From Companilactobacillus farciminis KCTC 3681 = DSM 20184 (GTDB lineage Bacteria > Bacillota > Bacilli > Lactobacillales > Lactobacillaceae), in the NCBI RefSeq assembly GCF_002706745.1, contig NZ_CP017702.1:1798001-1862000 (forward strand): a stretch of 64,000 nt of DNA. Reading direction: 5' to 3'. The notes below the pieces were generated by a model. The model was not told where the DNA came from. It did not search any database and worked only from the letters and a program-made list of their open reading frames with translations. The stretch's first letter is position 1; the number at the start of each line of letters is the position of its first letter. The translations under genes were made by a program, and so were the position numbers. Shown here piece by piece: positions 1-64,000 of this stretch.

Positions 1-103
1 GACTTTTACCGTCAACAAGAAACAAGTTAACGTTTCAGCTGACAAGAAGAAATTGCACAATAAAGACAAAGTCGAATTTAAGCTTTCAAAATATAACGGC
101 TAA
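1..103 (+). CDS. 3' end of an unidentified gene
   Basis: An open frame enters from the left edge of the window and stops with TAA at 101-103, giving a 33-residue lysine-rich tail that ends KLSKYNG. It is followed directly by a strong hairpin terminator, which supports it being the true end of a gene. The alternating hydrophilic and beta-prone composition would suit an extracellular or adhesin-like domain, but nothing in 33 residues allows a family call. No function is assigned. Confidence 0.6.
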   Translation, partial: TFTVNKKQVNVSADKKKLHNKDKVEFKLSKYNG

Positions 104-104
104 T

Positions 105-157
105 AAAAAAACATTCAACAACTTCCGCAAACGGAAAAATGTTGAATGTTTTTTTAT
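105..157. terminator. bidirectional terminator
   Basis: The arms AAACATTCAACA and TGTTGAATGTTT pair around a short loop. A T-run lies on one side and an A-run on the other, so the hairpin can serve both the plus-strand gene ending at 103 and the minus-strand gene ending at 154. Confidence 0.85.
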
Positions 158-1803
158 TTATTAACGTCAAATGTGTAAGAACTTGAATAGAATGGAACTC
201 GATATGCTCGGTAAACATAGGCTTTAGAAGCTGCATTTTCAATTGTTACGTTGAAAACTTGATTACCATCAGAATCGACTTCAATAATATTACTTTCTTC
301 ACCATTTTTCTTGAATCCGAAATCGACTAAGGTATTACCGTTAGATTCTCTTTCTGCATAACCGATAATACTAGTAAAGTTAGCTTTACCCAAATCTTTT
401 CCATAAGACCAAGTTTGATCAATCGTCATATTCTTAGTATCAATATGATATTGCACAGCCTGTGAATACTTGCCACTAGTCTTCTTATCACCGTTTGTAA
501 CATCGATATTATTGTCATACAAGATCACATCTTCATAATTTTTGCCTTTATCCAAAAGATACAATCCGTGCTGACCACCAGTTATCGAAGTTCCTTTAGT
601 AGGTGTTAAGACCTTACTACGATATTTCTTAGGCCATGACGACTTCTTCTTACCGCTGTAGATCCAGACAATTTTATTCGTCTTATAATCTAGTTTCATA
701 ATCATATCTTGATTACGTCCTGAAATAATAATCGAATTATCTGATTCATCATAATCGACTGAATTTTGATGGAACCAGTCGACTTTACCATCGGAACCAG
801 CTTTGTAATCCTTGTACATTGAACTAGGTAAAATCTTCTTCAAATCGATAACTTTGACTACTTTACCGGTCTTATGAGAAATCTGTACCATAACGTCTTC
901 TTTGTACTTCGAACCATCGCTGACAGTAGCTAGAATATCTTTATTTGGCAACTCGACTAAATCGTGGTGAATCAAAGTCTTTTCGTCTTTAGCATTACCC
1001 GAATCATTAGATTTCGTCTTAGTACTGAAAGTATATTCCTTGTAAACTCGACCCAAGACATCTGTTTCAATCAAATCATTATAAACTAAAGAATCTTGGT
1101 TCTTTTTCGTCAGAACTAACATGTGACCGTTAGAAATTTGTTCAATCGTGTGTTGTGAATAATCAGTCGAATACCAGCGAACCTCTCCGTCAGCATCGAT
1201 TGCAAATGGCTCTTTGGTCGTACGGTTAACGATAGTTAGTTTATTGTCGCCAATATCCATTTTTGACTTATCGTTCTTAGAAACGGTTATTTTGGCATTC
1301 TTGACATATTTTGGCAACGAGCCAGTTTTAATTTGAATCGTCTTTTCGTCAGTCGTGCCGTCCTCATAAGTAACAGTGATTTTTACGTTATTAGTAGTAT
1401 TCGCATACAAACCTACTACTGGTACTTGATGAGTCGTTGAATTGCCATTGACTGTATTAGTAATATCCGTAGAATCAGTTTTACCCTCAACAGTATATGA
1501 AACTTTCGCTTTTTGATCAGTCTGGAAAATTACTAATGCGGTCAGTGGTGATGTTTTATATGGATTAACCTTCACGTATGGATTATCCAAAGTATATTCT
1601 TTATTCTTAACAGCTTTTTGATAAGTCTTTGTTAACGTCGCTTGCTTATCCTCACGTGTATTAACAAGTTTCGAACCGATATTTTTCTTTATCTGGGCTG
1701 TAGATAGGACTTGTGAATCATTACTACTAGTCTGTGAACATCCCACTAAAAGAAACGAGATAAATAATAACGGTAATAAAGAAAAAATTACTCTCCTCCT
1801 CAA
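154..1803 (-). CDS. arylsulfate sulfotransferase (ASST) family lipoprotein
   Basis: A 549-residue protein with a lipoprotein signal peptide: hydrophobic stretch followed by LLVGC, with Cys22 as the predicted lipidated residue. The body matches the six-bladed propeller arylsulfotransferase family. ASST enzymes move sulfate from one phenolic ester to another through a histidine intermediate without PAPS. All four family positions are visible: His279/His280 (IHHDL), His345 (WFHQNS), Arg363 (SGRNQ) and His412 (GGQHGL). The 18-residue spacing from His345 to Arg363 equals that in E. coli AssT. An N-terminal beta domain (about residues 40-165) precedes the propeller. The start is TTG at 1803, about 10 nt after GGAGGG; no ATG fits before the signal peptide. 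The gene is monocistronic. The physiological substrate is unknown. Confidence 0.8.
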   Translation of the reverse strand: MRRRVIFSLLPLLFISFLLVGCSQTSSNDSQVLSTAQIKKNIGSKLVNTREDKQATLTKTYQKAVKNKEYTLDNPYVKVNPYKTSPLTALVIFQTDQKAKVSYTVEGKTDSTDITNTVNGNSTTHQVPVVGLYANTTNNVKITVTYEDGTTDEKTIQIKTGSLPKYVKNAKITVSKNDKSKMDIGDNKLTIVNRTTKEPFAIDADGEVRWYSTDYSQHTIEQISNGHMLVLTKKNQDSLVYNDLIETDVLGRVYKEYTFSTKTKSNDSGNAKDEKTLIHHDLVELPNKDILATVSDGSKYKEDVMVQISHKTGKVVKVIDLKKILPSSMYKDYKAGSDGKVDWFHQNSVDYDESDNSIIISGRNQDMIMKLDYKTNKIVWIYSGKKKSSWPKKYRSKVLTPTKGTSITGGQHGLYLLDKGKNYEDVILYDNNIDVTNGDKKTSGKYSQAVQYHIDTKNMTIDQTWSYGKDLGKANFTSIIGYAERESNGNTLVDFGFKKNGEESNIIEVDSDGNQVFNVTIENAASKAYVYRAYRVPFYSSSYTFDVNK

Positions 1804-1905
1804 AAAATCATTCCCTCCTTTTATTCTTATATGAATAATTTATCAATTAAATATTTGTATTTCTTCAATATCCTGTGAAGATTTTATGAATTTAGGTCAA
1901 AAAAG

Positions 1906-1942
1906 GCCCTGAAATTACCGTTTCAAGGATAATTTCAGGGTA
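1906..1942 (-). terminator. terminator of the dha operon
   Basis: The minus strand reads CCCTGAAATTA, a loop, then TAATTTCAGGG, followed by CCTTTTTTG. It lies immediately after the stop of dhaM. Confidence 0.85.
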
Positions 1943-1945
1943 GCT

Positions 1946-2314
1946 TTATTTAATTATTAATGGTTGAAGATTCTTTTCGATTTCAGCCAATGGAGTATCA
2001 ACTTGAGCTAAAGTGGCAGCGGTATAAGCACCCTCTACCAAAGCTACATCGTATTTATGAATCGTTTTATCGGTCATTTCTATCAACATTTCAAGGTTCA
2101 TCTTCGAACTGCCTAAATCGTAAAATGCTAAAATTTCATCGCCAGTATTATCATCAACAGCTGCTTGAATCTTCTCCAATGAAGAACCAATTTCGCCTTC
2201 ATCAGTTTCTCCAGCTGTCGTTATTGATAAATCTGGTGCTGCTTGAGAAATCAAGTCTTTTACGCCGGCAGCAATCTTACTCGAATGAGAAACTATTACG
2301 ATTCCATATTTCAT
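1946..2314 (-). CDS. dhaM: dihydroxyacetone kinase phosphotransferase subunit DhaM
   Basis: A 122-residue EIIA-Man-like protein. In PTS-linked dihydroxyacetone kinases DhaM takes phosphate from HPr on a histidine and passes it to ADP bound in DhaL. The expected histidine is His10 in VIVSHS. This is the short single-domain form found in Gram-positive bacteria, without the HPr and EI-like extensions of enterobacterial DhaM. It is the last gene of dhaKLM, two bases after dhaL, so it is almost certainly co-translated. It acts in the cytoplasm on glycerol-derived dihydroxyacetone. Confidence 0.93.
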   Translation of the reverse strand: MKYGIVIVSHSSKIAAGVKDLISQAAPDLSITTAGETDEGEIGSSLEKIQAAVDDNTGDEILAFYDLGSSKMNLEMLIEMTDKTIHKYDVALVEGAYTAATLAQVDTPLAEIEKNLQPLIIK

Positions 2315-2316
2315 TT

Positions 2317-2904
2317 CTAGTCCCCCAATACTTCTAATAAGGATTCAAATAAGTACGCACTTGATTGTGCACCAGGATCAATATGTCCCTTTGACTTTTC
2401 CTCTAGATAACTCGCACGACCCTTGGTTGCTACTAATTCTTTGACATTTTCTAGAGCTGAGTCGATAACTTTTTGATCGAAAGCATCATTTTTCAAGGCA
2501 TCGCTAACTGGTTGCCAGATATTGATCATTGTTTTCATACCAACATCTGATTGACCACGGCGTTTGATACCGTCAGTTCCAACTTGAATCAAATCTGCCA
2601 ATTCAATATTTTCAGCCTTAACAGCCTTAGACATATCCAAAAAAGCAGTTCCATACAAAGGACCTGAAGCTCCACCAACTTTTTGAATCATTGCAAAAGC
2701 TGTTGCCTTATACAAATCAGCCACATTTTCAGGGTCTTTTTTGGCAAAAGAGTCTTTGATGGCGTTCATTCCACGATCCATATTCGTTCCGTGATCACCA
2801 TCGCCGATTGCCGTATCCAACTCGTTTAAGTTAGCTTTATTTGCTTGAACTTTTTCTACAAATAAGTTAATCCATTTTTTTGCGTCAACTAATTCTAATT
2901 TCAT
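2317..2904 (-). CDS. dhaL: dihydroxyacetone kinase ADP-binding subunit DhaL
   Basis: A 195-residue all-alpha subunit holding the ADP/Mg cofactor that ferries phosphate from DhaM to dihydroxyacetone on DhaK. The metal-binding signature LDTAIGDGDHG gives Asp30, Asp35 and Asp37. A GGASGPLYGT segment near residues 77-86 matches the nucleotide-contacting loop of the family. It sits between dhaK (13-bp gap) and dhaM (2-bp gap). Length and motifs are standard, with no sign of decay. Confidence 0.94.
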   Translation of the reverse strand: MKLELVDAKKWINLFVEKVQANKANLNELDTAIGDGDHGTNMDRGMNAIKDSFAKKDPENVADLYKATAFAMIQKVGGASGPLYGTAFLDMSKAVKAENIELADLIQVGTDGIKRRGQSDVGMKTMINIWQPVSDALKNDAFDQKVIDSALENVKELVATKGRASYLEEKSKGHIDPGAQSSAYLFESLLEVLGD

Positions 2905-2917
2905 CGAATCTTCCTCT

Positions 2918-3910
2918 CTACCAAGCGATTGTTGTAACTGATTCTTTCAAGAAATTGATCCAGTCACTGTCAGCTTTCATAATAGTTAAAGAAATTCCTT
3001 CCATATCGAGTGAAGTGACCAAATTGCCAACTTTGCTAAACTCAACATCAATACCTTTATCAGCTAATTCTTTCAAAACATCGTTAGCAAAAATATATTG
3101 TTCCATCAATGGAGTTCCACCCATACCGTTAACTAAAATGGCAAAACTTCCTGATTTATCGTCAAATTCTTTTAAAATTTTCTCGATCAATTCATGTGCT
3201 AAATCTTTTGAAGGTTGAATCTTTTCAACAGCATAACCACGTTCATTGTGGATACCAATACCGTATTCAATTTCATCATCGCCTAATTCAAATCCAGGGT
3301 GTCCGACAGCAGGCACAGTAGCTGCATGGAGGGCAATTCCAATCGTTTTAGTGTTGTCGATAACCTTTTGACCTAAAGTTGCGACATCGTCTAAGGACAT
3401 CCCAGAACGTGCTGCAGCTCCAACGACTTTTTCAACTAAAGCAGTGCCGGCAACCCCACGTTTACCTTGAGTAAATTCACTGTTTTCTACTGAAATATCA
3501 TCGTCAACGACAATCGTCTTAATTTTAATATCATCCGCTTCAGCCATCTCTTTAGCCATGTCGAAATTCATAACATCACCGGAATAATTCTTAACTATCA
3601 ACAAAACACCTAAACCTTGATCAACAGCAGTAATAGCTTCATAAATTTGGTCAGGAGTTGGTGAAGTAAAGACTTCTCCAGCTACAGCAGCACTGAGCAT
3701 CCCATCGCCCACGTAGCCAGCATGCAATGGTTCGTGACCACTACCGCCACCAGAAACGATACCGACTTGTTTGTTTTCAGTAAACTTCTTATCGTTTCTA
3801 ACTACAGCTGTCGTACCATCGATCTGTCTTACTAAATCAGAATTGGTCTTAACTAAACCTGAAATCATTTCAGGTACAATATTCTCAACGTTATTAATAA
3901 TCTTCTTCAT
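2918..3910 (-). CDS. dhaK: dihydroxyacetone kinase substrate-binding subunit DhaK
   Basis: A 330-residue protein that binds dihydroxyacetone as a hemiaminal on a histidine. The predicted residue is His221 in GIGIHNERG; the upstream GGGSGHEP motif (about residues 54-61) is also a DhaK hallmark. It is the first gene of dhaKLM, with an AGGAGGAG-type ribosome site close to ATG 3910. No dhaQ/dhaS activator pair is adjacent, unlike in Lactococcus. A cre-like box between the -10 element and the start codon suggests carbon catabolite repression. The pathway feeds dihydroxyacetone phosphate into glycolysis. Confidence 0.95.
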   Translation of the reverse strand: MKKIINNVENIVPEMISGLVKTNSDLVRQIDGTTAVVRNDKKFTENKQVGIVSGGGSGHEPLHAGYVGDGMLSAAVAGEVFTSPTPDQIYEAITAVDQGLGVLLIVKNYSGDVMNFDMAKEMAEADDIKIKTIVVDDDISVENSEFTQGKRGVAGTALVEKVVGAAARSGMSLDDVATLGQKVIDNTKTIGIALHAATVPAVGHPGFELGDDEIEYGIGIHNERGYAVEKIQPSKDLAHELIEKILKEFDDKSGSFAILVNGMGGTPLMEQYIFANDVLKELADKGIDVEFSKVGNLVTSLDMEGISLTIMKADSDWINFLKESVTTIAW

Positions 3911-3921
3911 ATTCTCCTCCT

Positions 3922-3935
3922 TGTTTACGCTTACA
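3922..3935 (-). promoter_or_regulatory. cre-like CcpA site at the dhaK promoter
   Basis: On the minus strand TGTAAGCGTAAACA matches the catabolite-responsive consensus TGWAARCGYTWWCW at 13 of 14 positions. It lies just downstream of a TATAAT -10 element (3942-3947) and upstream of the dhaK ribosome site. CcpA bound there would block initiation or early elongation. No convincing -35 is visible. Confidence 0.6.
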
Positions 3936-3958
3936 ATTTTTATTATACAGCTTTTGAT

Positions 3959-4141
3959 TTAATCATGCTTTTTTCGTTTACTTCTAATAATAATATCTGT
4001 AATTACATCGATTCCCCAAAGAATCATACCAAATTGGAATAAGCCCGTAAGGGGATCTTTATTATTTTTTATACACCAATCAAACAAAGCTACAAACAAT
4101 CCTATAATCCAATAACCTATCGAATTAAAAAAATCAGTCAT
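3959..4141 (-). CDS. small membrane protein, 60 aa, unknown function
   Basis: A 60-residue protein with two hydrophobic segments (about residues 8-23 and 36-52) and a basic RSKRKKHD tail, so probably a small integral membrane protein. Its ATG overlaps by 8 bases the end of the short HTH-like ORF upstream (4134-4250), implying translational coupling. Its stop lies just upstream of the dhaK promoter. The family was not recognised. The pairing of a tiny HTH-type ORF with a small membrane protein behind a repeated operator resembles an autoregulated module, but no toxin or immunity motif is visible. Confidence 0.6.
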   Translation of the reverse strand: MTDFFNSIGYWIIGLFVALFDWCIKNNKDPLTGLFQFGMILWGIDVITDIIIRSKRKKHD

Positions 4142-4250
4142 AATTGTCCTCTTTCCTACTTGTTTTCAAATAAATTACGCTAATCCTTTTTGCTATTACA
4201 TAAATTGTTAATCCGTTGTCTTCTAAGTATGATTTGATATCTATTCTCAT
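4134..4250 (-). CDS. 38-aa ORF resembling a truncated HTH regulator
   Basis: The frame starts at ATG 4250 behind a good ribosome site (GGAGG, 10 nt upstream) and ends at TGA 4134, inside the start of the 60-aa membrane protein gene. The N-terminal half, with DIKSYLEDNGLTIY and VIAKR, looks like the first two helices of a Cro/CI-type DNA-binding domain. The recognition helix is missing and the last dozen residues are charged and unlike the fold. It may be a decayed regulator kept as a translated leader, or a genuine micro-protein. It is too short for most gene finders. Confidence 0.5.
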   Translation of the reverse strand: MRIDIKSYLEDNGLTIYVIAKRISVIYLKTSRKEDNYD

Positions 4251-4273
4251 CTTTCTCCAACCTCCACACTTAT

Positions 4274-4329
4274 AGTATAGCACGTTTGTGATATAACACA
4301 AATGTGAAGTATCACAAATGTGCTATATT
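4274..4329. promoter_or_regulatory. three-copy palindromic operator array
   Basis: Near-palindromic decamers CACGTTTGTG, CACAAATGTG and CACAAATGTG begin at 4281, 4297 and 4313, exactly 16 bp apart. A minus-strand -10 (TATACT, 4274-4279) sits beside the first box, and the second box covers the expected -35. A plus-strand TGCTATATT -10-like sequence abuts the third box and faces the hydrolase gene at 4397. The array could control both directions. Confidence 0.6.
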
Positions 4330-4396
4330 TTTAAATTTCTCTTAATTCCTAATTTGGCAACATTTTGTTAAACTAAAACTATTAAGAGGTGATTTA

Positions 4397-6115
4397 ATGA
4401 GGGCCTTACTAAGTACTTTAAACAGATTAAATCATGTTTATGATCAACTCGATTTACTCAATTTTCGAGCTCACAAGAATCTTCCTTTAACTTTCAACAA
4501 GGAAGATAGTAAGAAGTTACTACCCCAAAACAAACGACTTTATTTCAGCTATTCTTATCTAAATAAAGAAAAATCTCGTTTAACAAATTTACTGTTGAAC
4601 CAAATTATTGATTTACGTTTACCAATTTTTATCAAAAATAAGACTATCCATCCCCAGATGATCGATAAAGTTCTAAAACTGCAAAACATCAATCAAGCAC
4701 CTGGCAAACAACGCTTCAAATTACCTTCCAGAAATCGTAAAATCAACAAATTAAAGCAATTGATCACGATGATTGAAAACGAAAATTTGAATCTTTGTCG
4801 AGGATATCTCAACCAAATTTATATCATTTTGCTAATCCATCATGCCCTACCCTTGGAATTACGAGATCAACGATATCAAGCTGGTGAATTACTTCAAGAT
4901 AGCGATTTTCGGACGAAGCTTTTGCAATACGATTATGATCGCTACTTGTATGAAGAATTTGAACCGGAAAATTACTTACGACTCTTGATTTACAATCGTG
5001 TTCATCGGATGCCTGATTATGTCAAATCCTTTGAAGCTCGTAAAGTCCTACCAGAAGCTGCTGAATGCGGATTTTCTGCTACGGCTTTCCAAATTGCTAT
5101 CGACGGTGTCAAAGAATTATACATCGCCTTTCGTGGAACTGAAGGTGGCGACGATAATACTATCAAATCCCGCAGCAAACGTTTTGAAGCTTCAATCTTA
5201 GAAACATACAAAGACTGGGATTACAACGTCAATGCTATTTTAATTGGCAGCGACAAAAATCTCAGTCAGTTAAAAATGGCTCGTCAATTCGTGCAATACG
5301 TTAAATCACGTAGCCTTTCTGACACCATGGTCTATGGTTTAGGACATTCCTTAGGTGGACATTTCGTGCAGACTTTGCAATTAATGGATGACTCTTTTGA
5401 CGCTGGTTTCACGTTGAACTCTGCTCCAGTCAACTTAAAATTGATTCAGCATCTAAAACCAGAATTATTCACGCCTGAAATTTGGCAAAAATTATTTGAT
5501 CTTACTGATGACACAGAAAATGTAAAATACATTACGACTGACTTGAAAAATCAAATCAACCGTTTGTTGCCACGAGACCACTCTGAAATCATCAACCAAA
5601 GCTTTGAACAAGATATGACCCAAGTTTTCTATGAACTACCTTTCACTATTTGGGTTGGTCAAAAATGGGAATATAATTTGAGCAATTGGCAATATCCATT
5701 CAAAAACCATCCCCGAGCCTTTTTAAGCAGTGGTGAAATCCACGCCTATCAAAGATTTTTCGAACAATTATTCGCTTATCTGACCATTTCCAATAATAGT
5801 GCTCAAGTTGTCAAAAACAGTATGAGTTTTATTAGACATCGAACGCGAATTTTGCACGATACAATCAATGATCCTAGAACGGCGAAATACTTTTTTGACT
5901 ATGCTAATTATTTGTATCAGTCAGGAGTCTTTAAGGATCGGCCACAAAAAATTAGTCAAACTTTCATCGAAGAAAATAACTCTGTCCTCCGTGGTTCGTT
6001 ACGTGAGTGGCCATTTTTAAAGAGCATAAACACTGATATGCTAGGCTTAGCGACCTACTTCCACGTTATAGATGGAGCTAAGCATTTCTTGAATCGTAAA
6101 CCAACGAAATTATAA
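4397..6115 (+). CDS. alpha/beta hydrolase, class 3 lipase-like
   Basis: A 572-residue cytoplasmic protein with no signal peptide. The C-terminal two thirds carry a class 3 lipase-like core: YIAFRGTEGGDD (oxyanion-side strand) and the nucleophile elbow GLGHSLGGH with Ser318. The N-terminal 180 residues are helical, basic and of unknown role. The enzyme probably hydrolyses an ester or thioester lipid, but the substrate cannot be inferred. The start has a good AGAGGTG ribosome site. It is transcribed alone, divergently from the HTH-like/membrane module and next to its operator array. It is longer than typical secreted lipases, and the remaining triad residues were not assigned. Confidence 0.7.
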   Translation: MRALLSTLNRLNHVYDQLDLLNFRAHKNLPLTFNKEDSKKLLPQNKRLYFSYSYLNKEKSRLTNLLLNQIIDLRLPIFIKNKTIHPQMIDKVLKLQNINQAPGKQRFKLPSRNRKINKLKQLITMIENENLNLCRGYLNQIYIILLIHHALPLELRDQRYQAGELLQDSDFRTKLLQYDYDRYLYEEFEPENYLRLLIYNRVHRMPDYVKSFEARKVLPEAAECGFSATAFQIAIDGVKELYIAFRGTEGGDDNTIKSRSKRFEASILETYKDWDYNVNAILIGSDKNLSQLKMARQFVQYVKSRSLSDTMVYGLGHSLGGHFVQTLQLMDDSFDAGFTLNSAPVNLKLIQHLKPELFTPEIWQKLFDLTDDTENVKYITTDLKNQINRLLPRDHSEIINQSFEQDMTQVFYELPFTIWVGQKWEYNLSNWQYPFKNHPRAFLSSGEIHAYQRFFEQLFAYLTISNNSAQVVKNSMSFIRHRTRILHDTINDPRTAKYFFDYANYLYQSGVFKDRPQKISQTFIEENNSVLRGSLREWPFLKSINTDMLGLATYFHVIDGAKHFLNRKPTKL

Positions 6116-6141
6116 AAATTAGAACTTTATTAAAAAAAGGC

Positions 6142-6170
6142 TTGAACTTTTAATTTTATGTGCCTATAAT
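6142..6170 (+). promoter_or_regulatory. sigma-A promoter of the brnQ T-box transcript
   Basis: TTGAAC and TATAAT are separated by exactly 17 bp, placing the start of transcription near 6177, just ahead of T-box stem I. Confidence 0.8.
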
Positions 6171-6176
6171 ACGAAC

Positions 6177-6430
6177 CAACAAAACGTTGAAGAAAAAAGT
6201 AGAAATCTCAAAAACGCCTAGTGAGTCATGTTGAGTGAAAAATGACCGTCATGAGAATTTTGAAAATCATTTCTGAGTTCGGTGCCGATATGTAGGTTAC
6301 CGTGGCTGCCACCATTATCAGGCTAGCGGATTATTTGTCCGTTAAGTGAGTGAGTATTTTTGTAATACCCATAAAAGGTGGTACCGTTCTATTTGAGCCC
6401 TTTTCCTTAGCTGGAAGAGGGCTCTTTTTG
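6177..6430 (+). ncRNA. T-box leader, probable isoleucine specifier
   Basis: The leader has the AGTA bulge of stem I (about 6200), the T-box sequence AAAGGTGGTACCG (6374-6386) and a terminator GAGCCCTTTTCC/GGAAGAGGGCTC with a T-run (6395-6430). In the specifier loop GAAAATCATTTCTGAG aligns with the GAAA-codon-A-TTCTTGAG arrangement of glycine T-boxes, giving ATC (Ile) as specifier. Uncharged tRNA-Ile would stabilise the antiterminator and switch on brnQ, which fits a branched-chain amino acid carrier. Confidence 0.88.
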
Positions 6431-6469
6431 TTCCTAACGTTTTTAAAATTTCAAAAGGGGTGGTTAAAA

Positions 6470-6580
6470 ATGGATTCTGATATTAGTGGCATTAAAAGCC
6501 CATCACAGATTAGAAACAACATTTTTAGGAGGAAGTTTTATGAAAGACGATTACGATTTATCAGGAGAAAAAAGAAGTAA
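6470..6580 (+). CDS. possible 36-aa upstream ORF overlapping brnQ
   Basis: ATG 6470 follows a strong ribosome site (AAAGGGGTGG) between the T-box terminator and brnQ. The frame encodes MDSDISGIKSPSQIRNN and then a basic tail, and ends 38 bases inside brnQ in another frame. Its first half contains several isoleucines. It may be a translated leader that adjusts brnQ expression, or an incidental frame; nothing supports a stable protein product. Confidence 0.35.
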   Translation: MDSDISGIKSPSQIRNNIFRRKFYERRLRFIRRKKK

Positions 6581-7937
6581 GAAAAAATTACTACATCTAC
6601 TAGTAGTATCATCATTAATTTTTGGAATGTTCTTCGGTTCTGGGAACTTGATTTTTCCAGTCCATTTAGGTCAATTATCAGGAAATAATTGGATGTCAGC
6701 TGCATTTGGTTTTGCAATTTCTGGTTCACTCTTTCCGTTACTAGCAATTTTGGCTGTTGTCGTAACAAAGAGTGATGGTTTATACGATCTAGCACGTCCA
6801 GTCGGTAAATTCTATGCCGCAATGTTCTTAGTTTTGGTTCACTTGACCATCGGACCTTTCTTCGGTACTCCACGTACTGCCGCTACTGCTTTTGAAATGG
6901 GGCTTAAACCATTCTTGCCAGCAAAATTCGACACCGTCGGGATGTTAGTTTTCACCGCTTTATTCTTTGGTTTAGCCTATGTTTTAACTGTTCACCAAAA
7001 CAGATTATTGAAATACGTTGGAAAATATTTAAACACTATCTTCTTGGTATTATTAGCTGTTATCTTCGTGGTTGCCTTCTTGAACCCTATGGGTGGCTTG
7101 AATCACATGCCAACACAAGCTTATCAAACTAGTGCTACAGTCAGTGGTTTGCTCGAAGGCTACAATACGATCGATGCCGTTGCCCTTCTAGCTTTAAGTG
7201 TTACTTTCGTTCATGCTGTTAAAGGACTTGGCTACAAAGATAGAGAACTAACTGGTTTAACTGCTAAAGCTGGTTCTTTGAGTATCGCCTTAGAAGTTTT
7301 AGTTTACTTTGGATTAGTTCTTTTAGGATCATTTAGTTTGAGTAGATTAAGTCTTTCTGACAATGGTGGTACTGCTCTTTCACAAATCGTTAATTATTAC
7401 TTCGGTAACTTCGGAGCTGCCTTCTTAGGTGTCTTAGTTACCTTAGGTGTTTTCACTACTGCTATGGGACTTGTTGCCTCATTCTCACAAGATTTCCACA
7501 AATTGTTCCCTAAAGTAAGTTACTTAGCTTGGCTACGTGTCACAACGGTCATGTCATTTGTTGTTGCTAACGCTGGACTTGATAACATCATCGCTTGGTC
7601 ACTACCAGTACTAATGCTACTTTACCCACTATCATTAGCTTTGATCCTCGTTTCTTTGACCGTTCATTCAAAACCATACGCTGGGGTCGTTTATAAGATG
7701 ACAATTGCTTTCACAGTTTTACCTGCTGTCTTTGATATGTTGAATGCTTCACCTGAAGCTGTTACAAACTTAACTTTCGTCAAAGCTGCACTAAACTTCT
7801 ATCATCAATACGTTCCATTCGCCAGTTTAGGATTAGGCTGGGTCACATTGACTCTAGCAGGATTTGTTCTAGGATTAGTCTTTGGCAAATTAGGCGTCTT
7901 CGCTAGTCAAACAAATTCAGTTGAAAGTAGAAACTAG
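6540..7937 (+). CDS. brnQ: branched-chain amino acid:cation symporter BrnQ
   Basis: A 465-residue LIVCS-family carrier with about twelve membrane segments and the family signature GSGNLIFPVHLGQ near residue 33. It imports leucine, isoleucine or valine with Na+ or H+. The frame is open upstream to a GTG at 6486, but ATG 6540 is chosen because it follows AGGAGG at ideal spacing and gives the usual N-terminus. It is preceded by an isoleucine-type T-box, so it should be induced when charged tRNA-Ile falls. A GNAT gene follows one base after the stop. Confidence 0.92.
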   Translation: MKDDYDLSGEKRSKKKLLHLLVVSSLIFGMFFGSGNLIFPVHLGQLSGNNWMSAAFGFAISGSLFPLLAILAVVVTKSDGLYDLARPVGKFYAAMFLVLVHLTIGPFFGTPRTAATAFEMGLKPFLPAKFDTVGMLVFTALFFGLAYVLTVHQNRLLKYVGKYLNTIFLVLLAVIFVVAFLNPMGGLNHMPTQAYQTSATVSGLLEGYNTIDAVALLALSVTFVHAVKGLGYKDRELTGLTAKAGSLSIALEVLVYFGLVLLGSFSLSRLSLSDNGGTALSQIVNYYFGNFGAAFLGVLVTLGVFTTAMGLVASFSQDFHKLFPKVSYLAWLRVTTVMSFVVANAGLDNIIAWSLPVLMLLYPLSLALILVSLTVHSKPYAGVVYKMTIAFTVLPAVFDMLNASPEAVTNLTFVKAALNFYHQYVPFASLGLGWVTLTLAGFVLGLVFGKLGVFASQTNSVESRN

Positions 7938-7938
7938 G

Positions 7939-8442
7939 ATGATTGAAGTCGCATCTACTACTAAAGATTTCAATTTTCAGACAATCAGTGAGCTGTATTA
8001 TAAAACTTGGCAATATGCTTACATTGGTCTAGTGCCACAAGCTTTATTAGATAATCTAAGAGTTGATATTTGGCATCCAGAGACTAGATGGAACAATACT
8101 TTAGTTGCCTTAGACGGTGAAAAAGTAGTCGGGGTTTGTTCATTTGGTCCTGCTAGACGTAAAAAGTATCAAGGATTTGGGGAGATCTATACGCTTTACA
8201 TCTTGCCAGAATATCAACATCAAGGTATCGGTCAAAAGTTGTTCACCACTGCCTTAGAAAACTTAACTAAAAATTTTAATAACCTTTACTTGATTGTCTT
8301 GAAGAAAAATTTAATTGCCCAGGCATTTTATGAAATGTTTGGCTTTGAAGAAACGCTCGATCAAATCGCTGATCAAACAGAATATGGTCTCGTTCACGAA
8401 GTTGTCTTTACAATGAACGACAAAAAAAGCACCCTCGATTGA
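7939..8442 (+). CDS. GNAT family N-acetyltransferase
   Basis: A 167-residue single-domain acetyltransferase. The acetyl-CoA binding motif A is visible as YILPEYQHQGIGQKLF, followed by the beta-4/beta-5 region LYLIVLKKN and YEMFGF. The frame is open to a TTG at 7921, but ATG 7939, one base after the brnQ stop, gives a normal GNAT start and suggests translation coupled to brnQ. The substrate is unknown. Because it shares the brnQ transcript it may also respond to the T-box. Confidence 0.8.
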   Translation: MIEVASTTKDFNFQTISELYYKTWQYAYIGLVPQALLDNLRVDIWHPETRWNNTLVALDGEKVVGVCSFGPARRKKYQGFGEIYTLYILPEYQHQGIGQKLFTTALENLTKNFNNLYLIVLKKNLIAQAFYEMFGFEETLDQIADQTEYGLVHEVVFTMNDKKSTLD

Positions 8443-8455
8443 GGATGCTTTTTCA
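8423..8455. terminator. terminator after the brnQ-GNAT operon
   Basis: AGCACCCTC, a four-base loop, then GAGGATGCT, followed by TTTTT. It lies between the GNAT gene and convergent pgi; an A-run on the left makes it bidirectional. Confidence 0.8.
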
Positions 8456-8473
8456 TTTGCAATTAATTATGAA

Positions 8474-9814
8474 TTATAGTCTCTTGTTTAATTCTTCGCC
8501 AAGTTCTTCATAACCAGGACGGCCAAGTAGACCAAACATGTTCTTCTTGTATGCTTCAACACCTGGTTGGTTGAATGGGTTAATACCATTCAAGTAACCA
8601 GAAATACCAACAGCAATTTCGAAGAAGTACATCAAGTAACCTAGGTTGAAGGCATCTTGTTTTTCAATGTGAACTGTCATAACTGGAACGCCACCGTCAG
8701 TGTGAGCTAGAACAACACCTTCGTAAGCTTTCTTGTTAACGAAGTCCATTGACTTGTTTTCCAAGTACTTCAAACCATCAAGGTTATCTTTTTCAGCAGG
8801 GATCTTAACGTCATGTCTTGGTGTGTCGATCAAAACAACAGTTTCCATCAAGTTACGACGACCTTCTTGAATGTATTGACCTAATGAGTGCAAGTCAGTT
8901 GAGAAGTTAGCTGATGATGGGTAGATACCCTTTTGATCTTTACCTTCAGATTCACCCATCAATTGCTTCCACCATTCACCAAAGTATTGAACGTTTGGTT
9001 CGTAGTTTTCTAGCAATTCTGTTGTGTAACCTTTACGGTACAAGATGTTTCTCAAAGCAGCATACTTGTATGCATCGTTCTTTGTTAGATCAGCTGATGA
9101 GTAGTCTGTACGAGCTTGTGCAGCACCTTCCATCAACTTGTCAATGTCGATACCAGCAACGGCGATTGGCAATAGACCAACAGCTGTAAGAACTGAGAAA
9201 CGACCACCGATATCATCAGGAACAACGAATTCTTCGTAGCCTTCAGCATCTGATTCTGTCTTCAAAGCACCCTTAGCACGATCTGTTGTAGCGTAGATAC
9301 GTTCCTTAGCACCTTCAACACCATACTTTTCAATCAATTTAGCCTTCAAAATTCTGAAAGCAATTGAAGGTTCTGTTGTTGTACCAGATTTTGAAATGAT
9401 GTTAACACTGAAATCACGGTCGCCGATAACGTCTAGTAAATCAGCTAAGTAATTTGGAGAAATTGAGTTACCACAGAAGTAAACTTCTGGAACATCTTTT
9501 TCATTCTTAACATTGTAGAATGATGAACTTAGGAAGTCGATTGCAGCACGTGCACCTAAGTATGAACCACCAATACCGATACCAATGAAGACTTCTGAGT
9601 CTGATTGGATCTTCTTAGCAGCTTTCTTAATACGAGCAAATTCATCTTTGTCATAGTCAACAGGCAAATCGATGAAACCACGGAAGTCAGCACCGGCACC
9701 AGTACCCTTACGTAGTTCTTCGTCAGCAGCATTAACTAAAGCTTGCATTTCGCCGACTTCGTTGTCTTGAACAAACTTGCTCAATTTTGAATCATCAAAT
9801 TTAATTTGAGTCAT
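8474..9814 (-). CDS. pgi: glucose-6-phosphate isomerase
   Basis: A 446-residue enzyme of the short Gram-positive PGI class, converting glucose 6-phosphate to fructose 6-phosphate in glycolysis. The sugar-phosphate site [13 protein letters not shown] (near residue 80), the [11 protein letters not shown] motif and the signature [11 protein letters not shown] are intact. The C-terminal [10 protein letters not shown] segment carries the catalytic lysine region. ATG 9814 follows a GGAGGAGAG ribosome site. The gene is monocistronic. Confidence 0.97.
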
Positions 9815-9875
9815 TTTTTTCTCTCTCCTCCATATATATCATCAAATCTAAGATTAATCATTTTCGAAGAAAATT

Positions 9876-10505
9876 TCAAATTTTTATTAGCTTTTTTATC
9901 CATTTTCCCAAAAAATATAATAAATACCCTACCACAGCACCTAAAGTGTTGAAGATAACGTCATCAATATCGGTGACGCCGGTGTGCAAAACAAACTGTA
10001 AAGCTTCAATTGACACTGAGATCATCGCACCCATTAAGACAACTTGCAGGAAGTTGAGGTGGCGCTTACTTAATGCGGGAATGAAAAACCCCATCGGTAC
10101 GAACCACACAATATTACCATACAAATTATAAAAAAAGTCGACCAATGACTTAGCATCTGCCAATTTCATTGTTTCTATCAGTGGAATAGTATTTATATCG
10201 GTTAACGGACGATGCCAATAAAATTTGAATTGCCATATGAAATAGCCATCTCGAAAAACTGTCAAAGCAAAAAGTAGGAAAACATAAAATACGAACATGC
10301 TGAGCCAAAACTCATACCAAAAGGTAGTTTTTCTTCTCTTTATTTTAACCCAGATATACCTTAAAATTATAAAAATTAAAGTATATAATATTGCTTTATC
10401 AACAGCGTAAAAAGAAAGCCGAATCAATGGAAAATGATTAATTTTTGTTGCAAAGCGCTCATATATATAACTATATAACGGTCCTAAAAATATCATTTTG
10501 CTCAT
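9876..10505 (-). CDS. VanZ-like membrane protein
   Basis: A 209-residue protein with about five transmembrane segments and a VanZ-like core: NIVWFVPMGFFIPAL, then SIEALQFVLHTGVTDIDDVIFNTLGAVVGY in two conserved blocks. VanZ proteins can modestly raise tolerance to teicoplanin-class glycopeptides, but most chromosomal homologues have no established role. It is transcribed divergently from the lipoteichoic acid synthase genes. The ATG at 10505 is very close to its GGGAAAGA ribosome site; an ATG three codons on is equally possible. Confidence 0.8.
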   Translation of the reverse strand: MSKMIFLGPLYSYIYERFATKINHFPLIRLSFYAVDKAILYTLIFIILRYIWVKIKRRKTTFWYEFWLSMFVFYVFLLFALTVFRDGYFIWQFKFYWHRPLTDINTIPLIETMKLADAKSLVDFFYNLYGNIVWFVPMGFFIPALSKRHLNFLQVVLMGAMISVSIEALQFVLHTGVTDIDDVIFNTLGAVVGYLLYFLGKWIKKLIKI

Positions 10506-10608
10506 TCTTTCCCACTTTTTACCTATAACGTATTATACTAACAATTAAGTGATTTATTTAGTCTTTAAATAGATTTATTTAAGAATTTTTAAAAACAAGG
10601 AACTTTCA

Positions 10609-12759
10609 ATGAATAAATTAAAAAATATTTTGAATAAACGACTTGGCTTTATGGGCCTACTAGTAGCTTTACTATGGATCAAAACGGTTATTGCCTACTA
10701 TTCTGATTTTTCATTAGGCGTTTCGGACCCGTTACAACACTTCATTTTGATAATCAATCCTATTGCTACAGCCGTTATACTTTTAAGTATAGCGTTATAC
10801 ATCAATCGCCCCAAAATTTCCTATATCGTTATGGGGTTCATCTATCTGTTGGAATCCGCCCTTTTATATGGAAACATTCTTTATTACCGAGAATTTAGTG
10901 ATTTTCTATCCTTTAACACGATTGCTGGGGCTGCTAAAGTTTCCAAAGGTCTCGGTGGTAGTGCCGCTAATTTAGTCCAAATTCATGATTTTATTTATGG
11001 TTTAGATTTCATTATTTTAGCAATTTTGTTACTTACTCATTATATCAAAATTGATCCCCAACCAATGAAAAAGTTAACTGCAATTGCAACAACTTTTTTG
11101 GGTATTTTTTTATTTTCACTGAACTTAACTATCGCCGAAAGTAACCGTCCGCAATTGTTAGGTCGAACTTTTGATCGTGCTTATATTGTTAAGTATTTAG
11201 GACTAAATAGTTTTCTAGCCTATGATTCGATTAAAACAGTTCAAAATAATCAAGTTCGTTCGGAAGCTGTTGGAACCGATATGGATGATGTTTTAACTGA
11301 AGTCAAAAAGAATTATGCCAAACCTAACCCTGTTTATTTCGGCAAGGCTAAGGGTAAAAATATCATTGTCATTCATTTGGAGAGTTTTCAACAATTCCTC
11401 ATTAATTACAAAGTCAATGGTCAAGAAGTTACACCGTTTTTAAACAGTCTTTACAGCGATAAAAATACAATGTCATTTGACAATTTTTATCATGAAGTCG
11501 GACAAGGAAAAACTAGTGATGCTGAAAACATGCTAGAGACTGGACTCTTTGGATTACCCGAGGGATCTCTCTTCTCAAAACTTGGTAGTGACAATACTTT
11601 CCAAGCTGCTCCAGCGATTCTAGGACAACAAGATGGCTATACTAGCGCCGTCTTCCACGGTAATATTGGAAGTTTTTGGAATCGTGATAATGTTTATAAA
11701 AACATGGGCTATGATTATTTCTTTGATTCTACTTATTTCAATAAAACTGATAATTCGAGTTTGGAATATGGAATGAAAGACAAGTTAATGCTCTCAGAAA
11801 GCGTTAAATACCTCGAACAGCTGCAACAGCCTTTCTACACTAAGTTTATTACCGTTACTAATCATTATCCATTTGAATTGCCAGATGAAGATAACGATGG
11901 TTTCCAAGCACCAAATACTAATAACAGTGCTGTGAATAATTATTTCTTAACGGCTCATTACTTGGATAATGCCTTGGAAGAATTCTTCAATTACTTGAAG
12001 TCGAGCGGTATTTACGATAACTCCATGATTGTTTTATACGGTGACCATTATGGATTATCAAATAATCAAAACCCTGACTTAGCACCGCTATTAGGTATCA
12101 ATTCTGATAATTGGACTGACTTCAACGATTCGCAAATGCAAAAAGTTCCTTTTATGATTCATATGAAAGGCCTAAAAGGTGGTATCAATCATTCCTATGG
12201 TGGAGAAATCGACGTTCTACCTACCATCTTGCATTTAGCTGGTATCAATACTAAGCAATACGTTCAACTAGGAACTGACTTATTATCTAAACAACACAAC
12301 CAAATCGTCATCTTTAGAAATAAAAACTTCGTCACGCCACATTACACAGTTCTAAAAGATGGCAATGGTGATCCGAAAGTTTATAAGAATAAAACTGGCG
12401 AATTAGTCGATTTAAGTCAAAATCCTGAATTAAAACAAAAAGTTGCTAAATGGCAACAATACGTCAATGATAAGTTGAAACTCTCCGATACTATCAACAA
12501 CAAGAATCTGTTGAGATTCTACACACCAACTGGTTTTACACCGGTTGATAGTAAAGAATATAATTATCAAAATGAGATTCAAAAACTAGTTGCCACGAGA
12601 AATGATCTCGGATTGAAGTCAACGAGTGTCTATTCGCAAAACGGCAACAAATCAACTACTGATCTCTATACAACTAATGCTCCCGAACTAAATGGCGACA
12701 GAAGTGTTATTGATAGTTGGTCCAGCGTTCTCAAGGGAAAAAATGATTCTACTAAGTAA
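10609..12759 (+). CDS. LtaS-family lipoteichoic acid synthase (copy 1)
   Basis: A 716-residue membrane enzyme with five N-terminal membrane segments (to about residue 175) and an extracellular sulfatase-fold domain (about 240-600). LtaS enzymes transfer glycerol phosphate from phosphatidylglycerol to build lipoteichoic acid. The nucleophile is Thr302 in GKTSDAEN, the position of S. aureus Thr300; a YGDHYG metal-site motif follows near residue 477. It has a weak AAGGAA ribosome site. The next gene is a close paralogue of the same length, so this is a tandem duplication. One copy may be a primase (LtaP-like); sequence alone does not say which. Confidence 0.92.
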   Translation: MNKLKNILNKRLGFMGLLVALLWIKTVIAYYSDFSLGVSDPLQHFILIINPIATAVILLSIALYINRPKISYIVMGFIYLLESALLYGNILYYREFSDFLSFNTIAGAAKVSKGLGGSAANLVQIHDFIYGLDFIILAILLLTHYIKIDPQPMKKLTAIATTFLGIFLFSLNLTIAESNRPQLLGRTFDRAYIVKYLGLNSFLAYDSIKTVQNNQVRSEAVGTDMDDVLTEVKKNYAKPNPVYFGKAKGKNIIVIHLESFQQFLINYKVNGQEVTPFLNSLYSDKNTMSFDNFYHEVGQGKTSDAENMLETGLFGLPEGSLFSKLGSDNTFQAAPAILGQQDGYTSAVFHGNIGSFWNRDNVYKNMGYDYFFDSTYFNKTDNSSLEYGMKDKLMLSESVKYLEQLQQPFYTKFITVTNHYPFELPDEDNDGFQAPNTNNSAVNNYFLTAHYLDNALEEFFNYLKSSGIYDNSMIVLYGDHYGLSNNQNPDLAPLLGINSDNWTDFNDSQMQKVPFMIHMKGLKGGINHSYGGEIDVLPTILHLAGINTKQYVQLGTDLLSKQHNQIVIFRNKNFVTPHYTVLKDGNGDPKVYKNKTGELVDLSQNPELKQKVAKWQQYVNDKLKLSDTINNKNLLRFYTPTGFTPVDSKEYNYQNEIQKLVATRNDLGLKSTSVYSQNGNKSTTDLYTTNAPELNGDRSVIDSWSSVLKGKNDSTK

Positions 12760-12786
12760 GTCAGCGGAAGCTGGCTTTTTTTCTTT
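12759..12786 (+). terminator. terminator between the two ltaS copies
   Basis: A short hairpin, GTCAGC with GGAA loop and GCTGGC, followed by seven T residues. It separates the two copies into transcripts that may be partly independent. Confidence 0.7.
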
Positions 12787-12839
12787 TCTCAAATAACGTA
12801 TTATTTAATTAATGAATTAATTTAGTTATGAGGGACATT

Positions 12840-14978
12840 ATGCAAAAAATAAAATCCATATTGAACACTCGATTAGGATTCATGGGTTTCCTAGTCTTGT
12901 GCCTATGGTTAAAAACAACGATCACCTATTATTTAGACTTTAATTTAACAATCAATAATTTATGGCAATACTTTTTTATGACAGTTAATCCCTTAGCTAC
13001 ATTAGTTTTCTTACTAGGATTAGCACTCTACATCAATAAGCCCAAGATTTCATATTTAGTCATGGGGCTTATTTATCTTGCTGACTCAATTTTTATCTAC
13101 GCTAATCTACTATATTATCGTGAAATGGCTGACTTCATTTCAGTCAGTACGATGCTTGGCGTTACTAAAGTTGCTAAAGGCTTGGGCGCCAGTACTTTGA
13201 GTTCGATGCAGCCAAGAGATCTGATCTACTTGATTGACTTTGTAGTGATAATTTTGTTATTCGCAACTCGTTTTGTAAAAATCGACCAACGTCCCTTTAG
13301 AAAACTCAATGCCCTAGCTACTAGTATGTTAGGAATTGCTTTATTTTCTGCTGATCTAGCGGGTTCTGAAGCCAACCGCCCACAATTGCTAGGTAGAACT
13401 TTTGATCACTCTTACATCGTCCAATATCTCGGCATCAACTCATTTTTAGGCTATGATTCAGTCCGTTCAGTTCAAAACAACCAAGTGCGTTCTAATGCTA
13501 CCGAAGCTGAAATCGATGGCGTCTTAGATTATGTAAATAACAATTATGCCAAACCAAATCCTAAGTACTTCGGTAAAGCCAATGGCAAAAATATTATCAT
13601 CATCCATCTAGAAAGTTTTGAGCAATTTCTGATCGGCATGAAAGTTAATGGTCAAGAAGTTACGCCATTTATAAATAGTCTTTACAATGACCAAAATACC
13701 CTTTCATTCGACAACTTCTTCAATGAAGTCGGTAATGGTCGAACGAGTGATGCAGAAACAATGCTTGAATCAGGTTTATTCGGATTACCTGAAGGTTCAT
13801 TTTTCCAAAAACTTGGTGGCGACAACATTTTTCAATCCGCTCCAGCAATTTTAGCTCAGCAAAAAGGTTATACGAGTGCTGTTTTCCACGGTAATATCGG
13901 AAGTTTTTGGGGACGAAATATTACCTATAAAAACATGGGCTACAATTATTTCTTCGATAAAAGCTACTATGACACCAAAGATTCTGATAGCTTATCGCTA
14001 AACGGCTATGGTGTTAAAGACAAGTTGCTCTTTTCTGAAGGGGTCAAATATCTAGAACAAATGCAACAACCCTTCTATACCAAATTCTTAACTATCACTA
14101 ATCACGTCGGCTATCAATTTTCTGATGAAGACAATGCCGGTTTCCAAACTTCTGACAACGAGAACCCTATTGTAAACGACTATTTCAAAACTGCCCATTA
14201 TCTCGATAAATCAGTCGAAGAATTTTTCAATTATCTAAAGGCTTCCGGCTTAGAAAAAAATACTATGGTCGTACTTTACGGTGATCATTATGGATTAAAT
14301 GACGAACAACACAAAGCTCTTTCGACAATGATTGGCAAAACCCCAGAGACTTGGACAAAATTTGACAATACTCAAATGCAACGTGTTCCTTTTATGATTC
14401 ATATGAACGGACTAAAAGGTGGAATTAATCACACTTATGGTGGCGAAATTGATGTTCTGCCAACAATCTTGCATTTAGCTGGAGTCAACACTAAATCGTA
14501 CGTACAGTTAGGAACCGATTTACTTTCCAAGCAGCATAATTCAATCGTTGCTTTTAGAAAGAAAAGTTTCGTAACGCCAAAATACACTGTCATCAGAAAT
14601 GGAGCTTCGACAACTGTTTATGCCAATGAAACCGGTGAAGAGATCGATATGCGCAACAATCCTGAATTAGTCACTAAAGTTGCTAAATGGGAAGAAGATG
14701 TTGATACCAAGCTCAAGACCTCTGACAATATCAATAACAAAAACTTGCTTCGCTTCTATACACCAAAGGGCTTCACTCCTACTGATCCGAATAATTATTC
14801 TTATTTGAATCAAGTGCAACAAATGGAGGAACTTCGTAACAAACTCGGAGATAAATCAACTAGTCTCTATTCAAAAAATGGCAATAAATCAACAACCAAT
14901 CTCTATACAACTGATGCGGTACAATTACAAAATGATCGTACGCCAATCGATAGTTGGGACTATTTGAATCAAAAATAA
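12840..14978 (+). CDS. LtaS-family lipoteichoic acid synthase (copy 2)
   Basis: A 712-residue paralogue of the preceding gene, aligned over its whole length, with the same five membrane segments and sulfatase domain. The catalytic threonine is again residue 302 (GRTSDAE). ATG 12840 is preferred over the in-frame ATG 12828 because GAGGGA lies between them at good spacing and the N-terminus then matches copy 1. Nearly every block around the active site is shared, for example GVKDKL and GGINHTYGGEIDVLPT. Divergence is greatest in the membrane part and the C-terminal tail. Two active copies suggest division of labour or dosage. Confidence 0.92.
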   Translation: MQKIKSILNTRLGFMGFLVLCLWLKTTITYYLDFNLTINNLWQYFFMTVNPLATLVFLLGLALYINKPKISYLVMGLIYLADSIFIYANLLYYREMADFISVSTMLGVTKVAKGLGASTLSSMQPRDLIYLIDFVVIILLFATRFVKIDQRPFRKLNALATSMLGIALFSADLAGSEANRPQLLGRTFDHSYIVQYLGINSFLGYDSVRSVQNNQVRSNATEAEIDGVLDYVNNNYAKPNPKYFGKANGKNIIIIHLESFEQFLIGMKVNGQEVTPFINSLYNDQNTLSFDNFFNEVGNGRTSDAETMLESGLFGLPEGSFFQKLGGDNIFQSAPAILAQQKGYTSAVFHGNIGSFWGRNITYKNMGYNYFFDKSYYDTKDSDSLSLNGYGVKDKLLFSEGVKYLEQMQQPFYTKFLTITNHVGYQFSDEDNAGFQTSDNENPIVNDYFKTAHYLDKSVEEFFNYLKASGLEKNTMVVLYGDHYGLNDEQHKALSTMIGKTPETWTKFDNTQMQRVPFMIHMNGLKGGINHTYGGEIDVLPTILHLAGVNTKSYVQLGTDLLSKQHNSIVAFRKKSFVTPKYTVIRNGASTTVYANETGEEIDMRNNPELVTKVAKWEEDVDTKLKTSDNINNKNLLRFYTPKGFTPTDPNNYSYLNQVQQMEELRNKLGDKSTSLYSKNGNKSTTNLYTTDAVQLQNDRTPIDSWDYLNQK

Positions 14979-15034
14979 AAAAGGAATCTCATCAAATGTA
15001 GCTATAACTACACTCAAATGAGATTCCTTTTTTA
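14975..15034. terminator. bidirectional terminator
   Basis: AAAAAGGAATCTCAT pairs with ATGAGATTCCTTTTT across a short loop. It serves both ltaS copy 2 and the convergent histidine kinase gene. Confidence 0.88.
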
Positions 15035-15038
15035 ATTA

Positions 15039-16535
15039 TTAATCTTGTTTTTGTTCATCTTTCTTATGTTCGAATCCTTCATCAAACAATGTCACGGTGA
15101 ACGTCGTTCCTTCGTTGAGCTTACTCTTAACTTCAATTTCACCACCATGGTTTTCCACCAATTGATGGACGATTGAAAGTCCAAGTCCTGACTCACCATA
15201 TTTACGATTCTTACGAGATGGATCAGCTTTGTAGTAACGGTCCCAAATATTCTTGACTTGGTCTTCTGACATCCCGATACCAGTATCAGAAATTATGAAG
15301 ACTGAAGCGTGACGTTCCTCATTACGACTGCCACTAATAAATATCTTGCCATCCTTCGTAAACTGAATAGCATTTTGCATGATATTAAAGATCACTTGTA
15401 CAAAACGGTCATAATCGGCGTAGGTCTTCAATTCACCTTCATAAGGTTTCAAAATCAACTCATCACCAGCTGTTTTAGCCTTTTTATCCAATTGCGACGT
15501 AATATCATGCAATGGTTTATTAGCATCGAAAACTCGTTTAGCCATAGTGATTTGGTTAGTTCTAATCTTTTCATAATCCAAGTTCTCGTTGACTAATCGA
15601 ATCAAACGCTTAGTTTCATTACGCATCAATTGAATACTTTGACCTTTAGACTCTTCAGGAATGGCATCATAAGCTAATCCTTCCAGAAGTCCATTAATAG
15701 TCGTCAGTGGCGTTCTCATTTCGTGAGAGGCATCGGCCATAAATTCCTTACGACGCTGTTCCTGACGTTTAATTTCAGTATCAGAGGCCTCTAGTGACTT
15801 AACCATCTGGTTGAAATCATCAGCCAAATCGTCTAATTCGTCGCGACCTTTACTCTCGATATGAACTGAGAAATCATTATTGGCAACTCGTTTGGTAGCT
15901 CCACGCAAGCGATTGATTCGGTTGACTTGATATCTCGACAATAAGAAACTCAAAATAATCGCTGCCAAAAGAGAAATCAGCAAGGCAAAATAAAGTCGAC
16001 TGTTGATCTCACCGATATTAGTTTGCAATTCCGAGACATCTGAACCTGCCCAGACAGCCGCAATCAACTTACCATTTTGGAACCACGGCGTTAGAACGTA
16101 AACATAACTGCGGTTGTCATCTTTTCGAAGTCTTGGATTACCTTCGGTATTTTGCGATTTTTGAATATTACGAATCGTCTTACCTTGCTTGAGCTTTTTC
16201 CAGTAAGATTGCTTCAAGTGCAATTTCACATTCGTTGGTGGCGTTGGATAAACTTGGTTATTGTTGTAATCAAAAATAGCGAATTGAACATTTCTCTCAG
16301 ATAAAACTTGTTCAACCGTTCTAATGTTGTCGCCAGTGATGTTATGAATCTGCCCAGTTTTAGGATCAGTTTTCAAAGCTATCTTTTCCAGATTACCAGC
16401 ATAACTTTCCAAACTCTTGTAAGTTCGATTGTATTCCCAGTTCGTAGCTGCACTAGTGACGGAATACAAAATAATTCCAAGAGTCGTCAAAATAACGATC
16501 AAAAAACTCAGCATGTTTTGATAGATTAATTTCAT
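15039..16535 (-). CDS. OmpR-partner sensor histidine kinase
   Basis: A 498-residue membrane kinase with two transmembrane segments (about 7-29 and 178-200) around an extracytoplasmic sensor of about 150 residues, then HAMP, HisKA and HATPase domains. The phospho-acceptor is His271 in DASHEMRTPL. The ATP-binding N, G1 and G2 boxes are present (NIMQNAIQF, DTGIGM, GLGLSIV). The ATG overlaps the last base of the response regulator stop (TAATG), so the two are translationally coupled. The sensor domain matches no family I can name; its position beside ltaS and cell-surface genes hints at envelope sensing, which is only inference. Confidence 0.92.
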   Translation of the reverse strand: MKLIYQNMLSFLIVILTTLGIILYSVTSAATNWEYNRTYKSLESYAGNLEKIALKTDPKTGQIHNITGDNIRTVEQVLSERNVQFAIFDYNNNQVYPTPPTNVKLHLKQSYWKKLKQGKTIRNIQKSQNTEGNPRLRKDDNRSYVYVLTPWFQNGKLIAAVWAGSDVSELQTNIGEINSRLYFALLISLLAAIILSFLLSRYQVNRINRLRGATKRVANNDFSVHIESKGRDELDDLADDFNQMVKSLEASDTEIKRQEQRRKEFMADASHEMRTPLTTINGLLEGLAYDAIPEESKGQSIQLMRNETKRLIRLVNENLDYEKIRTNQITMAKRVFDANKPLHDITSQLDKKAKTAGDELILKPYEGELKTYADYDRFVQVIFNIMQNAIQFTKDGKIFISGSRNEERHASVFIISDTGIGMSEDQVKNIWDRYYKADPSRKNRKYGESGLGLSIVHQLVENHGGEIEVKSKLNEGTTFTVTLFDEGFEHKKDEQKQD

Positions 16536-17290
16536 TATGCCTTATTCTTTGCTCCTGTATCATCGAATTTGTAGCCAACACCCCAAACAGTTTCAATAAC
16601 TTGCGGTCCAACCTTTTCAATCTTTTGACGCAACTTCTTAATATGGGCATCAACGGTTCTTTCTTCACCGAAGTAATCGTAATCCCAAACTTGTTCTAGC
16701 AATTGTTCACGTGAGAAAACTTGTTTAGGCTTACTTGCTAAAGTCTTCAACAAATCAAATTCCTTCGGTGTTAAATCAGGAATCTCTTTGCCATTCAAAT
16801 AAGCTTCACGAGTATTTGAGTTTAATTTGAAGAAACCAGTATTGATATCAAAGCCGTCGTCAGCTTCTTCTACTTCAGCGTTAACAGGAGTTGATTCAGC
16901 TAATTTTTCTGCCATATTCTCATCACGACGATGGATAGCTTTCATTCTAGCAATCAAAGTAATGGGACTGAATGGCTTTGTGACGTAGTCGTCAGCTCCA
17001 AATTCCAAACCGAGTACTTGATCACTTTCTGTATCACGAGCTGTCAACATGATAATAGGAACGGTCTTGGAAACTTTTCTAATTTCTTTAGCAACTTCCA
17101 TCCCATCTTTTCCCGGTAAGTTCAAGTCTAAGGTAATCATGTCCCATTTGTCGGGATCTTCGTTGAACATATCAACGGCTTCATTACCGTCGTAGGCAAA
17201 ACTTGCTTCCCATTTTTCTTTTTGGAAAAACATGCCCATCATTTCAGATACAGACTTGTTGTCCTCAATCATTAATATTTTCATAAACAT
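16535..17290 (-). CDS. OmpR/PhoB-family response regulator
   Basis: A 251-residue regulator with a receiver domain (phospho-acceptor Asp55 in LDLNLPG, Lys of the VTKPFSP motif near residue 106) and a C-terminal winged helix (EFDLLKTLASKP, then RTVDAHIKKLRQK). A 40-residue acidic linker between domains (about residues 118-150) is longer than usual. Two starts are possible: ATG 17290 or ATG 17284 two codons later; GGAG upstream fits either. It is the first gene of the pair with the kinase at 15039-16535. Confidence 0.93.
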   Translation of the reverse strand: MFMKILMIEDNKSVSEMMGMFFQKEKWEASFAYDGNEAVDMFNEDPDKWDMITLDLNLPGKDGMEVAKEIRKVSKTVPIIMLTARDTESDQVLGLEFGADDYVTKPFSPITLIARMKAIHRRDENMAEKLAESTPVNAEVEEADDGFDINTGFFKLNSNTREAYLNGKEIPDLTPKEFDLLKTLASKPKQVFSREQLLEQVWDYDYFGEERTVDAHIKKLRQKIEKVGPQVIETVWGVGYKFDDTGAKNKA

Positions 17291-17381
17291 ATCACTCCAT
17301 ATGTGAGATTTGACTATATCATTACAATAAAAATTGTTACCATATTACTAGTATACAAAATAAAATTAAGTTGGTGATTTT

Positions 17382-18158
17382 TTGCAAAACAATTATCGTG
17401 GTACCGTCTTCTTTGATTTGGACGGAACCTTACTAAACGCCGAATCTCGAGTGGATGACTCCGTAGCAACAGCAGTCCACCAATTGAAAGAGAATGGCTA
17501 TTTACCAGTTATCAGTACTGGGCGCTCCCCTATCGAAATCGAGGCTGCTACTAGTACGACTGGTATTGATACTTATATTACTTTAAATGGCGCATTTGTC
17601 CAATCACAGGATAAGGTCATTTATCAAAATAATATTAAACCTGAATTAGTCAAGCAAGTTATCGAACAGGCGAAAGAATTCGGCGACAGTGTCAGCATGC
17701 ACTCTCCGACTGAATCATTTCTCAGTGAAGCTAGTCCGTTCGTTGAAGAATTTTATCGTGCCGTTGATATCGATTTACCTTTAATCGACCCACTCTTTTA
17801 CCAAAAGGGTGATGTTCCTATGGTCGTAGTCGTATCAGGCGGCGATTCAGAACGTTATCAAGAAAAATTCCCTGAACTAAAATTCTACAAAACTGGTCCT
17901 TATTCAATCGATACTGTCGAAAAAGACGTCTCCAAAATGAGTGGTATCAAACATCTTATTAAAGGCTTAGCTTTAGAAGACAAGCCAGTTTACGCATTCG
18001 GCGACGGAACTAATGATTTACCAATGATCAAATATGCTGATTATGGAATTGCCATGGGTAATGGTATAGATTCAGTTAAAGACGCTGCTACTTATATTAC
18101 CACTGAAAACGTTAACGGTGGTATTGTTAACGGCTTGAAACATTACAATTTAATCTAA
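17382..18158 (+). CDS. Cof-type HAD-superfamily phosphatase
   Basis: A 258-residue HAD hydrolase of the IIB (Cof) subclass. The nucleophile motif FFDLDGTLL (Asp12, Asp14), motif II STGRSP, a lysine before the GDGTNDLPM motif (motif IV) and the AMGNG loop are all present. Such enzymes dephosphorylate sugar phosphates or cofactors such as PLP and FMN. The start is TTG 17384-side, preceded by TTGGTG; no ATG exists before motif I. The gene is monocistronic and diverges from the two-component system. Confidence 0.85.
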   Translation: MQNNYRGTVFFDLDGTLLNAESRVDDSVATAVHQLKENGYLPVISTGRSPIEIEAATSTTGIDTYITLNGAFVQSQDKVIYQNNIKPELVKQVIEQAKEFGDSVSMHSPTESFLSEASPFVEEFYRAVDIDLPLIDPLFYQKGDVPMVVVVSGGDSERYQEKFPELKFYKTGPYSIDTVEKDVSKMSGIKHLIKGLALEDKPVYAFGDGTNDLPMIKYADYGIAMGNGIDSVKDAATYITTENVNGGIVNGLKHYNLI

Positions 18159-18160
18159 AT

Positions 18161-18198
18161 AAAGAGGATGACACTCACTTAAGTATCATCCTCTTTTT
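18161..18198. terminator. bidirectional terminator
   Basis: AAAGAGGATGA and TCATCCTCTTT pair, followed by TTTTT. It lies between the HAD gene and the convergent oxidoreductase. Confidence 0.85.
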
Positions 18199-18206
18199 AG
18201 CTTAAA

Positions 18207-19202
18207 TTAAGCTTTAATAACTACTTTGCCCATCATGTGACCAGCTTCAACTAATTGCGTAGCTTTTTTAATATTTTCTAAGTTAAAGCCATGGAAGACC
18301 CTTGTCACGGTTGAATCAATCATGCCACTGTCTAGACCTTGAGCTAATTTCTCCAGATAGTCGCCTTGTGTGGACATTGAAGCCAACTTGAATTTAGCTT
18401 TAGTAAACATCCACTCCCAAGCAAAGTTGACCGATTTTTGTTTCAAATCAGCAATTTGTGATTCACGTAGATTAGTAATCGTTGCAAAGGTTCCGAATGG
18501 TTTGATCAATTCTACGATTTCTGACCAGTGTGGATCATTGTCACTCAACCCCAAAATGTAATCGACATTCTTTATTCCTAGGTCGTGAACTTGTTCAATT
18601 AGGTCATGATGATGATTGACCACTAAATCAGCTCCTAAGGTTTTGACCCAATCGACCTTTTCTGACGTTGAAGCAGTAGCAATCACTCTTAGACCGGCTA
18701 AATGAGCCAATTGAATGGCAATCGAACCGACACCACCGGCACCATTGATAATCAAGACAGTTTTATCCCGATTGTCGTGAGTCGGATTGATCTGTAATTT
18801 TTCAAATAATAGTTCACTAGCTGTCAAAGTTACTAATGGCATAGCGACACTTTTCTCAATCGAAGTCTTCTTTGGTGCATGAGCTACAATTCGTTCATCA
18901 ATCAATTCATATTCTTGATAAGAACCGTCACGAGTGTAGTCGCCAGCAAAAAAGACTTTGTCGCCGACTTGGAAATTTTTAACTTCACTACCGACTTCAT
19001 CGACTACGCCATAACCGTCATAGCCTAAAATTTTGGGATCTGACAATTCATCAACAATTTTCTTTCTAGTAGCGATATCCACAGGATTGATCGAAATACC
19101 CTCAATTTTGACTAACAAGTCTCTTCCTGTGGGATTTTCTTTAGTTTTTTCAAATTCTGTAAAGCTTTCAACTTTATCATTAGTGACACCGAATGCTTTC
19201 AT
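18207..19202 (-). CDS. zinc-independent MDR oxidoreductase (quinone reductase-like)
   Basis: A 331-residue medium-chain dehydrogenase/reductase. It has the N-terminal GroES-like domain (INPVDIATRK replaces the zinc ligands of true alcohol dehydrogenases) and the NADPH-binding fold GAGGVGSIAIQLAHLAG near residue 155. The lack of the catalytic cysteine and of the structural zinc cysteines places it with quinone or enone reductases of the ZADH group. The natural substrate is unknown. It is monocistronic with a GAGGG ribosome site. Confidence 0.85.
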   Translation of the reverse strand: MKAFGVTNDKVESFTEFEKTKENPTGRDLLVKIEGISINPVDIATRKKIVDELSDPKILGYDGYGVVDEVGSEVKNFQVGDKVFFAGDYTRDGSYQEYELIDERIVAHAPKKTSIEKSVAMPLVTLTASELLFEKLQINPTHDNRDKTVLIINGAGGVGSIAIQLAHLAGLRVIATASTSEKVDWVKTLGADLVVNHHHDLIEQVHDLGIKNVDYILGLSDNDPHWSEIVELIKPFGTFATITNLRESQIADLKQKSVNFAWEWMFTKAKFKLASMSTQGDYLEKLAQGLDSGMIDSTVTRVFHGFNLENIKKATQLVEAGHMMGKVVIKA

Positions 19203-19305
19203 AAATTAACCCTCTTTTTGTAGCTTTACCTCATTTTATAACAAAAAATCCGCTAACTCCAAATTAATGGTGAAAACGGATTTATAATTATTCGAATGTA
19301 GTTGT

Positions 19306-19977
19306 TTAACCGATAATTTCAACGGTTGCGCTAGTAATTCCATATGAAGGAATCATACTATTTGGCATCGCCATATCGATTTGGTATGGATTGTCATAGG
19401 CAAATGTTCCGGTATCGTTAACAGTACGATAATAGACATCCCCTTGAGCTGTAGTAATCTTCAAACGTGATCCGCGTGGAATAACATTTAAGTTAGTAGC
19501 AACTCCTGAATAACCCATGTTTGATCCTAAAACAGCTGGATCATAAAAACTGATTTTGAAAGTCCCAACATTGCGACCAACTGATTGCATTTCTACAGGT
19601 GGTTCAGCAGCGGCTTGTGTAATAGCTTGTTGTGACTGTTCGAATTGTTCTGGTTGTGATTCTTGAACTGGTGCATGATCAACCTCAACTTCTTGTTGAA
19701 GTGTTTCTACATCAGCCATATTTGGATCTTTTTCACTGTGACTAATACCTGGCATAAATTCCTTGTTACCTGGTAATGATACCTTTTTGTTTAGTGTGTT
19801 AGCATCATCATTAACTGTTTGATGTGTTTCCAAATTAGTTAATGTTTTATGAAAATCCGTTGTATTACTTACTTGTTCAGTTGATGTATCGGCAGCATAT
19901 GCGACTGTGTATCCCATTCCCCCTGTGACGATCAAACTGATAATAAGTAGTGCATCTAATTTAATTTGCTTTAGCAA
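19306..19977 (-). CDS. secreted 3D-domain protein
   Basis: A 223-residue exported protein: signal peptide ending near AYA-ADT (residue 29), a Gln/Glu-rich linker, and a C-terminal 3D domain (about 139-223). Its three conserved aspartates are in FYDPAV, VNDTGTF and QIDMAMP. The 3D domain is the double-psi barrel of MltA/YocH-type cell-wall enzymes, so it may cleave or bind peptidoglycan. The start is TTG 19977 behind GGGGAGAG; the only nearby ATG is out of frame. A second protein in this window (46053-46733) has the same C-terminal domain behind a LysM module. A WalR-type box lies upstream. Confidence 0.82.
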   Translation of the reverse strand: MLKQIKLDALLIISLIVTGGMGYTVAYAADTSTEQVSNTTDFHKTLTNLETHQTVNDDANTLNKKVSLPGNKEFMPGISHSEKDPNMADVETLQQEVEVDHAPVQESQPEQFEQSQQAITQAAAEPPVEMQSVGRNVGTFKISFYDPAVLGSNMGYSGVATNLNVIPRGSRLKITTAQGDVYYRTVNDTGTFAYDNPYQIDMAMPNSMIPSYGITSATVEIIG

Positions 19978-20079
19978 CTAATCTCTCCCCGGTTTTATGT
20001 TTACCAGAGGACACTATACAAGATGAATATGACAAACATATTACAGACACAATAAAAAAATTCCAGTGAACTAGATTTC

Positions 20080-20096
20080 TGTAATCTTTTTGTAAT
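20080..20096 (+). promoter_or_regulatory. WalR-box-like direct repeat
   Basis: TGTAAT-CTTTT-TGTAAT matches the WalR (YycF) consensus TGTWAH-N5-TGTWAH exactly. It lies between the 3D-domain gene (minus) and the FMN reductase (plus). WalR controls peptidoglycan hydrolases, including 3D-domain proteins, in other Firmicutes, so the 3D gene is the likely target. The box is about 100 bp upstream of that gene and in the opposite orientation. Confidence 0.45.
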
Positions 20097-20225
20097 GAGA
20101 TTCATATTGTTTTATATTATTTAGAATATTTTGACAAAAGCGGTGAATTTTAACATATTGTGAGTTATTTATCAATGTTTTTGTAACCGATTACCACATC
20201 TTAAAAAAATATTTTTGTTTGCGAG

Positions 20226-20239
20226 AACAAATATTTGTT
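20226..20239. promoter_or_regulatory. perfect 14-bp palindrome near the FMN reductase promoter
   Basis: AACAAATATTTGTT is a perfect palindrome about 20 bp upstream of an extended -10 element (TGTGATAAT, 20253-20261). It would overlap the -35 region, as expected for a repressor operator. The regulator is unknown. Confidence 0.45.
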
Positions 20240-20294
20240 GAATAAATTTTTTTGTGATAATTTAGAAACATCGAAGGATATGGAGGAGTTTTAT

Positions 20295-20843
20295 ATGTCA
20301 AAAAAAATTGCTGTTGTAGTTGGTAGTTTACGTAAAGGATCATTCTCAAAACAAATTGCTAAGAATGTTATGAAGTTATTCCCTAGCGACTACGAACCAG
20401 AATTTGTTGAAATTGGTAACCTACCACTTTATAACGAAGATATTGATACACCTGAAAACGTTCCTGCAGAATATACTGCATTCAGAGACCAAATCAAAGA
20501 AGCTGCTGGTGTTTTATTCGTCACACCTGAATACAACCGTTCAATTCCTGGTGGCTTGAAGAACGCTATTGATGTTGGTTCTCGTCCTTATGGTCAAAGT
20601 GCTTGGGACAAGAAGCCTGCTGCTGTAATCAGTGTTTCACCTGGTGCTATTAGTGGTTTCGGTGCTAACCATGCTCTACGTCAATCATTAGTATTCTTGA
20701 ACATGCCAACATTGCAACAACCAGAAGCTTACATCGGAAATGTTACAAACATTCTTGATGAAGACGGCAACGTTGCTGAAGGTACAGTTGGTTTCTTACA
20801 AAGTATCGTTGATGCTTACGTTGAATTATTAAACAGATATTAA
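20295..20843 (+). CDS. NADPH-dependent FMN reductase
   Basis: A 182-residue flavodoxin-like reductase. The N-terminal VVGSLRKGSFSKQ loop binds the FMN phosphate, and TPEYNRSIPGGLKNAID is the family signature near residue 72. Members reduce FMN, quinones or azo dyes and act in redox defence. The frame is open upstream to TTG 20235, but ATG 20295 follows GGAGGAG at ideal spacing and gives the normal MSKKIAVVVGS start. A palindrome at the promoter suggests specific control. It is monocistronic. Confidence 0.88.
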   Translation: MSKKIAVVVGSLRKGSFSKQIAKNVMKLFPSDYEPEFVEIGNLPLYNEDIDTPENVPAEYTAFRDQIKEAAGVLFVTPEYNRSIPGGLKNAIDVGSRPYGQSAWDKKPAAVISVSPGAISGFGANHALRQSLVFLNMPTLQQPEAYIGNVTNILDEDGNVAEGTVGFLQSIVDAYVELLNRY

Positions 20844-20850
20844 TTAACAC

Positions 20851-20893
20851 AAAAAGTGAATCAATTCCTAATCGAATTGGTCCGCTTTTTTTT
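20851..20893. terminator. bidirectional terminator
   Basis: An imperfect hairpin, AAGTGAATCAATTC with GAATTGGTCCGCTT, followed by eight T residues. It lies between the FMN reductase and the convergent GH3 gene. Confidence 0.75.
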
Positions 20894-20896
20894 CAT

Positions 20897-23524
20897 CTAA
20901 AATTTTAATTTCAAAACTGCTCTCAAAACATTGATGGCAGATTTTTGTAAATCTCCTAAGTACAAATCATTATTGTCTTTCCACTTACCAGAAAGTAAAA
21001 CATGATTTTTATCAGTAATTTGGGCCACGCCGTCATAAACCCAATCTTTGAGTCGATCTTTTAAGTTTGAATCATCGCCAATTCTGAGTTTAACGAGCAC
21101 GTCTCCTTCGTTATCAACGATGAAATCATTCCACATCTCAGTTTCCGTGCTACGTTTCTTCAAGAAATCATAACCATGTTTGATTAACAAATTACCTTGC
21201 TCATCAAATTCCGGTCCAAAGTCAGTCACCGCACTCATCAACTCTGATTTTGAACTTCCCGGCATGATCAAGTCATTTCCAGCGTGCATGCTTTGTTTAG
21301 GATCAGCTGAACTGAACCAATCGGTCATAACTAAGCCCTCGAAATGCCATTCATCACGTAAAACATTCGTTAGTAATTCAAAGTTACTACCAGAAAAAAT
21401 GCCGTTGACGCGATTGTAAGAAGTCATGATAGAAACTGGTGCACAAGTCTTGATAGCAATCTCAAAATTACGTAAATAAATCTGACGTAGAGCTTGTTCG
21501 CCAATAACACTGTTGCCATAATTTCGATGACTTTCTTGATTGTTACCGAAGAAATGCTTAATCGTCACGCCGATTCCATGATGCGTTTGGACACCTTTTG
21601 TTTCAAAAGCAGCCATTGTTCCTGACAAATAAGGATCTTCTGAGAAATATTCAAAATTGCGTCCACCGAGTGGATCACGATGAATATTCATACCTGGAGC
21701 TAACCACAGATCAACTCCAAATTCTTTTAATTCAGTTCCAACGGCAAAACCAACTTTTTCAATCAAATCTTTATTCCAAGTTTGTGCTAAAGCTGTTCCA
21801 ATTGGCCAAGCTGTCGCAAAATGCTCAATTACCTGGTCGTTTCGTTTATAAACTGGCTCAACTCTAACTCCCGCAGGTCCGTCGGCCATAACAATTGCTG
21901 GAATCCGTTTATTCTTAATTGTTCCAGTTTGCCCGGCAGCTCCCGGAACTAAATCTGAAGAAATACCAACGACGCCATTTTTGTTAGCTGACATTTGGCC
22001 TTCAACTAAATCGACTAATTCTTGATCAGTTAAACTAGCAACGAATTCTGCTAACTCGACATCGCCATTACTTACATCGTCTAAAGTTTTGCCCGCTGCA
22101 TTGCGAACGTGTTCAATGATTTGATTCAAGCCTTTACCTGGTAAGTCTTCACGTTTTTCAACAAAAGTTGTCACGTCATTCTTTTCTTGGTAATGAGCAA
22201 ACTTTGTCTCTGGGAAATTAGTGGCTTTTAATAAGAAGAAAGGTACTCCACTGACATTTTTCAAAGATACTTTATTAGCTGTCAAAGTAGTTGGATCAAT
22301 TCTTGGTACTAACAAATTATCAACTTTTTTTAAGATAACCTTCTCATCCAATTTGAAAGTTGCGACTACTTGTGTGTTTTTCGAACTATTACCCACTCGC
22401 AAGTAATAAGTTCCCGGCATCAAAACGTAAGCGCCCAATTCACTGTCAAAGATGCTCAAATCAGACATTGGAACAGTAAATTCCAAAGTTTGACGAGCAT
22501 TTGGACGTAGTGAGGTCGTCTTTTGATAAGCTACCAAGTCTTGATAAGGTGTCGGAATATCGGACTGAGGCTTTGATACATAGACTTGTACCGTCTCTTG
22601 ACCAGAAAATTTCTCACTGCTATTTTCAACCGCAACTTGTAGACGAATCCGATCTTCATTAACATTGACCTTTTGCGTCTTTAAGAAAAACTTCGCATAA
22701 CTTTGACCAAAACCGAATTCAAAACGTGGTTTAATTTGAAAACTGTCAAAATAACGATATCCGACATAAATTCCTTCAACATATTCCGGATTAGACATCC
22801 CAAAATTTTCGGAACTAGGATAATCTTCATAGTTATAAGCCCAAGTATCGGTCAATTTACCAGAAGGTGTTTTGGTGCCATCGAGAATTTCTGCCACAGC
22901 ATCACCAGCCGTCATCCCCAATTGAGAAACCAAAACGACACTATCAAGCATTGGACATTGATCGATGAAACTAGTATCCATAACACCGCCAACGTTTAAT
23001 AGGACGATACTATTAGAATAAAATTGACTCATTTGGATGATATTTGATAACTCATTATCGGTTAACTTAAAGTCACCTTTACGATTGCGGCGGTCATAAT
23101 TTTCACCAGATACACGAGAAATCACATAAATCCCCGTTGCTGCATCCTCAAATTCAGCTATCTCTGGGTCTTTAAAAGTGAACCCTGGTGCCAAAATTGC
23201 CATCGGGTCATCCTTTAATTTTTCATCGTGCTCATGCTTTTGTTGCTGATAGAAACGTTGCAATCGCATCAACCAAGACTTAGTCGTAACTGTAAAACCA
23301 GCATTTTCTAAACCTTGCAAAATACTAACGACACTTCTTTGGTTAACGTCACCTGAACCAGTTCCACCCTTTACAGTGGCAAAAGCACCGTGTCCATATA
23401 GAGCAACTGTTTTATTTTTTAATGGTAAAGTTTGATTTTTATTTTGTAATAAAACGATAGCCTCTTGAGCAGCATCTTTAGCTAACTCTTGATTTTCAAG
23501 CTCTCGTTGAGAAATATTTTCCAT
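20897..23524 (-). CDS. circularly permuted GH3 beta-glucosidase
   Basis: An 875-residue cytoplasmic glycoside hydrolase family 3 enzyme in which the usual domain order is inverted. Residues 1-260 are the alpha/beta sandwich (AAQEAIVLLQNKNQTLPL), about 280-395 a fibronectin-like domain (QETVQVYVSKP), and about 470-800 the TIM barrel that normally comes first. The nucleophile is Asp735 in VMTDWFSS; the barrel also shows KHFFGNNQE and GRNFEYFSEDPY. Known permuted homologues occur in Butyrivibrio and Ruminococcus. It probably removes terminal beta-glucose from cellobiose or plant glycosides. There is no signal peptide. ATG 23524 follows AGAGGTTTTGAG. Confidence 0.9.
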   Translation of the reverse strand: MENISQRELENQELAKDAAQEAIVLLQNKNQTLPLKNKTVALYGHGAFATVKGGTGSGDVNQRSVVSILQGLENAGFTVTTKSWLMRLQRFYQQQKHEHDEKLKDDPMAILAPGFTFKDPEIAEFEDAATGIYVISRVSGENYDRRNRKGDFKLTDNELSNIIQMSQFYSNSIVLLNVGGVMDTSFIDQCPMLDSVVLVSQLGMTAGDAVAEILDGTKTPSGKLTDTWAYNYEDYPSSENFGMSNPEYVEGIYVGYRYFDSFQIKPRFEFGFGQSYAKFFLKTQKVNVNEDRIRLQVAVENSSEKFSGQETVQVYVSKPQSDIPTPYQDLVAYQKTTSLRPNARQTLEFTVPMSDLSIFDSELGAYVLMPGTYYLRVGNSSKNTQVVATFKLDEKVILKKVDNLLVPRIDPTTLTANKVSLKNVSGVPFFLLKATNFPETKFAHYQEKNDVTTFVEKREDLPGKGLNQIIEHVRNAAGKTLDDVSNGDVELAEFVASLTDQELVDLVEGQMSANKNGVVGISSDLVPGAAGQTGTIKNKRIPAIVMADGPAGVRVEPVYKRNDQVIEHFATAWPIGTALAQTWNKDLIEKVGFAVGTELKEFGVDLWLAPGMNIHRDPLGGRNFEYFSEDPYLSGTMAAFETKGVQTHHGIGVTIKHFFGNNQESHRNYGNSVIGEQALRQIYLRNFEIAIKTCAPVSIMTSYNRVNGIFSGSNFELLTNVLRDEWHFEGLVMTDWFSSADPKQSMHAGNDLIMPGSSKSELMSAVTDFGPEFDEQGNLLIKHGYDFLKKRSTETEMWNDFIVDNEGDVLVKLRIGDDSNLKDRLKDWVYDGVAQITDKNHVLLSGKWKDNNDLYLGDLQKSAINVLRAVLKLKF

Positions 23525-23623
23525 CTCAAAACCTCTTCTCTGGTGGAAATTTTATTAACTTAATTTTACACTTTTATGTACTAAAGGTCGAAATTCCAAA
23601 AAGTATTTTGAATTGTGTGTTAT

Positions 23624-23795
23624 GATGCCGTCGTCCGTTCGGCCCTGGAAAATTGCTGGAACGCCATGGGCACGACTTGGAGCCTTTGCTAAGACCAAAC
23701 CCGGGCAAAGTCTTCAAGCTCGACCTTTCACTAGGCAATAAATTGCCAAGAGAAATTTCATGGCTGAGCATTTTCCAGAACCTCACTCCCGACTA
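23624..23795 (-). repeat. structured intergenic repeat, copy 1
   Basis: Read on the minus strand, it runs from TAGTCGGGAG to GGACGACGGCATC. P1 is CTGGAAAAT with ATTTTCCAG. Inside it lie GGCTGAG-side and GTTCCAGC joints, a P2 hairpin closed by GGCAATTTATTGCC, and a long P3 (CGAGCTTGAAGACTTTGC with GCAAAGGCTCCAAGTCG). A 94-nt internal block is repeated with a single mismatch in copy 3. No protein reading frame is conserved between the three copies. It may be a structured RNA, a cruciform DNA element, or a non-autonomous mobile element; the class is not recognised. Confidence 0.7.
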
Positions 23796-23839
23796 GATAG
23801 TGATTTCTATCTTTATATAAATTACTTCAGAAAATTAAT

Positions 23840-23897
23840 AGAAGATATTATTAGAATTGCAGTAAATTGCTGTGGTTCTAGTAGTATCTTCTTTTTA
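23840..23897 (+). terminator. orphan terminator hairpin
   Basis: AGAAGATA...AGAATTGCAG pairs with CTGTGGTTCT...TATCTTCT and is followed by TTTTT on the plus strand. No plus-strand gene ends nearby. It lies between the two divergent repeats and could end a short unannotated transcript. Confidence 0.45.
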
Positions 23898-23973
23898 TAT
23901 GCGTTGTAAAAAATAAATAGAATTGTTATTTAAAAAGTATGTGTTTAATTCTATCTAAATAGAAGTTGAAATT

Positions 23974-24144
23974 TAGTCGGGAGCAAAAGCCCTGTGATGG
24001 CTCAGCCGCCAGATTTCTTGTTAGTGCTTTAGCACTTACAAGAAGGCCTAGTTTTGAGATTTTGCGTCTTTGGGGCCATGCAAAAGCTCAAAATAGTGCC
24101 GGCAGCGTTCCAGCCAATCACAGGGCTTTTGCGGACGACGGCAT
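23974..24144 (+). repeat. structured intergenic repeat, copy 2
   Basis: Same layout as copy 1 but on the plus strand: TAGTCGGGAG at the left end, GGACGACGGCAT at the right. P1 is a perfect 16-bp helix (23983-23998 with 24117-24132) whose sequence differs completely from that of copy 1. P2 is TTCTTGTTAGTGC with GCACTTACAAGAA. P3 pairs CTAGTTTTGAGATTTTGC with GCAAAAGCTCAAAATAG. The junction sequences GGCTCAGCC and GTTCCAGC are shared with copy 1. Stems vary while junctions and ends are kept, as expected if structure is selected. Confidence 0.7.
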
Positions 24145-24166
24145 ATTTAACTAAACCCAAACTACC

Positions 24167-24352
24167 TTATTTAAGAAACTTACTAAACAAAAACTTATGC
24201 ACGACAACCACAATAGCTAACAAAATAACCCCAATCAAAACTTCGCTGAACAAAAAATTCCATCCCAATGCCAAAAAGATATTCAAAAGCGGATTATTCA
24301 AAATCGAAACCAACAATAAAAACAAAATTATGTCTGCTGTATAAATACTCAT
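24167..24352 (-). CDS. small membrane protein, 61 aa
   Basis: A 61-residue protein with two hydrophobic segments (about 4-28 and 34-52) and a short basic tail (FLFSKFLK). ATG 24352 is chosen over the in-frame ATG 24364, because GGAGG lies between them. An inverted repeat (24363-24383) overlaps the region between its -10 element and ribosome site, so it may be repressed by a dimeric regulator. It diverges from coaBC. Family and function are unknown. Confidence 0.6.
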   Translation of the reverse strand: MSIYTADIILFLLLVSILNNPLLNIFLALGWNFLFSEVLIGVILLAIVVVVHKFLFSKFLK

Positions 24353-24362
24353 GTTTTCCTCC

Positions 24363-24383
24363 ATATACTAGCTAATAGTATAT
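24363..24383. promoter_or_regulatory. inverted repeat operator candidate
   Basis: ATATACTA-GCTAA-TAGTATAT has perfect 8-bp arms. On the minus strand the left arm serves as a -10 element (TATACT) and the right arm reaches the GGAGG of the 61-aa gene. This is the classic position for a repressor. Confidence 0.5.
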
Positions 24384-24430
24384 CCAAAAATTGTATAATA
24401 ATAGTAGAAAAAAGTTATACGAGGTGAAAA

Positions 24431-25621
24431 ATGTTAAAGGGTAAAAACATTGCAGTCTATGTCAGTGGTGGCATTGCTGCATACAAAACGCTCAATGTTG
24501 TTAGAGCATTGATCAAACAACATTCTAACGTACAAGTCATTATGACTAAGGAGGCTCAACAATTTGTCACACCGTTGACCTTTGCTACTTTGAGCCAACG
24601 ACCCGTCATTACTGATAATTTTACAGCCCAAACTAGTAACGACGACTTTATTCCCCACATCAAATTGGCTTTGTGGACTGATTTAGCAATTGTTGTTCCA
24701 GCTACTGCCAATATTATCGGGAAAATGGCTAACGGTATCGCTGATGATATTGCATCAACTAGTTTACTAGCTACTAAAGCTCCTAAACTGGTTTTCCCAG
24801 CAATGAACACTGATATGCTAGAAAACCCTGCTGTCCAAAGAAATCTTCAATTCTTGCAAGCTAATAATGTCAAAGTTGTTCAACCAGCAACTGGCTTTTT
24901 AGCCGAAGGGATGACTGGCAAAGGTCGTCTACCTGAATTAGACCAAATCATGACTTCTATCGAAGAGTTCTTTATTGAACCTAAACTAAAAGGTAAAAAA
25001 ATTATCGTCACTGCCGGTGGTACTAAAGAAGCCATCGATCCAGTCAGATATATCGGCAATCGTTCCTCTGGCAAAATGGGTATCGCTATGGCGCAAGTTG
25101 CCCGTGATTTAGGTGCTGACGTTACTTTGATTACTAGTGTTAAAACCGAGTTATCTGGTGTCAATAAAATAGAAATTCAAACAGCAGACGAATTAATGGC
25201 AGCTTTACGACAAGAATTTCCCCAAGCTGACGTATTAGTTATGGCTGCCGCGGTCGCTGACTTCAAACCGATGACGGTTGCTGATCAAAAGATCAAGAAA
25301 AACCCCAATGAAGATATCTTCACTATCAAATTAACCAAGAATCCTGATATCCTAAAAACTATCGCTGCTACAAAAACTAACCAATTCGTCGTTGGCTTTG
25401 CTGCCGAAACACAAAATCTTTTGGATAACGCCGAGAAGAAGCTCAATAGTAAAAATGCTGACGTCATCTTAGCCAACAATGTTGCTCAAGCTGGTGCTGG
25501 ATTCGGTGTCGATACTAACAAAATGACCCTTTTACAGAAAAATCATACTCCAGAAACTTGGCCTTTGATGTCAAAAGTCGACGTCGCTAAGAAATTCTGG
25601 GACTTCTATTTACAACAATAA
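24431..25621 (+). CDS. coaBC: bifunctional CoaBC (phosphopantothenoylcysteine synthase/decarboxylase)
   Basis: A 396-residue enzyme for two steps of coenzyme A synthesis. The N-terminal CoaC flavoprotein half has GGIAAYKTLN, the FIPHIKL histidine and the substrate motif PAMNTDM. The C-terminal CoaB half begins near residue 190 with TAGGTKEAIDPVRYIGNRSSGKMG and contains KIKKNPNEDI, the CTP-dependent synthase lysine region. Length and domain order are normal. ATG 24431 follows GAGGTG. A TATAAT-like promoter lies at about 24393-24402. Confidence 0.95.
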   Translation: MLKGKNIAVYVSGGIAAYKTLNVVRALIKQHSNVQVIMTKEAQQFVTPLTFATLSQRPVITDNFTAQTSNDDFIPHIKLALWTDLAIVVPATANIIGKMANGIADDIASTSLLATKAPKLVFPAMNTDMLENPAVQRNLQFLQANNVKVVQPATGFLAEGMTGKGRLPELDQIMTSIEEFFIEPKLKGKKIIVTAGGTKEAIDPVRYIGNRSSGKMGIAMAQVARDLGADVTLITSVKTELSGVNKIEIQTADELMAALRQEFPQADVLVMAAAVADFKPMTVADQKIKKNPNEDIFTIKLTKNPDILKTIAATKTNQFVVGFAAETQNLLDNAEKKLNSKNADVILANNVAQAGAGFGVDTNKMTLLQKNHTPETWPLMSKVDVAKKFWDFYLQQ

Positions 25622-25650
25622 TCTCACCCTAACATTTTTACACCCCCAAC

Positions 25651-25694
25651 AAAAAAGACTTAGAAAATCAGTTATGATCTTCTAAGTCTTTTTC
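25651..25694. terminator. bidirectional terminator
   Basis: AAAAAGACTTAGAA pairs with TTCTAAGTCTTTTT. It serves coaBC and the convergent lpdD. Confidence 0.88.
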
Positions 25695-26101
25695 TATTGC
25701 GGATTTTCTGAATCGGAATAATAAATTGGTTCTGGAGCATCAAAATCAGTTTCTTGTAACCAATTTTTCAAATCTTCTCCGAGTTTTTTTGCCATTTGAG
25801 ATGAAACGGCAATTTGCTTTCTAGAAATGTGATTAACGTGAACACCAGCCGTAATCGTACAGCTACCTGGTAAATCCGACTGAATTATTTTAGCAACTCG
25901 AACGGCTAAAACGTCGTCTTTATGAAATCTACCATCATGGCTCGGATAACGAATCGTTTGAATATCAGTCTTCTTCGTCAAAGTAGTCACTGTTCCAATG
26001 TGAGGTGTATCGCCGCCAGTTATCGTTACGAACAAGTCTTTACCAATTACAAAAACTTCCAAATTCATCGTGTAATTTTCTTGTGTGACTGAAAACTTCA
26101 T
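25694..26101 (-). CDS. lpdD: LpdD-type gallate decarboxylase accessory subunit
   Basis: A 135-residue protein matching LpdD of the lactobacillar gallate decarboxylase system; these proteins are thought to act with the UbiD-type subunit, probably as a prenyl-FMN chaperone. Visible features are TGGDTPHIGTVT, the PSHDGRFHKDD segment and AGVHVNHISRKQI. ATG 26101 is chosen: it shares one base with the stop of the upstream lpdC-lpdB gene (TAATG) and follows GGGAGGG. The gene ends in the coaBC-facing terminator. Translational coupling fits a complex with the fused enzyme. Confidence 0.82.
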   Translation of the reverse strand: MKFSVTQENYTMNLEVFVIGKDLFVTITGGDTPHIGTVTTLTKKTDIQTIRYPSHDGRFHKDDVLAVRVAKIIQSDLPGSCTITAGVHVNHISRKQIAVSSQMAKKLGEDLKNWLQETDFDAPEPIYYSDSENPQ

Positions 26102-28161
26102 TAAATTCCCTCCCAACGACCGTCAGAATCGTTTTCGATTCCTAAAGCATCTAATTCCTTCATTGTTTGATGATCAACTAAATCTTGAATGGTTTGGGGA
26201 TGGTTATAAAAAGCTGGAATAGGGGGAATCATTTGCACGCCCATCTTAGATAATTTAGTCATATTTTCCAAATGGATCGTATTCAACGGCGTTTCTCTGG
26301 GAACAATAATCAATTTACGCTGTTCTTTTAACGTAACGTCAGCAGCACGAGAGATTAAATTATCACCGATACCAACAGCAATACTAGCAACGGTCTTCAT
26401 ACTTGCGGGTACGATTACCATCCCATCAGTCAAAAATGAACCACTGGCAATGGTTGCACCTAAGTCGCTGTCGCTATAAAAATAATCTGCCAACTGCTTA
26501 ATATCTGCTAGAGACATGTCAGTTTCTAGCTGCAAATTCTTTTTAGCCCAAGCACTCATAACGACATGCGTCTCCACATTTTCAATCTGACTTAGTTTCT
26601 TCATCAAATCAATTGCATAAATCGTTCCTGAAGCACCGGTAATTCCGATGACAATTTTTCTCTTACGTGCCATTTCAACACTTCCCCAATCTAAATATTT
26701 CTGCCAGTCTTTCACTTCTTTAAACGAAGCTCTGATGAATTGGTCTTTCATGTCAAATGGAACTGTTCCATCGATGATAGTCTTGGAACTCATCCCACGA
26801 AAACGAATCGACTTAGGATCATATTCTGGCCTTTCTGAAGGATCAAGTGGATGATTACGCATTCCCGGTAGAACCATGATATCTTTGTCCCCTTGGAAAC
26901 GGGTATTCATTGTCCAAACAACGTCGTTCATGTCAAAAATATCAACATCTTCATCTACTAAAAAGACGGTCTTTAATTCTTTGAAAGCTGACAAAGCTAA
27001 AATAGCGGCTTGTCTTTGAATACCTTCGTCTGCTTCGTTATCCTTGTGGATTTGCATGATAGTCATCAACTTACCACCACCTGCTGGAGGATTGTAAACA
27101 TTAACGACTTTTCCTGGAATTGCTTTATCAACTAATTCGAGGATACTTGCTTCAGTCGGAATACCGGCCATTGAAACGTGTTCTTCACTAGGACCAATCG
27201 TTGTTTGCATAATTGGATTGTCTTTTCTGTGAGTAATAGCTTTGACTTTGACCACATTAACGGCTGGATTAGCATCACCATTGTAACCGGGAAATTCTGG
27301 CATAGCTTTACCAGTATTAGTATTGATATCTTCTTGCATTGTTTGATTTGGCATGATTTCGGCCTCAACGACGTATTCAGCACGAGCAATCGCTTTTTCA
27401 TCAACTGAAGTAGCGTTGACCAATTGCACAGCTTGATTACGCAAAGCACCGGCAATGTTCAATTCATCATAGCCAAGTGGTGTTGTAGGTGGCTCAAAAG
27501 TTGCACCAATAGTAATCGCAGGGTCCAAACCAATATTAATTGTAATTGGCATTGGTTTGTCTAATTTCTCAAATTGTTTTTGGAAATGACCAATGTGACG
27601 ACCACCGGGCATGATATACATTCCAATAGTATCTTTATCTTCCAAAACCATGCGGTGAATTGTCACGTCTGTCATAGTTTTGTCCGGATCTGAACCTAGC
27701 ACTAGACCCATTGTGATATAAGGACCAGCATCATATTCAGTATTAGTTGGAGCTGGCAAAATCTTTCTAATATCAAAATCCTTATCAGTTGCCTTGTGAA
27801 CTACCTCTTGAACTGGAGCTTTGTCAGAATCCACCATTTCTGGAGCTACAGGATGTTCGACTGAATCTTTCAACAAACGTCCTAGAGTCTTGTAATCATG
27901 GTGCAAAATCATTCCGTCACGTTTACGACTGGCCATTGCACCAATCAAAACACGTGTATTCGGAAATCCTTTCACATTGTTGAACATCATCGCAGGTCCT
28001 TCTTGTGTTGGACGCTTAACTGTTCCACCGGCACCGATATAACGGTAAACTCCTGATAATTCAGCATCAGGATCGACTTCAACATCAGTTTCATGATATT
28101 GACCAGGTTGTTGTTTGAGTTCTTCAATAACTCTTCTTAAATCATATGGTTGTTTTGACAT
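26101..28161 (-). CDS. lpdC: LpdC-LpdB fusion: gallate decarboxylase (UbiD) plus flavin prenyltransferase (UbiX)
   Basis: A 686-residue fusion. Residues 1-490 align closely with LpdC, the prenyl-FMN-dependent UbiD-family decarboxylase that turns gallate and protocatechuate into pyrogallol and catechol (blocks YRYIGAGGTV, PGGRHIGHF, FEPPTTPLGY, NPPAGGGKLMTI). A six-residue linker (DWGSVE) leads to Met497 and a complete UbiX/LpdB flavin prenyltransferase (GITGASGTIYA, PASMKTVASIA, VPRETPLN). In Lactiplantibacillus lpdB is a separate gene. ATG 28161 follows GAGGAGG. GGGGAAG also precedes Met497, so the UbiX part may be made separately too. The operon is lpdC-lpdB then lpdD, under a promoter with a LysR-type box. 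Confidence 0.88.
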   Translation of the reverse strand: MSKQPYDLRRVIEELKQQPGQYHETDVEVDPDAELSGVYRYIGAGGTVKRPTQEGPAMMFNNVKGFPNTRVLIGAMASRKRDGMILHHDYKTLGRLLKDSVEHPVAPEMVDSDKAPVQEVVHKATDKDFDIRKILPAPTNTEYDAGPYITMGLVLGSDPDKTMTDVTIHRMVLEDKDTIGMYIMPGGRHIGHFQKQFEKLDKPMPITINIGLDPAITIGATFEPPTTPLGYDELNIAGALRNQAVQLVNATSVDEKAIARAEYVVEAEIMPNQTMQEDINTNTGKAMPEFPGYNGDANPAVNVVKVKAITHRKDNPIMQTTIGPSEEHVSMAGIPTEASILELVDKAIPGKVVNVYNPPAGGGKLMTIMQIHKDNEADEGIQRQAAILALSAFKELKTVFLVDEDVDIFDMNDVVWTMNTRFQGDKDIMVLPGMRNHPLDPSERPEYDPKSIRFRGMSSKTIIDGTVPFDMKDQFIRASFKEVKDWQKYLDWGSVEMARKRKIVIGITGASGTIYAIDLMKKLSQIENVETHVVMSAWAKKNLQLETDMSLADIKQLADYFYSDSDLGATIASGSFLTDGMVIVPASMKTVASIAVGIGDNLISRAADVTLKEQRKLIIVPRETPLNTIHLENMTKLSKMGVQMIPPIPAFYNHPQTIQDLVDHQTMKELDALGIENDSDGRWEGI

Positions 28162-28192
28162 ACAATTGCCTCCTCTTTTTCTTAACATGATA

Positions 28193-28221
28193 ATTATAGG
28201 TTCTGGATATTGGAGGAACAA
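28193..28221 (-). promoter_or_regulatory. promoter of the lpd operon
   Basis: On the minus strand TTGTTC (28216-28221) and TATAAT (28193-28198) are 17 bp apart. Transcription should start near 28186, leaving a 25-nt leader before the lpdC start. Confidence 0.75.
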
Positions 28222-28241
28222 TTCAAGTTGACACAGTATGT

Positions 28242-28256
28242 ATTCCATAATGGAAT
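28242..28256. promoter_or_regulatory. LysR-type (T-N11-A) palindrome upstream of lpdC
   Basis: ATTCCATAATGGAAT is a 15-bp palindrome containing T-N11-A. Its centre lies about 63 bp upstream of the inferred start of lpd transcription, the usual recognition-site position for a LysR activator. Phenolic-acid operons in lactobacilli are commonly substrate-inducible through LysR regulators. Confidence 0.55.
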
Positions 28257-28265
28257 GCATTGAAA

Positions 28266-28304
28266 AATAAAAAAAGCCTAATGACGATTTCTCATCACTA
28301 AGCT
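28266..28304 (-). terminator. terminator after the 95-aa membrane gene
   Basis: On the minus strand AGCTTAGTGATGA pairs with TCGTCATTAGGCT, followed by TTTTTT. The left arm overlaps the final codons of the gene ending at 28298. Confidence 0.75.
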
Positions 28305-28585
28305 TGTCCCATCGAGCCAATCGCAACTACTAATGCAATCACCCAAATTATTATCATATATCCGTAAAAAAGTTTATCTCGCAACGGAACTGGTCGAACA
28401 TTCCGAAATGAATTGGCGATGGCTTCAATAAACACCGCTATTGGAATATAAGCACTCAACCCAGTTATTCCGATAACGAACAAATTGACCCAACTTCCAC
28501 CGACAGCCTTCAGATATAGACTGTAAATAAAAATCGCAATTAAAACAAAACTAGGCACTACCTCAATTGTGCGACGTATTTTCAT
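28298..28585 (-). CDS. small membrane protein, 95 aa
   Basis: A 95-residue protein with three hydrophobic segments (about 9-28, 33-55 and 72-91). It overlaps the last 23 bases of the helicase gene and so belongs to the same transcript. The ribosome site is GGGGTA. The family was not recognised. Downstream it is closed by a terminator before the lpd promoter region. Confidence 0.65.
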   Translation of the reverse strand: MKIRRTIEVVPSFVLIAIFIYSLYLKAVGGSWVNLFVIGITGLSAYIPIAVFIEAIANSFRNVRPVPLRDKLFYGYMIIIWVIALVVAIGSMGQA

Positions 28586-30914
28586 TTTTTACCCCATTCA
28601 CTTTTTTCTTTTTCTTTGGCAAATTTAATTCAAACAACAACGGATTGGAATCTGGTGCTATCCTCATACACAACTCCTCTTGTGCTCGAGTAACTCCAAC
28701 ATACAACAACCGTCTTTCTTCTTCAATGAATTCTGAGTAGTTTTTAACTTCTTGATAAAAATTGTGAAACATGATTGTTTCTTTCTTTTTATTCAATGTT
28801 GCTTTCAAATTGATTGGATTAAAGGCGTTATTCTTCCAAAAGTCTTGGTAATCATCAATTCTCGTTGCCCCCAGAGCCGTCCCCAAATATTCATAACTCT
28901 TGTTATAAACTAGACTCCATTTTTTCGTAAATTGTTCAAAAGTCATATTTGGTGGGAACCATTCATTGATCGATAGTCCTGGTTTTTCAACTTCTTTGTT
29001 CGTCAAACCATACAAATAAACATACTTGAACTCTAGTCCTTTAGCTTGGTGCAAAGATAAGAATTGAATGTGATGTTCTTGCTTGTTCCGTTCCACCTGA
29101 CTAGATAAAATTGACTTTTTTTGTTCCTCATCAAAGAAGAAGTCGTCGATATTGCTATATGTTTCTAATTCTTCTTCCAGATAATTCTTAATTTCATTGA
29201 CTTCAGATTTGGCCATGAATTTCTTTTGAATCATGTAATCAAAGTATTTGTCAGTTAACTTGATAGCCGCTTGTAACAAGTCCTTGATCAAAGCCTTAGC
29301 GATTTTTTCTTGGCTTTCTTGATTGTCGGCCTGTTCCATTCTCTTCTTGAAACGCTTGATACTGTTGAAATAAATTTGAACTTTTTCATCGGTTCTCTTC
29401 AAAGGCGTATTGAATTCAGCGTTGTAACTCTCTGCCGCTAACAAGTACTTACTTAATTTACGAAATTTATCATCAGCACGAGCTTCAACTTTTTGGGTAT
29501 GATTCTTGTACTTACTGAAGCCGATTCGATTCGACTGTTCAGAAAAATACTTGTACTCATCTTTCCACAAAGCTTTCATCAATTCAGTAATAATTCGATA
29601 AATTAAATTATTCTGCAAAATGGCACTAGCATTGTTAATATCAGCGTAAATTTCTTTATTAGCTAACCAATCAGCCAGCAACATTCGTGAAGAATTATAG
29701 CGAACTAAAATGGCAATGTCTTCGTTATCAATATCAGGATCATTGATTTGTTTGACCAAATGTTTGAGCATCTTGGACTTGCGACTGAAACCAGACTTCT
29801 TGCTACTATAAAGTACAAAATTACCGACACCGGTTTTTCCTGAGAGCAAATCTTTATCTAAACGAACGTGATTTTCTTTAATCAAAGGAATAACTTTTTG
29901 GAGAATCTTCTCGCCAGTTCGATAATTAGTTGAAAGATTTTTCTTCTGAGCGTTAGGCAATAATTTCTTATAGTTCAAAATAAATTTTGGATTACTGCCA
30001 CGAAAGGCATAAATACTTTGGTCATCATCTCCAATAACGATCAGATGTTCCATTGTTTCGGGGCTGAGCAATTTCGAAATAATTTTCCACTGTAAGTTGT
30101 CGATATCTTGGAACTCATCAATCACAGCAATCTTATAACGTGACATGATGCGTTGATAAAACTGTAAGTAATTAGGATCTTCCATACTTTTCAACAGCAA
30201 CATCTTCATATCATTAAAATCGATATAGCCGTTTTGGCGTTTCAACTCGCGATATTTTGCCATTACATCAACGTAATCAGAATAAAAGTTTTCATCATGA
30301 CTTTGTCTAGAAAATCCCGCCATCTTCTCAATAGCTGCCGTCAATGAAACATCAGCTTCTCGAGGTAAAATCCCGTCACTAGTTAAATCTTGATTGATCA
30401 AGTACTCATTAAGATTAAACATTTGTTCCAACATTTCTGACTTTGTAATCATCGTGCTGGGATGTTTGATCGTATCGCCCAAATCCCTAGTGAACAAACG
30501 ATAACTCGTTAAAACCCGTGCTTGTTGATATTCCTGATTTTGACGTAATAATTGATAAAACAAGGCATGAAAAGTAGTGAAATTGGGATGACCGTCTGCC
30601 AATTCCAGTCCTGTTTCACTCAATTCGTTTACAAATTTATTGTACCGATCACCCATATCGACCCGTGATTTATGAGAAAAAGTAATTCCTAAAATTTCAT
30701 CAGGGTCGGCGTTACCTTTAGCAATAGCAATCAAAGCCATTAAAATAAAAATCGTTGTTTTACCAGCTCCAGCACAAGCATTAACTAGTAACGGCTTAGT
30801 AAAATCATTTTCCAAAATAGCAATTTGTTCATTGGAGAACTTCATATTAAGACCTGATTCCATCAGGTCGATTATTTCTTTCGTTGATAAATCTTGAATA
30901 TCCTTATCCCCCAA
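28563..30914 (-). CDS. UvrD/PcrA-like superfamily 1 DNA helicase
   Basis: A 783-residue UvrD-like helicase. Walker A is NACAGAGKTT (Lys52), motif II FQDIDNLQWK, motif III GDDDQSIYAFRG, motif IV LSTNYRT, motif V LSLHQAKGLEFKYV and motif VI LLYVGVTRAQEE. The insertion between motifs IV and V (about residues 430-600) is long and lysine-rich. It is distinct from housekeeping PcrA by divergence and context. The start is TTG 30914, overlapping the last codons of the upstream LysR gene; an ATG at residue 24 is an alternative. Likely role is recombination or repair; no nuclease domain is visible. Confidence 0.85.
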   Translation of the reverse strand: MGDKDIQDLSTKEIIDLMESGLNMKFSNEQIAILENDFTKPLLVNACAGAGKTTIFILMALIAIAKGNADPDEILGITFSHKSRVDMGDRYNKFVNELSETGLELADGHPNFTTFHALFYQLLRQNQEYQQARVLTSYRLFTRDLGDTIKHPSTMITKSEMLEQMFNLNEYLINQDLTSDGILPREADVSLTAAIEKMAGFSRQSHDENFYSDYVDVMAKYRELKRQNGYIDFNDMKMLLLKSMEDPNYLQFYQRIMSRYKIAVIDEFQDIDNLQWKIISKLLSPETMEHLIVIGDDDQSIYAFRGSNPKFILNYKKLLPNAQKKNLSTNYRTGEKILQKVIPLIKENHVRLDKDLLSGKTGVGNFVLYSSKKSGFSRKSKMLKHLVKQINDPDIDNEDIAILVRYNSSRMLLADWLANKEIYADINNASAILQNNLIYRIITELMKALWKDEYKYFSEQSNRIGFSKYKNHTQKVEARADDKFRKLSKYLLAAESYNAEFNTPLKRTDEKVQIYFNSIKRFKKRMEQADNQESQEKIAKALIKDLLQAAIKLTDKYFDYMIQKKFMAKSEVNEIKNYLEEELETYSNIDDFFFDEEQKKSILSSQVERNKQEHHIQFLSLHQAKGLEFKYVYLYGLTNKEVEKPGLSINEWFPPNMTFEQFTKKWSLVYNKSYEYLGTALGATRIDDYQDFWKNNAFNPINLKATLNKKKETIMFHNFYQEVKNYSEFIEEERRLLYVGVTRAQEELCMRIAPDSNPLLFELNLPKKKKKVNGVKNENTSHN

Positions 30915-31794
30915 TATCTTTCAGGTGCATTTTGACATATTTCCAAAACATATTATTAGCACTAGAATGTTGACCTTTTTTTCTGACAAAGCACAGTTTA
31001 TTAGCAATGTTTGTCGTTAAGGGCACGATTGAAAATTCTTTACTATCAAAATTCTGTGCTGTTTTTTTCATCATTAAAGAAATACCCATATTATTTTGAA
31101 CCATCTGCATGATCAAATCAACACGCGTACCTTGATAGCTAATATCAGGTTTAAAACCAGCCATTTGACACAATTTAATAACGAGGTCATAAAGATTCGT
31201 CGACGGCCCCAATATTAAAAAACGTTCTTTCTTTAACTTTTTTAAGTCTAAAATTTCTTCATTAGCAAAAGGATGATTCTTCGGTAAGACAGCCACGAAA
31301 TCGTCATCTTCCATTTCAATATATTCCAAATCAGAATCATCGAAATCAAACATTCGGGCAAAAATAATCTCACAAACACCAGATTTTAAAGAGTTTACTA
31401 AGTTATAGCTCTCTTCTTCTTTGAGCTGCATGTGAACTTCAGGATGTTGCTGCAAAAATTTCGTGATCAAATTAAAACTGACATAACTAGGCATTGTCGG
31501 AATAGTGTGCATTTCAATTGTTAAATTCTTAGCATCTTGAAAATCAGCCAATTTAATCGTCATTTCACTATATTTAGCGAGGATTTCTTTGGCATAAGGT
31601 AAGACAATTTCAGCTTGTTGAGTCAACTCAATTTTACGATGAGCACGTTTAAATAGTGACACATCTAATTCTTTTTCCAGTGCTAAAATCTGCTTGGAAA
31701 TATTTCCCTGCGTAGTGAACAAGTTATTAGCCGTGTCAGTATAATTTAACGTTTTGGATAAATCTACAAAAATCTGTAGCTTGTGCAAATCCAT
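30904..31794 (-). CDS. LysR-family transcriptional regulator
   Basis: A 296-residue regulator: N-terminal winged HTH (LNYTDTANNLFTTQGNISKQILALEKEL) and a C-terminal periplasmic-binding-type effector domain. ATG 31794 is chosen because AGGAGG precedes it at eight bases; the frame is open to GTG 31803. It overlaps the start of the helicase gene by 11 bases, so the two are coupled. It could control the lpd operon 2.7 kb away, which has a LysR-type box, but this is a guess. The effector is unknown. Confidence 0.9.
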   Translation of the reverse strand: MDLHKLQIFVDLSKTLNYTDTANNLFTTQGNISKQILALEKELDVSLFKRAHRKIELTQQAEIVLPYAKEILAKYSEMTIKLADFQDAKNLTIEMHTIPTMPSYVSFNLITKFLQQHPEVHMQLKEEESYNLVNSLKSGVCEIIFARMFDFDDSDLEYIEMEDDDFVAVLPKNHPFANEEILDLKKLKKERFLILGPSTNLYDLVIKLCQMAGFKPDISYQGTRVDLIMQMVQNNMGISLMMKKTAQNFDSKEFSIVPLTTNIANKLCFVRKKGQHSSANNMFWKYVKMHLKDIGG

Positions 31795-31908
31795 TCCCAA
31801 CACCTCCTATTCCATTTTAGAATACTATATCATAGTTTTTGAATTGTTTATTCAGTCCACCAATCTTAAAGTTTTATTTAGTTACTTTTTGAAAGGGGTA
31901 TTACGATT

Positions 31909-32637
31909 ATGCCAACTGGCGTTATTATTAATGCGGCTTCTGTTTTATTCGGTGGCCTACTTGGTGGCTTCTTGGGTGATAAATTTAGTGAACAATTCAA
32001 AAAAGACATCACGTTGATTTTTGGTGTTTGTTCCATGGGTATGGGAATTTATTCTATCGCACCAATGAAATATATGCCTGCTGTTATTTTTGCCTTAGTT
32101 ATTGGTACTGGTATCGGTCTTTGGATGCACTTGGGTAAGTGGATTGACAAGGGTGCAATGGAAATGCAAAAACCAATTTCTAAATTTTTTCCAAACAACA
32201 ACTCTGACATGTCACAAGAAGAATTTATCAACACTTTAGTAACAGTTATCGTACTTTTCTGTGCTAGTGGTACTGGTATTTACGGAAGTTTGGACAACGG
32301 TATGACTGGTGACACAACTATCTTGATTTCTAAGTCAGTACTCGACTTCTTCACAGCAGCAATCTTTGCTTGTAACTTAGGATATGTTGTTTCTATCATT
32401 GCTATACCACAATTTATTTTGTTCTATATTTTATTCTTACTCGCAAGATTTATTTTCCCACTGACAAATCCAAATATGATTTTAGACTTTAAAGCCTGCG
32501 GTGGTTTCTTGATGCTGGCAACTGGCTTTAGAATGGTCAAATTAAAGATGTTCCCAATAGCTGACATGATTCCAGCAATGGTCATCATTATGCCATTAAG
32601 TTGGATCTGGGCTAACTGGTTTTTACCACTACTCTAA
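31909..32637 (+). CDS. DUF554 family membrane protein
   Basis: A 242-residue protein with about seven membrane segments and the DUF554 (YqgA/YdfK) layout: GVIINAASVLFGGLLGG at the N-terminus, FGVCSMGMGIYSI, then GTGIGLWM. Homologues are thought to be small-molecule or ion transporters, without a firm substrate. The ribosome site GAAAGGGG lies rather far from the ATG. It diverges from the LysR gene and ends in a strong terminator. Confidence 0.82.
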   Translation: MPTGVIINAASVLFGGLLGGFLGDKFSEQFKKDITLIFGVCSMGMGIYSIAPMKYMPAVIFALVIGTGIGLWMHLGKWIDKGAMEMQKPISKFFPNNNSDMSQEEFINTLVTVIVLFCASGTGIYGSLDNGMTGDTTILISKSVLDFFTAAIFACNLGYVVSIIAIPQFILFYILFLLARFIFPLTNPNMILDFKACGGFLMLATGFRMVKLKMFPIADMIPAMVIIMPLSWIWANWFLPLL

Positions 32638-32641
32638 TACT

Positions 32642-32673
32642 TACAACCGATTACATAAGTCGGTTGTTTTTTT
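32642..32673 (+). terminator. terminator after the DUF554 gene
   Basis: ACAACCGA pairs with TCGGTTGT, followed by seven T residues. Confidence 0.85.
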
Positions 32674-32723
32674 ATTGCGGTCGTGTATCATTTTTACTGA
32701 CGAGACAAATAGGAGGAAATAAT

Positions 32724-33515
32724 TTGGCTGAAATAAAAGTAGTCGCAACTGACATCGATGATACTCTATTCGATGACGACAAGAATTATGATGTAAAGCG
32801 TTTGAATGATTATATCGATAAGCTTCATCAAAAGAATATTTTATTTACTGTAGCAAGTGGCAATAACTACGATCATTTAAGAAGAATCTTTGAAAAGACT
32901 CCTGACATTGATTTATTCATTGCCGAAAATGGTGCTCAAATAGTCGAAGCAGGAAAAACTATCTTCGAACATCCCATGCCAAAAACTTTAGTTCACGACA
33001 TGATTAAATCTTTAAACAGTGAATTAGACTTAAAATCACTATCAATTTCTGGTAAAAAAGCTACTTACGCTGAAAGTAAGAAAGATTTGCCACTCTATCA
33101 CATGAAAAATCTCAAAATTGTTCCCGATTTATTCCAAGTTGACGATACCTTTTTCAAATTCAATATCCAATTGCAACACGACGATTTAACTCAAGCTATC
33201 GAATTTCTAAATAAACATTATGGAAATGACGTTTACGCAGCCGTCAGTGGCTTTGGCAGTATCGATATCATGCGTAGCAACATTGACAAAGGTATTGCTT
33301 TGAATCGTTTGAGTAGATTAAAAGGTATTCCGCTAACTGAAATCATGGCGTTTGGCGACAACCTCAACGATTTAGAAATGATCCAAGAAGTTGGCCTTGG
33401 CGTTGCTATGAAAAATGCCAAACCAGAAGTATTGCAAGCATCCGACTTAGTCACGGAAACTGACAATAACCACGATGGTGTTCTCAATACCTTGCAAACA
33501 TATTTTAAGTTGTAA
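32724..33515 (+). CDS. Cof-type HAD-superfamily phosphatase
   Basis: A 263-residue HAD IIB hydrolase with motif I ATDIDDTLF (Asp10, Asp12), motif II ASGNNYD, a lysine at DKGIAL and motif IV FGDNLNDLEM. The frame is open to 32664, but TTG 32724 is the likely start because AGGAGG stands seven bases upstream. It differs in sequence from the HAD protein at 17382, so the two are not recent duplicates. The substrate is unknown, probably a sugar phosphate or cofactor phosphate. Confidence 0.85.
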   Translation: MAEIKVVATDIDDTLFDDDKNYDVKRLNDYIDKLHQKNILFTVASGNNYDHLRRIFEKTPDIDLFIAENGAQIVEAGKTIFEHPMPKTLVHDMIKSLNSELDLKSLSISGKKATYAESKKDLPLYHMKNLKIVPDLFQVDDTFFKFNIQLQHDDLTQAIEFLNKHYGNDVYAAVSGFGSIDIMRSNIDKGIALNRLSRLKGIPLTEIMAFGDNLNDLEMIQEVGLGVAMKNAKPEVLQASDLVTETDNNHDGVLNTLQTYFKL

Positions 33516-33635
33516 CAAAAAAACTCGTTAGACATTCAGGTTCTTTCTTACGTTAATTAGTCTTAAAATGCCATCTGAGCATTACAAAACCATCACTAAC
33601 GATTAGATAACGTTTCTTATCATTATTCAAGGTCA
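33516..33635. other. non-coding stretch with no clear content
   Basis: A 120-bp stretch between the HAD gene and the next hairpin, with no supported ORF. A 25-codon minus-strand frame (LNNDKKRYLIVSDG and on) lacks a ribosome site. The stretch is the left part of a 417-bp gene-free region (33516-33932) that also holds a terminator and a structured repeat. Confidence 0.4.
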
Positions 33636-33684
33636 AAAATAGCCTCTATTTGGAGAATACACTCCCAATAGAGGCTTTTGATTT
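33636..33684 (+). terminator. terminator hairpin
   Basis: AAAATAGCCTCTATT, an interrupted GGAG/CTCC inner stem, then AATAGAGGCTTTTGATTT. It could terminate the HAD transcript 120 bp downstream of its stop. Confidence 0.7.
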
Positions 33685-33685
33685 G

Positions 33686-33713
33686 TTGATATTAAAAATA
33701 GAACCACTATAAA
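33686..33713 (+). promoter_or_regulatory. possible promoter at the edge of repeat copy 3
   Basis: TTGATA and TATAAA are separated by 16 bp. The -10 element touches the left end of the structured repeat, so the repeat would be transcribed almost from its first base. No gene follows in this direction. Confidence 0.4.
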
Positions 33714-33880
33714 GTCTGGAATAGCGAAGAAAATTGGCTCAAATGTGAAATTTCTCTTGGCAATTTATTGCCTAGTGAAAGGTCGAGCTTGAAGACTTTG
33801 CCCGGTTTTGGTCTTAGCAAAGGCTCCAAGTCGTGCCCACATTGTTCCAGCCAAATTTTCTTTGCTATGGAAGACGGAAT
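33713..33880 (+). repeat. structured intergenic repeat, copy 3
   Basis: It has the same plan as copies 1 and 2, with ends AGTCTGGAA and GGAAGACGGAAT. Where the other copies have GTCG at the left end and CGAC at the right, this copy has GTCT and AGAC, a compensatory change. P1 (33721-33737 with 33851-33868) has a third, unrelated sequence. The inner 94 nt (33746-33839) match copy 1 (23667-23760, opposite strand) with one mismatch. It ends about 50 bp from the convergent PspC-like gene. Confidence 0.7.
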
Positions 33881-33932
33881 ACTTCCACTAACCAAGGTTA
33901 AGAAAGAACTACTATCATCTAACAAGCTTTTT

Positions 33933-34121
33933 TTATTCTGGCTTTTCCATGATTAACAACAAAATTAAGTAAACGATGATGCCTGGGAAAACTGGTGTCA
34001 ATGATAAGGCTACATATAATATTCGACCAACAGCTGGATTCCAATCGTACTTCTCACAAAAACCAGCAATGACGCCACCCAATACTTGATTGTCTTTAGA
34101 TCTTTTAACTGAAATATGCAT
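33933..34121 (-). CDS. minimal PspC-domain protein (copy 2)
   Basis: A 62-residue protein made only of a PspC domain: basic N-terminus, GGVIAGFCEKYDWNPAVGRILYV, then a hydrophobic hairpin with PGIIVYLILLLIM. PspC proteins sit in the membrane and are linked to envelope stress in other bacteria. ATG 34121 follows GAGGTG; an in-frame GTG nine bases upstream is less likely. It is 18 bp downstream of a second PspC gene of the same length, so they form a small tandem duplicated operon. Confidence 0.85.
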   Translation of the reverse strand: MHISVKRSKDNQVLGGVIAGFCEKYDWNPAVGRILYVALSLTPVFPGIIVYLILLLIMEKPE

Positions 34122-34139
34122 TATTTTCACCTCAACGAA

Positions 34140-34325
34140 TTAATCCGGATTTTCCATCAACATCCAGAGAACTAAATAACCGATAATACCTGGGAATGGT
34201 GTCAAACTGACAATTACCCATAAAACTCTAGCAATCGTTGGATTCCAGTGAAAATGTTCTGATAATCCACCAATTACCCCTGCAAAAACTTTGTCACTAT
34301 ATGAACGCTTAATTGGAATATGCAT
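34140..34325 (-). CDS. minimal PspC-domain protein (copy 1)
   Basis: A 61-residue PspC domain (GVIGGLSEHFHWNPTIARVLWVIVS, then PGIIGYLVLWMLM in pieces), paralogous to the following gene. It is the first gene of the pair and has a GGGGGAAG ribosome site. No PspA or LiaF-like partner lies nearby, so it may be a stand-alone stress membrane protein. Confidence 0.85.
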   Translation of the reverse strand: MHIPIKRSYSDKVFAGVIGGLSEHFHWNPTIARVLWVIVSLTPFPGIIGYLVLWMLMENPD

Positions 34326-34393
34326 GCTTGCTTCCCCCTTTATCTTTACTTAATATATTAATCTATTCCCTTAAATAATTACATTTATAATAC

Positions 34394-34813
34394 TTACAAT
34401 TGACTTACAAATTTGTCACATAGTTTACTTAACGCTTGTAAGTTATGATTGAAGGCATTTTTAGCAATTGGCCGTAATAGTACCAAAGGTAAATGCCCAT
34501 CATCGACTACAAATAACGTCTCGGTAATTACCGTTTGTTGAGTCTTGACGGATAATTCAAAAATAAGTTTATACTCAAGTTCTCCCCCGTGACTGTGCAA
34601 AATAATTTTTCCATTTTCTTTGATCACAGAAATAATCTCATCATTGACTAGTGCCACTTGATTGCGATGAACCGAGAAAGTATTAGTATCAATTTGCGTG
34701 ACACTACTGATAGCTGGATTCCAAGCCATAATCTGTCCAATATTTAACAAAACTAACTCCACTTCATTTTTAGTGGCACCTGTGATAGTGCTGTTAGTAA
34801 AATATTTTTTCAT
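34394..34813 (-). CDS. SRPBCC-fold protein
   Basis: A 139-residue protein with the START/SRPBCC pattern: N-terminal helix before MAWNPAISSV, a long antiparallel sheet and a C-terminal helix (NAFNHNLQALSKLCDKF). The fold binds hydrophobic ligands and is used in polyketide cyclases and many orphan proteins. The ribosome site is GAGGAG. No partner gene suggests a ligand. Confidence 0.7.
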   Translation of the reverse strand: MKKYFTNSTITGATKNEVELVLLNIGQIMAWNPAISSVTQIDTNTFSVHRNQVALVNDEIISVIKENGKIILHSHGGELEYKLIFELSVKTQQTVITETLFVVDDGHLPLVLLRPIAKNAFNHNLQALSKLCDKFVSQL

Positions 34814-34888
34814 AAATTTACTCCTCTTAATTTGATGAGTTTATTCTATGAAAAAATAATCTTAATAAATAATCAGTATTCTGATATT

Positions 34889-35707
34889 TTAGAAGTCTTG
34901 AAAAATTTGTTCATTGTACAATTCGCTAAATAAATCCTTCCGGCGGTGGGCTTCAAGACGTTCATCATCATCGTGGGCTTCCTGAGCCAGTCGAGCCATC
35001 AAGAAATAGCAATTAGCTAACATGTAATGAGAATTGTGTTTGGCAATGAAGGTAATTCCATCTACCAAATAAGCGGTTGAGTTTTGATAATCATTCAGTT
35101 TGAAATAAATCAGCGAGGCCAAGTAATATAAAATATTTTGATTTTCATCATAACTGTAATCATCCCAATTACGAAAAGCCAAATCGATATTATCCACAGC
35201 TGCTGTACGTTTATTCTTCAATGAATAAATATAACCCATTGCTAAATATGCCAAGCGTGAAATTGTATCCAGGTGTAAATGATTAATTTCTGTCAACGAC
35301 AACTTAAATGATCTTACTGCCTCATCGACTGCATTAGTCTGCAACTGAGCCACACCTAAATAATAGTAATAAGCTTGCATTTGCTTAGCAGTTTGTAAAT
35401 TATCCAATACTTCAGGTTTGTGTAAAAATTCAAGCATTTGTTGATACTGATGTTGGTTGCAGAGTTCATCAATAGTTTCGTTAAAGTCAGCCTTATCACT
35501 AATAGCAAAGTTAGTAGCTAAACTAATTTCTCCTAAATCGACTCCCAGGCGGTTAGCCAAATTAATCAATAAATTTGCATTTGGTACATAGACATCATTT
35601 TCGATTGCTGACAACATTGATTGTGCACAAATTCCGTCAGCTAATTCTTTTTGAGTTAAGCCTTTTTCTTTTCGTAACTCTTTTAAGACACTCCCTAAAT
35701 TTTTCAT
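34889..35707 (-). CDS. XRE-type regulator with TPR-like C-terminal domain
   Basis: A 272-residue regulator with an N-terminal HTH (VLKELRKEKGLTQKELADGICAQ, residues 5-60) and a C-terminal helical repeat domain of tetratricopeptide type. This is the architecture of Rgg/PlcR-like peptide-sensing regulators. ATG 35707 is chosen over the longer frame because AGGGATAAC precedes it. No small hydrophobic pheromone ORF was found beside it, so peptide sensing is unproven. It sits downstream of the methionine locus but behind a terminator. Confidence 0.82.
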   Translation of the reverse strand: MKNLGSVLKELRKEKGLTQKELADGICAQSMLSAIENDVYVPNANLLINLANRLGVDLGEISLATNFAISDKADFNETIDELCNQHQYQQMLEFLHKPEVLDNLQTAKQMQAYYYYLGVAQLQTNAVDEAVRSFKLSLTEINHLHLDTISRLAYLAMGYIYSLKNKRTAAVDNIDLAFRNWDDYSYDENQNILYYLASLIYFKLNDYQNSTAYLVDGITFIAKHNSHYMLANCYFLMARLAQEAHDDDERLEAHRRKDLFSELYNEQIFQDF

Positions 35708-35770
35708 GTTATCCCTGATTTCTCTCTTGTATACTACCTTTATTCTAAAGGAAAATCGGAATAAAAACAC

Positions 35771-35807
35771 AAAAAAAGGAACTGCTTTCAAAAACAGTTC
35801 CTTTTTG
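35771..35807 (-). terminator. terminator of the metQ transcript
   Basis: AAAAAGGAACTG pairs with CAGTTCCTTTTT, symmetrical and thus bidirectional. It lies right after the stop of the last metQ copy. Confidence 0.85.
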
Positions 35808-35808
35808 C

Positions 35809-36639
35809 CTATTGTAAAATTTTATAAGTCCAAGCTGGACTCTCATAACCATGGAATTCTTTAGTGATTAAATCACCAACTTCTTTAGTATGGTATGCCT
35901 TCACAATCTTCTTGAAGGTAGGGTTGTTTTTATCCTTAGCGTTTGCAGAAAGAATATTGACATAAGGCTTAGATTTAGCAGTGATTTTTTCGCGATAAAC
36001 AGCATTCTTTGGATTTAATTTAGCATCACTAGCAACTCCACTATTGACACAGGCGGCCGTCACATCATCTAATGACTTAGCAGTCTGTCCAGCATCAAGT
36101 GATGAAATCTTTACTTTTACATTATACTTTTTAATATCATGTAAATTAGGAATCTTACTATCATCCAACTCGATTATTCCAGCACTTTGTAACAACTGTA
36201 AGGCTCGACCTTCATTAGTAACATCATTTGGTATTGCGATTTGATCACCTTTTTTTAGTTGACTCAATTTAGTGATTTTCTTAGAAAAGAGTGACATTGG
36301 TGCAATTACCGTCGTACCTAAGGCAACAATATTAGTATGATGCTTTTTATTCCAATCAGCTTGGAAAGTATACGTCTGAAAATCATTCATATCGATTTCG
36401 CCATCAGCCAGAGCCTTGTTTGGTTGACTGTAATCAGAAAATTGAACGATTTTAATATTGATTCCTTCCTTTTTAACTATCTGAGCTACTTTTTCCAATT
36501 CCGGATCATTAGCTCCACAGATTCCAACCTTAACGGTTTTTTCGTTACTTGACTGATTGCCCCCACAACCAGCTAAAATGAACAAACTAAGTGTGGTAAT
36601 GAATATTAACAATATTCCCTTAATTCGGTTCTTTAGCAT
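35809..36639 (-). CDS. metQ: MetQ-family methionine-binding lipoprotein (copy C)
   Basis: A 276-residue NlpA/MetQ-type substrate-binding lipoprotein with lipobox LFILAGC. The ligand cleft blocks are FSDYSQPNKAL, ALGTTVIAPMSLFSKK, PNDVTNEGRALQLLQ and VNSGVASDAKLNP. It is one of three paralogues in the locus and is closest to the next copy upstream. ATG 36639 is chosen from GAGGAGG; the longer frame would bury the signal peptide. A hairpin with a short T-run lies between it and the upstream copy and may lower its expression. Confidence 0.9.
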   Translation of the reverse strand: MLKNRIKGILLIFITTLSLFILAGCGGNQSSNEKTVKVGICGANDPELEKVAQIVKKEGINIKIVQFSDYSQPNKALADGEIDMNDFQTYTFQADWNKKHHTNIVALGTTVIAPMSLFSKKITKLSQLKKGDQIAIPNDVTNEGRALQLLQSAGIIELDDSKIPNLHDIKKYNVKVKISSLDAGQTAKSLDDVTAACVNSGVASDAKLNPKNAVYREKITAKSKPYVNILSANAKDKNNPTFKKIVKAYHTKEVGDLITKEFHGYESPAWTYKILQ

Positions 36640-36657
36640 GATTTTCCTCCTCAAATT

Positions 36658-36694
36658 TGAAAAGGCATCCCCCTTGCTTAATAGAAATGCCTTC
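36658..36694 (-). terminator. intercistronic hairpin between two metQ copies
   Basis: On the minus strand AAGGCAT and ATGCCTT pair across a long loop, followed by TTTTC. The weak T-run suggests partial termination or an mRNA processing or stability element. Confidence 0.5.
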
Positions 36695-36725
36695 TTATGG
36701 CAAAACAATTAAAGCAAAAACTATT

Positions 36726-37556
36726 CTATTGTAAAACTTTGTAATTCCATGCTGCTGTTTCATAACCGTTATAATCCTTTTGGATCTCTTTAGCAATATC
36801 TTCAGTTTGATATGCTTCAACAATCTTCTTGTAAGTCTTATTATTCTTATCTTTAGCGTTAGCGGAAATAATATTGACATAAGGTTTTGATTTAGCAGTG
36901 ATCTTTTCACGATAAATTGCTTTCTTAGGATTCAACTTAGCATCACTAGCAACACCACTGTTAACAACTGAGGCTGTGACATCATCGAGTGACTTAGCAG
37001 TTTGAGCAGCATCAAGGGCTGAAATCTTCAAATTCAATTTATTTTCCGTGATATCTTTCAAATTAGGAATTTTGCTGTTATCCAATTTAATCAAGCCAGC
37101 ACTTTCCAATAGTTGTAAAGCACGTCCTTCATTAGTGGCATCGTTTGGAACGGCAATCTTAGATTCTTCTTTGATTTGGTTCACGTTTGTTACTTTCTTA
37201 GAAAATAGTGCCATTGGTGCGATAACCGTTGAACCGATTGAAACAATATTGCTGTGGTGTTTTTTGTTCCAATCATTTTGGAAGGTCACTGTTTGAAAGG
37301 CATTCAAATCAATTTCACCTTGCTGTAAAGCGGTATTAGGTTGATTGTAATCGGAAAATTCAACGATTTTGATATTGATTCCTTCTTTTTTAACCTTTTT
37401 GGCAACGGCATTTAATACTCGATTGTCGGAACCAGTAACACCAATCTTAACTGTCTTTTCATTATTACTTGAAGCTTGTGAATTTCCACAAGCAGCTAAT
37501 AGAAACAAACTAAATGTAGCAACAACTAACAAAAATAATCCCTTAAGTTTTTTCAT
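36726..37556 (-). CDS. metQ: MetQ-family methionine-binding lipoprotein (copy B)
   Basis: A 276-residue substrate-binding lipoprotein, lipobox FLLAAC, with the same cleft motifs as copy C (FSDYNQPNTAL, SIGSTVIAPMALFSKK, PNDATNEGRALQLLE). It captures methionine or methionine dipeptides for the MetNI transporter. The ATG follows GGAGAGAT immediately downstream of its own methionine T-box terminator. It can therefore be induced apart from, or in addition to, the metN-metI part of the locus. Confidence 0.92.
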   Translation of the reverse strand: MKKLKGLFLLVVATFSLFLLAACGNSQASSNNEKTVKIGVTGSDNRVLNAVAKKVKKEGINIKIVEFSDYNQPNTALQQGEIDLNAFQTVTFQNDWNKKHHSNIVSIGSTVIAPMALFSKKVTNVNQIKEESKIAVPNDATNEGRALQLLESAGLIKLDNSKIPNLKDITENKLNLKISALDAAQTAKSLDDVTASVVNSGVASDAKLNPKKAIYREKITAKSKPYVNIISANAKDKNNKTYKKIVEAYQTEDIAKEIQKDYNGYETAAWNYKVLQ

Positions 37557-37577
37557 AGATATCTCTCCTTCTCAACT

Positions 37578-37840
37578 AAAAAAGCGCTTCTATCAAAGGT
37601 CATCCCTCAGATAGAAACGCTTATTTGGCGTGGTACCATTCTATTTCAAAAGTAAATTCACACTTACTTTTCTCAACAACATGTATTGCACATGTCAGTG
37701 TTTTAATGGGTACTAGCCATCATTCCTTGATTATTCAGGAATGCCAATCACGAGTCATTTTTCATCTATCAATTTGATCTCTTCACAGCTACCGAGACTT
37801 TCTGGGCAAATTATGGTAAATAGACTACTTTTTCGTTCAC
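37578..37840 (-). ncRNA. T-box leader, methionine specifier, upstream of metQ copy B
   Basis: Read on the minus strand it begins about 8 bases after the metI stop with AAAAAGTAG of stem I. The specifier loop GAAAAATGACTCGTGA gives ATG (Met). The T-box ATGGTACCACG lies at 37630-37640, and a terminator (AAGCGTTTCTATC with GATAGAAGCGCTT, then T-run) at 37578-37622. Its position inside the operon allows a second round of methionine control. Confidence 0.88.
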
Positions 37841-37847
37841 TTTGTTA

Positions 37848-38537
37848 TTAATGTTCTAATTTACGTACCGCGAAATCACCAATTCCTTGAATTACGAAGA
37901 CAAGGACTAGGATGAATAACATAGATACGATGGTAACATCATTTTCAAATCGTTGATAACCAACGGAAATGGCCATGTTACCTAGACCACCACCACCAAC
38001 GGCACCGGCCATGGCAGTCAAACCAATCAAACTGATAATTGTTAGAGTACCAGAACGAATAAGCTCTGGAAGTCCTTCACGTAAATAAACTCGGAAGATG
38101 ATCTTCATTGGTGATAAACCGATTGCTTCAGCGGCTTCGATAACACCAGGGTCAACTTCGACTAAAGCTAATTGTACTTGTCTGGCAAAGAATGGTGCAG
38201 TACCTACAACTAACGGAACTAAAGCTCCAGTAGGTCCAATTGTTTGTCCAACAATCAACTTAGTAAATGGTCCAATAACAGCTAGTAAGATAATGAAAGG
38301 AATTGATCTGAATAGATTGACTAGTTTATCTAAGCAAGTATAGAAAGCCTTGTGTGGCGTAATACCATCTTCTGCTGTAACAACTAGTAAAATTCCTAAG
38401 ATAATTCCGATGATTCCAGCAAATAAGGCACTGACAAAAGTCATATATAATGTTTGCCAAATTGCGACTACGAAACCATTGTCACCTTCCCAATTGGCGA
38501 CGACGTTTGGTAAAAATTTATTAACTAAATCTGCCAT
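37848..38537 (-). CDS. metI: methionine ABC transporter permease MetI
   Basis: A 229-residue permease with five membrane segments and the EAA loop EAAEAIGLSPMKIIFRVYLRE that docks on MetN. It starts three bases after the metN stop. MetI dimers with MetN import L- and D-methionine delivered by MetQ. A new T-box starts immediately after its stop codon. Confidence 0.95.
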   Translation of the reverse strand: MADLVNKFLPNVVANWEGDNGFVVAIWQTLYMTFVSALFAGIIGIILGILLVVTAEDGITPHKAFYTCLDKLVNLFRSIPFIILLAVIGPFTKLIVGQTIGPTGALVPLVVGTAPFFARQVQLALVEVDPGVIEAAEAIGLSPMKIIFRVYLREGLPELIRSGTLTIISLIGLTAMAGAVGGGGLGNMAISVGYQRFENDVTIVSMLFILVLVFVIQGIGDFAVRKLEH

Positions 38538-38540
38538 GAA

Positions 38541-39599
38541 TTATTTGCCTTCTTTCTCTAAACTAATTTCTTTAACATTTACGTTCAAGCTATTCAAATA
38601 CTTGATAGCTTCTTCAACCTTTTGATCTTCACCGGTTAAAGCAAAGAGCATGATACCAACAGTTGTATTTTGTAATCTTTCAATATTACTGAACAAAATA
38701 TTAGCTTCGACTTCAAAACGTTTATAAAGTTCAACAACGATTGGTTCATTAGTAGAATCGCCAATGTAATTAAGTTCGATCAAGCGACCGGATAATTTAT
38801 CAACAATGCCACTTTCTTTAATTTCATCAAGCACTGAACCGATATGAGTTGAAGTATTAACGAAGTCTTTAGTAAGCTTCTTCTTTGGTTCACCAAAAAT
38901 CGTCAACAAGCTACCTTCTTCGATCAATTGACCGTTTTCCATGACGGCAACACGATTACAGATTTGTTTGATAGCATCCATTTCGTGAGTGATGATAACA
39001 ATTGTGATACCTAGTTCCTTATTCAAACGACCTAGCAAATTCAAAATTTCGGTTGTCGTCTTTGGATCTAGGGCACTAGTTGCTTCATCAGAAATCAAGA
39101 TCTCTGGATCTGAAGCTAAAGCACGGGCAATCGCAACACGTTGTTTTTGACCACCAGATAATTGTGATGGATAGTTGTGAGCACGGTCGCTCAAACCAAC
39201 AATATCTAATAAGTGATCAATCTTCTTCTTACGTTCTGCTTTGCTCAATCCTGAATCTCTCAATGGAAAATCAACATTTCCATAAACTGTTAGAGAATTC
39301 ATTAGATTAAAGTGTTGGAAAATCATTCCAATATTGCGACGTGCTTTACGTAAATCTTTTTGACTTAGTTTGAGCATATCTTGGTTGTTAACGATCACTG
39401 AGCCAGAAGTTGGTTGTTGCAATAAATTAATTACACGAACCAACGTACTTTTACCGGCACCAGAGTAACCAATAACACCAAAGACGTCACCTTTTTGAAC
39501 GTCAATTGAAACATCTTTGACAGCTTCAATTGTTTTACCTTCATTGTGGAAAGTAACGTCAATATCTTTTAGCTGAATTATCCCATTTTGTTCTGCCAT
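38541..39599 (-). CDS. metN: methionine ABC transporter ATPase MetN
   Basis: A 352-residue ATPase with Walker [10 protein letters not shown] (residues 44-52), signature [15 protein letters not shown], Walker [14 protein letters not shown] and the H-loop THEMD. The last 80 residues form the NIL domain that binds methionine and inhibits transport when cytoplasmic methionine is high. It lies between the M20 peptidase gene (7-bp gap) and metI. Confidence 0.95.
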
Positions 39600-39606
39600 T
39601 TATTTA

Positions 39607-40941
39607 CTACTCCCTTAATTTACCCAAGAATTGATTAAAGAAATCGATGAAATCTAAGTAATCTTGAATCCGAATATTTTCATTTGGTGCATGATTGCCA
39701 GCTTTTGAATAGCTAACTCCAGTTGAAACAATTGAAGCTTTTGTGTAGTGGTTGACTAGGTTCATTGGACCAGTACCAGGACTTGATGGCAAAGCTTCTA
39801 TTTTGTCTTCTCCACCGAAGAAATCTTTTGCTGTATCAATCAACTTGTTAACGATTGGACTATCTAAATCCCAACGATAACCTTTTTCACCTAATAAGTA
39901 CTTAACTTTAATATCGGTAAATCCTTGATCATTCAAATACTTGGTTAATTTATCGAATAAATCATGTGGATCTTGATTTGGTACTAAGCGAAACTCTAAT
40001 TTGGCTGTAGCAGCTTTAGGAGTAACAGTTTTAACACCTTGTCCTTCCCAGCCACTGCTAATTCCTTCTATATTAATAGTAGGATTGAAAGTCAAATTAT
40101 AATTTACTGACTTGTTCTTCAACAATGGAACTTGTAAATCCCATTTTGACTTCAAATCAGGATTAGTTGCTTTGTTAACTAAATCAATTTCCTTTTGAGT
40201 TGGTTCTACAACATCGTCATAGAAACCAGGAATCTTAATGTCTCCTTCTGGAGTTCTCAAAGCGTTCAAAGCTTGAGCTAATCTCCAAGTGGCGGAATCA
40301 ACTACCGCAGCAAATGATGAATGAAGATCAATGTTTGCGGAAGTGGCTTCAAGTTCGAAGCAAAGGACACCTTTATTTCCACCAGTGAAATTAAATTGTT
40401 CTTTTTCGTTCTTGTAGCCTGATTCCCAAATTACCAAATCCGCCGATAACTTGTCGGAATACTTTTTCAAATAATCTTCCAAATGACGACTAGCAACTTC
40501 CTCTTGTCCTTCAACTAAGAATTTAATGTTGCAAGGTAGGTCGCCATGTTCTTGACGATAAATCTTCAAAGCTGTGATACGACTAATTAAGTCAGCCTTA
40601 CAATCGGAAACTCCACGTCCGATGAATTTATCATCAGTTACTTTTAATTTGAAAGGATCTGAATTCCAAAGCTCAAGTGGTTCAGCTGGTTGTACATCAT
40701 AGTGATTGTAAATCAGGATGGTAGTATCACTTGGCTTTTTAGGTTTGATTTCTGCAAAGACAACAGGGGATTCAAACTCATCCCAAACTGTAGCATCGGC
40801 TCCGAAATCTTGTAGTAGATTTTTGAGGAATTCGGCTGTCTCAGGGATAGATTGATTCTTTGCTGAAACAGATGGCAGTGCGATATATTTCTCTAAATCT
40901 TCAATCGAATTCTGAATTAATGGATCTGATAATTTTGACAT
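39607..40941 (-). CDS. M20-family metallopeptidase (dipeptidase)
   Basis: A 444-residue M20 zinc peptidase. The metal and catalytic motifs are IYNHYDVQP (His80, Asp82), GRGVSDCKAD and EGQEEVASRH; a lid or dimerisation domain lies between about 190 and 310. It resembles bacterial CNDP-like dipeptidases and succinyl-diaminopimelate-type hydrolases. Lying between metQ and metN under a methionine T-box, it may release methionine from imported dipeptides or N-acylated forms. That role is inferred from context. Confidence 0.88.
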   Translation of the reverse strand: MSKLSDPLIQNSIEDLEKYIALPSVSAKNQSIPETAEFLKNLLQDFGADATVWDEFESPVVFAEIKPKKPSDTTILIYNHYDVQPAEPLELWNSDPFKLKVTDDKFIGRGVSDCKADLISRITALKIYRQEHGDLPCNIKFLVEGQEEVASRHLEDYLKKYSDKLSADLVIWESGYKNEKEQFNFTGGNKGVLCFELEATSANIDLHSSFAAVVDSATWRLAQALNALRTPEGDIKIPGFYDDVVEPTQKEIDLVNKATNPDLKSKWDLQVPLLKNKSVNYNLTFNPTINIEGISSGWEGQGVKTVTPKAATAKLEFRLVPNQDPHDLFDKLTKYLNDQGFTDIKVKYLLGEKGYRWDLDSPIVNKLIDTAKDFFGGEDKIEALPSSPGTGPMNLVNHYTKASIVSTGVSYSKAGNHAPNENIRIQDYLDFIDFFNQFLGKLRE

Positions 40942-40972
40942 TAGAAAACCTCCTCATATTTTTAACGTCTGA

Positions 40973-41797
40973 TTATAGTTTTGCGTTCCAGGCTGGAATT
41001 TCGTTTCCGCCGTAAACTTTCTTGATAGCTTTTTCAACATCTTTTGTTTGGAAAGCTTTAACAACCTTCTTGTAAGTCTTGTTGTTCTTGTCTTTCTTTT
41101 GAGCAACGATGATATTGATCCAAGGAATTGAGTTCTTGTTGATTTTTTCTGTTACAACAGCTTTCTTAGGATTCAACTTAGCATCGTTAGCAACGTTACC
41201 ATTAACGATTGAAGCAGTAACATCATCCATGACACGAGCTGTTTGAGCTGCATCAACAGTTGTAAACTTCAAGTTCAATTTGTTTTCTTTAATATCTTTT
41301 GTTGATGGCAATGTCTTGCTATCATCTAGTTTTAAAATACCGTTATATTCTAGTAATTGTAATGCACGAGCTTCATTTGAAGCATCATTTGGAATAGCAA
41401 TCTTGTCGCCGTTTTTTAATTCGCTAAGCTTTGTGATCTTCTTTGAGTAAAGAGCCATTGGTTGAATAACTGTTTTACCAATTGAAACTAAATCTGTGTG
41501 GTGTGCTTTGTTCCATGAATTTAGAAAATCAGTATGTTGATAAGCGTTGATATCAACTTCGCCTTGGTTCAAAGCTGTATTAGGTTGATTGTAGTCACTG
41601 AAAGTCTTGATTTGAAGATCAATGCCTTCACTCTTAACGTTCTTCTTAACTACCTTCCAAATTTCTTCATCGGAAGGATTAATACCAACCTTAACTGTCT
41701 TGCCGCTGTTTTGATTACCACAACCAGCTAGTACAAAAATAAACAATGCTGTGAAGGCTAATAAGATAACCTTGCTAAACTTCTTAAATTTACTCAT
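40973..41797 (-). CDS. metQ: MetQ-family methionine-binding lipoprotein (copy A)
   Basis: A 274-residue substrate-binding lipoprotein with lipobox FVLAGC. It is the most divergent of the three: FSDYNQPNTAL and PNDASNEARALQLLE are kept, but the segment PWINIIVAQKKD replaces the PYVNI-ISANAKD region of the others. It is the first gene of the locus, after a methionine T-box. Different ligand preference among the three copies (methionine, formyl-methionine, peptides) is plausible but untested. Confidence 0.92.
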   Translation of the reverse strand: MSKFKKFSKVILLAFTALFIFVLAGCGNQNSGKTVKVGINPSDEEIWKVVKKNVKSEGIDLQIKTFSDYNQPNTALNQGEVDINAYQHTDFLNSWNKAHHTDLVSIGKTVIQPMALYSKKITKLSELKNGDKIAIPNDASNEARALQLLEYNGILKLDDSKTLPSTKDIKENKLNLKFTTVDAAQTARVMDDVTASIVNGNVANDAKLNPKKAVVTEKINKNSIPWINIIVAQKKDKNNKTYKKVVKAFQTKDVEKAIKKVYGGNEIPAWNAKL

Positions 41798-41850
41798 ATT
41801 TCTCTCCCACCTTAACTAATACTTAATCAACTAAAAATATCTATAGAAAC

Positions 41851-42150
41851 AAAAAAGCCACTTCTAACTAAACCCACTGGGTTCAATGTTAGAAGCGGCT
41901 TTCCGCGGTACCATTCTAATTCGGAATAAATTTACACTTATCCCCTTAACAACGTACAAAAGTTCTATACGCGTGTACTGTAAAGGGTACCAACCATTGC
42001 ATCTTTATCCGAAGATTCAGCGCACCAATCACGGGTCATTTTCATTCAAGTCGTTGTCCTCATCTCAGCAATTAGAGGCTTTCTGTACTAACGAGTTTGA
42101 ATTACTTCCCCCGATCAAATTGTTTAATAAATATCTCTTTGTTAATCGTT
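41851..42150 (-). ncRNA. T-box leader, methionine specifier, at the head of the met operon
   Basis: On the minus strand the specifier loop GAAAATGACCCGTGATTGG gives GAAA-ATG-A, a methionine codon in the canonical context. The T-box GGTACCGCGG lies at 41903-41912, and the terminator GCCGCTTCTAAC with GTTAGAAGTGGC and T-run at 41851-41903. Uncharged tRNA-Met should switch on metQ, the M20 peptidase, metN and metI. Confidence 0.92.
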
Positions 42151-42156
42151 GGTTAG

Positions 42157-42185
42157 ATAATACAATCTAATTTTTGAAATGTCAA
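42157..42185 (-). promoter_or_regulatory. promoter of the met T-box operon
   Basis: TTGACA (42180-42185) and TATTAT (42157-42162) on the minus strand are exactly 17 bp apart, the best promoter match in the window. Confidence 0.85.
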
Positions 42186-42525
42186 TCAATAAAAATAAGT
42201 TTTTTCAGTTAGTTTTCTAATTTTAGAATTTTATGCCAAACGTCATTTATAATATGAGATTGATTCAATTACTGTCATTTAAGGCTTTTATAGGTCGTGT
42301 GATGGCTATTCTTATGCTACTTGAAAGAATATTTTTTGGAAATAAAAAATATATTAATTCCATTTTCAAGAATATTTTACATTAGAGAAAATTAATATTT
42401 AATTAGAATCAAGTCTCGTGTCACGCTACTGTAAATCAATTGGATTTTGTAATCGAAATTAAGTTTTCAAAGGTATTCTTTGCTAAAATTGGAAGTAATA
42501 ATAAATCGTAATTCTGGAGTAGAAA
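42186..42525. other. AT-rich gene-free region upstream of the LytTR regulator
   Basis: A 340-bp region without an ORF. It contains TGCCAAACGTCATTT (42234-42248), found again at 55549-55563, next to a TATAAT (42248-42253). The half-sites ACGTCATTTA (42240) and CTGTCATTTA (42272) are 32 bp apart, about three helical turns. These may be binding sites for the LytTR protein encoded just downstream. Confidence 0.35.
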
Positions 42526-43482
42526 ATGAGTTTAATTAGTTTTAAAGATGTTACTAAGCAAGTTGAAAATCAAAGTGTCTTCACCAATTTTTCACTAGAC
42601 ATAGCTGAGCATCAACAAATCGGTTTAAAATTAATGCATAGTGAAACCGATATGTTTTTTAGTTTATTGGAAGAAAAGACTCTTCCTAGCAGCGGTTCAA
42701 TTCAAAATAATACTCAAAATATCTCAATTAAGCGTTATAACGATGGTATTTATCAAAAAATGACTGTAAAAAGCTATTTAGAGTTCTTCAATCACTTGAC
42801 TAGTAATCGCCAAGACATTAAGCAACTCGCTCCTGACTTTTCCCTGGGCGATAATTTGACTATGAAGACAGACGCCTTAACAATCGATCAAATTGAGCGG
42901 TTGCATCTCTTTAGAATCTACCTAACTGCACCTGATCTGGTATTTTTAGAAAGTCCCCTACGTGATTTATCCAATGACGGCATCAAGTTTTACTTCAAAG
43001 CCCTCGAGGTCGTCCGCCAGAAGTCAACTGTGGTCGTTATCTCTTCCTTTATGGAAGAACTTTTACAACTGAGTTCAACTATTTATCAATCTGTCGATCA
43101 CAAATTGGAGAAAGTTTCCTTAGAAACTGGTCAAGATTCACTCAAACCACAAAACATTTTCCGGCTCTCCAGTCACCTTGATGATAAAACAATTTTCTTC
43201 AGTCCCAACGAAATCGACTTCATCGAAAGCATCAACGGTGTTAGTAATTTCTCGGTAAACTCCGAATACTTCCCTTCTTCACTAACAATGGAAGAACTCG
43301 AAAAGAAGTTAGTTCACTTCGGCTTTTTCAGATGTCACCGATCATATTTGGTCAATCTCCAACGAATATCTGAATTGATCAGCTACTCCAAGAACAGTTA
43401 CACCTTGATTTTAAAAAATAGTCAGGAGACTCTCCCCTTATCTCGTGCTAAATTAGATCAACTCAAGGACTTACTTCAATAA
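42526..43482 (+). CDS. regulator with degenerate ABC-ATPase domain and LytTR DNA-binding domain
   Basis: A 318-residue protein. Residues 1-200 follow the ABC ATPase fold (FKDVTKQVENQSVFTNFSLDI, LVFLESPLRDLS in Walker B position, then VVVISSF) but the Walker A glycine-lysine loop is absent (IGLKLMHSETD). Residues about 220-318 are a LytTR domain (DKTIFFSPNEIDFIES, FFRCHRSYLVNL, LPLSRAKLDQLK). The ATPase part therefore probably binds partner protein or nucleotide without hydrolysis. It precedes an ABC exporter operon, so it is likely to be its regulator, possibly sensing transporter occupancy. Confidence 0.82.
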   Translation: MSLISFKDVTKQVENQSVFTNFSLDIAEHQQIGLKLMHSETDMFFSLLEEKTLPSSGSIQNNTQNISIKRYNDGIYQKMTVKSYLEFFNHLTSNRQDIKQLAPDFSLGDNLTMKTDALTIDQIERLHLFRIYLTAPDLVFLESPLRDLSNDGIKFYFKALEVVRQKSTVVVISSFMEELLQLSSTIYQSVDHKLEKVSLETGQDSLKPQNIFRLSSHLDDKTIFFSPNEIDFIESINGVSNFSVNSEYFPSSLTMEELEKKLVHFGFFRCHRSYLVNLQRISELISYSKNSYTLILKNSQETLPLSRAKLDQLKDLLQ

Positions 43483-43587
43483 CGTGGGTACAATTCAAAC
43501 CATTATTTCCACCGTTCACTGATTTTTGCGTACTTATGCAATCTTTCTTTGTATTCTGTAATTGTAAAAAGCAAGGAGGAGTACAAA

Positions 43588-44434
43588 ATGACCAACAACC
43601 CAATCATTGAAGTGAAACAACTTTATAAAAGTTTCGGCAATGAACCTGCATTGAACAATCTTGATTTTTCCGTTGAAAAAGGCGAAACTTTTGGATTTCT
43701 TGGCCCATCGGGAGCTGGGAAAACTACCACGATCAAGATTCTTACCGGACAACTCAATCAAGATTCAGGAAGCGCTACAGTTTTAGGCAGCAATTCTCAA
43801 CATTTTAAGGAGAACATTTATAGGTGTCGTAACGCATGATAGTGGTTTATATGAAAATCTATTAGCCTACAATAACCTAGTCACCTTTGCGAGAATCTTT
43901 AATAGTGATAAAAAATCAATTGATCCTTTATTAAAACGTGTCGGCCTTTATAACGATAGAAACAAACTAGTTAAAAACTTCTCCCAAGGAATGAAACAAC
44001 GCCTAATTTTAGCTCGAGCAATCCTCAATCGCCCGGAAATCCTTTTTCTTGATGAACCAACCAATGGAATTGATCCAGGAACGACTAAGGAAATCCACAA
44101 ATTAATTTTTGAGCTAAGGGATTCTGGAACAACTATTTTCTTGACGACTCATAATATGACTGAAGCCACCAAATTGTGTGATCGAGTAGCGTTATTAAAC
44201 GATGGTAAAATTGCAGAAATCGGTTCACCACAAGACTTGAGTTTGAAATACAATAAAAAAATTCAATTCAAAGTTCTTTTAAAAGATAACGAATCACTAA
44301 AGTTAAACGACTCTGAAGAAACCAGAGGAAAAATCAATTGGTGGCTGGAAAACGGTGAATTACAGACCATCCATTCTTGCGAACCAACTTTAGAAGACGT
44401 CTTTTTACAAGTTACGGGGAGGAAATTAAAATGA
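43588..44434 (+). pseudogene. ABC exporter ATP-binding protein with an internal frameshift
   Basis: Two frames together make a normal ATPase of about 281 residues. The first starts at ATG 43588 (AAGGAGGAG ribosome site) with Walker A FLGPSGAGKTTT and runs to about 43825. Then the reading moves by +1, and IGVVTHDSGLYENL, the signature NFSQGMKQR and Walker B ILFLDEPTNG continue to TGA 44434. The break lies between about 43800 and 43830, where frame one ends with NIYRCRNA. It is either a recent inactivating mutation or a sequencing error; a +1 programmed shift is less likely. Both halves look otherwise well conserved. Confidence 0.85.
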
Positions 44435-45153
44435 ACATCTCATTGCGAAAAATAAATGCAATCTTTATCTTGAAATTACAACTATTTTTAGGAAACCTTT
44501 CCTTACTAATGATTCCGGCCATGGCAATTGGCTACGTGGTGATTTTTAAAAACTTTTTTCCTGCTAATACGGTTGCGTTTAAGGCACTGACGTTAAACAT
44601 GGGTGTACTCTTGAATATAATTGTGGGTGGCATAATGTTTGGCGCTTATCCTATCGCCGAAGAAAAAGAACATCATACTTTAGGAGTCTTGATGACTTCT
44701 TCAATCAACGCAACTGAATATTTCATTGGAAGTTTACTCCCAGCACTGTTGATTTTGACCATAACCAATATCATTTTGGTACCGCTAAACGGCACTTCCT
44801 GGAACCAAGTGTCAATTATCAACTATTTGATTATCACAGTAATTTGTTCGATTATCAGTATTTTAATTGGCTTTACCTTGGGACTTTTTTCCAAAAATCA
44901 AACCAATGCCGGCGTCGTGAGTCTATTACCAGCGGTTATTTTTACACTAGTTCCTCTCTTTAAAGGTTTCTCAAATAAAATTTCACACACTTCTGACTTC
45001 CTGTATTCAGGAGTAATCCCTAGATTCGTTAATCAAAGCCTCTTCAAACACAACTACTCTTGGAGCCTATTCGAAGTCAGCGTTTTAATAGCTTGGTTCA
45101 TTATTTTCTCAATTGTCTTATTTTATGCTTATAGATATAAACATTTTGACTAG
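44431..45153 (+). CDS. ABC exporter permease
   Basis: A 240-residue ABC-2-type permease with six membrane segments. ATG 44431 overlaps the ATPase stop (ATGA) and follows GGGGAGG, so the two are coupled. The EYFIGSLLPALLIL and ICSIISILIGFTLGLF segments are typical of drug or bacteriocin-immunity exporters of the BcrB type. Substrate unknown. If the ATPase is truly broken this permease would lack its motor. Confidence 0.78.
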   Translation: MNISLRKINAIFILKLQLFLGNLSLLMIPAMAIGYVVIFKNFFPANTVAFKALTLNMGVLLNIIVGGIMFGAYPIAEEKEHHTLGVLMTSSINATEYFIGSLLPALLILTITNIILVPLNGTSWNQVSIINYLIITVICSIISILIGFTLGLFSKNQTNAGVVSLLPAVIFTLVPLFKGFSNKISHTSDFLYSGVIPRFVNQSLFKHNYSWSLFEVSVLIAWFIIFSIVLFYAYRYKHFD

Positions 45154-45169
45154 TCAGGAGGAATTAATT

Positions 45170-45910
45170 ATGTTGGTAGATGTAAGTAAAATTTTAAAGA
45201 ATGATTCTGATCAGGATATCGCAAAACAATTGGGTATTTCAGCGACTGAAATTGAATTGATTAAAAATAAACAACTTTATCCATCACAGACTTTAACCAA
45301 AAAGATTATTCAGCTCGCAAAACAGCCAATAACTGTCACGCAACCAGCTTTAGAGAAGAATTTTCAATTTGGTCAAACCATCAAAATTAGACGGGTAATT
45401 ATTTCCATCATCTTCATTATTTTTGTTAGTCTCTTGTTCACTGGTTTTGGTTATCAACCTTTCTGGGTATTTCTGTTAGTTGTTTTGATTAGTTTATTCG
45501 TAACTTTACCAAGTTGTTTCAACGATTATTGGTTAATCAACGAAAAAAATATCAAAGCGGTTAAATTTAATAACCTAGGAATAATCAAATTAGCACAATT
45601 ATTACATTTAACACCCATGCCTCAAAGAGTGATTCCTTATTCAGAAATTGACCACATTAATATTTTTTATCATAAAAGAATTCGAACTAGTCCGTTTGAC
45701 ATCAATCCTGACGTCTTTCAACTGACGTGTACGTTAAAGAACAATCAAGAATTAACTATTAATGTCAATGCCAAACTAGAAGAGGAATTGATCGACCTGG
45801 TCGCCGAATTGAATTATCAAAACGTTGCGATTTATGATCAACAAAAAGTTATTTTGGCGCTGTCCAAAAAGCAGAATCTCTTTCAAAAATTTAATCCTAG
45901 TTTTCTATAA
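45170..45910 (+). CDS. HTH-like membrane protein in the ABC/LytTR operon
   Basis: A 246-residue protein of unknown family. The first 50 residues look like a short HTH (SDQDIAKQLGISATEIELIKNKQ). Two membrane segments follow (about 80-97 and 101-122), then a cytoplasmic beta-rich domain (about 130-246) like a PH-type domain (IPYSEIDHINIFY, FQLTCTLKNNQELTINVNAK). ATG 45170 follows AGGAGG, 16 bases after the permease stop. An HTH joined to a membrane anchor suggests a membrane-bound regulator or sensor for the exporter. The call is tentative. Confidence 0.6.
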   Translation: MLVDVSKILKNDSDQDIAKQLGISATEIELIKNKQLYPSQTLTKKIIQLAKQPITVTQPALEKNFQFGQTIKIRRVIISIIFIIFVSLLFTGFGYQPFWVFLLVVLISLFVTLPSCFNDYWLINEKNIKAVKFNNLGIIKLAQLLHLTPMPQRVIPYSEIDHINIFYHKRIRTSPFDINPDVFQLTCTLKNNQELTINVNAKLEEELIDLVAELNYQNVAIYDQQKVILALSKKQNLFQKFNPSFL

Positions 45911-45954
45911 AAAAATCCCTTCATCTAGACTCACATCCAAAATGAAGGGATTTA
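45910..45954 (+). terminator. terminator of the ABC/LytTR operon
   Basis: AAATCCCTTCAT pairs with ATGAAGGGATTT, followed by ATTTTC. Confidence 0.75.
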
Positions 45955-45996
45955 TTTTCATTCATTATTTTACATTAAAAAATCAGATTTTTACTA

Positions 45997-46036
45997 ATAA
46001 AAAAATCCCCTAAATTAATAGGAGATTCTTTTTGCA
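45997..46036 (-). terminator. terminator of the LysM-3D gene
   Basis: On the minus strand AGAATCTCCTA and TAGGGGATT pair, followed by TTTTTTT. Confidence 0.75.
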
Positions 46037-46052
46037 ATTGTCTGGTACATGC

Positions 46053-46733
46053 CTATGATAACACTTCAACAGAGGCTGTGGTTACACCATATGAAGGAAT
46101 TGATGAACTTGGCATAGCGACATCCAATTGTTGTGAGTTACTGTTGGCAAATGTTCCTGTATCATTAACAGTTCTATAAAGTACTGTTCCGTCAGCTAAA
46201 GTAATCTTTAGTTGTGTTCCCTTAGGGAAAACGGATAAGTTAGCGGCAACACCACTATAACCCATGTTAGAACCTAGAACTGAAGGATCGTAGAAAGAAA
46301 TCTTGAATGTTCCTTGTGAAGTACTAGTTGTTTGAGTTGTTGCTTGTGATGTTGTATCAGTAGCAGCTTGTGTAGTTGCAGTTTGTGATTGTGTTTGTTG
46401 TGAAGCATCAGTTGCTTGTGATGTTGTATCTGTTGTTGTATTTGTATTATTAGTTGTATCTGTAGTATCGGTTGTAGTTGTAGCACCAGGTAATGTAATT
46501 GTTTCACCTGGGAAGATTAAGTCAAATCCGCCAACTTCACGTCCGTTAGCTTGTTCTAGAGCAGAAATACTAATTCCATTAGCTTCTGCAATACTCTTAT
46601 AAGTATCACCCTTTTCAACAGTCACTGTATTGTCACCGTTATTTACGGCAGCTTGAACAGTGTTAGAAGTTGAAGCAAGAATTCCTGATAAAGCCATTGC
46701 ACTTACTAAAGCGATAGATAAAACTTTTTTCAT
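46053..46733 (-). CDS. secreted LysM and 3D-domain cell-wall protein
   Basis: A 226-residue exported protein: signal peptide (cleavage near VQA-AVN, residue 29), a LysM peptidoglycan-binding module (about 36-80, TVEKGDTYKSIAEANGIS), a Thr/Gln/Ser-rich linker of 60 residues and a C-terminal 3D domain (about 142-226) with FYDPSV, VNDTGTF and QLDVAMP. This is the arrangement of B. subtilis YocH. Its 3D domain is closely similar to that of the protein at 19306-19977, so the two are paralogues with different anchoring. Probable role is peptidoglycan turnover. Confidence 0.88.
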   Translation of the reverse strand: MKKVLSIALVSAMALSGILASTSNTVQAAVNNGDNTVTVEKGDTYKSIAEANGISISALEQANGREVGGFDLIFPGETITLPGATTTTDTTDTTNNTNTTTDTTSQATDASQQTQSQTATTQAATDTTSQATTQTTSTSQGTFKISFYDPSVLGSNMGYSGVAANLSVFPKGTQLKITLADGTVLYRTVNDTGTFANSNSQQLDVAMPSSSIPSYGVTTASVEVLS

Positions 46734-46904
46734 ATATTAATTACATCCTTATATTTTAGATTATTGAGCTCTCTCAATTACTATGGTGCTATACTAACAG
46801 GTTTATATTACATGACAACAACTGCAAAGTTACATTTTCAATCGTTTATGTAATTTAAGTAATCTTATTGAAACATTGATAAATAAAGGTAGTGAGTACT
46901 TTTA

Positions 46905-46933
46905 TTGCTTCAAAAATATATTCATGGTATAGT
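46905..46933 (+). promoter_or_regulatory. promoter giving a probable leaderless transcript
   Basis: TTGCTT and TATAGT are 17 bp apart. The ATG at 46941 lies eight bases after the -10 element, at the expected transcription start, and has no ribosome site. Confidence 0.55.
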
Positions 46934-46940
46934 TATTAGT

Positions 46941-47540
46941 ATGAAGAATAAAAAACAAAGATTGTCCTCAAAACTACTAATAATGTTAGTTGCTTTGGAA
47001 CTTATCGCAGTTAGTTTAAATATGTTCTTCGAGCCGCACAGTATAGCAGCCGGTGGAGCCACTGGAATTGCTATCTTGTTGCAAGCAGGATGGAAAATCC
47101 CAACATTCATCTCGGTTCTTGTCATAAATATTGTGATGTTAGTACTGGCTTACTTACATTTAGATCGTCAAACTACTATTAAATTAGCGCTGGGAAGTTT
47201 CTTGCTTCCATTAATGCTGTTTATTACACCAGTAATTAATTTAATACCAAATAACCGAGTTATTTCTATAATAGTAGGAAGTATCATTTTTGGAATTGGT
47301 TTAGCAATTCTTTACGCACTTAATATGTCTAGTGGTGGGACTACAGTTCCTCCAATGATTATTCATAAAAATTTTGGCATTGAAAAATACATCAGTTTAT
47401 TCATTATCGATGCTCTAGTTTGTTTAGGAAATTTAGCTTTAGGTGATTTGATTTCATTTTCACTGGCCGTTATGTCAGTTGGAATCTCTAGTCTATCTAT
47501 TAAAGGGTTCACTTTCTTCCGCAAACGAATTGCACAATAA
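46941..47540 (+). CDS. YitT/DUF161-family membrane protein
   Basis: A 199-residue protein with five or six membrane segments and YitT-family blocks (FFEPHSIAAGGATGIAILLQ in the first third, MSSGGTTVPPMI later). It lacks the cytoplasmic DUF2179 domain found in longer YitT proteins. ATG 46941 is preferred to the in-frame TTG 46905, because the TTG falls in the -35 box of a good promoter. Function is unknown; homologues are proposed transporters. Confidence 0.75.
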   Translation: MKNKKQRLSSKLLIMLVALELIAVSLNMFFEPHSIAAGGATGIAILLQAGWKIPTFISVLVINIVMLVLAYLHLDRQTTIKLALGSFLLPLMLFITPVINLIPNNRVISIIVGSIIFGIGLAILYALNMSSGGTTVPPMIIHKNFGIEKYISLFIIDALVCLGNLALGDLISFSLAVMSVGISSLSIKGFTFFRKRIAQ

Positions 47541-47591
47541 AAGGCGCACATATCAAAGCAGAGTTTGTTTTGACATATGCACCTTTTTTTA
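47538..47591. terminator. bidirectional terminator
   Basis: AAAAGGCGCACATATCAAA pairs imperfectly with TTTTGACATATGCACCTTTT, followed by T residues. It separates the YitT gene from the convergent gene ending at 47589. Confidence 0.82.
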
Positions 47592-48227
47592 TTTGAGATT
47601 TTGTTGTTCGAGGCTGATCACTTTATCATTAGCTATTTCAATTTTGATTGTCGCATCATAAGTTGGATCTGCTTCAGATAAATCCGATTCGTATATCAAC
47701 GTCTTGATGCCATTAGTATCAGAATAATCATCAGGATCTCCCAACACATTTAACACTCGATTATAATTGTCTCCATTTTGAAGTTTATTGTAATCTTTCT
47801 TAGTCAAAAGTTGTTTTCGATCAATGTCCAATCCTTGAATCGATTTGGCAGAGGCTTTACCCTTTTCAAAAGTTACTTGAATAACGATAGACTTACCATT
47901 ATCCATTTTATTCCAGATCAAACTGGCCACTTGGCTAGTATCATCAATTTGTTGGATCGACGTTGGTTCGCCTAATAATTGGATAACTTCTTTTTTCGAA
48001 TATCCTATTTTCCCTGTCTTCAATTCATTGTATTTATCAGATAAAGACAAGTCCGCAACAGTTTTTTTAGTTTTCTTTTGGCTAACTACAGTTGAATCAG
48101 CTTTTCCTTGATAGAAAGAAAAGTTGGCGATATAAGTAGTCGCTGACACTATGATAAAAATGGAGAGAATCATAATCCAGAACCAGTTTCTCTTATAGAA
48201 AGGTTTTCCTTCATTTTGTTCGTTCAT
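47589..48227 (-). CDS. membrane-anchored SmpA/BLIP-like repeat protein
   Basis: A 212-residue protein with one N-terminal membrane segment (about 15-36) and an extracytoplasmic part containing two related units: YNELKTGKIGYSKKEVIQLLG at about 64-84 and YNKLQNGDNYNRVLNVLG at about 144-161. This pattern belongs to the SmpA/OmlA-BLIP-like fold, often annotated DUF3862 in Firmicutes. Such proteins may bind other proteins at the cell surface. The gene stands alone upstream of tmRNA. Function is unknown. Confidence 0.7.
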   Translation of the reverse strand: MNEQNEGKPFYKRNWFWIMILSIFIIVSATTYIANFSFYQGKADSTVVSQKKTKKTVADLSLSDKYNELKTGKIGYSKKEVIQLLGEPTSIQQIDDTSQVASLIWNKMDNGKSIVIQVTFEKGKASAKSIQGLDIDRKQLLTKKDYNKLQNGDNYNRVLNVLGDPDDYSDTNGIKTLIYESDLSEADPTYDATIKIEIANDKVISLEQQNLK

Positions 48228-48323
48228 TTTCTACCTCCGTTTTCAACCCGTATTCTACCAATATTTACAGAAAGTAGCACCTTTAATGCATTATTATTTT
48301 CATTGGAAAAACAAGCTTTATAG

Positions 48324-48352
48324 TTGCTAATTAATCAATAATTAGATATTAT
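48324..48352 (+). promoter_or_regulatory. promoter of ssrA
   Basis: TTGCTA and TATTAT are separated by 17 bp, about 16 bp upstream of the mature tmRNA 5' end. Confidence 0.75.
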
Positions 48353-48368
48353 AGTGAGTGGACACCAT

Positions 48369-48730
48369 GGGGGTGTTCTGGATTCGACATGTGTAGTAGC
48401 GTGCAGGCTGCACTTAGGGCCTTGCGTCCCTTTAAAACGCACAGTTTATTATAACTGCAAAAAATAATAATAACTACGCATTAGCTGCCTAAAAACAGTC
48501 TAAGCGTGATCCATTCTAATTTCGCCCAAGGGTTGGAAATGGGTCTCAAAAATATTGGGCTACGTTTAACTGTGCATCCTGAATAGTTAAAAAGAGATCA
48601 TCGGGATAGTCATTGTGGTTAGCCGGGTCGTATGGCGTTCATGATGGCGAAACTTCAAATGATACGACTATGAGTGTAGAGGCTTGCATAGCATTATGCT
48701 TGGACAGGGGTTCAATTCCCCTCACCTCCA
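48369..48730 (+). ncRNA. ssrA: transfer-messenger RNA
   Basis: The 5' end GGGGGTG pairs with CACCTCC near the 3' end to form the alanine-type acceptor stem. The tRNA-like part includes CTGGATTCGAC and the T-arm GGTTCAATTCCCC. The resume codon starts the tag reading frame at 48457-48492, encoding AKNNNNYALAA and a stop. The last base is the discriminator A; CCA is not encoded and must be added. It rescues stalled ribosomes and tags the truncated protein for proteolysis. A strong terminator follows at once. Confidence 0.97.
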
Positions 48731-48737
48731 TAATGAA

Positions 48738-48787
48738 GAAAACCAGCTATATCAAATGCTTAAATGCATTGATATAGCTGGTTTTTT
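48738..48787 (+). terminator. terminator of ssrA
   Basis: AAAACCAGCTATATCAA pairs with TTGATATAGCTGGTTTT, followed by T residues. Confidence 0.9.
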
Positions 48788-48801
48788 GTTTTTCTTATTA
48801 A

Positions 48802-48849
48802 TACCAAAATAGAATCTCGATGCTTTATTGGTAGTCATTTTGGTAGTCA
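48802..48849. repeat. short repeats downstream of tmRNA
   Basis: Two direct copies of TTGGTAGTCA (48828-48837 and 48840-48849) and an inverted partial copy TACCAAAA (48802-48809) lie between the ssrA terminator and the next gene. Such repeats resemble arm-type sites of tyrosine integrases, which often use the tmRNA 3' end, but there is no integrase or duplicated tmRNA end here. Confidence 0.35.
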
Positions 48850-48853
48850 ACAA

Positions 48854-50026
48854 TTAATCAACTAATTCCTTCCTATCCCAAACCAACTTCCTATAAGCCC
48901 GCCACAACACAAACAGCGACAAAACCAACATAATCATAGCCAATAAAAACATCGTATTATAAGAACTCTTTTCAATCAAAACTCCACCAAGAAATGGCCC
49001 AATTGCCTTAGGAAAATTCTCCGACATACTGACGATACTTTGATACAATCCTGACTCACTTTTCGGTGTAGTTTCACTTACTAAAGCTGCCACGGTTGGA
49101 TAAACTAACATCTCGCCTAGAATCAAGAATACCATCCCGGCCGCATAGGACAAGTAATGTGTTGATCCAACTAAAGACCCCAGAGCAACGATAAACAACA
49201 CGACACCTAAAGCAACTTGAATCTTTTTGAACCAGTCACGCTTTCCAGCAAAATGATTGAGCACTGGCAAAAAGACAATCACTATCAAAGAATTAATCGT
49301 CCACAAGAAACTATATTTACCGACTGGTACCCCAATATCAGTCAAATGTGTAGAAATATTACTGCCCCATTGAGAATTGACTATCCAAGTCAAATTCAGA
49401 AATAAAATAATCCAACCGATTCCTGGAGTTAATTTCCATTTGAACGAAACTTTCTTAGCAGGTTCTTTTTTACCAATTTTTGCAGGGTTATTGTATAGAA
49501 AATATGCCATGACTAAAAAGCCCAACACGCAAATAAAGTCGGCCACAAAGACCAAACTTATTTGAATTCCCACAATAACGCTACAGATGGCTGTTCCTAT
49601 TAAGCTACCAATTTTACTGCCCATATAAATATTGTTGAAAACTTTATATCGGTCGACGCCGCCAATAAAAGCCGCTGAGGAGTTAATCACTGTATAAGTT
49701 CCGCCGATTCCAAAACCGAGCATCGATAAAAAGATTGGAAATGCTGGCCAATTGTGATTAATTATCACCCCCATTAAAGCTATCAAGGCAATTGAAGCAT
49801 TGATCATGGCAGTTTTATGACCACCTAAACGGTCAAACATTTTTCCACCGATATAATTGCCAATAAAATTACATAAGGAATTAAAAAACAAGACAATTCC
49901 TGCCACAGCTAAAGATTTATGCAAATAATTGTGAATAAAGATTGTATTAATTGGCCACATGAAACTAGCCCCACATGACAGCATTATTGTCCCCAAAACT
50001 AATACTTTCGCGGTTATTTTTTTCAT
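48854..50026 (-). CDS. major facilitator superfamily transporter
   Basis: A 390-residue MFS protein with twelve predicted membrane segments and motif A-like GGKMFDRLGGHKTA between segments 2 and 3. It resembles the multidrug DHA1 group but the substrate cannot be told. ATG 50026 is preceded by GGGGGGA. It is monocistronic, between tmRNA and the SLAP-domain gene. Confidence 0.82.
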   Translation of the reverse strand: MKKITAKVLVLGTIMLSCGASFMWPINTIFIHNYLHKSLAVAGIVLFFNSLCNFIGNYIGGKMFDRLGGHKTAMINASIALIALMGVIINHNWPAFPIFLSMLGFGIGGTYTVINSSAAFIGGVDRYKVFNNIYMGSKIGSLIGTAICSVIVGIQISLVFVADFICVLGFLVMAYFLYNNPAKIGKKEPAKKVSFKWKLTPGIGWIILFLNLTWIVNSQWGSNISTHLTDIGVPVGKYSFLWTINSLIVIVFLPVLNHFAGKRDWFKKIQVALGVVLFIVALGSLVGSTHYLSYAAGMVFLILGEMLVYPTVAALVSETTPKSESGLYQSIVSMSENFPKAIGPFLGGVLIEKSSYNTMFLLAMIMLVLSLFVLWRAYRKLVWDRKELVD

Positions 50027-50226
50027 CGATAAATCCCCCCAAATACCTCTATCGTATGGTATTCAGCCCTCTTAGAATGTTTTGATTTTAGAACATTTAC
50101 TGATAATTATAAAGCAACCAAAATTAATATTGTATCCACAATTATTTTAATATATAGGCTTGTAACAATTTTTTCGTAATATATAATCTAGTTGTGTACC
50201 AAAAAACACCAAAAGAGGAAAAAAAC

Positions 50227-51099
50227 GTGAAAAAAAGAAACATTTTTATCACTTCAGCTTTAATTTTATTAGCACCAACTGTGCTTTCATTATCACAACA
50301 AGATTCTCAAGCTGCTACTAAACTAGTTGGACGTACAAACAGCATCACTTCTTTAGTCGATTCCACTGGTAAGGCTGTTCAAAATAGAGCTCTTGGCAAA
50401 GATACTGATTGGCAATTAGGTAAGATCATCAACATCAACGGCAACACTTACTATCAAGTTGCTACAGATGAATATGCCCTTTCAACTAATATTACCGTTA
50501 TCAATTCTGATTCAACAAGCACCGACACTAACAACAACGCTAATACAGATACAAATACAGACACGACTACCGATAAAGATACTGATACAACAAAAATTGG
50601 TACTTTATCATACGCTGCCAAAGTAGTTGATCCAGACGGAAACGCTACTGGTCAAGTTCTTCCTGCTGGTTCTGCTTGGAAGCTCGGCATAACAAAGAAC
50701 ATTGATGGCAACGACTACTATCAAGTCGCATCTAATGCTTATGTAATTGCACTTGCTGTTAAAATCAACTCAAATGATACAAATAGTGACACAAATACAA
50801 ACACTAACAACAATACCAACACAACGCCTACTATTCCAATGCCAAATAATGGTCTAGTTGCTACAATTAACGTTTCAACACGTATTTACAACTATGCTGA
50901 CAATGCTTACGGTCAAACTCTTCCTGCCGGTTCTGCTTGGAAAGTTTCTAAGTTAGTCGTTAACAAGTATGGTTCATACTGGGGTGAAATTGCTACTGAC
51001 CAATATGTTTGGTTAGGTGATGTTACAATTAATAGTGGTCTTAATCTAAAAGACAACTCAGAATACATTGCTGAATTTGCAACTAGTATCAACAAATAA
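50227..51099 (+). CDS. secreted SLAP-domain surface protein
   Basis: A 290-residue exported protein: signal peptide (cleavage near SQA-ATK, residue 32) and three repeats of SLAP type (about 35-100, 130-195 and 225-285), each with the pattern LPAGSAWK...YYQVA.D.YV. Two low-complexity Asn/Thr/Asp linkers separate them. SLAP domains attach proteins non-covalently to the wall of lactobacilli. The start is GTG 50227 behind AGAGGAAA; the longer frame would lack a signal peptide at its N-terminus. It is followed after 17 bp by a cysteine-rich small gene. Confidence 0.85.
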   Translation: MKKRNIFITSALILLAPTVLSLSQQDSQAATKLVGRTNSITSLVDSTGKAVQNRALGKDTDWQLGKIININGNTYYQVATDEYALSTNITVINSDSTSTDTNNNANTDTNTDTTTDKDTDTTKIGTLSYAAKVVDPDGNATGQVLPAGSAWKLGITKNIDGNDYYQVASNAYVIALAVKINSNDTNSDTNTNTNNNTNTTPTIPMPNNGLVATINVSTRIYNYADNAYGQTLPAGSAWKVSKLVVNKYGSYWGEIATDQYVWLGDVTINSGLNLKDNSEYIAEFATSINK

Positions 51100-51116
51100 T
51101 CATTAAAGGAGACATT

Positions 51117-51272
51117 ATGCCAGAACAAAATCCTTACTGTCATGCAGGTATGGTCTGTCATGATGGCTGTCGTTGCTCAAGAAGTGACGGTATCTGCCAT
51201 TGTAAAATGCTAGATGACCAAAAATGTGCCTGTGACGGTTACTGTGGTGCTAAACCAAAAGATACAATCTAA
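51117..51272 (+). CDS. 51-aa cysteine-rich, metallothionein-like protein
   Basis: A 51-residue protein with nine cysteines (8, 14, 18, 20, 27, 29, 37, 39, 43) and three histidines (9, 15, 28). Three CxC pairs (CRC, CHC, CAC) and spaced C-x5-C and C-x3-C motifs are typical of metal-thiolate cluster proteins. There is no signal peptide or membrane segment. A strong ribosome site (AAAGGAGAC) precedes ATG 51117, 17 bp after the SLAP gene, and a terminator follows, so the frame is very likely real. It does not show the SmtA pattern of cyanobacterial metallothioneins. Probable role is binding zinc or copper; the family is not recognised. Confidence 0.75.
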   Translation: MPEQNPYCHAGMVCHDGCRCSRSDGICHCKMLDDQKCACDGYCGAKPKDTI

Positions 51273-51276
51273 AAAA

Positions 51277-51315
51277 AGCTCTTCGAGAAAAATTTTTTCC
51301 CGAAGAGTTTTTTTA
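51277..51315 (+). terminator. terminator after the cysteine-rich gene
   Basis: CTCTTCG pairs with CGAAGAG, followed by seven T residues. The A-run on the other side allows use by the convergent gene as well. Confidence 0.82.
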
Positions 51316-51326
51316 TTTCCAAAATT

Positions 51327-52082
51327 TTATTTAACAATCGTTAATTCATCCAAAGTTTTACCCTCTGGTGAGATCAATTTCAACCAACTGTTAGTTCCAG
51401 CAAAATACAAGAAGGTCCCCACTTCATTGACGCTACGCAAGTGAACATCTTTAGTCAAAACATTATCTTCAATTGAATCAGCATGTTCTTGACGCAATTG
51501 CATCCCAAATCTTCCCGCAAAACCAACGATTCCAGCTTTAGTCAGCGGCGCTTTATCCACTAAAATGGCACCCTTTTTGATAATCAGTTCATTACGACTG
51601 TTCCAATATACAGTAGCTTTACTGCCATTATAGTCAACGGAAAATGGTACTTCAGATAATCCCTTAACAAAACGATGACGTGCTTTAGTCTTCCTTTTTG
51701 GCTGTTCTTTCAAACCAAACATCTTCATCAGTGGCGCAATTTTATTCCAATAATTCTGATAAACCTTCAAAGATTCAGGTGAAATTGCCATCTTATATTC
51801 GACATTCATCATATATCCATAACTAGTCAATTCTTTAGTCAAAAAGTAAAAGAAGTCTACTGGAATAATATTTTCTGGCAAGATCAATTCCACAATCCCA
51901 TCACAATCTTTGGCATTCATTAAACTTCCTAGATTTATACCGATAACTTCGTAATTTTTTATAACGATAAATATCGATTCATCATTCACTTGTTCTGGAA
52001 TCTTTGAATAATAATTGACCGTTCCTAATTTTTCTAAGTTAAAGGTCACTCCCGTATCCGAAACACTGCCTGTAAAGTCCAT
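51327..52082 (-). CDS. uncharacterised protein with DUF4357-like C-terminus
   Basis: A 251-residue soluble protein. The C-terminal 100 residues (ATVYWNSRNELIIKKGA, LRSVNEVGTFLYFAGTNSW, EGKTLDEL) resemble the DUF4357 module found in restriction-modification and nuclease-associated proteins, but with an atypical sequence. The N-terminal half has no recognisable motif. The ribosome site GAGAGG is rather far from ATG 52082. The gene stands alone. Function is unknown. Confidence 0.55.
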   Translation of the reverse strand: MDFTGSVSDTGVTFNLEKLGTVNYYSKIPEQVNDESIFIVIKNYEVIGINLGSLMNAKDCDGIVELILPENIIPVDFFYFLTKELTSYGYMMNVEYKMAISPESLKVYQNYWNKIAPLMKMFGLKEQPKRKTKARHRFVKGLSEVPFSVDYNGSKATVYWNSRNELIIKKGAILVDKAPLTKAGIVGFAGRFGMQLRQEHADSIEDNVLTKDVHLRSVNEVGTFLYFAGTNSWLKLISPEGKTLDELTIVK

Positions 52083-52265
52083 TGATTTATTGTCCTCTCA
52101 TCTAGTTAATAAATTCTAACATAATGTCACTTTTCATACTTCCACATCTCACTTAAAAAATTATATTATTTTGCTATTATAATCATAATTACAATCACTT
52201 TATTTATTCAAAAATTGTATAATAACCTTGATCGTTGCTACACATTATTTAATGGAGGGGACATA

Positions 52266-54692
52266 ATGGGCAAGATACAAAGTATTTTTAAATATATATA
52301 TATTATCTTTTTGGGATTATTCTTTATTCTGTTGACTACTTTGGTTAGGGTTAATGCAGCTGTTGATGGAAATAATGATGGTATTGACGATGGCGTTTCC
52401 CGTTGGTCAAAGGGTTCAGTTACGCGTTCTGATCCAATCAAACTAAATAGCAGCTTAAGCCTCGGGTATAGCTTTGGTTTAACTACTGACGCTAATAGTA
52501 ATTACACACCCAACACTTCAGATAATACTATGGTCAAAGATTCTGAAACCAATGGCTCACTAAATATGTATTACTCCAAAATGAATATTTTCTTAGTAAG
52601 TCCCTCTAATAAGTATATTAGTTCCACCTTCCAAGGATTTGCCACCTCTAGCAATATTGCTTCTCGTAAACAAGGGGTATCAATGACTTCACCGGATTTT
52701 TTAATTACAAAACCTGGCGTTTACTCTAATGTCCTCTCAGACACTATGTCTGTTTTAGGGAATAAAATGACGGACAAGTCTTACTATTTTCATGAAGACA
52801 GTGATGGAAAGTACACTTATATGATTGCCGGGAATTTTAAACGTGACAATTATAATTTTGTCGTTGAACTATTGCTCCGCCCTTCTTCTACAAATAGAAC
52901 TTTAGTTCAACGTGAGATGTACGTCCGAAACGTTTCTGGATCGACACAAGAATTTCAGGTCTTCTTTGGTGAAGATACTAAAATGGGGCTTGCTTCCAGT
53001 TCATACGCTGATGCGGTCCCAATCAAAGATCTTGGTAACAACCACGGTATCTTTATTGCCGCAGGAGATTATAAACTGTCCATCACTAATGAAACGGAAG
53101 ACGGTTTCCAACATTATGTTGCTTTGAGTAGAAAAACAAATGCTCCAAATTGGGCTGATCGTTATGACAGCAATGGAAATGGTGATGAAAAGAGGAATTT
53201 GAATTATGGCGAAACTTTGCTAGATTCAACCGATTCTGCTTATTCATTGAGCTGGGATAAGACAACTTTGGCAAATAATCAAGTCGCTCATTTTTCTTCC
53301 ACTATTGGTGAAACACAATCTCCATACTCGTTAATGCACGCCAACAAAACCTACAAAAACGAAACTAATAATACTGGCAAAAACAATATCAATGACAAAC
53401 TGAAATTTACCTTAAACATTACAAACAACGGTTACAACGCTAACTGGAATTATCGACAATTAGTGGACAAAATCCCTGAAGGATTACAAATTGATCCCAA
53501 CTCAATCAAAAAGTCCTTTAACAACGGTACAGAAGTTTCTATAAATCCGAGTGACTACGATGCTTCTACTAGAACTCTAACCGTCCCCATTGCTCAATCT
53601 TTAACTGATAATCAAACGGAAAAAGTTACCTTTGAAGCAAATATAACTACCGATGCGATTTCACACCTTGATTCCAGTGGTAACCTAAAAAACACCGGTC
53701 AATTCTTTGGTACTGATCAAAAAGTTACCGGATCAACGGAGGAAACAATTGATGCCTCAGTAAATATCCCTGTGGAAAAACCATCTTTTTCCTCGACATT
53801 TACCAAACAATTAAAAAATGAATCAACTGACTCAGAATTTAAGGACAGTACTGAAGGTAAAAAAGGTGATGTTATCGATTATTTAATCTCTTATAAGGTA
53901 GACTCTGGAAGTAAAGATTACTTACAATCTGGGGCAACTATTACCGACGAAATCCCCGCAGGATTAGAAGTCGATGAATCCAGTGTCTATGTCAAGGGAC
54001 CAAAAGATACTAACTATTACTATCAAGGCACTCACTACCACGAAGGAAAATTGATCAGCACTGGAATGAATGCTATTGAACAAGGTGAATCCGTTTTAAT
54101 TAAGTTCTCCGCCACAGTTACAGCCAATTCAGTTGGTTTGATTACCAATACCGCTAATATTACCGGAGGAACTACTTCTGGCGGACAAGCTACCGGTGAA
54201 ATGGTTTCAAATGGAGCTGATTTAAATATTAAAAATATAAATGGTTTTATTCAGGTTCCTTCATTGATCAATTTTGGAGCGGTAAACTTAGCTGGACAGC
54301 AAGAAAACCTAACGAATACTAGTACTAACGGAGAGCTAATTGTCTCCCATCCCGATGACAATCCATTTAATGTTTACGTTTCATACGACAATTCCAAAGA
54401 TGGTCTCCAAAATAGTAATGGAAATAAATTATCAAGTGATGGAGCTGGATTATTATTTATCAAGCAAAAAAACAATTCTTCAACAAATAATGGTACTTGG
54501 CACCCACTTTCTAGTGAAGCAACACCAATAAGAACCGCCTCCTTCCAAAATACTAATCAGGAAGAAAATTTGAATTTTACCGATTACATTGGCGTTGGCG
54601 ATTGGCAGTTGAAACTAGCACCTGATACAGTCCCTGGAGCCTATAATGGTAAATTAACTTGGACTATGGTCGATGACATAACTACTAGCTAA
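52266..54692 (+). CDS. WxL-type surface protein with DUF11-like domains
   Basis: An 808-residue exported protein. The signal peptide (residues 1-33, FLGLFFILLTTLVRVNA) is followed by a beta-rich region, two DUF11/isopeptide-like domains (about 375-500 and 520-655; repeated VDKIPEGLQID and TDEIPAGLEVD motifs), and a C-terminal WxL-like domain (about 660-808) with WQLKLA and KLTWTMVDD. WxL domains bind peptidoglycan without covalent linkage. ATG 52266 follows GGAGGGG. Unusually no DUF916 or second WxL gene lies beside it. Probable adhesin or wall-associated scaffold. Confidence 0.78.
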   Translation: MGKIQSIFKYIYIIFLGLFFILLTTLVRVNAAVDGNNDGIDDGVSRWSKGSVTRSDPIKLNSSLSLGYSFGLTTDANSNYTPNTSDNTMVKDSETNGSLNMYYSKMNIFLVSPSNKYISSTFQGFATSSNIASRKQGVSMTSPDFLITKPGVYSNVLSDTMSVLGNKMTDKSYYFHEDSDGKYTYMIAGNFKRDNYNFVVELLLRPSSTNRTLVQREMYVRNVSGSTQEFQVFFGEDTKMGLASSSYADAVPIKDLGNNHGIFIAAGDYKLSITNETEDGFQHYVALSRKTNAPNWADRYDSNGNGDEKRNLNYGETLLDSTDSAYSLSWDKTTLANNQVAHFSSTIGETQSPYSLMHANKTYKNETNNTGKNNINDKLKFTLNITNNGYNANWNYRQLVDKIPEGLQIDPNSIKKSFNNGTEVSINPSDYDASTRTLTVPIAQSLTDNQTEKVTFEANITTDAISHLDSSGNLKNTGQFFGTDQKVTGSTEETIDASVNIPVEKPSFSSTFTKQLKNESTDSEFKDSTEGKKGDVIDYLISYKVDSGSKDYLQSGATITDEIPAGLEVDESSVYVKGPKDTNYYYQGTHYHEGKLISTGMNAIEQGESVLIKFSATVTANSVGLITNTANITGGTTSGGQATGEMVSNGADLNIKNINGFIQVPSLINFGAVNLAGQQENLTNTSTNGELIVSHPDDNPFNVYVSYDNSKDGLQNSNGNKLSSDGAGLLFIKQKNNSSTNNGTWHPLSSEATPIRTASFQNTNQEENLNFTDYIGVGDWQLKLAPDTVPGAYNGKLTWTMVDDITTS

Positions 54693-54790
54693 TTAAGATT
54701 TGTTAAAATAAATTAAGTTTCCTTAAGAATAAGAACACTTTTTGGGCAATTTGGTATTCTTAACTCGTAGGAAGAATTAGTTGTTTTTAT

Positions 54791-54828
54791 AAAAAAAAGC
54801 CGTTCACAGTGTGTGAGCGGCTTTTTTA
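54791..54828. terminator. bidirectional terminator
   Basis: AAAAAGCCGTTCACA pairs with TGTGAGCGGCTTTTTT. It lies between the WxL gene and the convergent GNAT gene. Confidence 0.88.
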
Positions 54829-54830
54829 TT

Positions 54831-55469
54831 TTAGATTGTTTTAGCTAAAACCCAATCCTTAACATCCCCATGACTCAAATTAACTTTCTTAACTGAGCGA
54901 ACGGAGAAATTATTCTTCTTATAAAACTTAACGTTCTTTTGTGTATTCGTTTCTAAAATGATATTTCTGTAACCAATTTTTTTCACGTAAGGGCTAATGT
55001 GATTATTGAGCATCTTACTACCGATACCTTGACCACGTAACTTCTTATCAACGGCCAAATATTCAACCGCACATTTTTTCTTACCCTTTACTTTGTCGAA
55101 AAGATCTTCGAATTTAAAGATATCGAATGCATTGAAACCATTGAATCCATTCTTGATAATTTCTGGCAATAATTTTAGACCATCCATTGATAGATAATCC
55201 CAATTGCTGATCTGCTTACCTTGATTAAATTCAATTAGAGCAACCGCTCTAGGCTTTCCCTTTCCGTCAGCTCCAACATAAACCAAACCTTTTTTCATGA
55301 ATACATTAACTTCAAGCTCAAAGTACTTTCTCAACAACTTATCAAACTTAGCGCTAGAACGAAATTCTTGTTGGAACATGTTCTTAGTTGTTATGTATTC
55401 TTTAAATGAATCTACTAGTAAATTTATTATCTGAGGCTTATCACTGTTTAAGCCGCTCCGAAAATCCAA
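54831..55469 (-). CDS. GNAT family N-acetyltransferase
   Basis: A 212-residue acetyltransferase with the acetyl-CoA motif LAVDKKLRGQGIGSKML near residue 142, then NIILETNT and FYKKNNF. The N-terminal 110 residues are longer than in minimal GNATs. The start is TTG 55469, eight bases after GGAGG, since no ATG fits. Substrate unknown. It is monocistronic and diverges from the exporter gene at 55731. Confidence 0.8.
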   Translation of the reverse strand: MDFRSGLNSDKPQIINLLVDSFKEYITTKNMFQQEFRSSAKFDKLLRKYFELEVNVFMKKGLVYVGADGKGKPRAVALIEFNQGKQISNWDYLSMDGLKLLPEIIKNGFNGFNAFDIFKFEDLFDKVKGKKKCAVEYLAVDKKLRGQGIGSKMLNNHISPYVKKIGYRNIILETNTQKNVKFYKKNNFSVRSVKKVNLSHGDVKDWVLAKTI

Positions 55470-55548
55470 AAATATGACCTCCTTATTAAGTCATACATTC
55501 ATCATAAGCACTTCTATACCAATTGTCCACTAATACAAATTATTTTTG

Positions 55549-55574
55549 TGCCAAACGTCATTTTCGTAATATAT
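55549..55574. promoter_or_regulatory. shared promoter-region motif upstream of the exporter leader
   Basis: TGCCAAACGTCATTT here is identical to 42234-42248, upstream of the LytTR regulator. The overlapping TTTTCGTAATATAT is identical to 50171-50184, upstream of the SLAP gene. The region may be a common regulator-binding site. Confidence 0.35.
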
Positions 55575-55626
55575 TTTTAACAATAAATTTAACTTAAAGT
55601 ATTAGACAATAATATAGAATGATAGT

Positions 55627-55697
55627 ATGATTTTCAGTAAAGTGAGATTCTTGTTCAAAGCCGATAGCTAAGGCCTTCTTAGTATATCGGTTTTCTT
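55627..55697 (+). promoter_or_regulatory. leader peptide and transcription attenuator before the MFS exporter
   Basis: A 14-codon frame (55627-55671; MIFSKVRFLFKADS) ends inside the left arm of a hairpin: CCGATA and CTAAG pair with CTTAG and TATCGG (55661-55690), followed by TTTTCTT. No plus-strand gene ends upstream, so the hairpin should act on the exporter transcript. A ribosome paused on the leader would prevent hairpin formation and allow read-through. The leader ORF lacks a clear ribosome site, which weakens the case. Confidence 0.5.
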
Positions 55698-55730
55698 ATG
55701 CTCAAAAAGTTTATTATAGGGAGGGAAATT

Positions 55731-56912
55731 ATGGGGAAGAACAAAAAATCAATCTACATTTTAGTATTCAGTAACTTTCTAATCTGTTTAGGAATCGGAT
55801 TAGTCATACCGGTTACACCTTTCATCAAAACTCAGTATCACTTTACGACTTCACAAATGGGGGTCATGACGTCTCTATTCGCCTTTGCCCAATTTGTCGC
55901 TTCACCAATCGTTGGTAAAATGTCTGATAAATTAGGCCGAAAACCAGTTATTGTCTTTGGATTATTCACTTATATGATTTCAGAATTTATCTTTGCGATA
56001 GCGACGACCTTACCAATTTTTAATATTTCTCGTATTATCGGTGGATTATCTGCTGCCATGGTTATCCCTACTTCAATGGCTTTAGGATCTGATCTAACAA
56101 CCTTAAAAGACCGTGCTAAAGTTATCGGTTGGTTATCAGCCGCCTTCAGTGGTGGGTTGATTTTGGGCCCTGGACTAGGAGGAATCTTAGCTGGTATTAC
56201 TTATAAGACACCATTTTGGGTCGCTGGTATATTGAGTATCACTAGTGCTATCTTTACTCACATCTTCTTAAAAGAAGACAAAGCAGTTCTTGAACGTGAA
56301 GAACTTGAAGCTGAAAAGAAAGCTCAAGAAAAAGGTTCTATTCGAGCAATCTTAACTTTGCCAATGGTTATGTTGTTCGGTATGATTTTAGTTTCATCTT
56401 TTGGATTACAAGGATTCGAAAGTATTTACAGTATTTACGTTAACCAAGTCTTCGATTTTGGCTTGGGGACAATTGCTTTAGTTTTAACTTTAAACGGGAT
56501 TATCTCTTTAATTTTGCAAGTTGCTGCATTCAACTGGATTATCAACAAAATCGGTGAAATGCGCCTGATCAGCATTGCCTTTTTGTTGAGTGCTATCTGT
56601 GTTTTCTGGATAACTCAAGCACACACTCATGTCGAAGTTATCGTTGCTACTTTGATTATCTTCTCTTCATTTGACTTGTTAAGACCAGCTATCACGACTC
56701 TGTTAACCAAATCAAGCCGCTCTAATCAAGGTTTGATCAATGGTATGAATATGTCGTTGACTAGTGTTGGTAACGTCATTGGACCTTTGATGTCTGGAGC
56801 TTTGATGGATTGGAATACGCATTATCCATATTTAGTCGTTACTTTCATCTTAGCAGCATCTTATCTTTTGACTTTCATCGTTAGAAAACATCCAATCGTA
56901 CCAGCTGAATAA
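55731..56912 (+). CDS. MFS multidrug exporter (DHA1 type)
   Basis: A 393-residue transporter with twelve membrane segments. Motif A is GKMSDKLGRKPVI between segments 2 and 3, and motif C-like GLILGPGLGG in segment 5 is the antiporter signature of drug:H+ exchangers. It resembles NorA/Bmr/TetA-like exporters. ATG 55731 follows GGGAGGGA. The leader contains a hairpin with T-run, suggesting induction by a ribosome-targeting or translation-slowing compound. Confidence 0.87.
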   Translation: MGKNKKSIYILVFSNFLICLGIGLVIPVTPFIKTQYHFTTSQMGVMTSLFAFAQFVASPIVGKMSDKLGRKPVIVFGLFTYMISEFIFAIATTLPIFNISRIIGGLSAAMVIPTSMALGSDLTTLKDRAKVIGWLSAAFSGGLILGPGLGGILAGITYKTPFWVAGILSITSAIFTHIFLKEDKAVLEREELEAEKKAQEKGSIRAILTLPMVMLFGMILVSSFGLQGFESIYSIYVNQVFDFGLGTIALVLTLNGIISLILQVAAFNWIINKIGEMRLISIAFLLSAICVFWITQAHTHVEVIVATLIIFSSFDLLRPAITTLLTKSSRSNQGLINGMNMSLTSVGNVIGPLMSGALMDWNTHYPYLVVTFILAASYLLTFIVRKHPIVPAE

Positions 56913-56955
56913 AAAAGAACTAGACTACATTTAATTGTAATCTAGTTCTTTTTTG
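56911..56955. terminator. bidirectional terminator
   Basis: AAAAAGAACTAGA pairs with TCTAGTTCTTTTT. It serves the exporter and convergent gdhA. Confidence 0.88.
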
Positions 56956-56958
56956 ATT

Positions 56959-58329
<1,371 letters not shown>

Positions 58330-58387
58330 TTAAACTACTGTTATTATAGCTCAATATTAAAATAATTGACTTTAAATTAGAAATAAA

Positions 58388-58819
58388 TTAACCATAATTC
58401 ACTTTTTTCCAAACTAACCGTGATTCTTTTTCACCAGTTTCTCTTTCGATCGACTGAGTAGAAACTTCAAAACCATTTTTTTCATAAAATTGCTTAGCAC
58501 GAATATTTTTATCATAAACATCTAACGACAATTCTTGATGATTCTTCTTTAAAAAATTTATCAGCTTCTTTCCAATACCTTGATTACGATAACTTTTCTC
58601 TACAAAAATCCCAGCTATATAATCACTTTGAAGACCAACAAAACCTTTAATTTCCAATTCAGCATCGACATAAATTTCAGCCGTTTTGAATTGTTCTTTA
58701 ACCATTGGATAATTATCAAGCCAGAAATTCTTATCAATAAAATCATGTGCTTCCAAATTGCTATCAAGCCAAATCTGACTGACTTTTTCCAATTCCAAAT
58801 CTTTCATTTTTCGAATCAT
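58388..58819 (-). CDS. GNAT family N-acetyltransferase
   Basis: A 143-residue acetyltransferase of the YjaB/RimI-like small class: IFVEKSYRNQGIGKKLINF is motif A, followed by LSLDVYDKN and FYEKNGF. ATG 58819 is chosen from the AAGG upstream and a normal MIRKMKDLE start. Substrate unknown. It diverges from the guanidinium exporter gene and its riboswitch-like leader. Confidence 0.82.
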   Translation of the reverse strand: MIRKMKDLELEKVSQIWLDSNLEAHDFIDKNFWLDNYPMVKEQFKTAEIYVDAELEIKGFVGLQSDYIAGIFVEKSYRNQGIGKKLINFLKKNHQELSLDVYDKNIRAKQFYEKNGFEVSTQSIERETGEKESRLVWKKVNYG

Positions 58820-58865
58820 ACTTGCCAACCTTTTTTCTATTTGCTAAAATATCTCCTTGAAGTTA

Positions 58866-58953
58866 ATAAACACCGCCGGGTGTCACTTAATCAAGTATTC
58901 TTAATAATTCCATTAGGCCAAAGAAGGAATTATTAGGGATACTTATTTTTTTT
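58866..58953 (+). ncRNA. probable guanidine-IV (mepA-type) riboswitch
   Basis: The leader of the Gdx exporter has a small hairpin, ACACC-GCCG-GGTGT (58870-58883), then a terminator hairpin (58893-58944; AATAATTCC with GGAATTATT and AAGTAT with ATACTT) and a run of eight T residues. The terminator loop contains AGGCC, complementary to the GCC of the first loop, so the two loops can kiss. This plan matches what I recall of guanidine-IV riboswitches, which turn on expression when guanidinium binds. The class call rests on memory of the motif and on the gene it precedes. Confidence 0.6.
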
Positions 58954-58965
58954 GGAGGAAATATT

Positions 58966-59286
58966 ATGCATTGGATCTATTTAATCATCGCCGGACTTTT
59001 TGAGGTTGTCTGGGCAACCACTATGAAATTGAGTCACGGTTTTACTAAAATCAGTTTTACTATTTATACAATTATCGGCTTAGCTTTGAGTATGTTCTTC
59101 CTATCAATTGCTATTAAAAAAATGCCGATGAGTTTGGCCTACCCTATCTGGACCGGAATTGGAGCCGTCGGTTCAATCATTGCTGGAGTAATAATCTTTG
59201 GCGATAAAATGTCTCCATTAACTTGGGTCTTTGTAGCCTTATTACTAATTAGTATCATTGGTATCAAAATCACTTCTGGAAGTTAA
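58966..59286 (+). CDS. gdx: guanidinium exporter Gdx (SMR family)
   Basis: A 106-residue small multidrug resistance protein with four membrane helices. The substrate-site residues of Gdx proteins are all in place: Glu13, Trp16, Ser42, Tyr59 and Trp62, as is the AGLFEVVWA N-terminal helix and WTGIGAVG. This separates it from the EmrE-type drug exporters. It exports guanidinium in exchange for protons as an antiparallel dimer. It is single, not one of the paired SMR genes. ATG 58966 follows GGAGG, directly after the riboswitch-like terminator. Confidence 0.9.
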   Translation: MHWIYLIIAGLFEVVWATTMKLSHGFTKISFTIYTIIGLALSMFFLSIAIKKMPMSLAYPIWTGIGAVGSIIAGVIIFGDKMSPLTWVFVALLLISIIGIKITSGS

Positions 59287-59374
59287 ATTCCAATAAACAT
59301 TGTAACAAATTAATCGATTGTAATGACAGCGTTTTCTATTCGGAGTATGATTTAAGTAAAAAAGGATGACAATT

Positions 59375-59626
59375 ATGCAAATACCCGAAGAATTTTATCA
59401 AGAAATGCAAAAACGTAATGAAAAAGAATTAGAAATTATTAGTAAAAATCCATGGTTAATTCCCGCAACTGTAGCTTGGATGGCAATTCCTGCTGCTATT
59501 TGCATTCGTGGTTTCTGGAAGAATCGTCAGTTAAAAAATCAACTAAAAATCGAACGAGAAAAGACGAAGCGTGCTACTTTAAGACTATCTGAACCTAAGA
59601 AAATTCGCCCCTTTCATAATTGCTAA
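59375..59626 (+). CDS. small membrane protein, 83 aa
   Basis: An 83-residue protein with an acidic amphipathic N-terminus, one membrane segment (about 25-43) and a basic coiled-coil-like tail (NRQLKNQLKIEREKTKRA). ATG 59375 is preferred over ATG 59366 because AAAGG lies at better spacing. Family and function are unknown. Confidence 0.6.
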   Translation: MQIPEEFYQEMQKRNEKELEIISKNPWLIPATVAWMAIPAAICIRGFWKNRQLKNQLKIEREKTKRATLRLSEPKKIRPFHNC

Positions 59627-59632
59627 ATGATT

Positions 59633-59667
59633 GTGTCATCGTATTTATTGCGGTGGCACTTTTTTTA
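59633..59667 (+). terminator. terminator of the 83-aa gene
   Basis: GTGTCATCG pairs with CGGTGGCAC (two G-U pairs), followed by seven T residues. Confidence 0.8.
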
Positions 59668-59707
59668 CAATTAAACTATGATAGGAATATATTATTTGGG
59701 GGATATC

Positions 59708-60562
59708 ATGAAAAAGAAACTAACCATTATTTTATTTACTTTGTTACTAGCTCTAGGCATGCCATTAAACGTCCAAGCGGCAGCAGCTCCAAAAGCTAAA
59801 AACCTGACTTCAGTTACACGAAGTGTCAATCATGCTTCACCAGATACGCCATTGATTTTTTCTCATCGTGGCAGTCCTTACAATTATCCTGATCACTCTT
59901 TCAAGGGTTATAATCGCGCTATCAAAGATGGTACTCAATATATCGAACAAGACGTTTGGTTGAGCAAAGATGGCAAACTATTCGTCTCCCACGACGATAA
60001 TCTCAAACAATCTACTGGCAAAAATGTCACGATTTCAACTTCAGATGCTAGTCAAATTAGCCAAGTTAAATTGCACAACGGTGAAAAGATTCATCAACTA
60101 AAAGATGTCTTCAAACGTTACGGCAAAAAAGTTCACTACATAATTGAAACTAAAAAAAATGCCGGCGACAATACCGACACAGAAAAAGCTCTCGTCAAAG
60201 AGCTTAAAAAATATAAAATGACCAAAAATGTGATTTTCCAGGATGAAAGTTTACCTGGTATCCAAGAGCTACACCAATCACTAAAAAAAGTTCCTACCCT
60301 TTGGCTATTAAGTTCTGCTACTGAACGCCAATATAAGGAACAAATCGAGAATGCTCCTCGCTATATCAAATTCATCTCAATGAAATTAGATCAATGGACA
60401 CCAAAATTAGTTAAACTGTCACATAAGAATGGTTTCAAAACTAATGGTTGGATCTTGAATACTTACAATGACAATTACGAAGCTTTAAATACACTTAAGC
60501 TAGACAGCGTCTTTACTAACAACACCAAAGAAACAGCTCACTTAATCAACCGCTGGAAATGA
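59708..60562 (+). CDS. secreted glycerophosphodiester phosphodiesterase
   Basis: A 284-residue exported GDPD. The signal peptide ends near VQA-AAA (residue 26). The active-site blocks are FSHRGSPYNYPDHS (catalytic His-Arg-Gly), IEQDVWLSKDGKLFVSHD (metal-binding Glu-Asp and second histidine) and IIETK. It hydrolyses glycerophosphodiesters to glycerol 3-phosphate and could process lipoteichoic acid or deacylated phospholipids outside the cell. ATG 59708 follows GGGGGA. Confidence 0.9.
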   Translation: MKKKLTIILFTLLLALGMPLNVQAAAAPKAKNLTSVTRSVNHASPDTPLIFSHRGSPYNYPDHSFKGYNRAIKDGTQYIEQDVWLSKDGKLFVSHDDNLKQSTGKNVTISTSDASQISQVKLHNGEKIHQLKDVFKRYGKKVHYIIETKKNAGDNTDTEKALVKELKKYKMTKNVIFQDESLPGIQELHQSLKKVPTLWLLSSATERQYKEQIENAPRYIKFISMKLDQWTPKLVKLSHKNGFKTNGWILNTYNDNYEALNTLKLDSVFTNNTKETAHLINRWK

Positions 60563-60590
60563 AAACAACAAACTATCTAGTAGTCCATCT

Positions 60591-60627
60591 GAAGAAGCCC
60601 CTGTTTGAGGGAGCTTCTTCTTTTTTA
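60591..60627 (+). terminator. terminator of the GDPD gene
   Basis: GAAGAAGCCCCT pairs with AGGGAGCTTCTTC, followed by TTTTTT. Confidence 0.85.
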
Positions 60628-60706
60628 TTATTAGGATCTGTAATTTCAGAATTATCAAAAAATCTCATCGATAGATATAATTCTTGATATTATGAAACTT
60701 CTCTGC

Positions 60707-61270
60707 CTATCGTGGTCCAATATTTATCACTACTGTATCTTGAACCCATTCATTTGTTGCAACACGATAATAGTAATGACCATCATGAATTCGATAACGG
60801 TCAGTGATCCACTTTGTACTATTTGCTAACGCTCTGTTAGTAATGACTTTAGAACTTCCATCTTCAGAGAAACTAAATAACTTGCAATATGATGAATTTT
60901 TATTACTTACTGTAACAATACCTTGCATCAAAATAGTTTTTTCATATTTCTTCTTTTCTGATTCAGGTAGATGAAAACTTCCATTATGCATGTATTCTGG
61001 TGAAATATTTCCTGGATGTTCGATACTATATTGAACCTCTTCAGGCGATAGTTCAGTACCGTCCCAAGGATGAGTAGTATCAAAATCGTGTTCGTACCAA
61101 TATCCACCTTGTTCCTCAGAAGTCATTTCTTGAATTTCTTCTGCAGTATAATCTGCAGCTTGAACATTAGTAGCTTGTAACAAAGGTAATCCTGTTGCTG
61201 CAATACTCAAAACCGCTAGTGATGTTAATAGTGGTTTTTTATTGAATCTAATTCTCTTAGTGCGCTTCAT
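60707..61270 (-). CDS. secreted protein with C-terminal SLAP-like domain
   Basis: A 187-residue exported protein: signal peptide ending near VQA-ADY (residue 38), an acidic region with YTAEEIQEMTSEEQ, and a C-terminal SLAP-type module (about 118-187; ITNRALANSTKWITDRY and YYYRVATNEWVQD). It shares the SLAP pattern with the protein at 50227 but only one module. It has a single mature cysteine. Probably bound to the cell wall; function unknown. Confidence 0.78.
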   Translation of the reverse strand: MKRTKRIRFNKKPLLTSLAVLSIAATGLPLLQATNVQAADYTAEEIQEMTSEEQGGYWYEHDFDTTHPWDGTELSPEEVQYSIEHPGNISPEYMHNGSFHLPESEKKKYEKTILMQGIVTVSNKNSSYCKLFSFSEDGSSKVITNRALANSTKWITDRYRIHDGHYYYRVATNEWVQDTVVINIGPR

Positions 61271-61433
61271 AAATAAATCCCCTTTTCAATTTTTTATCGT
61301 ACTCTCAATCGAAAGAAAACAAATTTAAATTTGGTATGTAAACTTGTTTTCAAAAGATCGTACTGTATTACAGAATTTAATATGAAAATAGGAGCCATAT
61401 TAAACCATATTTTGTACACTTTTTCTCTTTTTA

Positions 61434-62705
61434 CTATTCCTGTGCAATCTTAGTCAACATAGCAAATATTACTAATCCCACTAAAAACAAAACACTCAAA
61501 GAAGCAGCGCCAATGGTCGACTTACCAGTCATTTGTGTGACGATAGCCACAATAAATGGACCCATAACTGCTGAGAATTTACCCAGAATATTCAAGAATC
61601 CATAAAATTCACTGCCGGATTCTTTAGGAATAATTTGACCGAAGTAGGATCTACTCAAAGCTTGCAAACCACCCTGACTAGTCCCGACTAAAATTGCTAG
61701 TACCCAAAAGTCAAAGCTAGTTTTCAAACGTAAGGCATACAAACAGATCAACAAGTAAACTCCAATTCCTAATAAAATACCTTTGCGCGTTGAAGTTTTA
61801 TCTGCTAACCAGCCAAACATGATTGAAAATGGTACGGCAATCAATTGTACGACCAACATGACAATCATCAATTCTGTCGTCTTAATACCAATATCTAAAC
61901 CGATTGCAGTCGCCATCGTAAAAATCGTATCTACTCCATCAATATAGAAGAAGTACGCTACCAAAAACCAAGCAACTTTTTTATATTGACGAATATGTCT
62001 GATAGTTGCAAACACTCGTTTAAAACTCCCAGATACTGGCGATTTGGTAGAAGTTACAGAGTACTTTTGAGTAACGTTTCTTTGAAGTGGCAAGTAAAAA
62101 ATCAACCACCAACTAGCGGCAATGATAAAACTCATTTTGGCAATACCTACTCCATCCAACATCCCAAATCCACTCGTCAACTGCATAATTAGAAAGAGTA
62201 TGAATGCAAGCACCCCACCTAAATATCCAAAAGCGTAGCCATAAGTCGATATCTTATTCATCTGCAGATCATCTGCCACATCGGTCAAAAAACTATCATA
62301 AAACAAATTACTGACTGAATACCCAATCGCCGAAAAAATATAAATCGTTAATAGCATTTGCCACTGACTTGTTGGTACAAAAGCTAGACCGACTGTCATT
62401 ACTATCCCTAACCAACAAAACATACTCAATAGTCGTTTTTTAAAATTAGGATAGTCTGCCAAAGCTCCTAAAAATGGTGCCAACAACGAAACTAATAACG
62501 TACTAAAACTATTAGCATATCCCCAGTATGCTGTCGAACTAGCGTTAGAAATCCCAGAACTCGTCGCAACTGATTTGAAGTAAACTGGCAAAACTGCCGT
62601 TGTAACGATGATTCCATAAGCAGAATTGGCCCAATCATACATGATCCAACTCCATTGCTCTTTATTAATACCCAGTTTGATTTTATTATTCTTTAAAGAA
62701 ATCAT
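61434..62705 (-). CDS. UMF1-family MFS permease
   Basis: A 423-residue transporter with about twelve membrane segments, of the Atg22/UMF1-type MFS branch. Typical blocks are WSWIMYDWANSAYGIIVTT at the N-terminus, PFLGALADYPNFKKR and GYAFGYLGG. Some relatives move amino acids or phospholipid-derived compounds; the bacterial substrate is unknown. ATG 62705 is chosen because GGATGGGG precedes it; the longer frame begins at 62756. Monocistronic. Confidence 0.82.
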   Translation of the reverse strand: MISLKNNKIKLGINKEQWSWIMYDWANSAYGIIVTTAVLPVYFKSVATSSGISNASSTAYWGYANSFSTLLVSLLAPFLGALADYPNFKKRLLSMFCWLGIVMTVGLAFVPTSQWQMLLTIYIFSAIGYSVSNLFYDSFLTDVADDLQMNKISTYGYAFGYLGGVLAFILFLIMQLTSGFGMLDGVGIAKMSFIIAASWWLIFYLPLQRNVTQKYSVTSTKSPVSGSFKRVFATIRHIRQYKKVAWFLVAYFFYIDGVDTIFTMATAIGLDIGIKTTELMIVMLVVQLIAVPFSIMFGWLADKTSTRKGILLGIGVYLLICLYALRLKTSFDFWVLAILVGTSQGGLQALSRSYFGQIIPKESGSEFYGFLNILGKFSAVMGPFIVAIVTQMTGKSTIGAASLSVLFLVGLVIFAMLTKIAQE

Positions 62706-62921
62706 AATCCCCATCCATTCTTTAAACTCATCGAAATTGTAGCATGTACAATTCAATCTCCGATATCAAAAATCTCAATTAAATTTTCTTAATTTTATCC
62801 TTATAAACACTGATTTAACAGCATTTTTTAACAATCAACAAAAAAATAAATATCGGTTGTATTATTATAGACTGAAAAAACTGAGAATTAATATAGCCAA
62901 AATTGTATAAAAAATCATAAA

Positions 62922-62967
62922 AAAAATGATGTAATTCAGATTTTACTCTGAACTACATCATTTTTAT
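62922..62967 (-). terminator. terminator of adhE
   Basis: AAAAATGATGTA and TACATCATTTTT pair, with TTCAGA/TCTGAA inside. It lies 11 bp beyond the adhE stop and is symmetrical. Confidence 0.88.
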
Positions 62968-62977
62968 TTAATGAAGT

Positions 62978-64000
62978 CTATTTTTCGATTCCTTTTCCGA
63001 CATAAACATCTTCAAGAACTTGTTTCAATTCTGAAATCAATGGTTCCTTAGGGTTAGTGAATGAGAATTGATCGCCAAAGGTTGCTTCAGCTAAGTCGTC
63101 CAACTTACTATCGAAGTCTTTCTTATCGATATAGTTGTCCTTCAAGCTTAACTTAATACCAACAGCATGAGCAAGATCAACAATCTTCTTCACTAAGGCA
63201 TCCTTCAAAGCACGGTTGTCTTTGCCAGTCAAACCAATGTAACTAGCCATAGCAGCATAATCAGAATCAGCTCTGAAGCTTTCGTATGCAGGCCACATTG
63301 TCATCTTAGTTGGTTGCTCGAAGTTATAGTTGATAACTTGTGGCAAGGCAATGATTGAAGCCAATCCGTGTCTGATACCATAGGCATTTGTCAAAACATC
63401 AGTGATTGAGTGAGCAACACCGGCAAAGGCATTACCATATGATAAGCCAGCTAGAGTTGAAGCGTTGTGCATTTCTGCTTGAGCATCTTTGTTACCAGCA
63501 ACAGCTTTTTCTAAGTTATCAAAGACTAATTTAATAGCTTGTAATGCATATGGTCTTGTGTAATCTGAAGCCATATTTGCAACGTATGATTCAACGGCAT
63601 TAGTCAAAACATCCATACCAGATTCAGCCATGATGTCTTTTGGCATTGTTTCAACAAATTGTGAATCAATGATAGCAACATCAGGTGTCAATGCATAATC
63701 AGCGATTGGGTACTTAGTACCAGTCTTAGTATCGATGATTGAACTAAATGGTGTAACTTGGTCTCCGCCGCCGAATGTTGTAGGAATAGCAACAAATTGA
63801 GCTTTTTCTGGCTTAGGGAACTTATAAGTACGTTTTCTAATATCGATGAAGCCTTGTTTTGCACCAAATAAGTCAACATCTGGATGTTCGTAGAATAACC
63901 ACATGTCTTTGGCAGTTTCCATGGTTGTACCGCCACCTAAGGCAATGATTGTATCTGGCTTGAAGAGATTCATTTGTGTAACGCCACGTTTAACAACATC
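62978..64000 (-). CDS. adhE: bifunctional acetaldehyde-CoA/alcohol dehydrogenase AdhE, 3' part
   Basis: The C-terminal iron-dependent alcohol dehydrogenase domain of AdhE, cut by the window edge: the frame stays open through 64000. Visible features are the NAD loop IALGGGTTMETAKDMW, the iron-site histidines in AGVAHSITDVLTNAYGIRHG and the PTTFGGGDQVTPFS block. The reading frame enters from an upstream region that should hold the aldehyde dehydrogenase half; that half is outside the window, so fusion is inferred from similarity to AdhE. It produces ethanol from acetyl-CoA in heterolactic metabolism. Confidence 0.88.
   Translation of the reverse strand, partial: DVVKRGVTQMNLFKPDTIIALGGGTTMETAKDMWLFYEHPDVDLFGAKQGFIDIRKRTYKFPKPEKAQFVAIPTTFGGGDQVTPFSSIIDTKTGTKYPIADYALTPDVAIIDSQFVETMPKDIMAESGMDVLTNAVESYVANMASDYTRPYALQAIKLVFDNLEKAVAGNKDAQAEMHNASTLAGLSYGNAFAGVAHSITDVLTNAYGIRHGLASIIALPQVINYNFEQPTKMTMWPAYESFRADSDYAAMASYIGLTGKDNRALKDALVKKIVDLAHAVGIKLSLKDNYIDKKDFDSKLDDLAEATFGDQFSFTNPKEPLISELKQVLEDVYVGKGIEK

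Follow-up and report, generated by a model that had tools for sequence, protein, structure and literature searches.

What are the three ~170-nt segments that lie between positions 23624 and 33880 of a 64,000-nt stretch of the Companilactobacillus farciminis genome (the window, taken at its full length), and which a sequence-only reading had described as copies of a structured RNA or element family? The evidence speaks for a mobile element family more than for an RNA family, because the best-preserved elements have terminal inverted repeats (TIRs; GGTTCTTTCTTAA) and 7-bp target duplications, sites are empty in sister species, and a relative lies inside an insertion sequence (IS) of the ISLre2 family. 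None of the three window segments is an RNA in its own right: every one of them forms an arm of a mobile element that is larger and non-coding. With a probability of about 0.72, we regard the segments as arms of small, non-coding, non-autonomous MITE-like transposable elements of the Lactobacillaceae.

A covariance model (R1), built from copies that included window arms A, B and C themselves, recovered the segments where they had been reported, at 23625-23794 (minus), 23975-24144 (plus) and 33713-33880 (plus), with scores of 178-184 bits. The proposed folding also held, as each segment beat 200 of 200 dinucleotide shuffles. Arms A and B belong to one composite, the features of which are as follows:

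23604..24165, no strand assigned: A/B composite, limits approximate, with many sister-genome repeat matches stopping near them
23624..23795, minus strand: arm A, three-way-junction fold of ~170 nt (R1 182.6 bits; fold z -4.3)
23796..23973, no strand assigned: AT-rich spacer between A and B (fold z -5.8), with similar spacers in other divergent pairs
23843..23889, plus strand: terminator-like hairpin with T-run in the spacer (from a scan; 20 pairs, then TCTTTTTATA)
23974..24144, plus strand: arm B, divergent partner of A (R1 178 bits; fold z -7.9)

The composite has an ortholog in the sister genome G026, and G005 and G007 carry it with an internal deletion. Composites of the A/B kind are older and yielded no clean target duplication. 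Among ORFs of at least 80 aa, only one overlaps elements of the window: a TTG frame of 96 codons across B, which we take as spurious.

Each arm is a three-way junction with a closing stem, P1, and two further stems, P2 and P3. The comparison drawn earlier among the segments is right for P1, which differs between A and C, but P2 and P3 of these two arms are nearly identical. The covarying end pair was borne out and goes beyond the change from GTCG/CGAC to GTCT/AGAC that had been noticed: of 72 aligned genome copies, 34 have G-C there, 29 C-G, 6 T-A, 2 T-G and 1 C-C. In a 57-copy alignment, 98.6% of cells were paired, nearly all as Watson-Crick pairs (33-42% were paired when the partner was slid by 1-3 columns), and 36 of 50 pairs showed double-sided change with pairing retained. 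Cells changed on both sides of a pair numbered 664 against a shuffled mean of 212, which none of 500 shuffles reached, and covariation exceeded the control on four of five measures (0/500 shuffles); the fifth, further pair types, did not (69 vs 77.7, reached by 500/500 shuffles). A cross-genus alignment, which was fitted to the model, had covariation in 48 of 50 pairs. The junction letters GGCTCAG, GAAATT, AAGGCCGAGC and GTTCCAGC are conserved across genera while the stems between them vary freely; P1 differences between subfamilies come in blocks, the 72 copies combine their P2 and P3 variants in 32 ways, and copies with an internal deletion exist. A covariance model with many genomic copies and covariation above controls, here shuffles, is the outcome that the sequence-only reading had named as support for a family. 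Its failure to name an RNA agrees with the Rfam search: a known family was rejected for the arms, where no match reached the gathering score, an mt-tmRNA match overlapping the edge of arm A being at chance level (E 0.31), and none was found at the arms of 20 stretches from other genera.

All three of the reported copies are present, but they are 3 of 97 model matches, at 73 sites, in this genome. The family is present in 34 of 36 Companilactobacillus genomes (10 of the 36 with at least 78 scored matches each) and in 13 of 40 sampled genera of Lactobacillaceae, the own genus counted. At every two-match site of the genome (24/24) the arms are divergent ("-+"), back to back and reading outward, with an AT-rich spacer between them that often contains a strong hairpin. 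One of these sites, at 749544, has two overlapping matches. By a crude ORF caller, a gene 3' end adjoins 60 of 72 sites at least once, and stop codons are often near arms. Copies turn over between close species.

The element to which the third segment belongs is larger than that segment; it measures 372 bp, has C as one of its arms and lies within a split terminator:

33524..33532, plus strand: split native terminator, 5' arm CTCGTTAGA, intact in G026, G005 and G007
33532..33538, plus strand: left target duplication, ACATTCA
about 33539..33910, no strand assigned: C element, 372 bp, bounded by TIRs, missing from G026, G005 and G007
33539..33551, plus strand: left TIR, GGTTCTTTCTTAC
33568..33609, minus strand: left arm, decayed and internally deleted; ATGCCATC ... 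CGATTAGATA resembles the two ends of the arm
33642..33675, plus strand: spacer hairpin GCCTCTATT...AATAGAGGC followed by TTTT, read from the sequence
33713..33880, plus strand: arm C (R1 183.9 bits; fold z -4.8)
33898..33910, minus strand: right TIR, AGTTCTTTCTTAA on that strand
33911..33917, plus strand: right target duplication, ACTATCA, identical to the left at 5 of 7 letters
33919..33935, plus strand: split native terminator, 3' arm and T-run TCTAACAAGCTTTTTTT

The decayed left arm was missed by the covariance model and recognised by reading the sequence. Hairpins like that in the spacer are also found upstream of copies at 40600, 1464793 and 1694718; a terminator scan of 33450-34000 listed no terminator. 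The counterpart of the duplication at the empty site is a single copy, ACTTTCA in G026 and G007 and ACTTTTCA in G005, and the site reads ACTCGTTAGACTTTCATCTAACGAGCTTTTTT in G026 and G007, and likewise in G005 with one extra T. The C element occupies the loop of a terminator that is unsplit in the three sister genomes. An insertion found only in G026, opposite window position ~20868, carries a perfect inverted repeat of 14 bp, and it has duplicated CTCAATT within a terminator that stays whole in the window, G005 and G007. Two other candidates were rejected: a further 456-bp element at 34428-34883, which is mostly inside an open frame, and a 1.4-kb G026 insert opposite ~28260, proposed as a transposon, which is one open frame of 458 codons.

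Judged as MITEs, the elements are short and non-coding (299-527 bp at the 8 sites used from G000 and 532 bp in locus L351), and some have both TIRs and duplications. GGTTCTTTCTTAA is present at both ends, with at most 3 mismatches, at 11 of the 73 sites, of which 3 were left out as unconvincing; the other 62 are without it. On the question of an autonomous partner that shares these ends, raw counts that include matches away from arms give the pattern, with at most one mismatch, 28 matches in G000, compared with 16 when it is reversed as a control. At nine chosen sites the target duplications match at 53 of 63 letters, compared with 24.9 for re-paired flanks (0/20000); the 7-bp duplication is perfect at four of the nine, and at one site 3 of 7 letters match. 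When 32 more "-+" pairs from other genomes were searched automatically for ends together with a duplication, 8 gave a candidate, but only the candidates in L351 and L262 look genuine. Folding of the rejoined flanks was better than that of re-paired flanks (13 of 100000 re-pairings). A first terminator detector was useless, since it called a terminator in 61 of the 72 re-paired flanks; it was replaced by a stricter one, chosen after that result was seen, by which several sites, 5 of the 9, have a loop-split terminator compared with 8 of 72 re-paired flanks (452 of 100000). Group IIC introns insert at terminator or attC hairpins, a likeness in the use of terminator hairpins; they differ in that the arms have no Rfam intron match.

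As MITE-like elements, complete copies would consist of a TIR, a left-outward arm, an AT-rich spacer often with its own hairpin, a right-outward arm and a second TIR. A transposase supplied in trans would insert them and make the 7-bp duplication; the clearest insertions lie within an intrinsic-terminator loop, where the spacer hairpin may take over termination, so that such insertions could do little harm. The arm fold would be kept for mobility, as an end-recognition hairpin or as RNA, a need suggested by the position of an arm between the transposase stop and the right end of an ISLre2 element.

That related arm is in an ISLre2-family IS (transposase NF033529, PF06782) on L. brevis and L. 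plantarum plasmids. In plasmid locus L372 it spans 2981-3121 (105 bits), between the transposase stop at 2960 and the right end at ~3180; it lies downstream of that stop, on the same strand as the transposase gene, and reads outward as in the repeats. The L372 block 1450-3184 recurs in L374 at 98.7% with different immediate flanks, but a 102-bp piece of the L372 left flank is also in L374, where it lies 418 bp upstream of that block, which means that the two contexts are not fully independent of each other. Loigolactobacillus backii (L375) has a weaker match in the same place (27 bits, at 2296-2447), and the element around it has GTACAAGAAG as its target duplication; an ISLre2 transposase gene is present in both L372 and L375. 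One element with a clear arm and this weaker case are thus the likeness to ISLre2, from which the repeats differ in having no transposase, two arms, other terminal letters (GTGTMAAG on the plasmid elements, compared with GGTTCTTTCTTAA) and a duplication of 7 bp instead of the 10 bp in L. backii. Ten more plasmid loci, one of them from Streptococcus, have an ISLre2-type transposase, and nine of these ten had no arm match; tblastn found no ISLre2-like transposase in 2.0 Mb of loci L001-L370. An ISLre2-type transposase may cross-mobilise the repeats.

The arms could instead be a new class of structured RNA with a cellular job, such as a 3'-UTR stabiliser or regulator, spread by hitch-hiking while the RNA is selected, a reading that we consider possible though doubtful. 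The conserved junction letters amid freely varying stems, the frequent nearby stop codons and the position of the ISLre2 arm on the transposase strand downstream of the stop are consistent with it, as is the lower folding energy of the sense strand in 57 of 91 own-genome, 37 of 46 genus and 21 of 28 family copies. However, G-U versus A-C single mismatches (46/77 own, 23/25 genus, 12/10 family) show no RNA-strand preference, a promoter search gave none above chance, and copies turn over between close species. At its strictest cut, alignment A4 had 90 G-U against 18 A-C cells, but this asymmetry was not used, since the strand-neutral count does not show it. The compensatory change pointed out earlier is confirmed as covariation but does not by itself point to selection on an RNA fold, and a DNA hairpin or a palindrome copied in replication could also explain it. 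Covariation purely as a replication by-product, with template switching matching the palindromes, recombination swapping stem blocks and no selection on the fold, is unlikely in our view: the almost exclusively Watson-Crick pairing, the block differences in P1, the 32 P2/P3 combinations and the internally deleted copies fit it, but unpaired junction letters are conserved across genera despite stem change, and palindrome copying alone would not maintain the fixed three-way layout.

Slightly less likely still, the arm might be a transposon-borne structured RNA that acts in transposition, its autonomous form being the 3' UTR of an ISLre2-type transposase mRNA and the MITE-like elements being arms that retain just the RNA or hairpin signal. 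Such an arm might tether the transposase or present a hairpin that steers insertion to terminator hairpins, which, if true, would make for a new type of target choice guided by structure. It is very improbable that the repeats are REP/REPIN-like, with a RAYT (Y1) transposase moving them by way of single-stranded hairpins. REPs are palindromes of 20-40 bp (GTAG and CGTC families); in the part of the source drawn on here (PMC3733652), they form inverted dimers with structured spacers, some inside target palindromes. The repeats resemble such dimers in that they form inverted pairs and have a short conserved tag (GTCN) next to a hairpin. The units found here are instead ~170 nt with a three-way junction and not 20-40 bp palindromes with a GTAG or CGTC tag, the best-preserved elements have TIRs and target duplications, and the ISLre2 link points in another direction.

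The pneumococcal BOX, RUP (strongly folding) and SPRITE (terminator-like) repeats and bcr of Bacillus cereus are similar in being short, intergenic, high-copy and non-coding, but the portions of the accounts cited (PMC3049150; PMC10969869; PMC6542083) do not describe for them a pair of divergent arms of ~170 nt, each with a three-way junction and with stems that change in a compensatory way across many genera, or insertion inside terminator loops. As MITE-like elements, the repeats would add to well-studied food bacteria a widespread structured mobile-element family that is absent from Rfam 15, and would offer a natural system in which to study how terminators are located by an insertion element, and whether it is RNA or DNA structure that lies behind strong covariation in bacterial repeats; through the arm in the ISLre2-family element, a link to a transposase becomes testable. 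Phages and plasmids searched with copy C, viral contigs searched with a core pattern and phages searched with a GC-rich relative returned nothing, and the transposase as a query in viral contigs gave no relative. With GC-rich or plasmid relatives as queries, each search returned 2 to 4 plasmid records.

The window's three arms, each a three-way-junction fold of about 170 nt, belong to a real family of structured, MITE-like elements, which is widespread and shows strong covariation; elements of this kind lie in terminator loops at several sites, and the arm is common to some ISLre2 elements. Arms A and B form a composite with an AT-rich spacer (about 23604-24165), and arm C is carried by a 372-bp element (33539-33910). 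In all three arms a long stem (P1) closes the fold around two inner ones (P2 and P3), and each arm folds far better than shuffled sequence.

23624-23795, minus strand: arm A, structured repeat
23974-24144, plus strand: arm B, structured repeat
33713-33880, plus strand: arm C, structured repeat

Nucleotide searches with each arm as query recovered dozens of copies in the strain's own genome, and a covariance model built from 57 of these gave 97 matches at 73 sites there (E <= 0.01; 150 of 1089 first-look candidates scored). In an alignment of the 57 copies made without structure, 98.6% of cells paired (77.5% after shuffling), both sides had changed in 36 of 50 pairs, and sliding the partners along the alignment destroyed the pairing; the sole covariation measure not above its control was the number of further pair types (69 versus 77.7 in shuffles). 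Across genera, both-sided change reached 48 of 50 pairs in an alignment that was fitted to the model and is biased towards the fold. Among 72 copies, the end pair beside GTC was G-C in 34, C-G in 29, T-A in 6, T-G in 2 and C-C in 1, and P2 and P3 variants occurred in 32 combinations.

The arm fold is conserved, and the arm may function either as a DNA end signal or as an RNA. The sense strand is on average slightly more stable than the antisense, and a strand-neutral count of mismatches showed no preference for G-U over A-C, so the data do not identify the conserved fold as RNA. P2 stem-loops are longer in other genera (loci L209, L210, L216), so both the length and the sequence of stems vary.

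Within the genus, matches were found in 34 of 36 genomes, own genome counted, with at least 78 in each of 10. In the family, 78 of 301 genomes matched, representing 13 of 40 genera; copy numbers there are floors because nine candidates were scored per genome. A family-wide model matched 27 of 395 genomes in the order: 26 belong to the same family, and the other, from outside it, gave one weak match only (E 5.5e-6). Scanning named genomes with a DNA pattern yielded at least 120 stretches; the 80 listed were all from lactobacilli or pediococci by name. Genera among the matches listed are Companilactobacillus, Levilactobacillus, Lacticaseibacillus, Schleiferilactobacillus, Pediococcus, Lactiplantibacillus, Limosilactobacillus and unassigned Lactobacillus. 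No description of this repeat was apparent in the literature searched, which covered only a minority of subscription papers and included passages of PMC10969869, PMC4596501, PMC3049150, PMC2267715, PMC3733652 and PMC6542083.

Paired arms lie back to back, reading outward: the minus-then-plus order held at all 24 two-match sites of the own genome (the matches overlap at one), at 9 of 9 in other-genus stretches, and, under a wider joining limit, at 32 of 35 multi-match sites of a third set, where '--+', '++' and '--' occurred once each. Of 23 own-genome spacers folded, 15 scored a z of less than -2; the shortest ones, of about 60 bases, did not. The A/B spacer holds a 20-pair stem followed by a T-run, and many single copies are also preceded by hairpins.

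Empty sites in sister genomes of the genus point to mobility. The C element lies within the loop of a terminator that is unsplit in G026, G005 and G007; conversely, an element found only in G026, flanked by two CTCAATT copies and with ends GGTTCTTTCTTAAG / CTTAAGAAAGAACC, lies within the loop of a terminator that is unsplit in the window, G005 and G007. At 11 of the 73 own-genome sites the element has a recognisable repeat at either end, and eight of these plus the G026 site were used for duplication and target tests. Perfect 7-bp duplications occurred at three more of the nine (749544, 1187310, 1772718); at 1734735 the 7-bp frame agrees in only 3 of 7 positions, and an 11-bp CAGAAAAATTA instead stands on either side. 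Rejoined flanks of the nine sites were more stable than re-paired flanks of different sites, and rejoining restored a stem followed by T's at seven (folds judged by eye), a strict detector reporting a loop-split terminator at five. An automatic search of 32 minus-then-plus pairs from other genomes gave eight candidates, most of them doubtful, and terminator-loop insertion is therefore shown for Companilactobacillus only. Three own-genome sites (2514289, 378194, 1742566) have a common left flank of about 70 bp, which suggests either that the region was duplicated or that the element sits within a longer repeat. A Pediococcus damnosus element (L262) has a different inverted repeat, CTAAAGGTTGAAAGTA, with no mismatch across 14 bases or more; element ends thus differ between genera.

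A GC-rich relative of the arm, used as query, led to four lactobacillus plasmids. In NZ_CP033886.1 the arm (2981-3121, 105 bits) lies between an ISLre2 transposase (1563-2960; 351 bits against a cut-off of 200) and the right end. NZ_CP151093.1 carries the block 1450-3184 again, at 98.7% and with different immediate flanks; there the transposase alignment is in two pieces, and a 102-bp piece of the first plasmid's left flank is present 418 bp upstream of the common block. An ISLre2 element of Loigolactobacillus backii, bounded by GTGTMAAG ends and a GTACAAGAAG duplication, shows a weaker arm match in the same position (27 bits, E 2e-5 in 31 kb); it occurs on three plasmids, two sharing the operon context of the first. 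Nine other ISLre2-type loci fetched lacked an arm match, so only some ISLre2 members include the arm as a module. Because the repeats' terminal letters differ from the GTGTMAAG ends of the plasmid elements, we can only infer that ISLre2 might cross-mobilise the repeats.

The A/B composites are older, with orthologous copies in sister genomes and frequent internal deletions. Several lie shortly downstream of stop codons, and no clean duplication was found that would mark their original target. At the window's A/B site, a 61-codon minus-strand frame with no Pfam match ends at 24167, which leaves 22 bases between it and arm B. Elsewhere in the window, a 139-codon open frame (34394-34813, minus strand), also with no Pfam match, lies mostly inside a stretch of about 456 bp missing in G026, G005 and G007, and G026 has a 458-codon open frame (L138, 7322-8698) that is absent from the window's matching place (about 28260). 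Two RNA features also lie in the window.

37610-37849, minus strand: T-box leader
48369-48733, plus strand: tmRNA, tag AKNNNNYALAA
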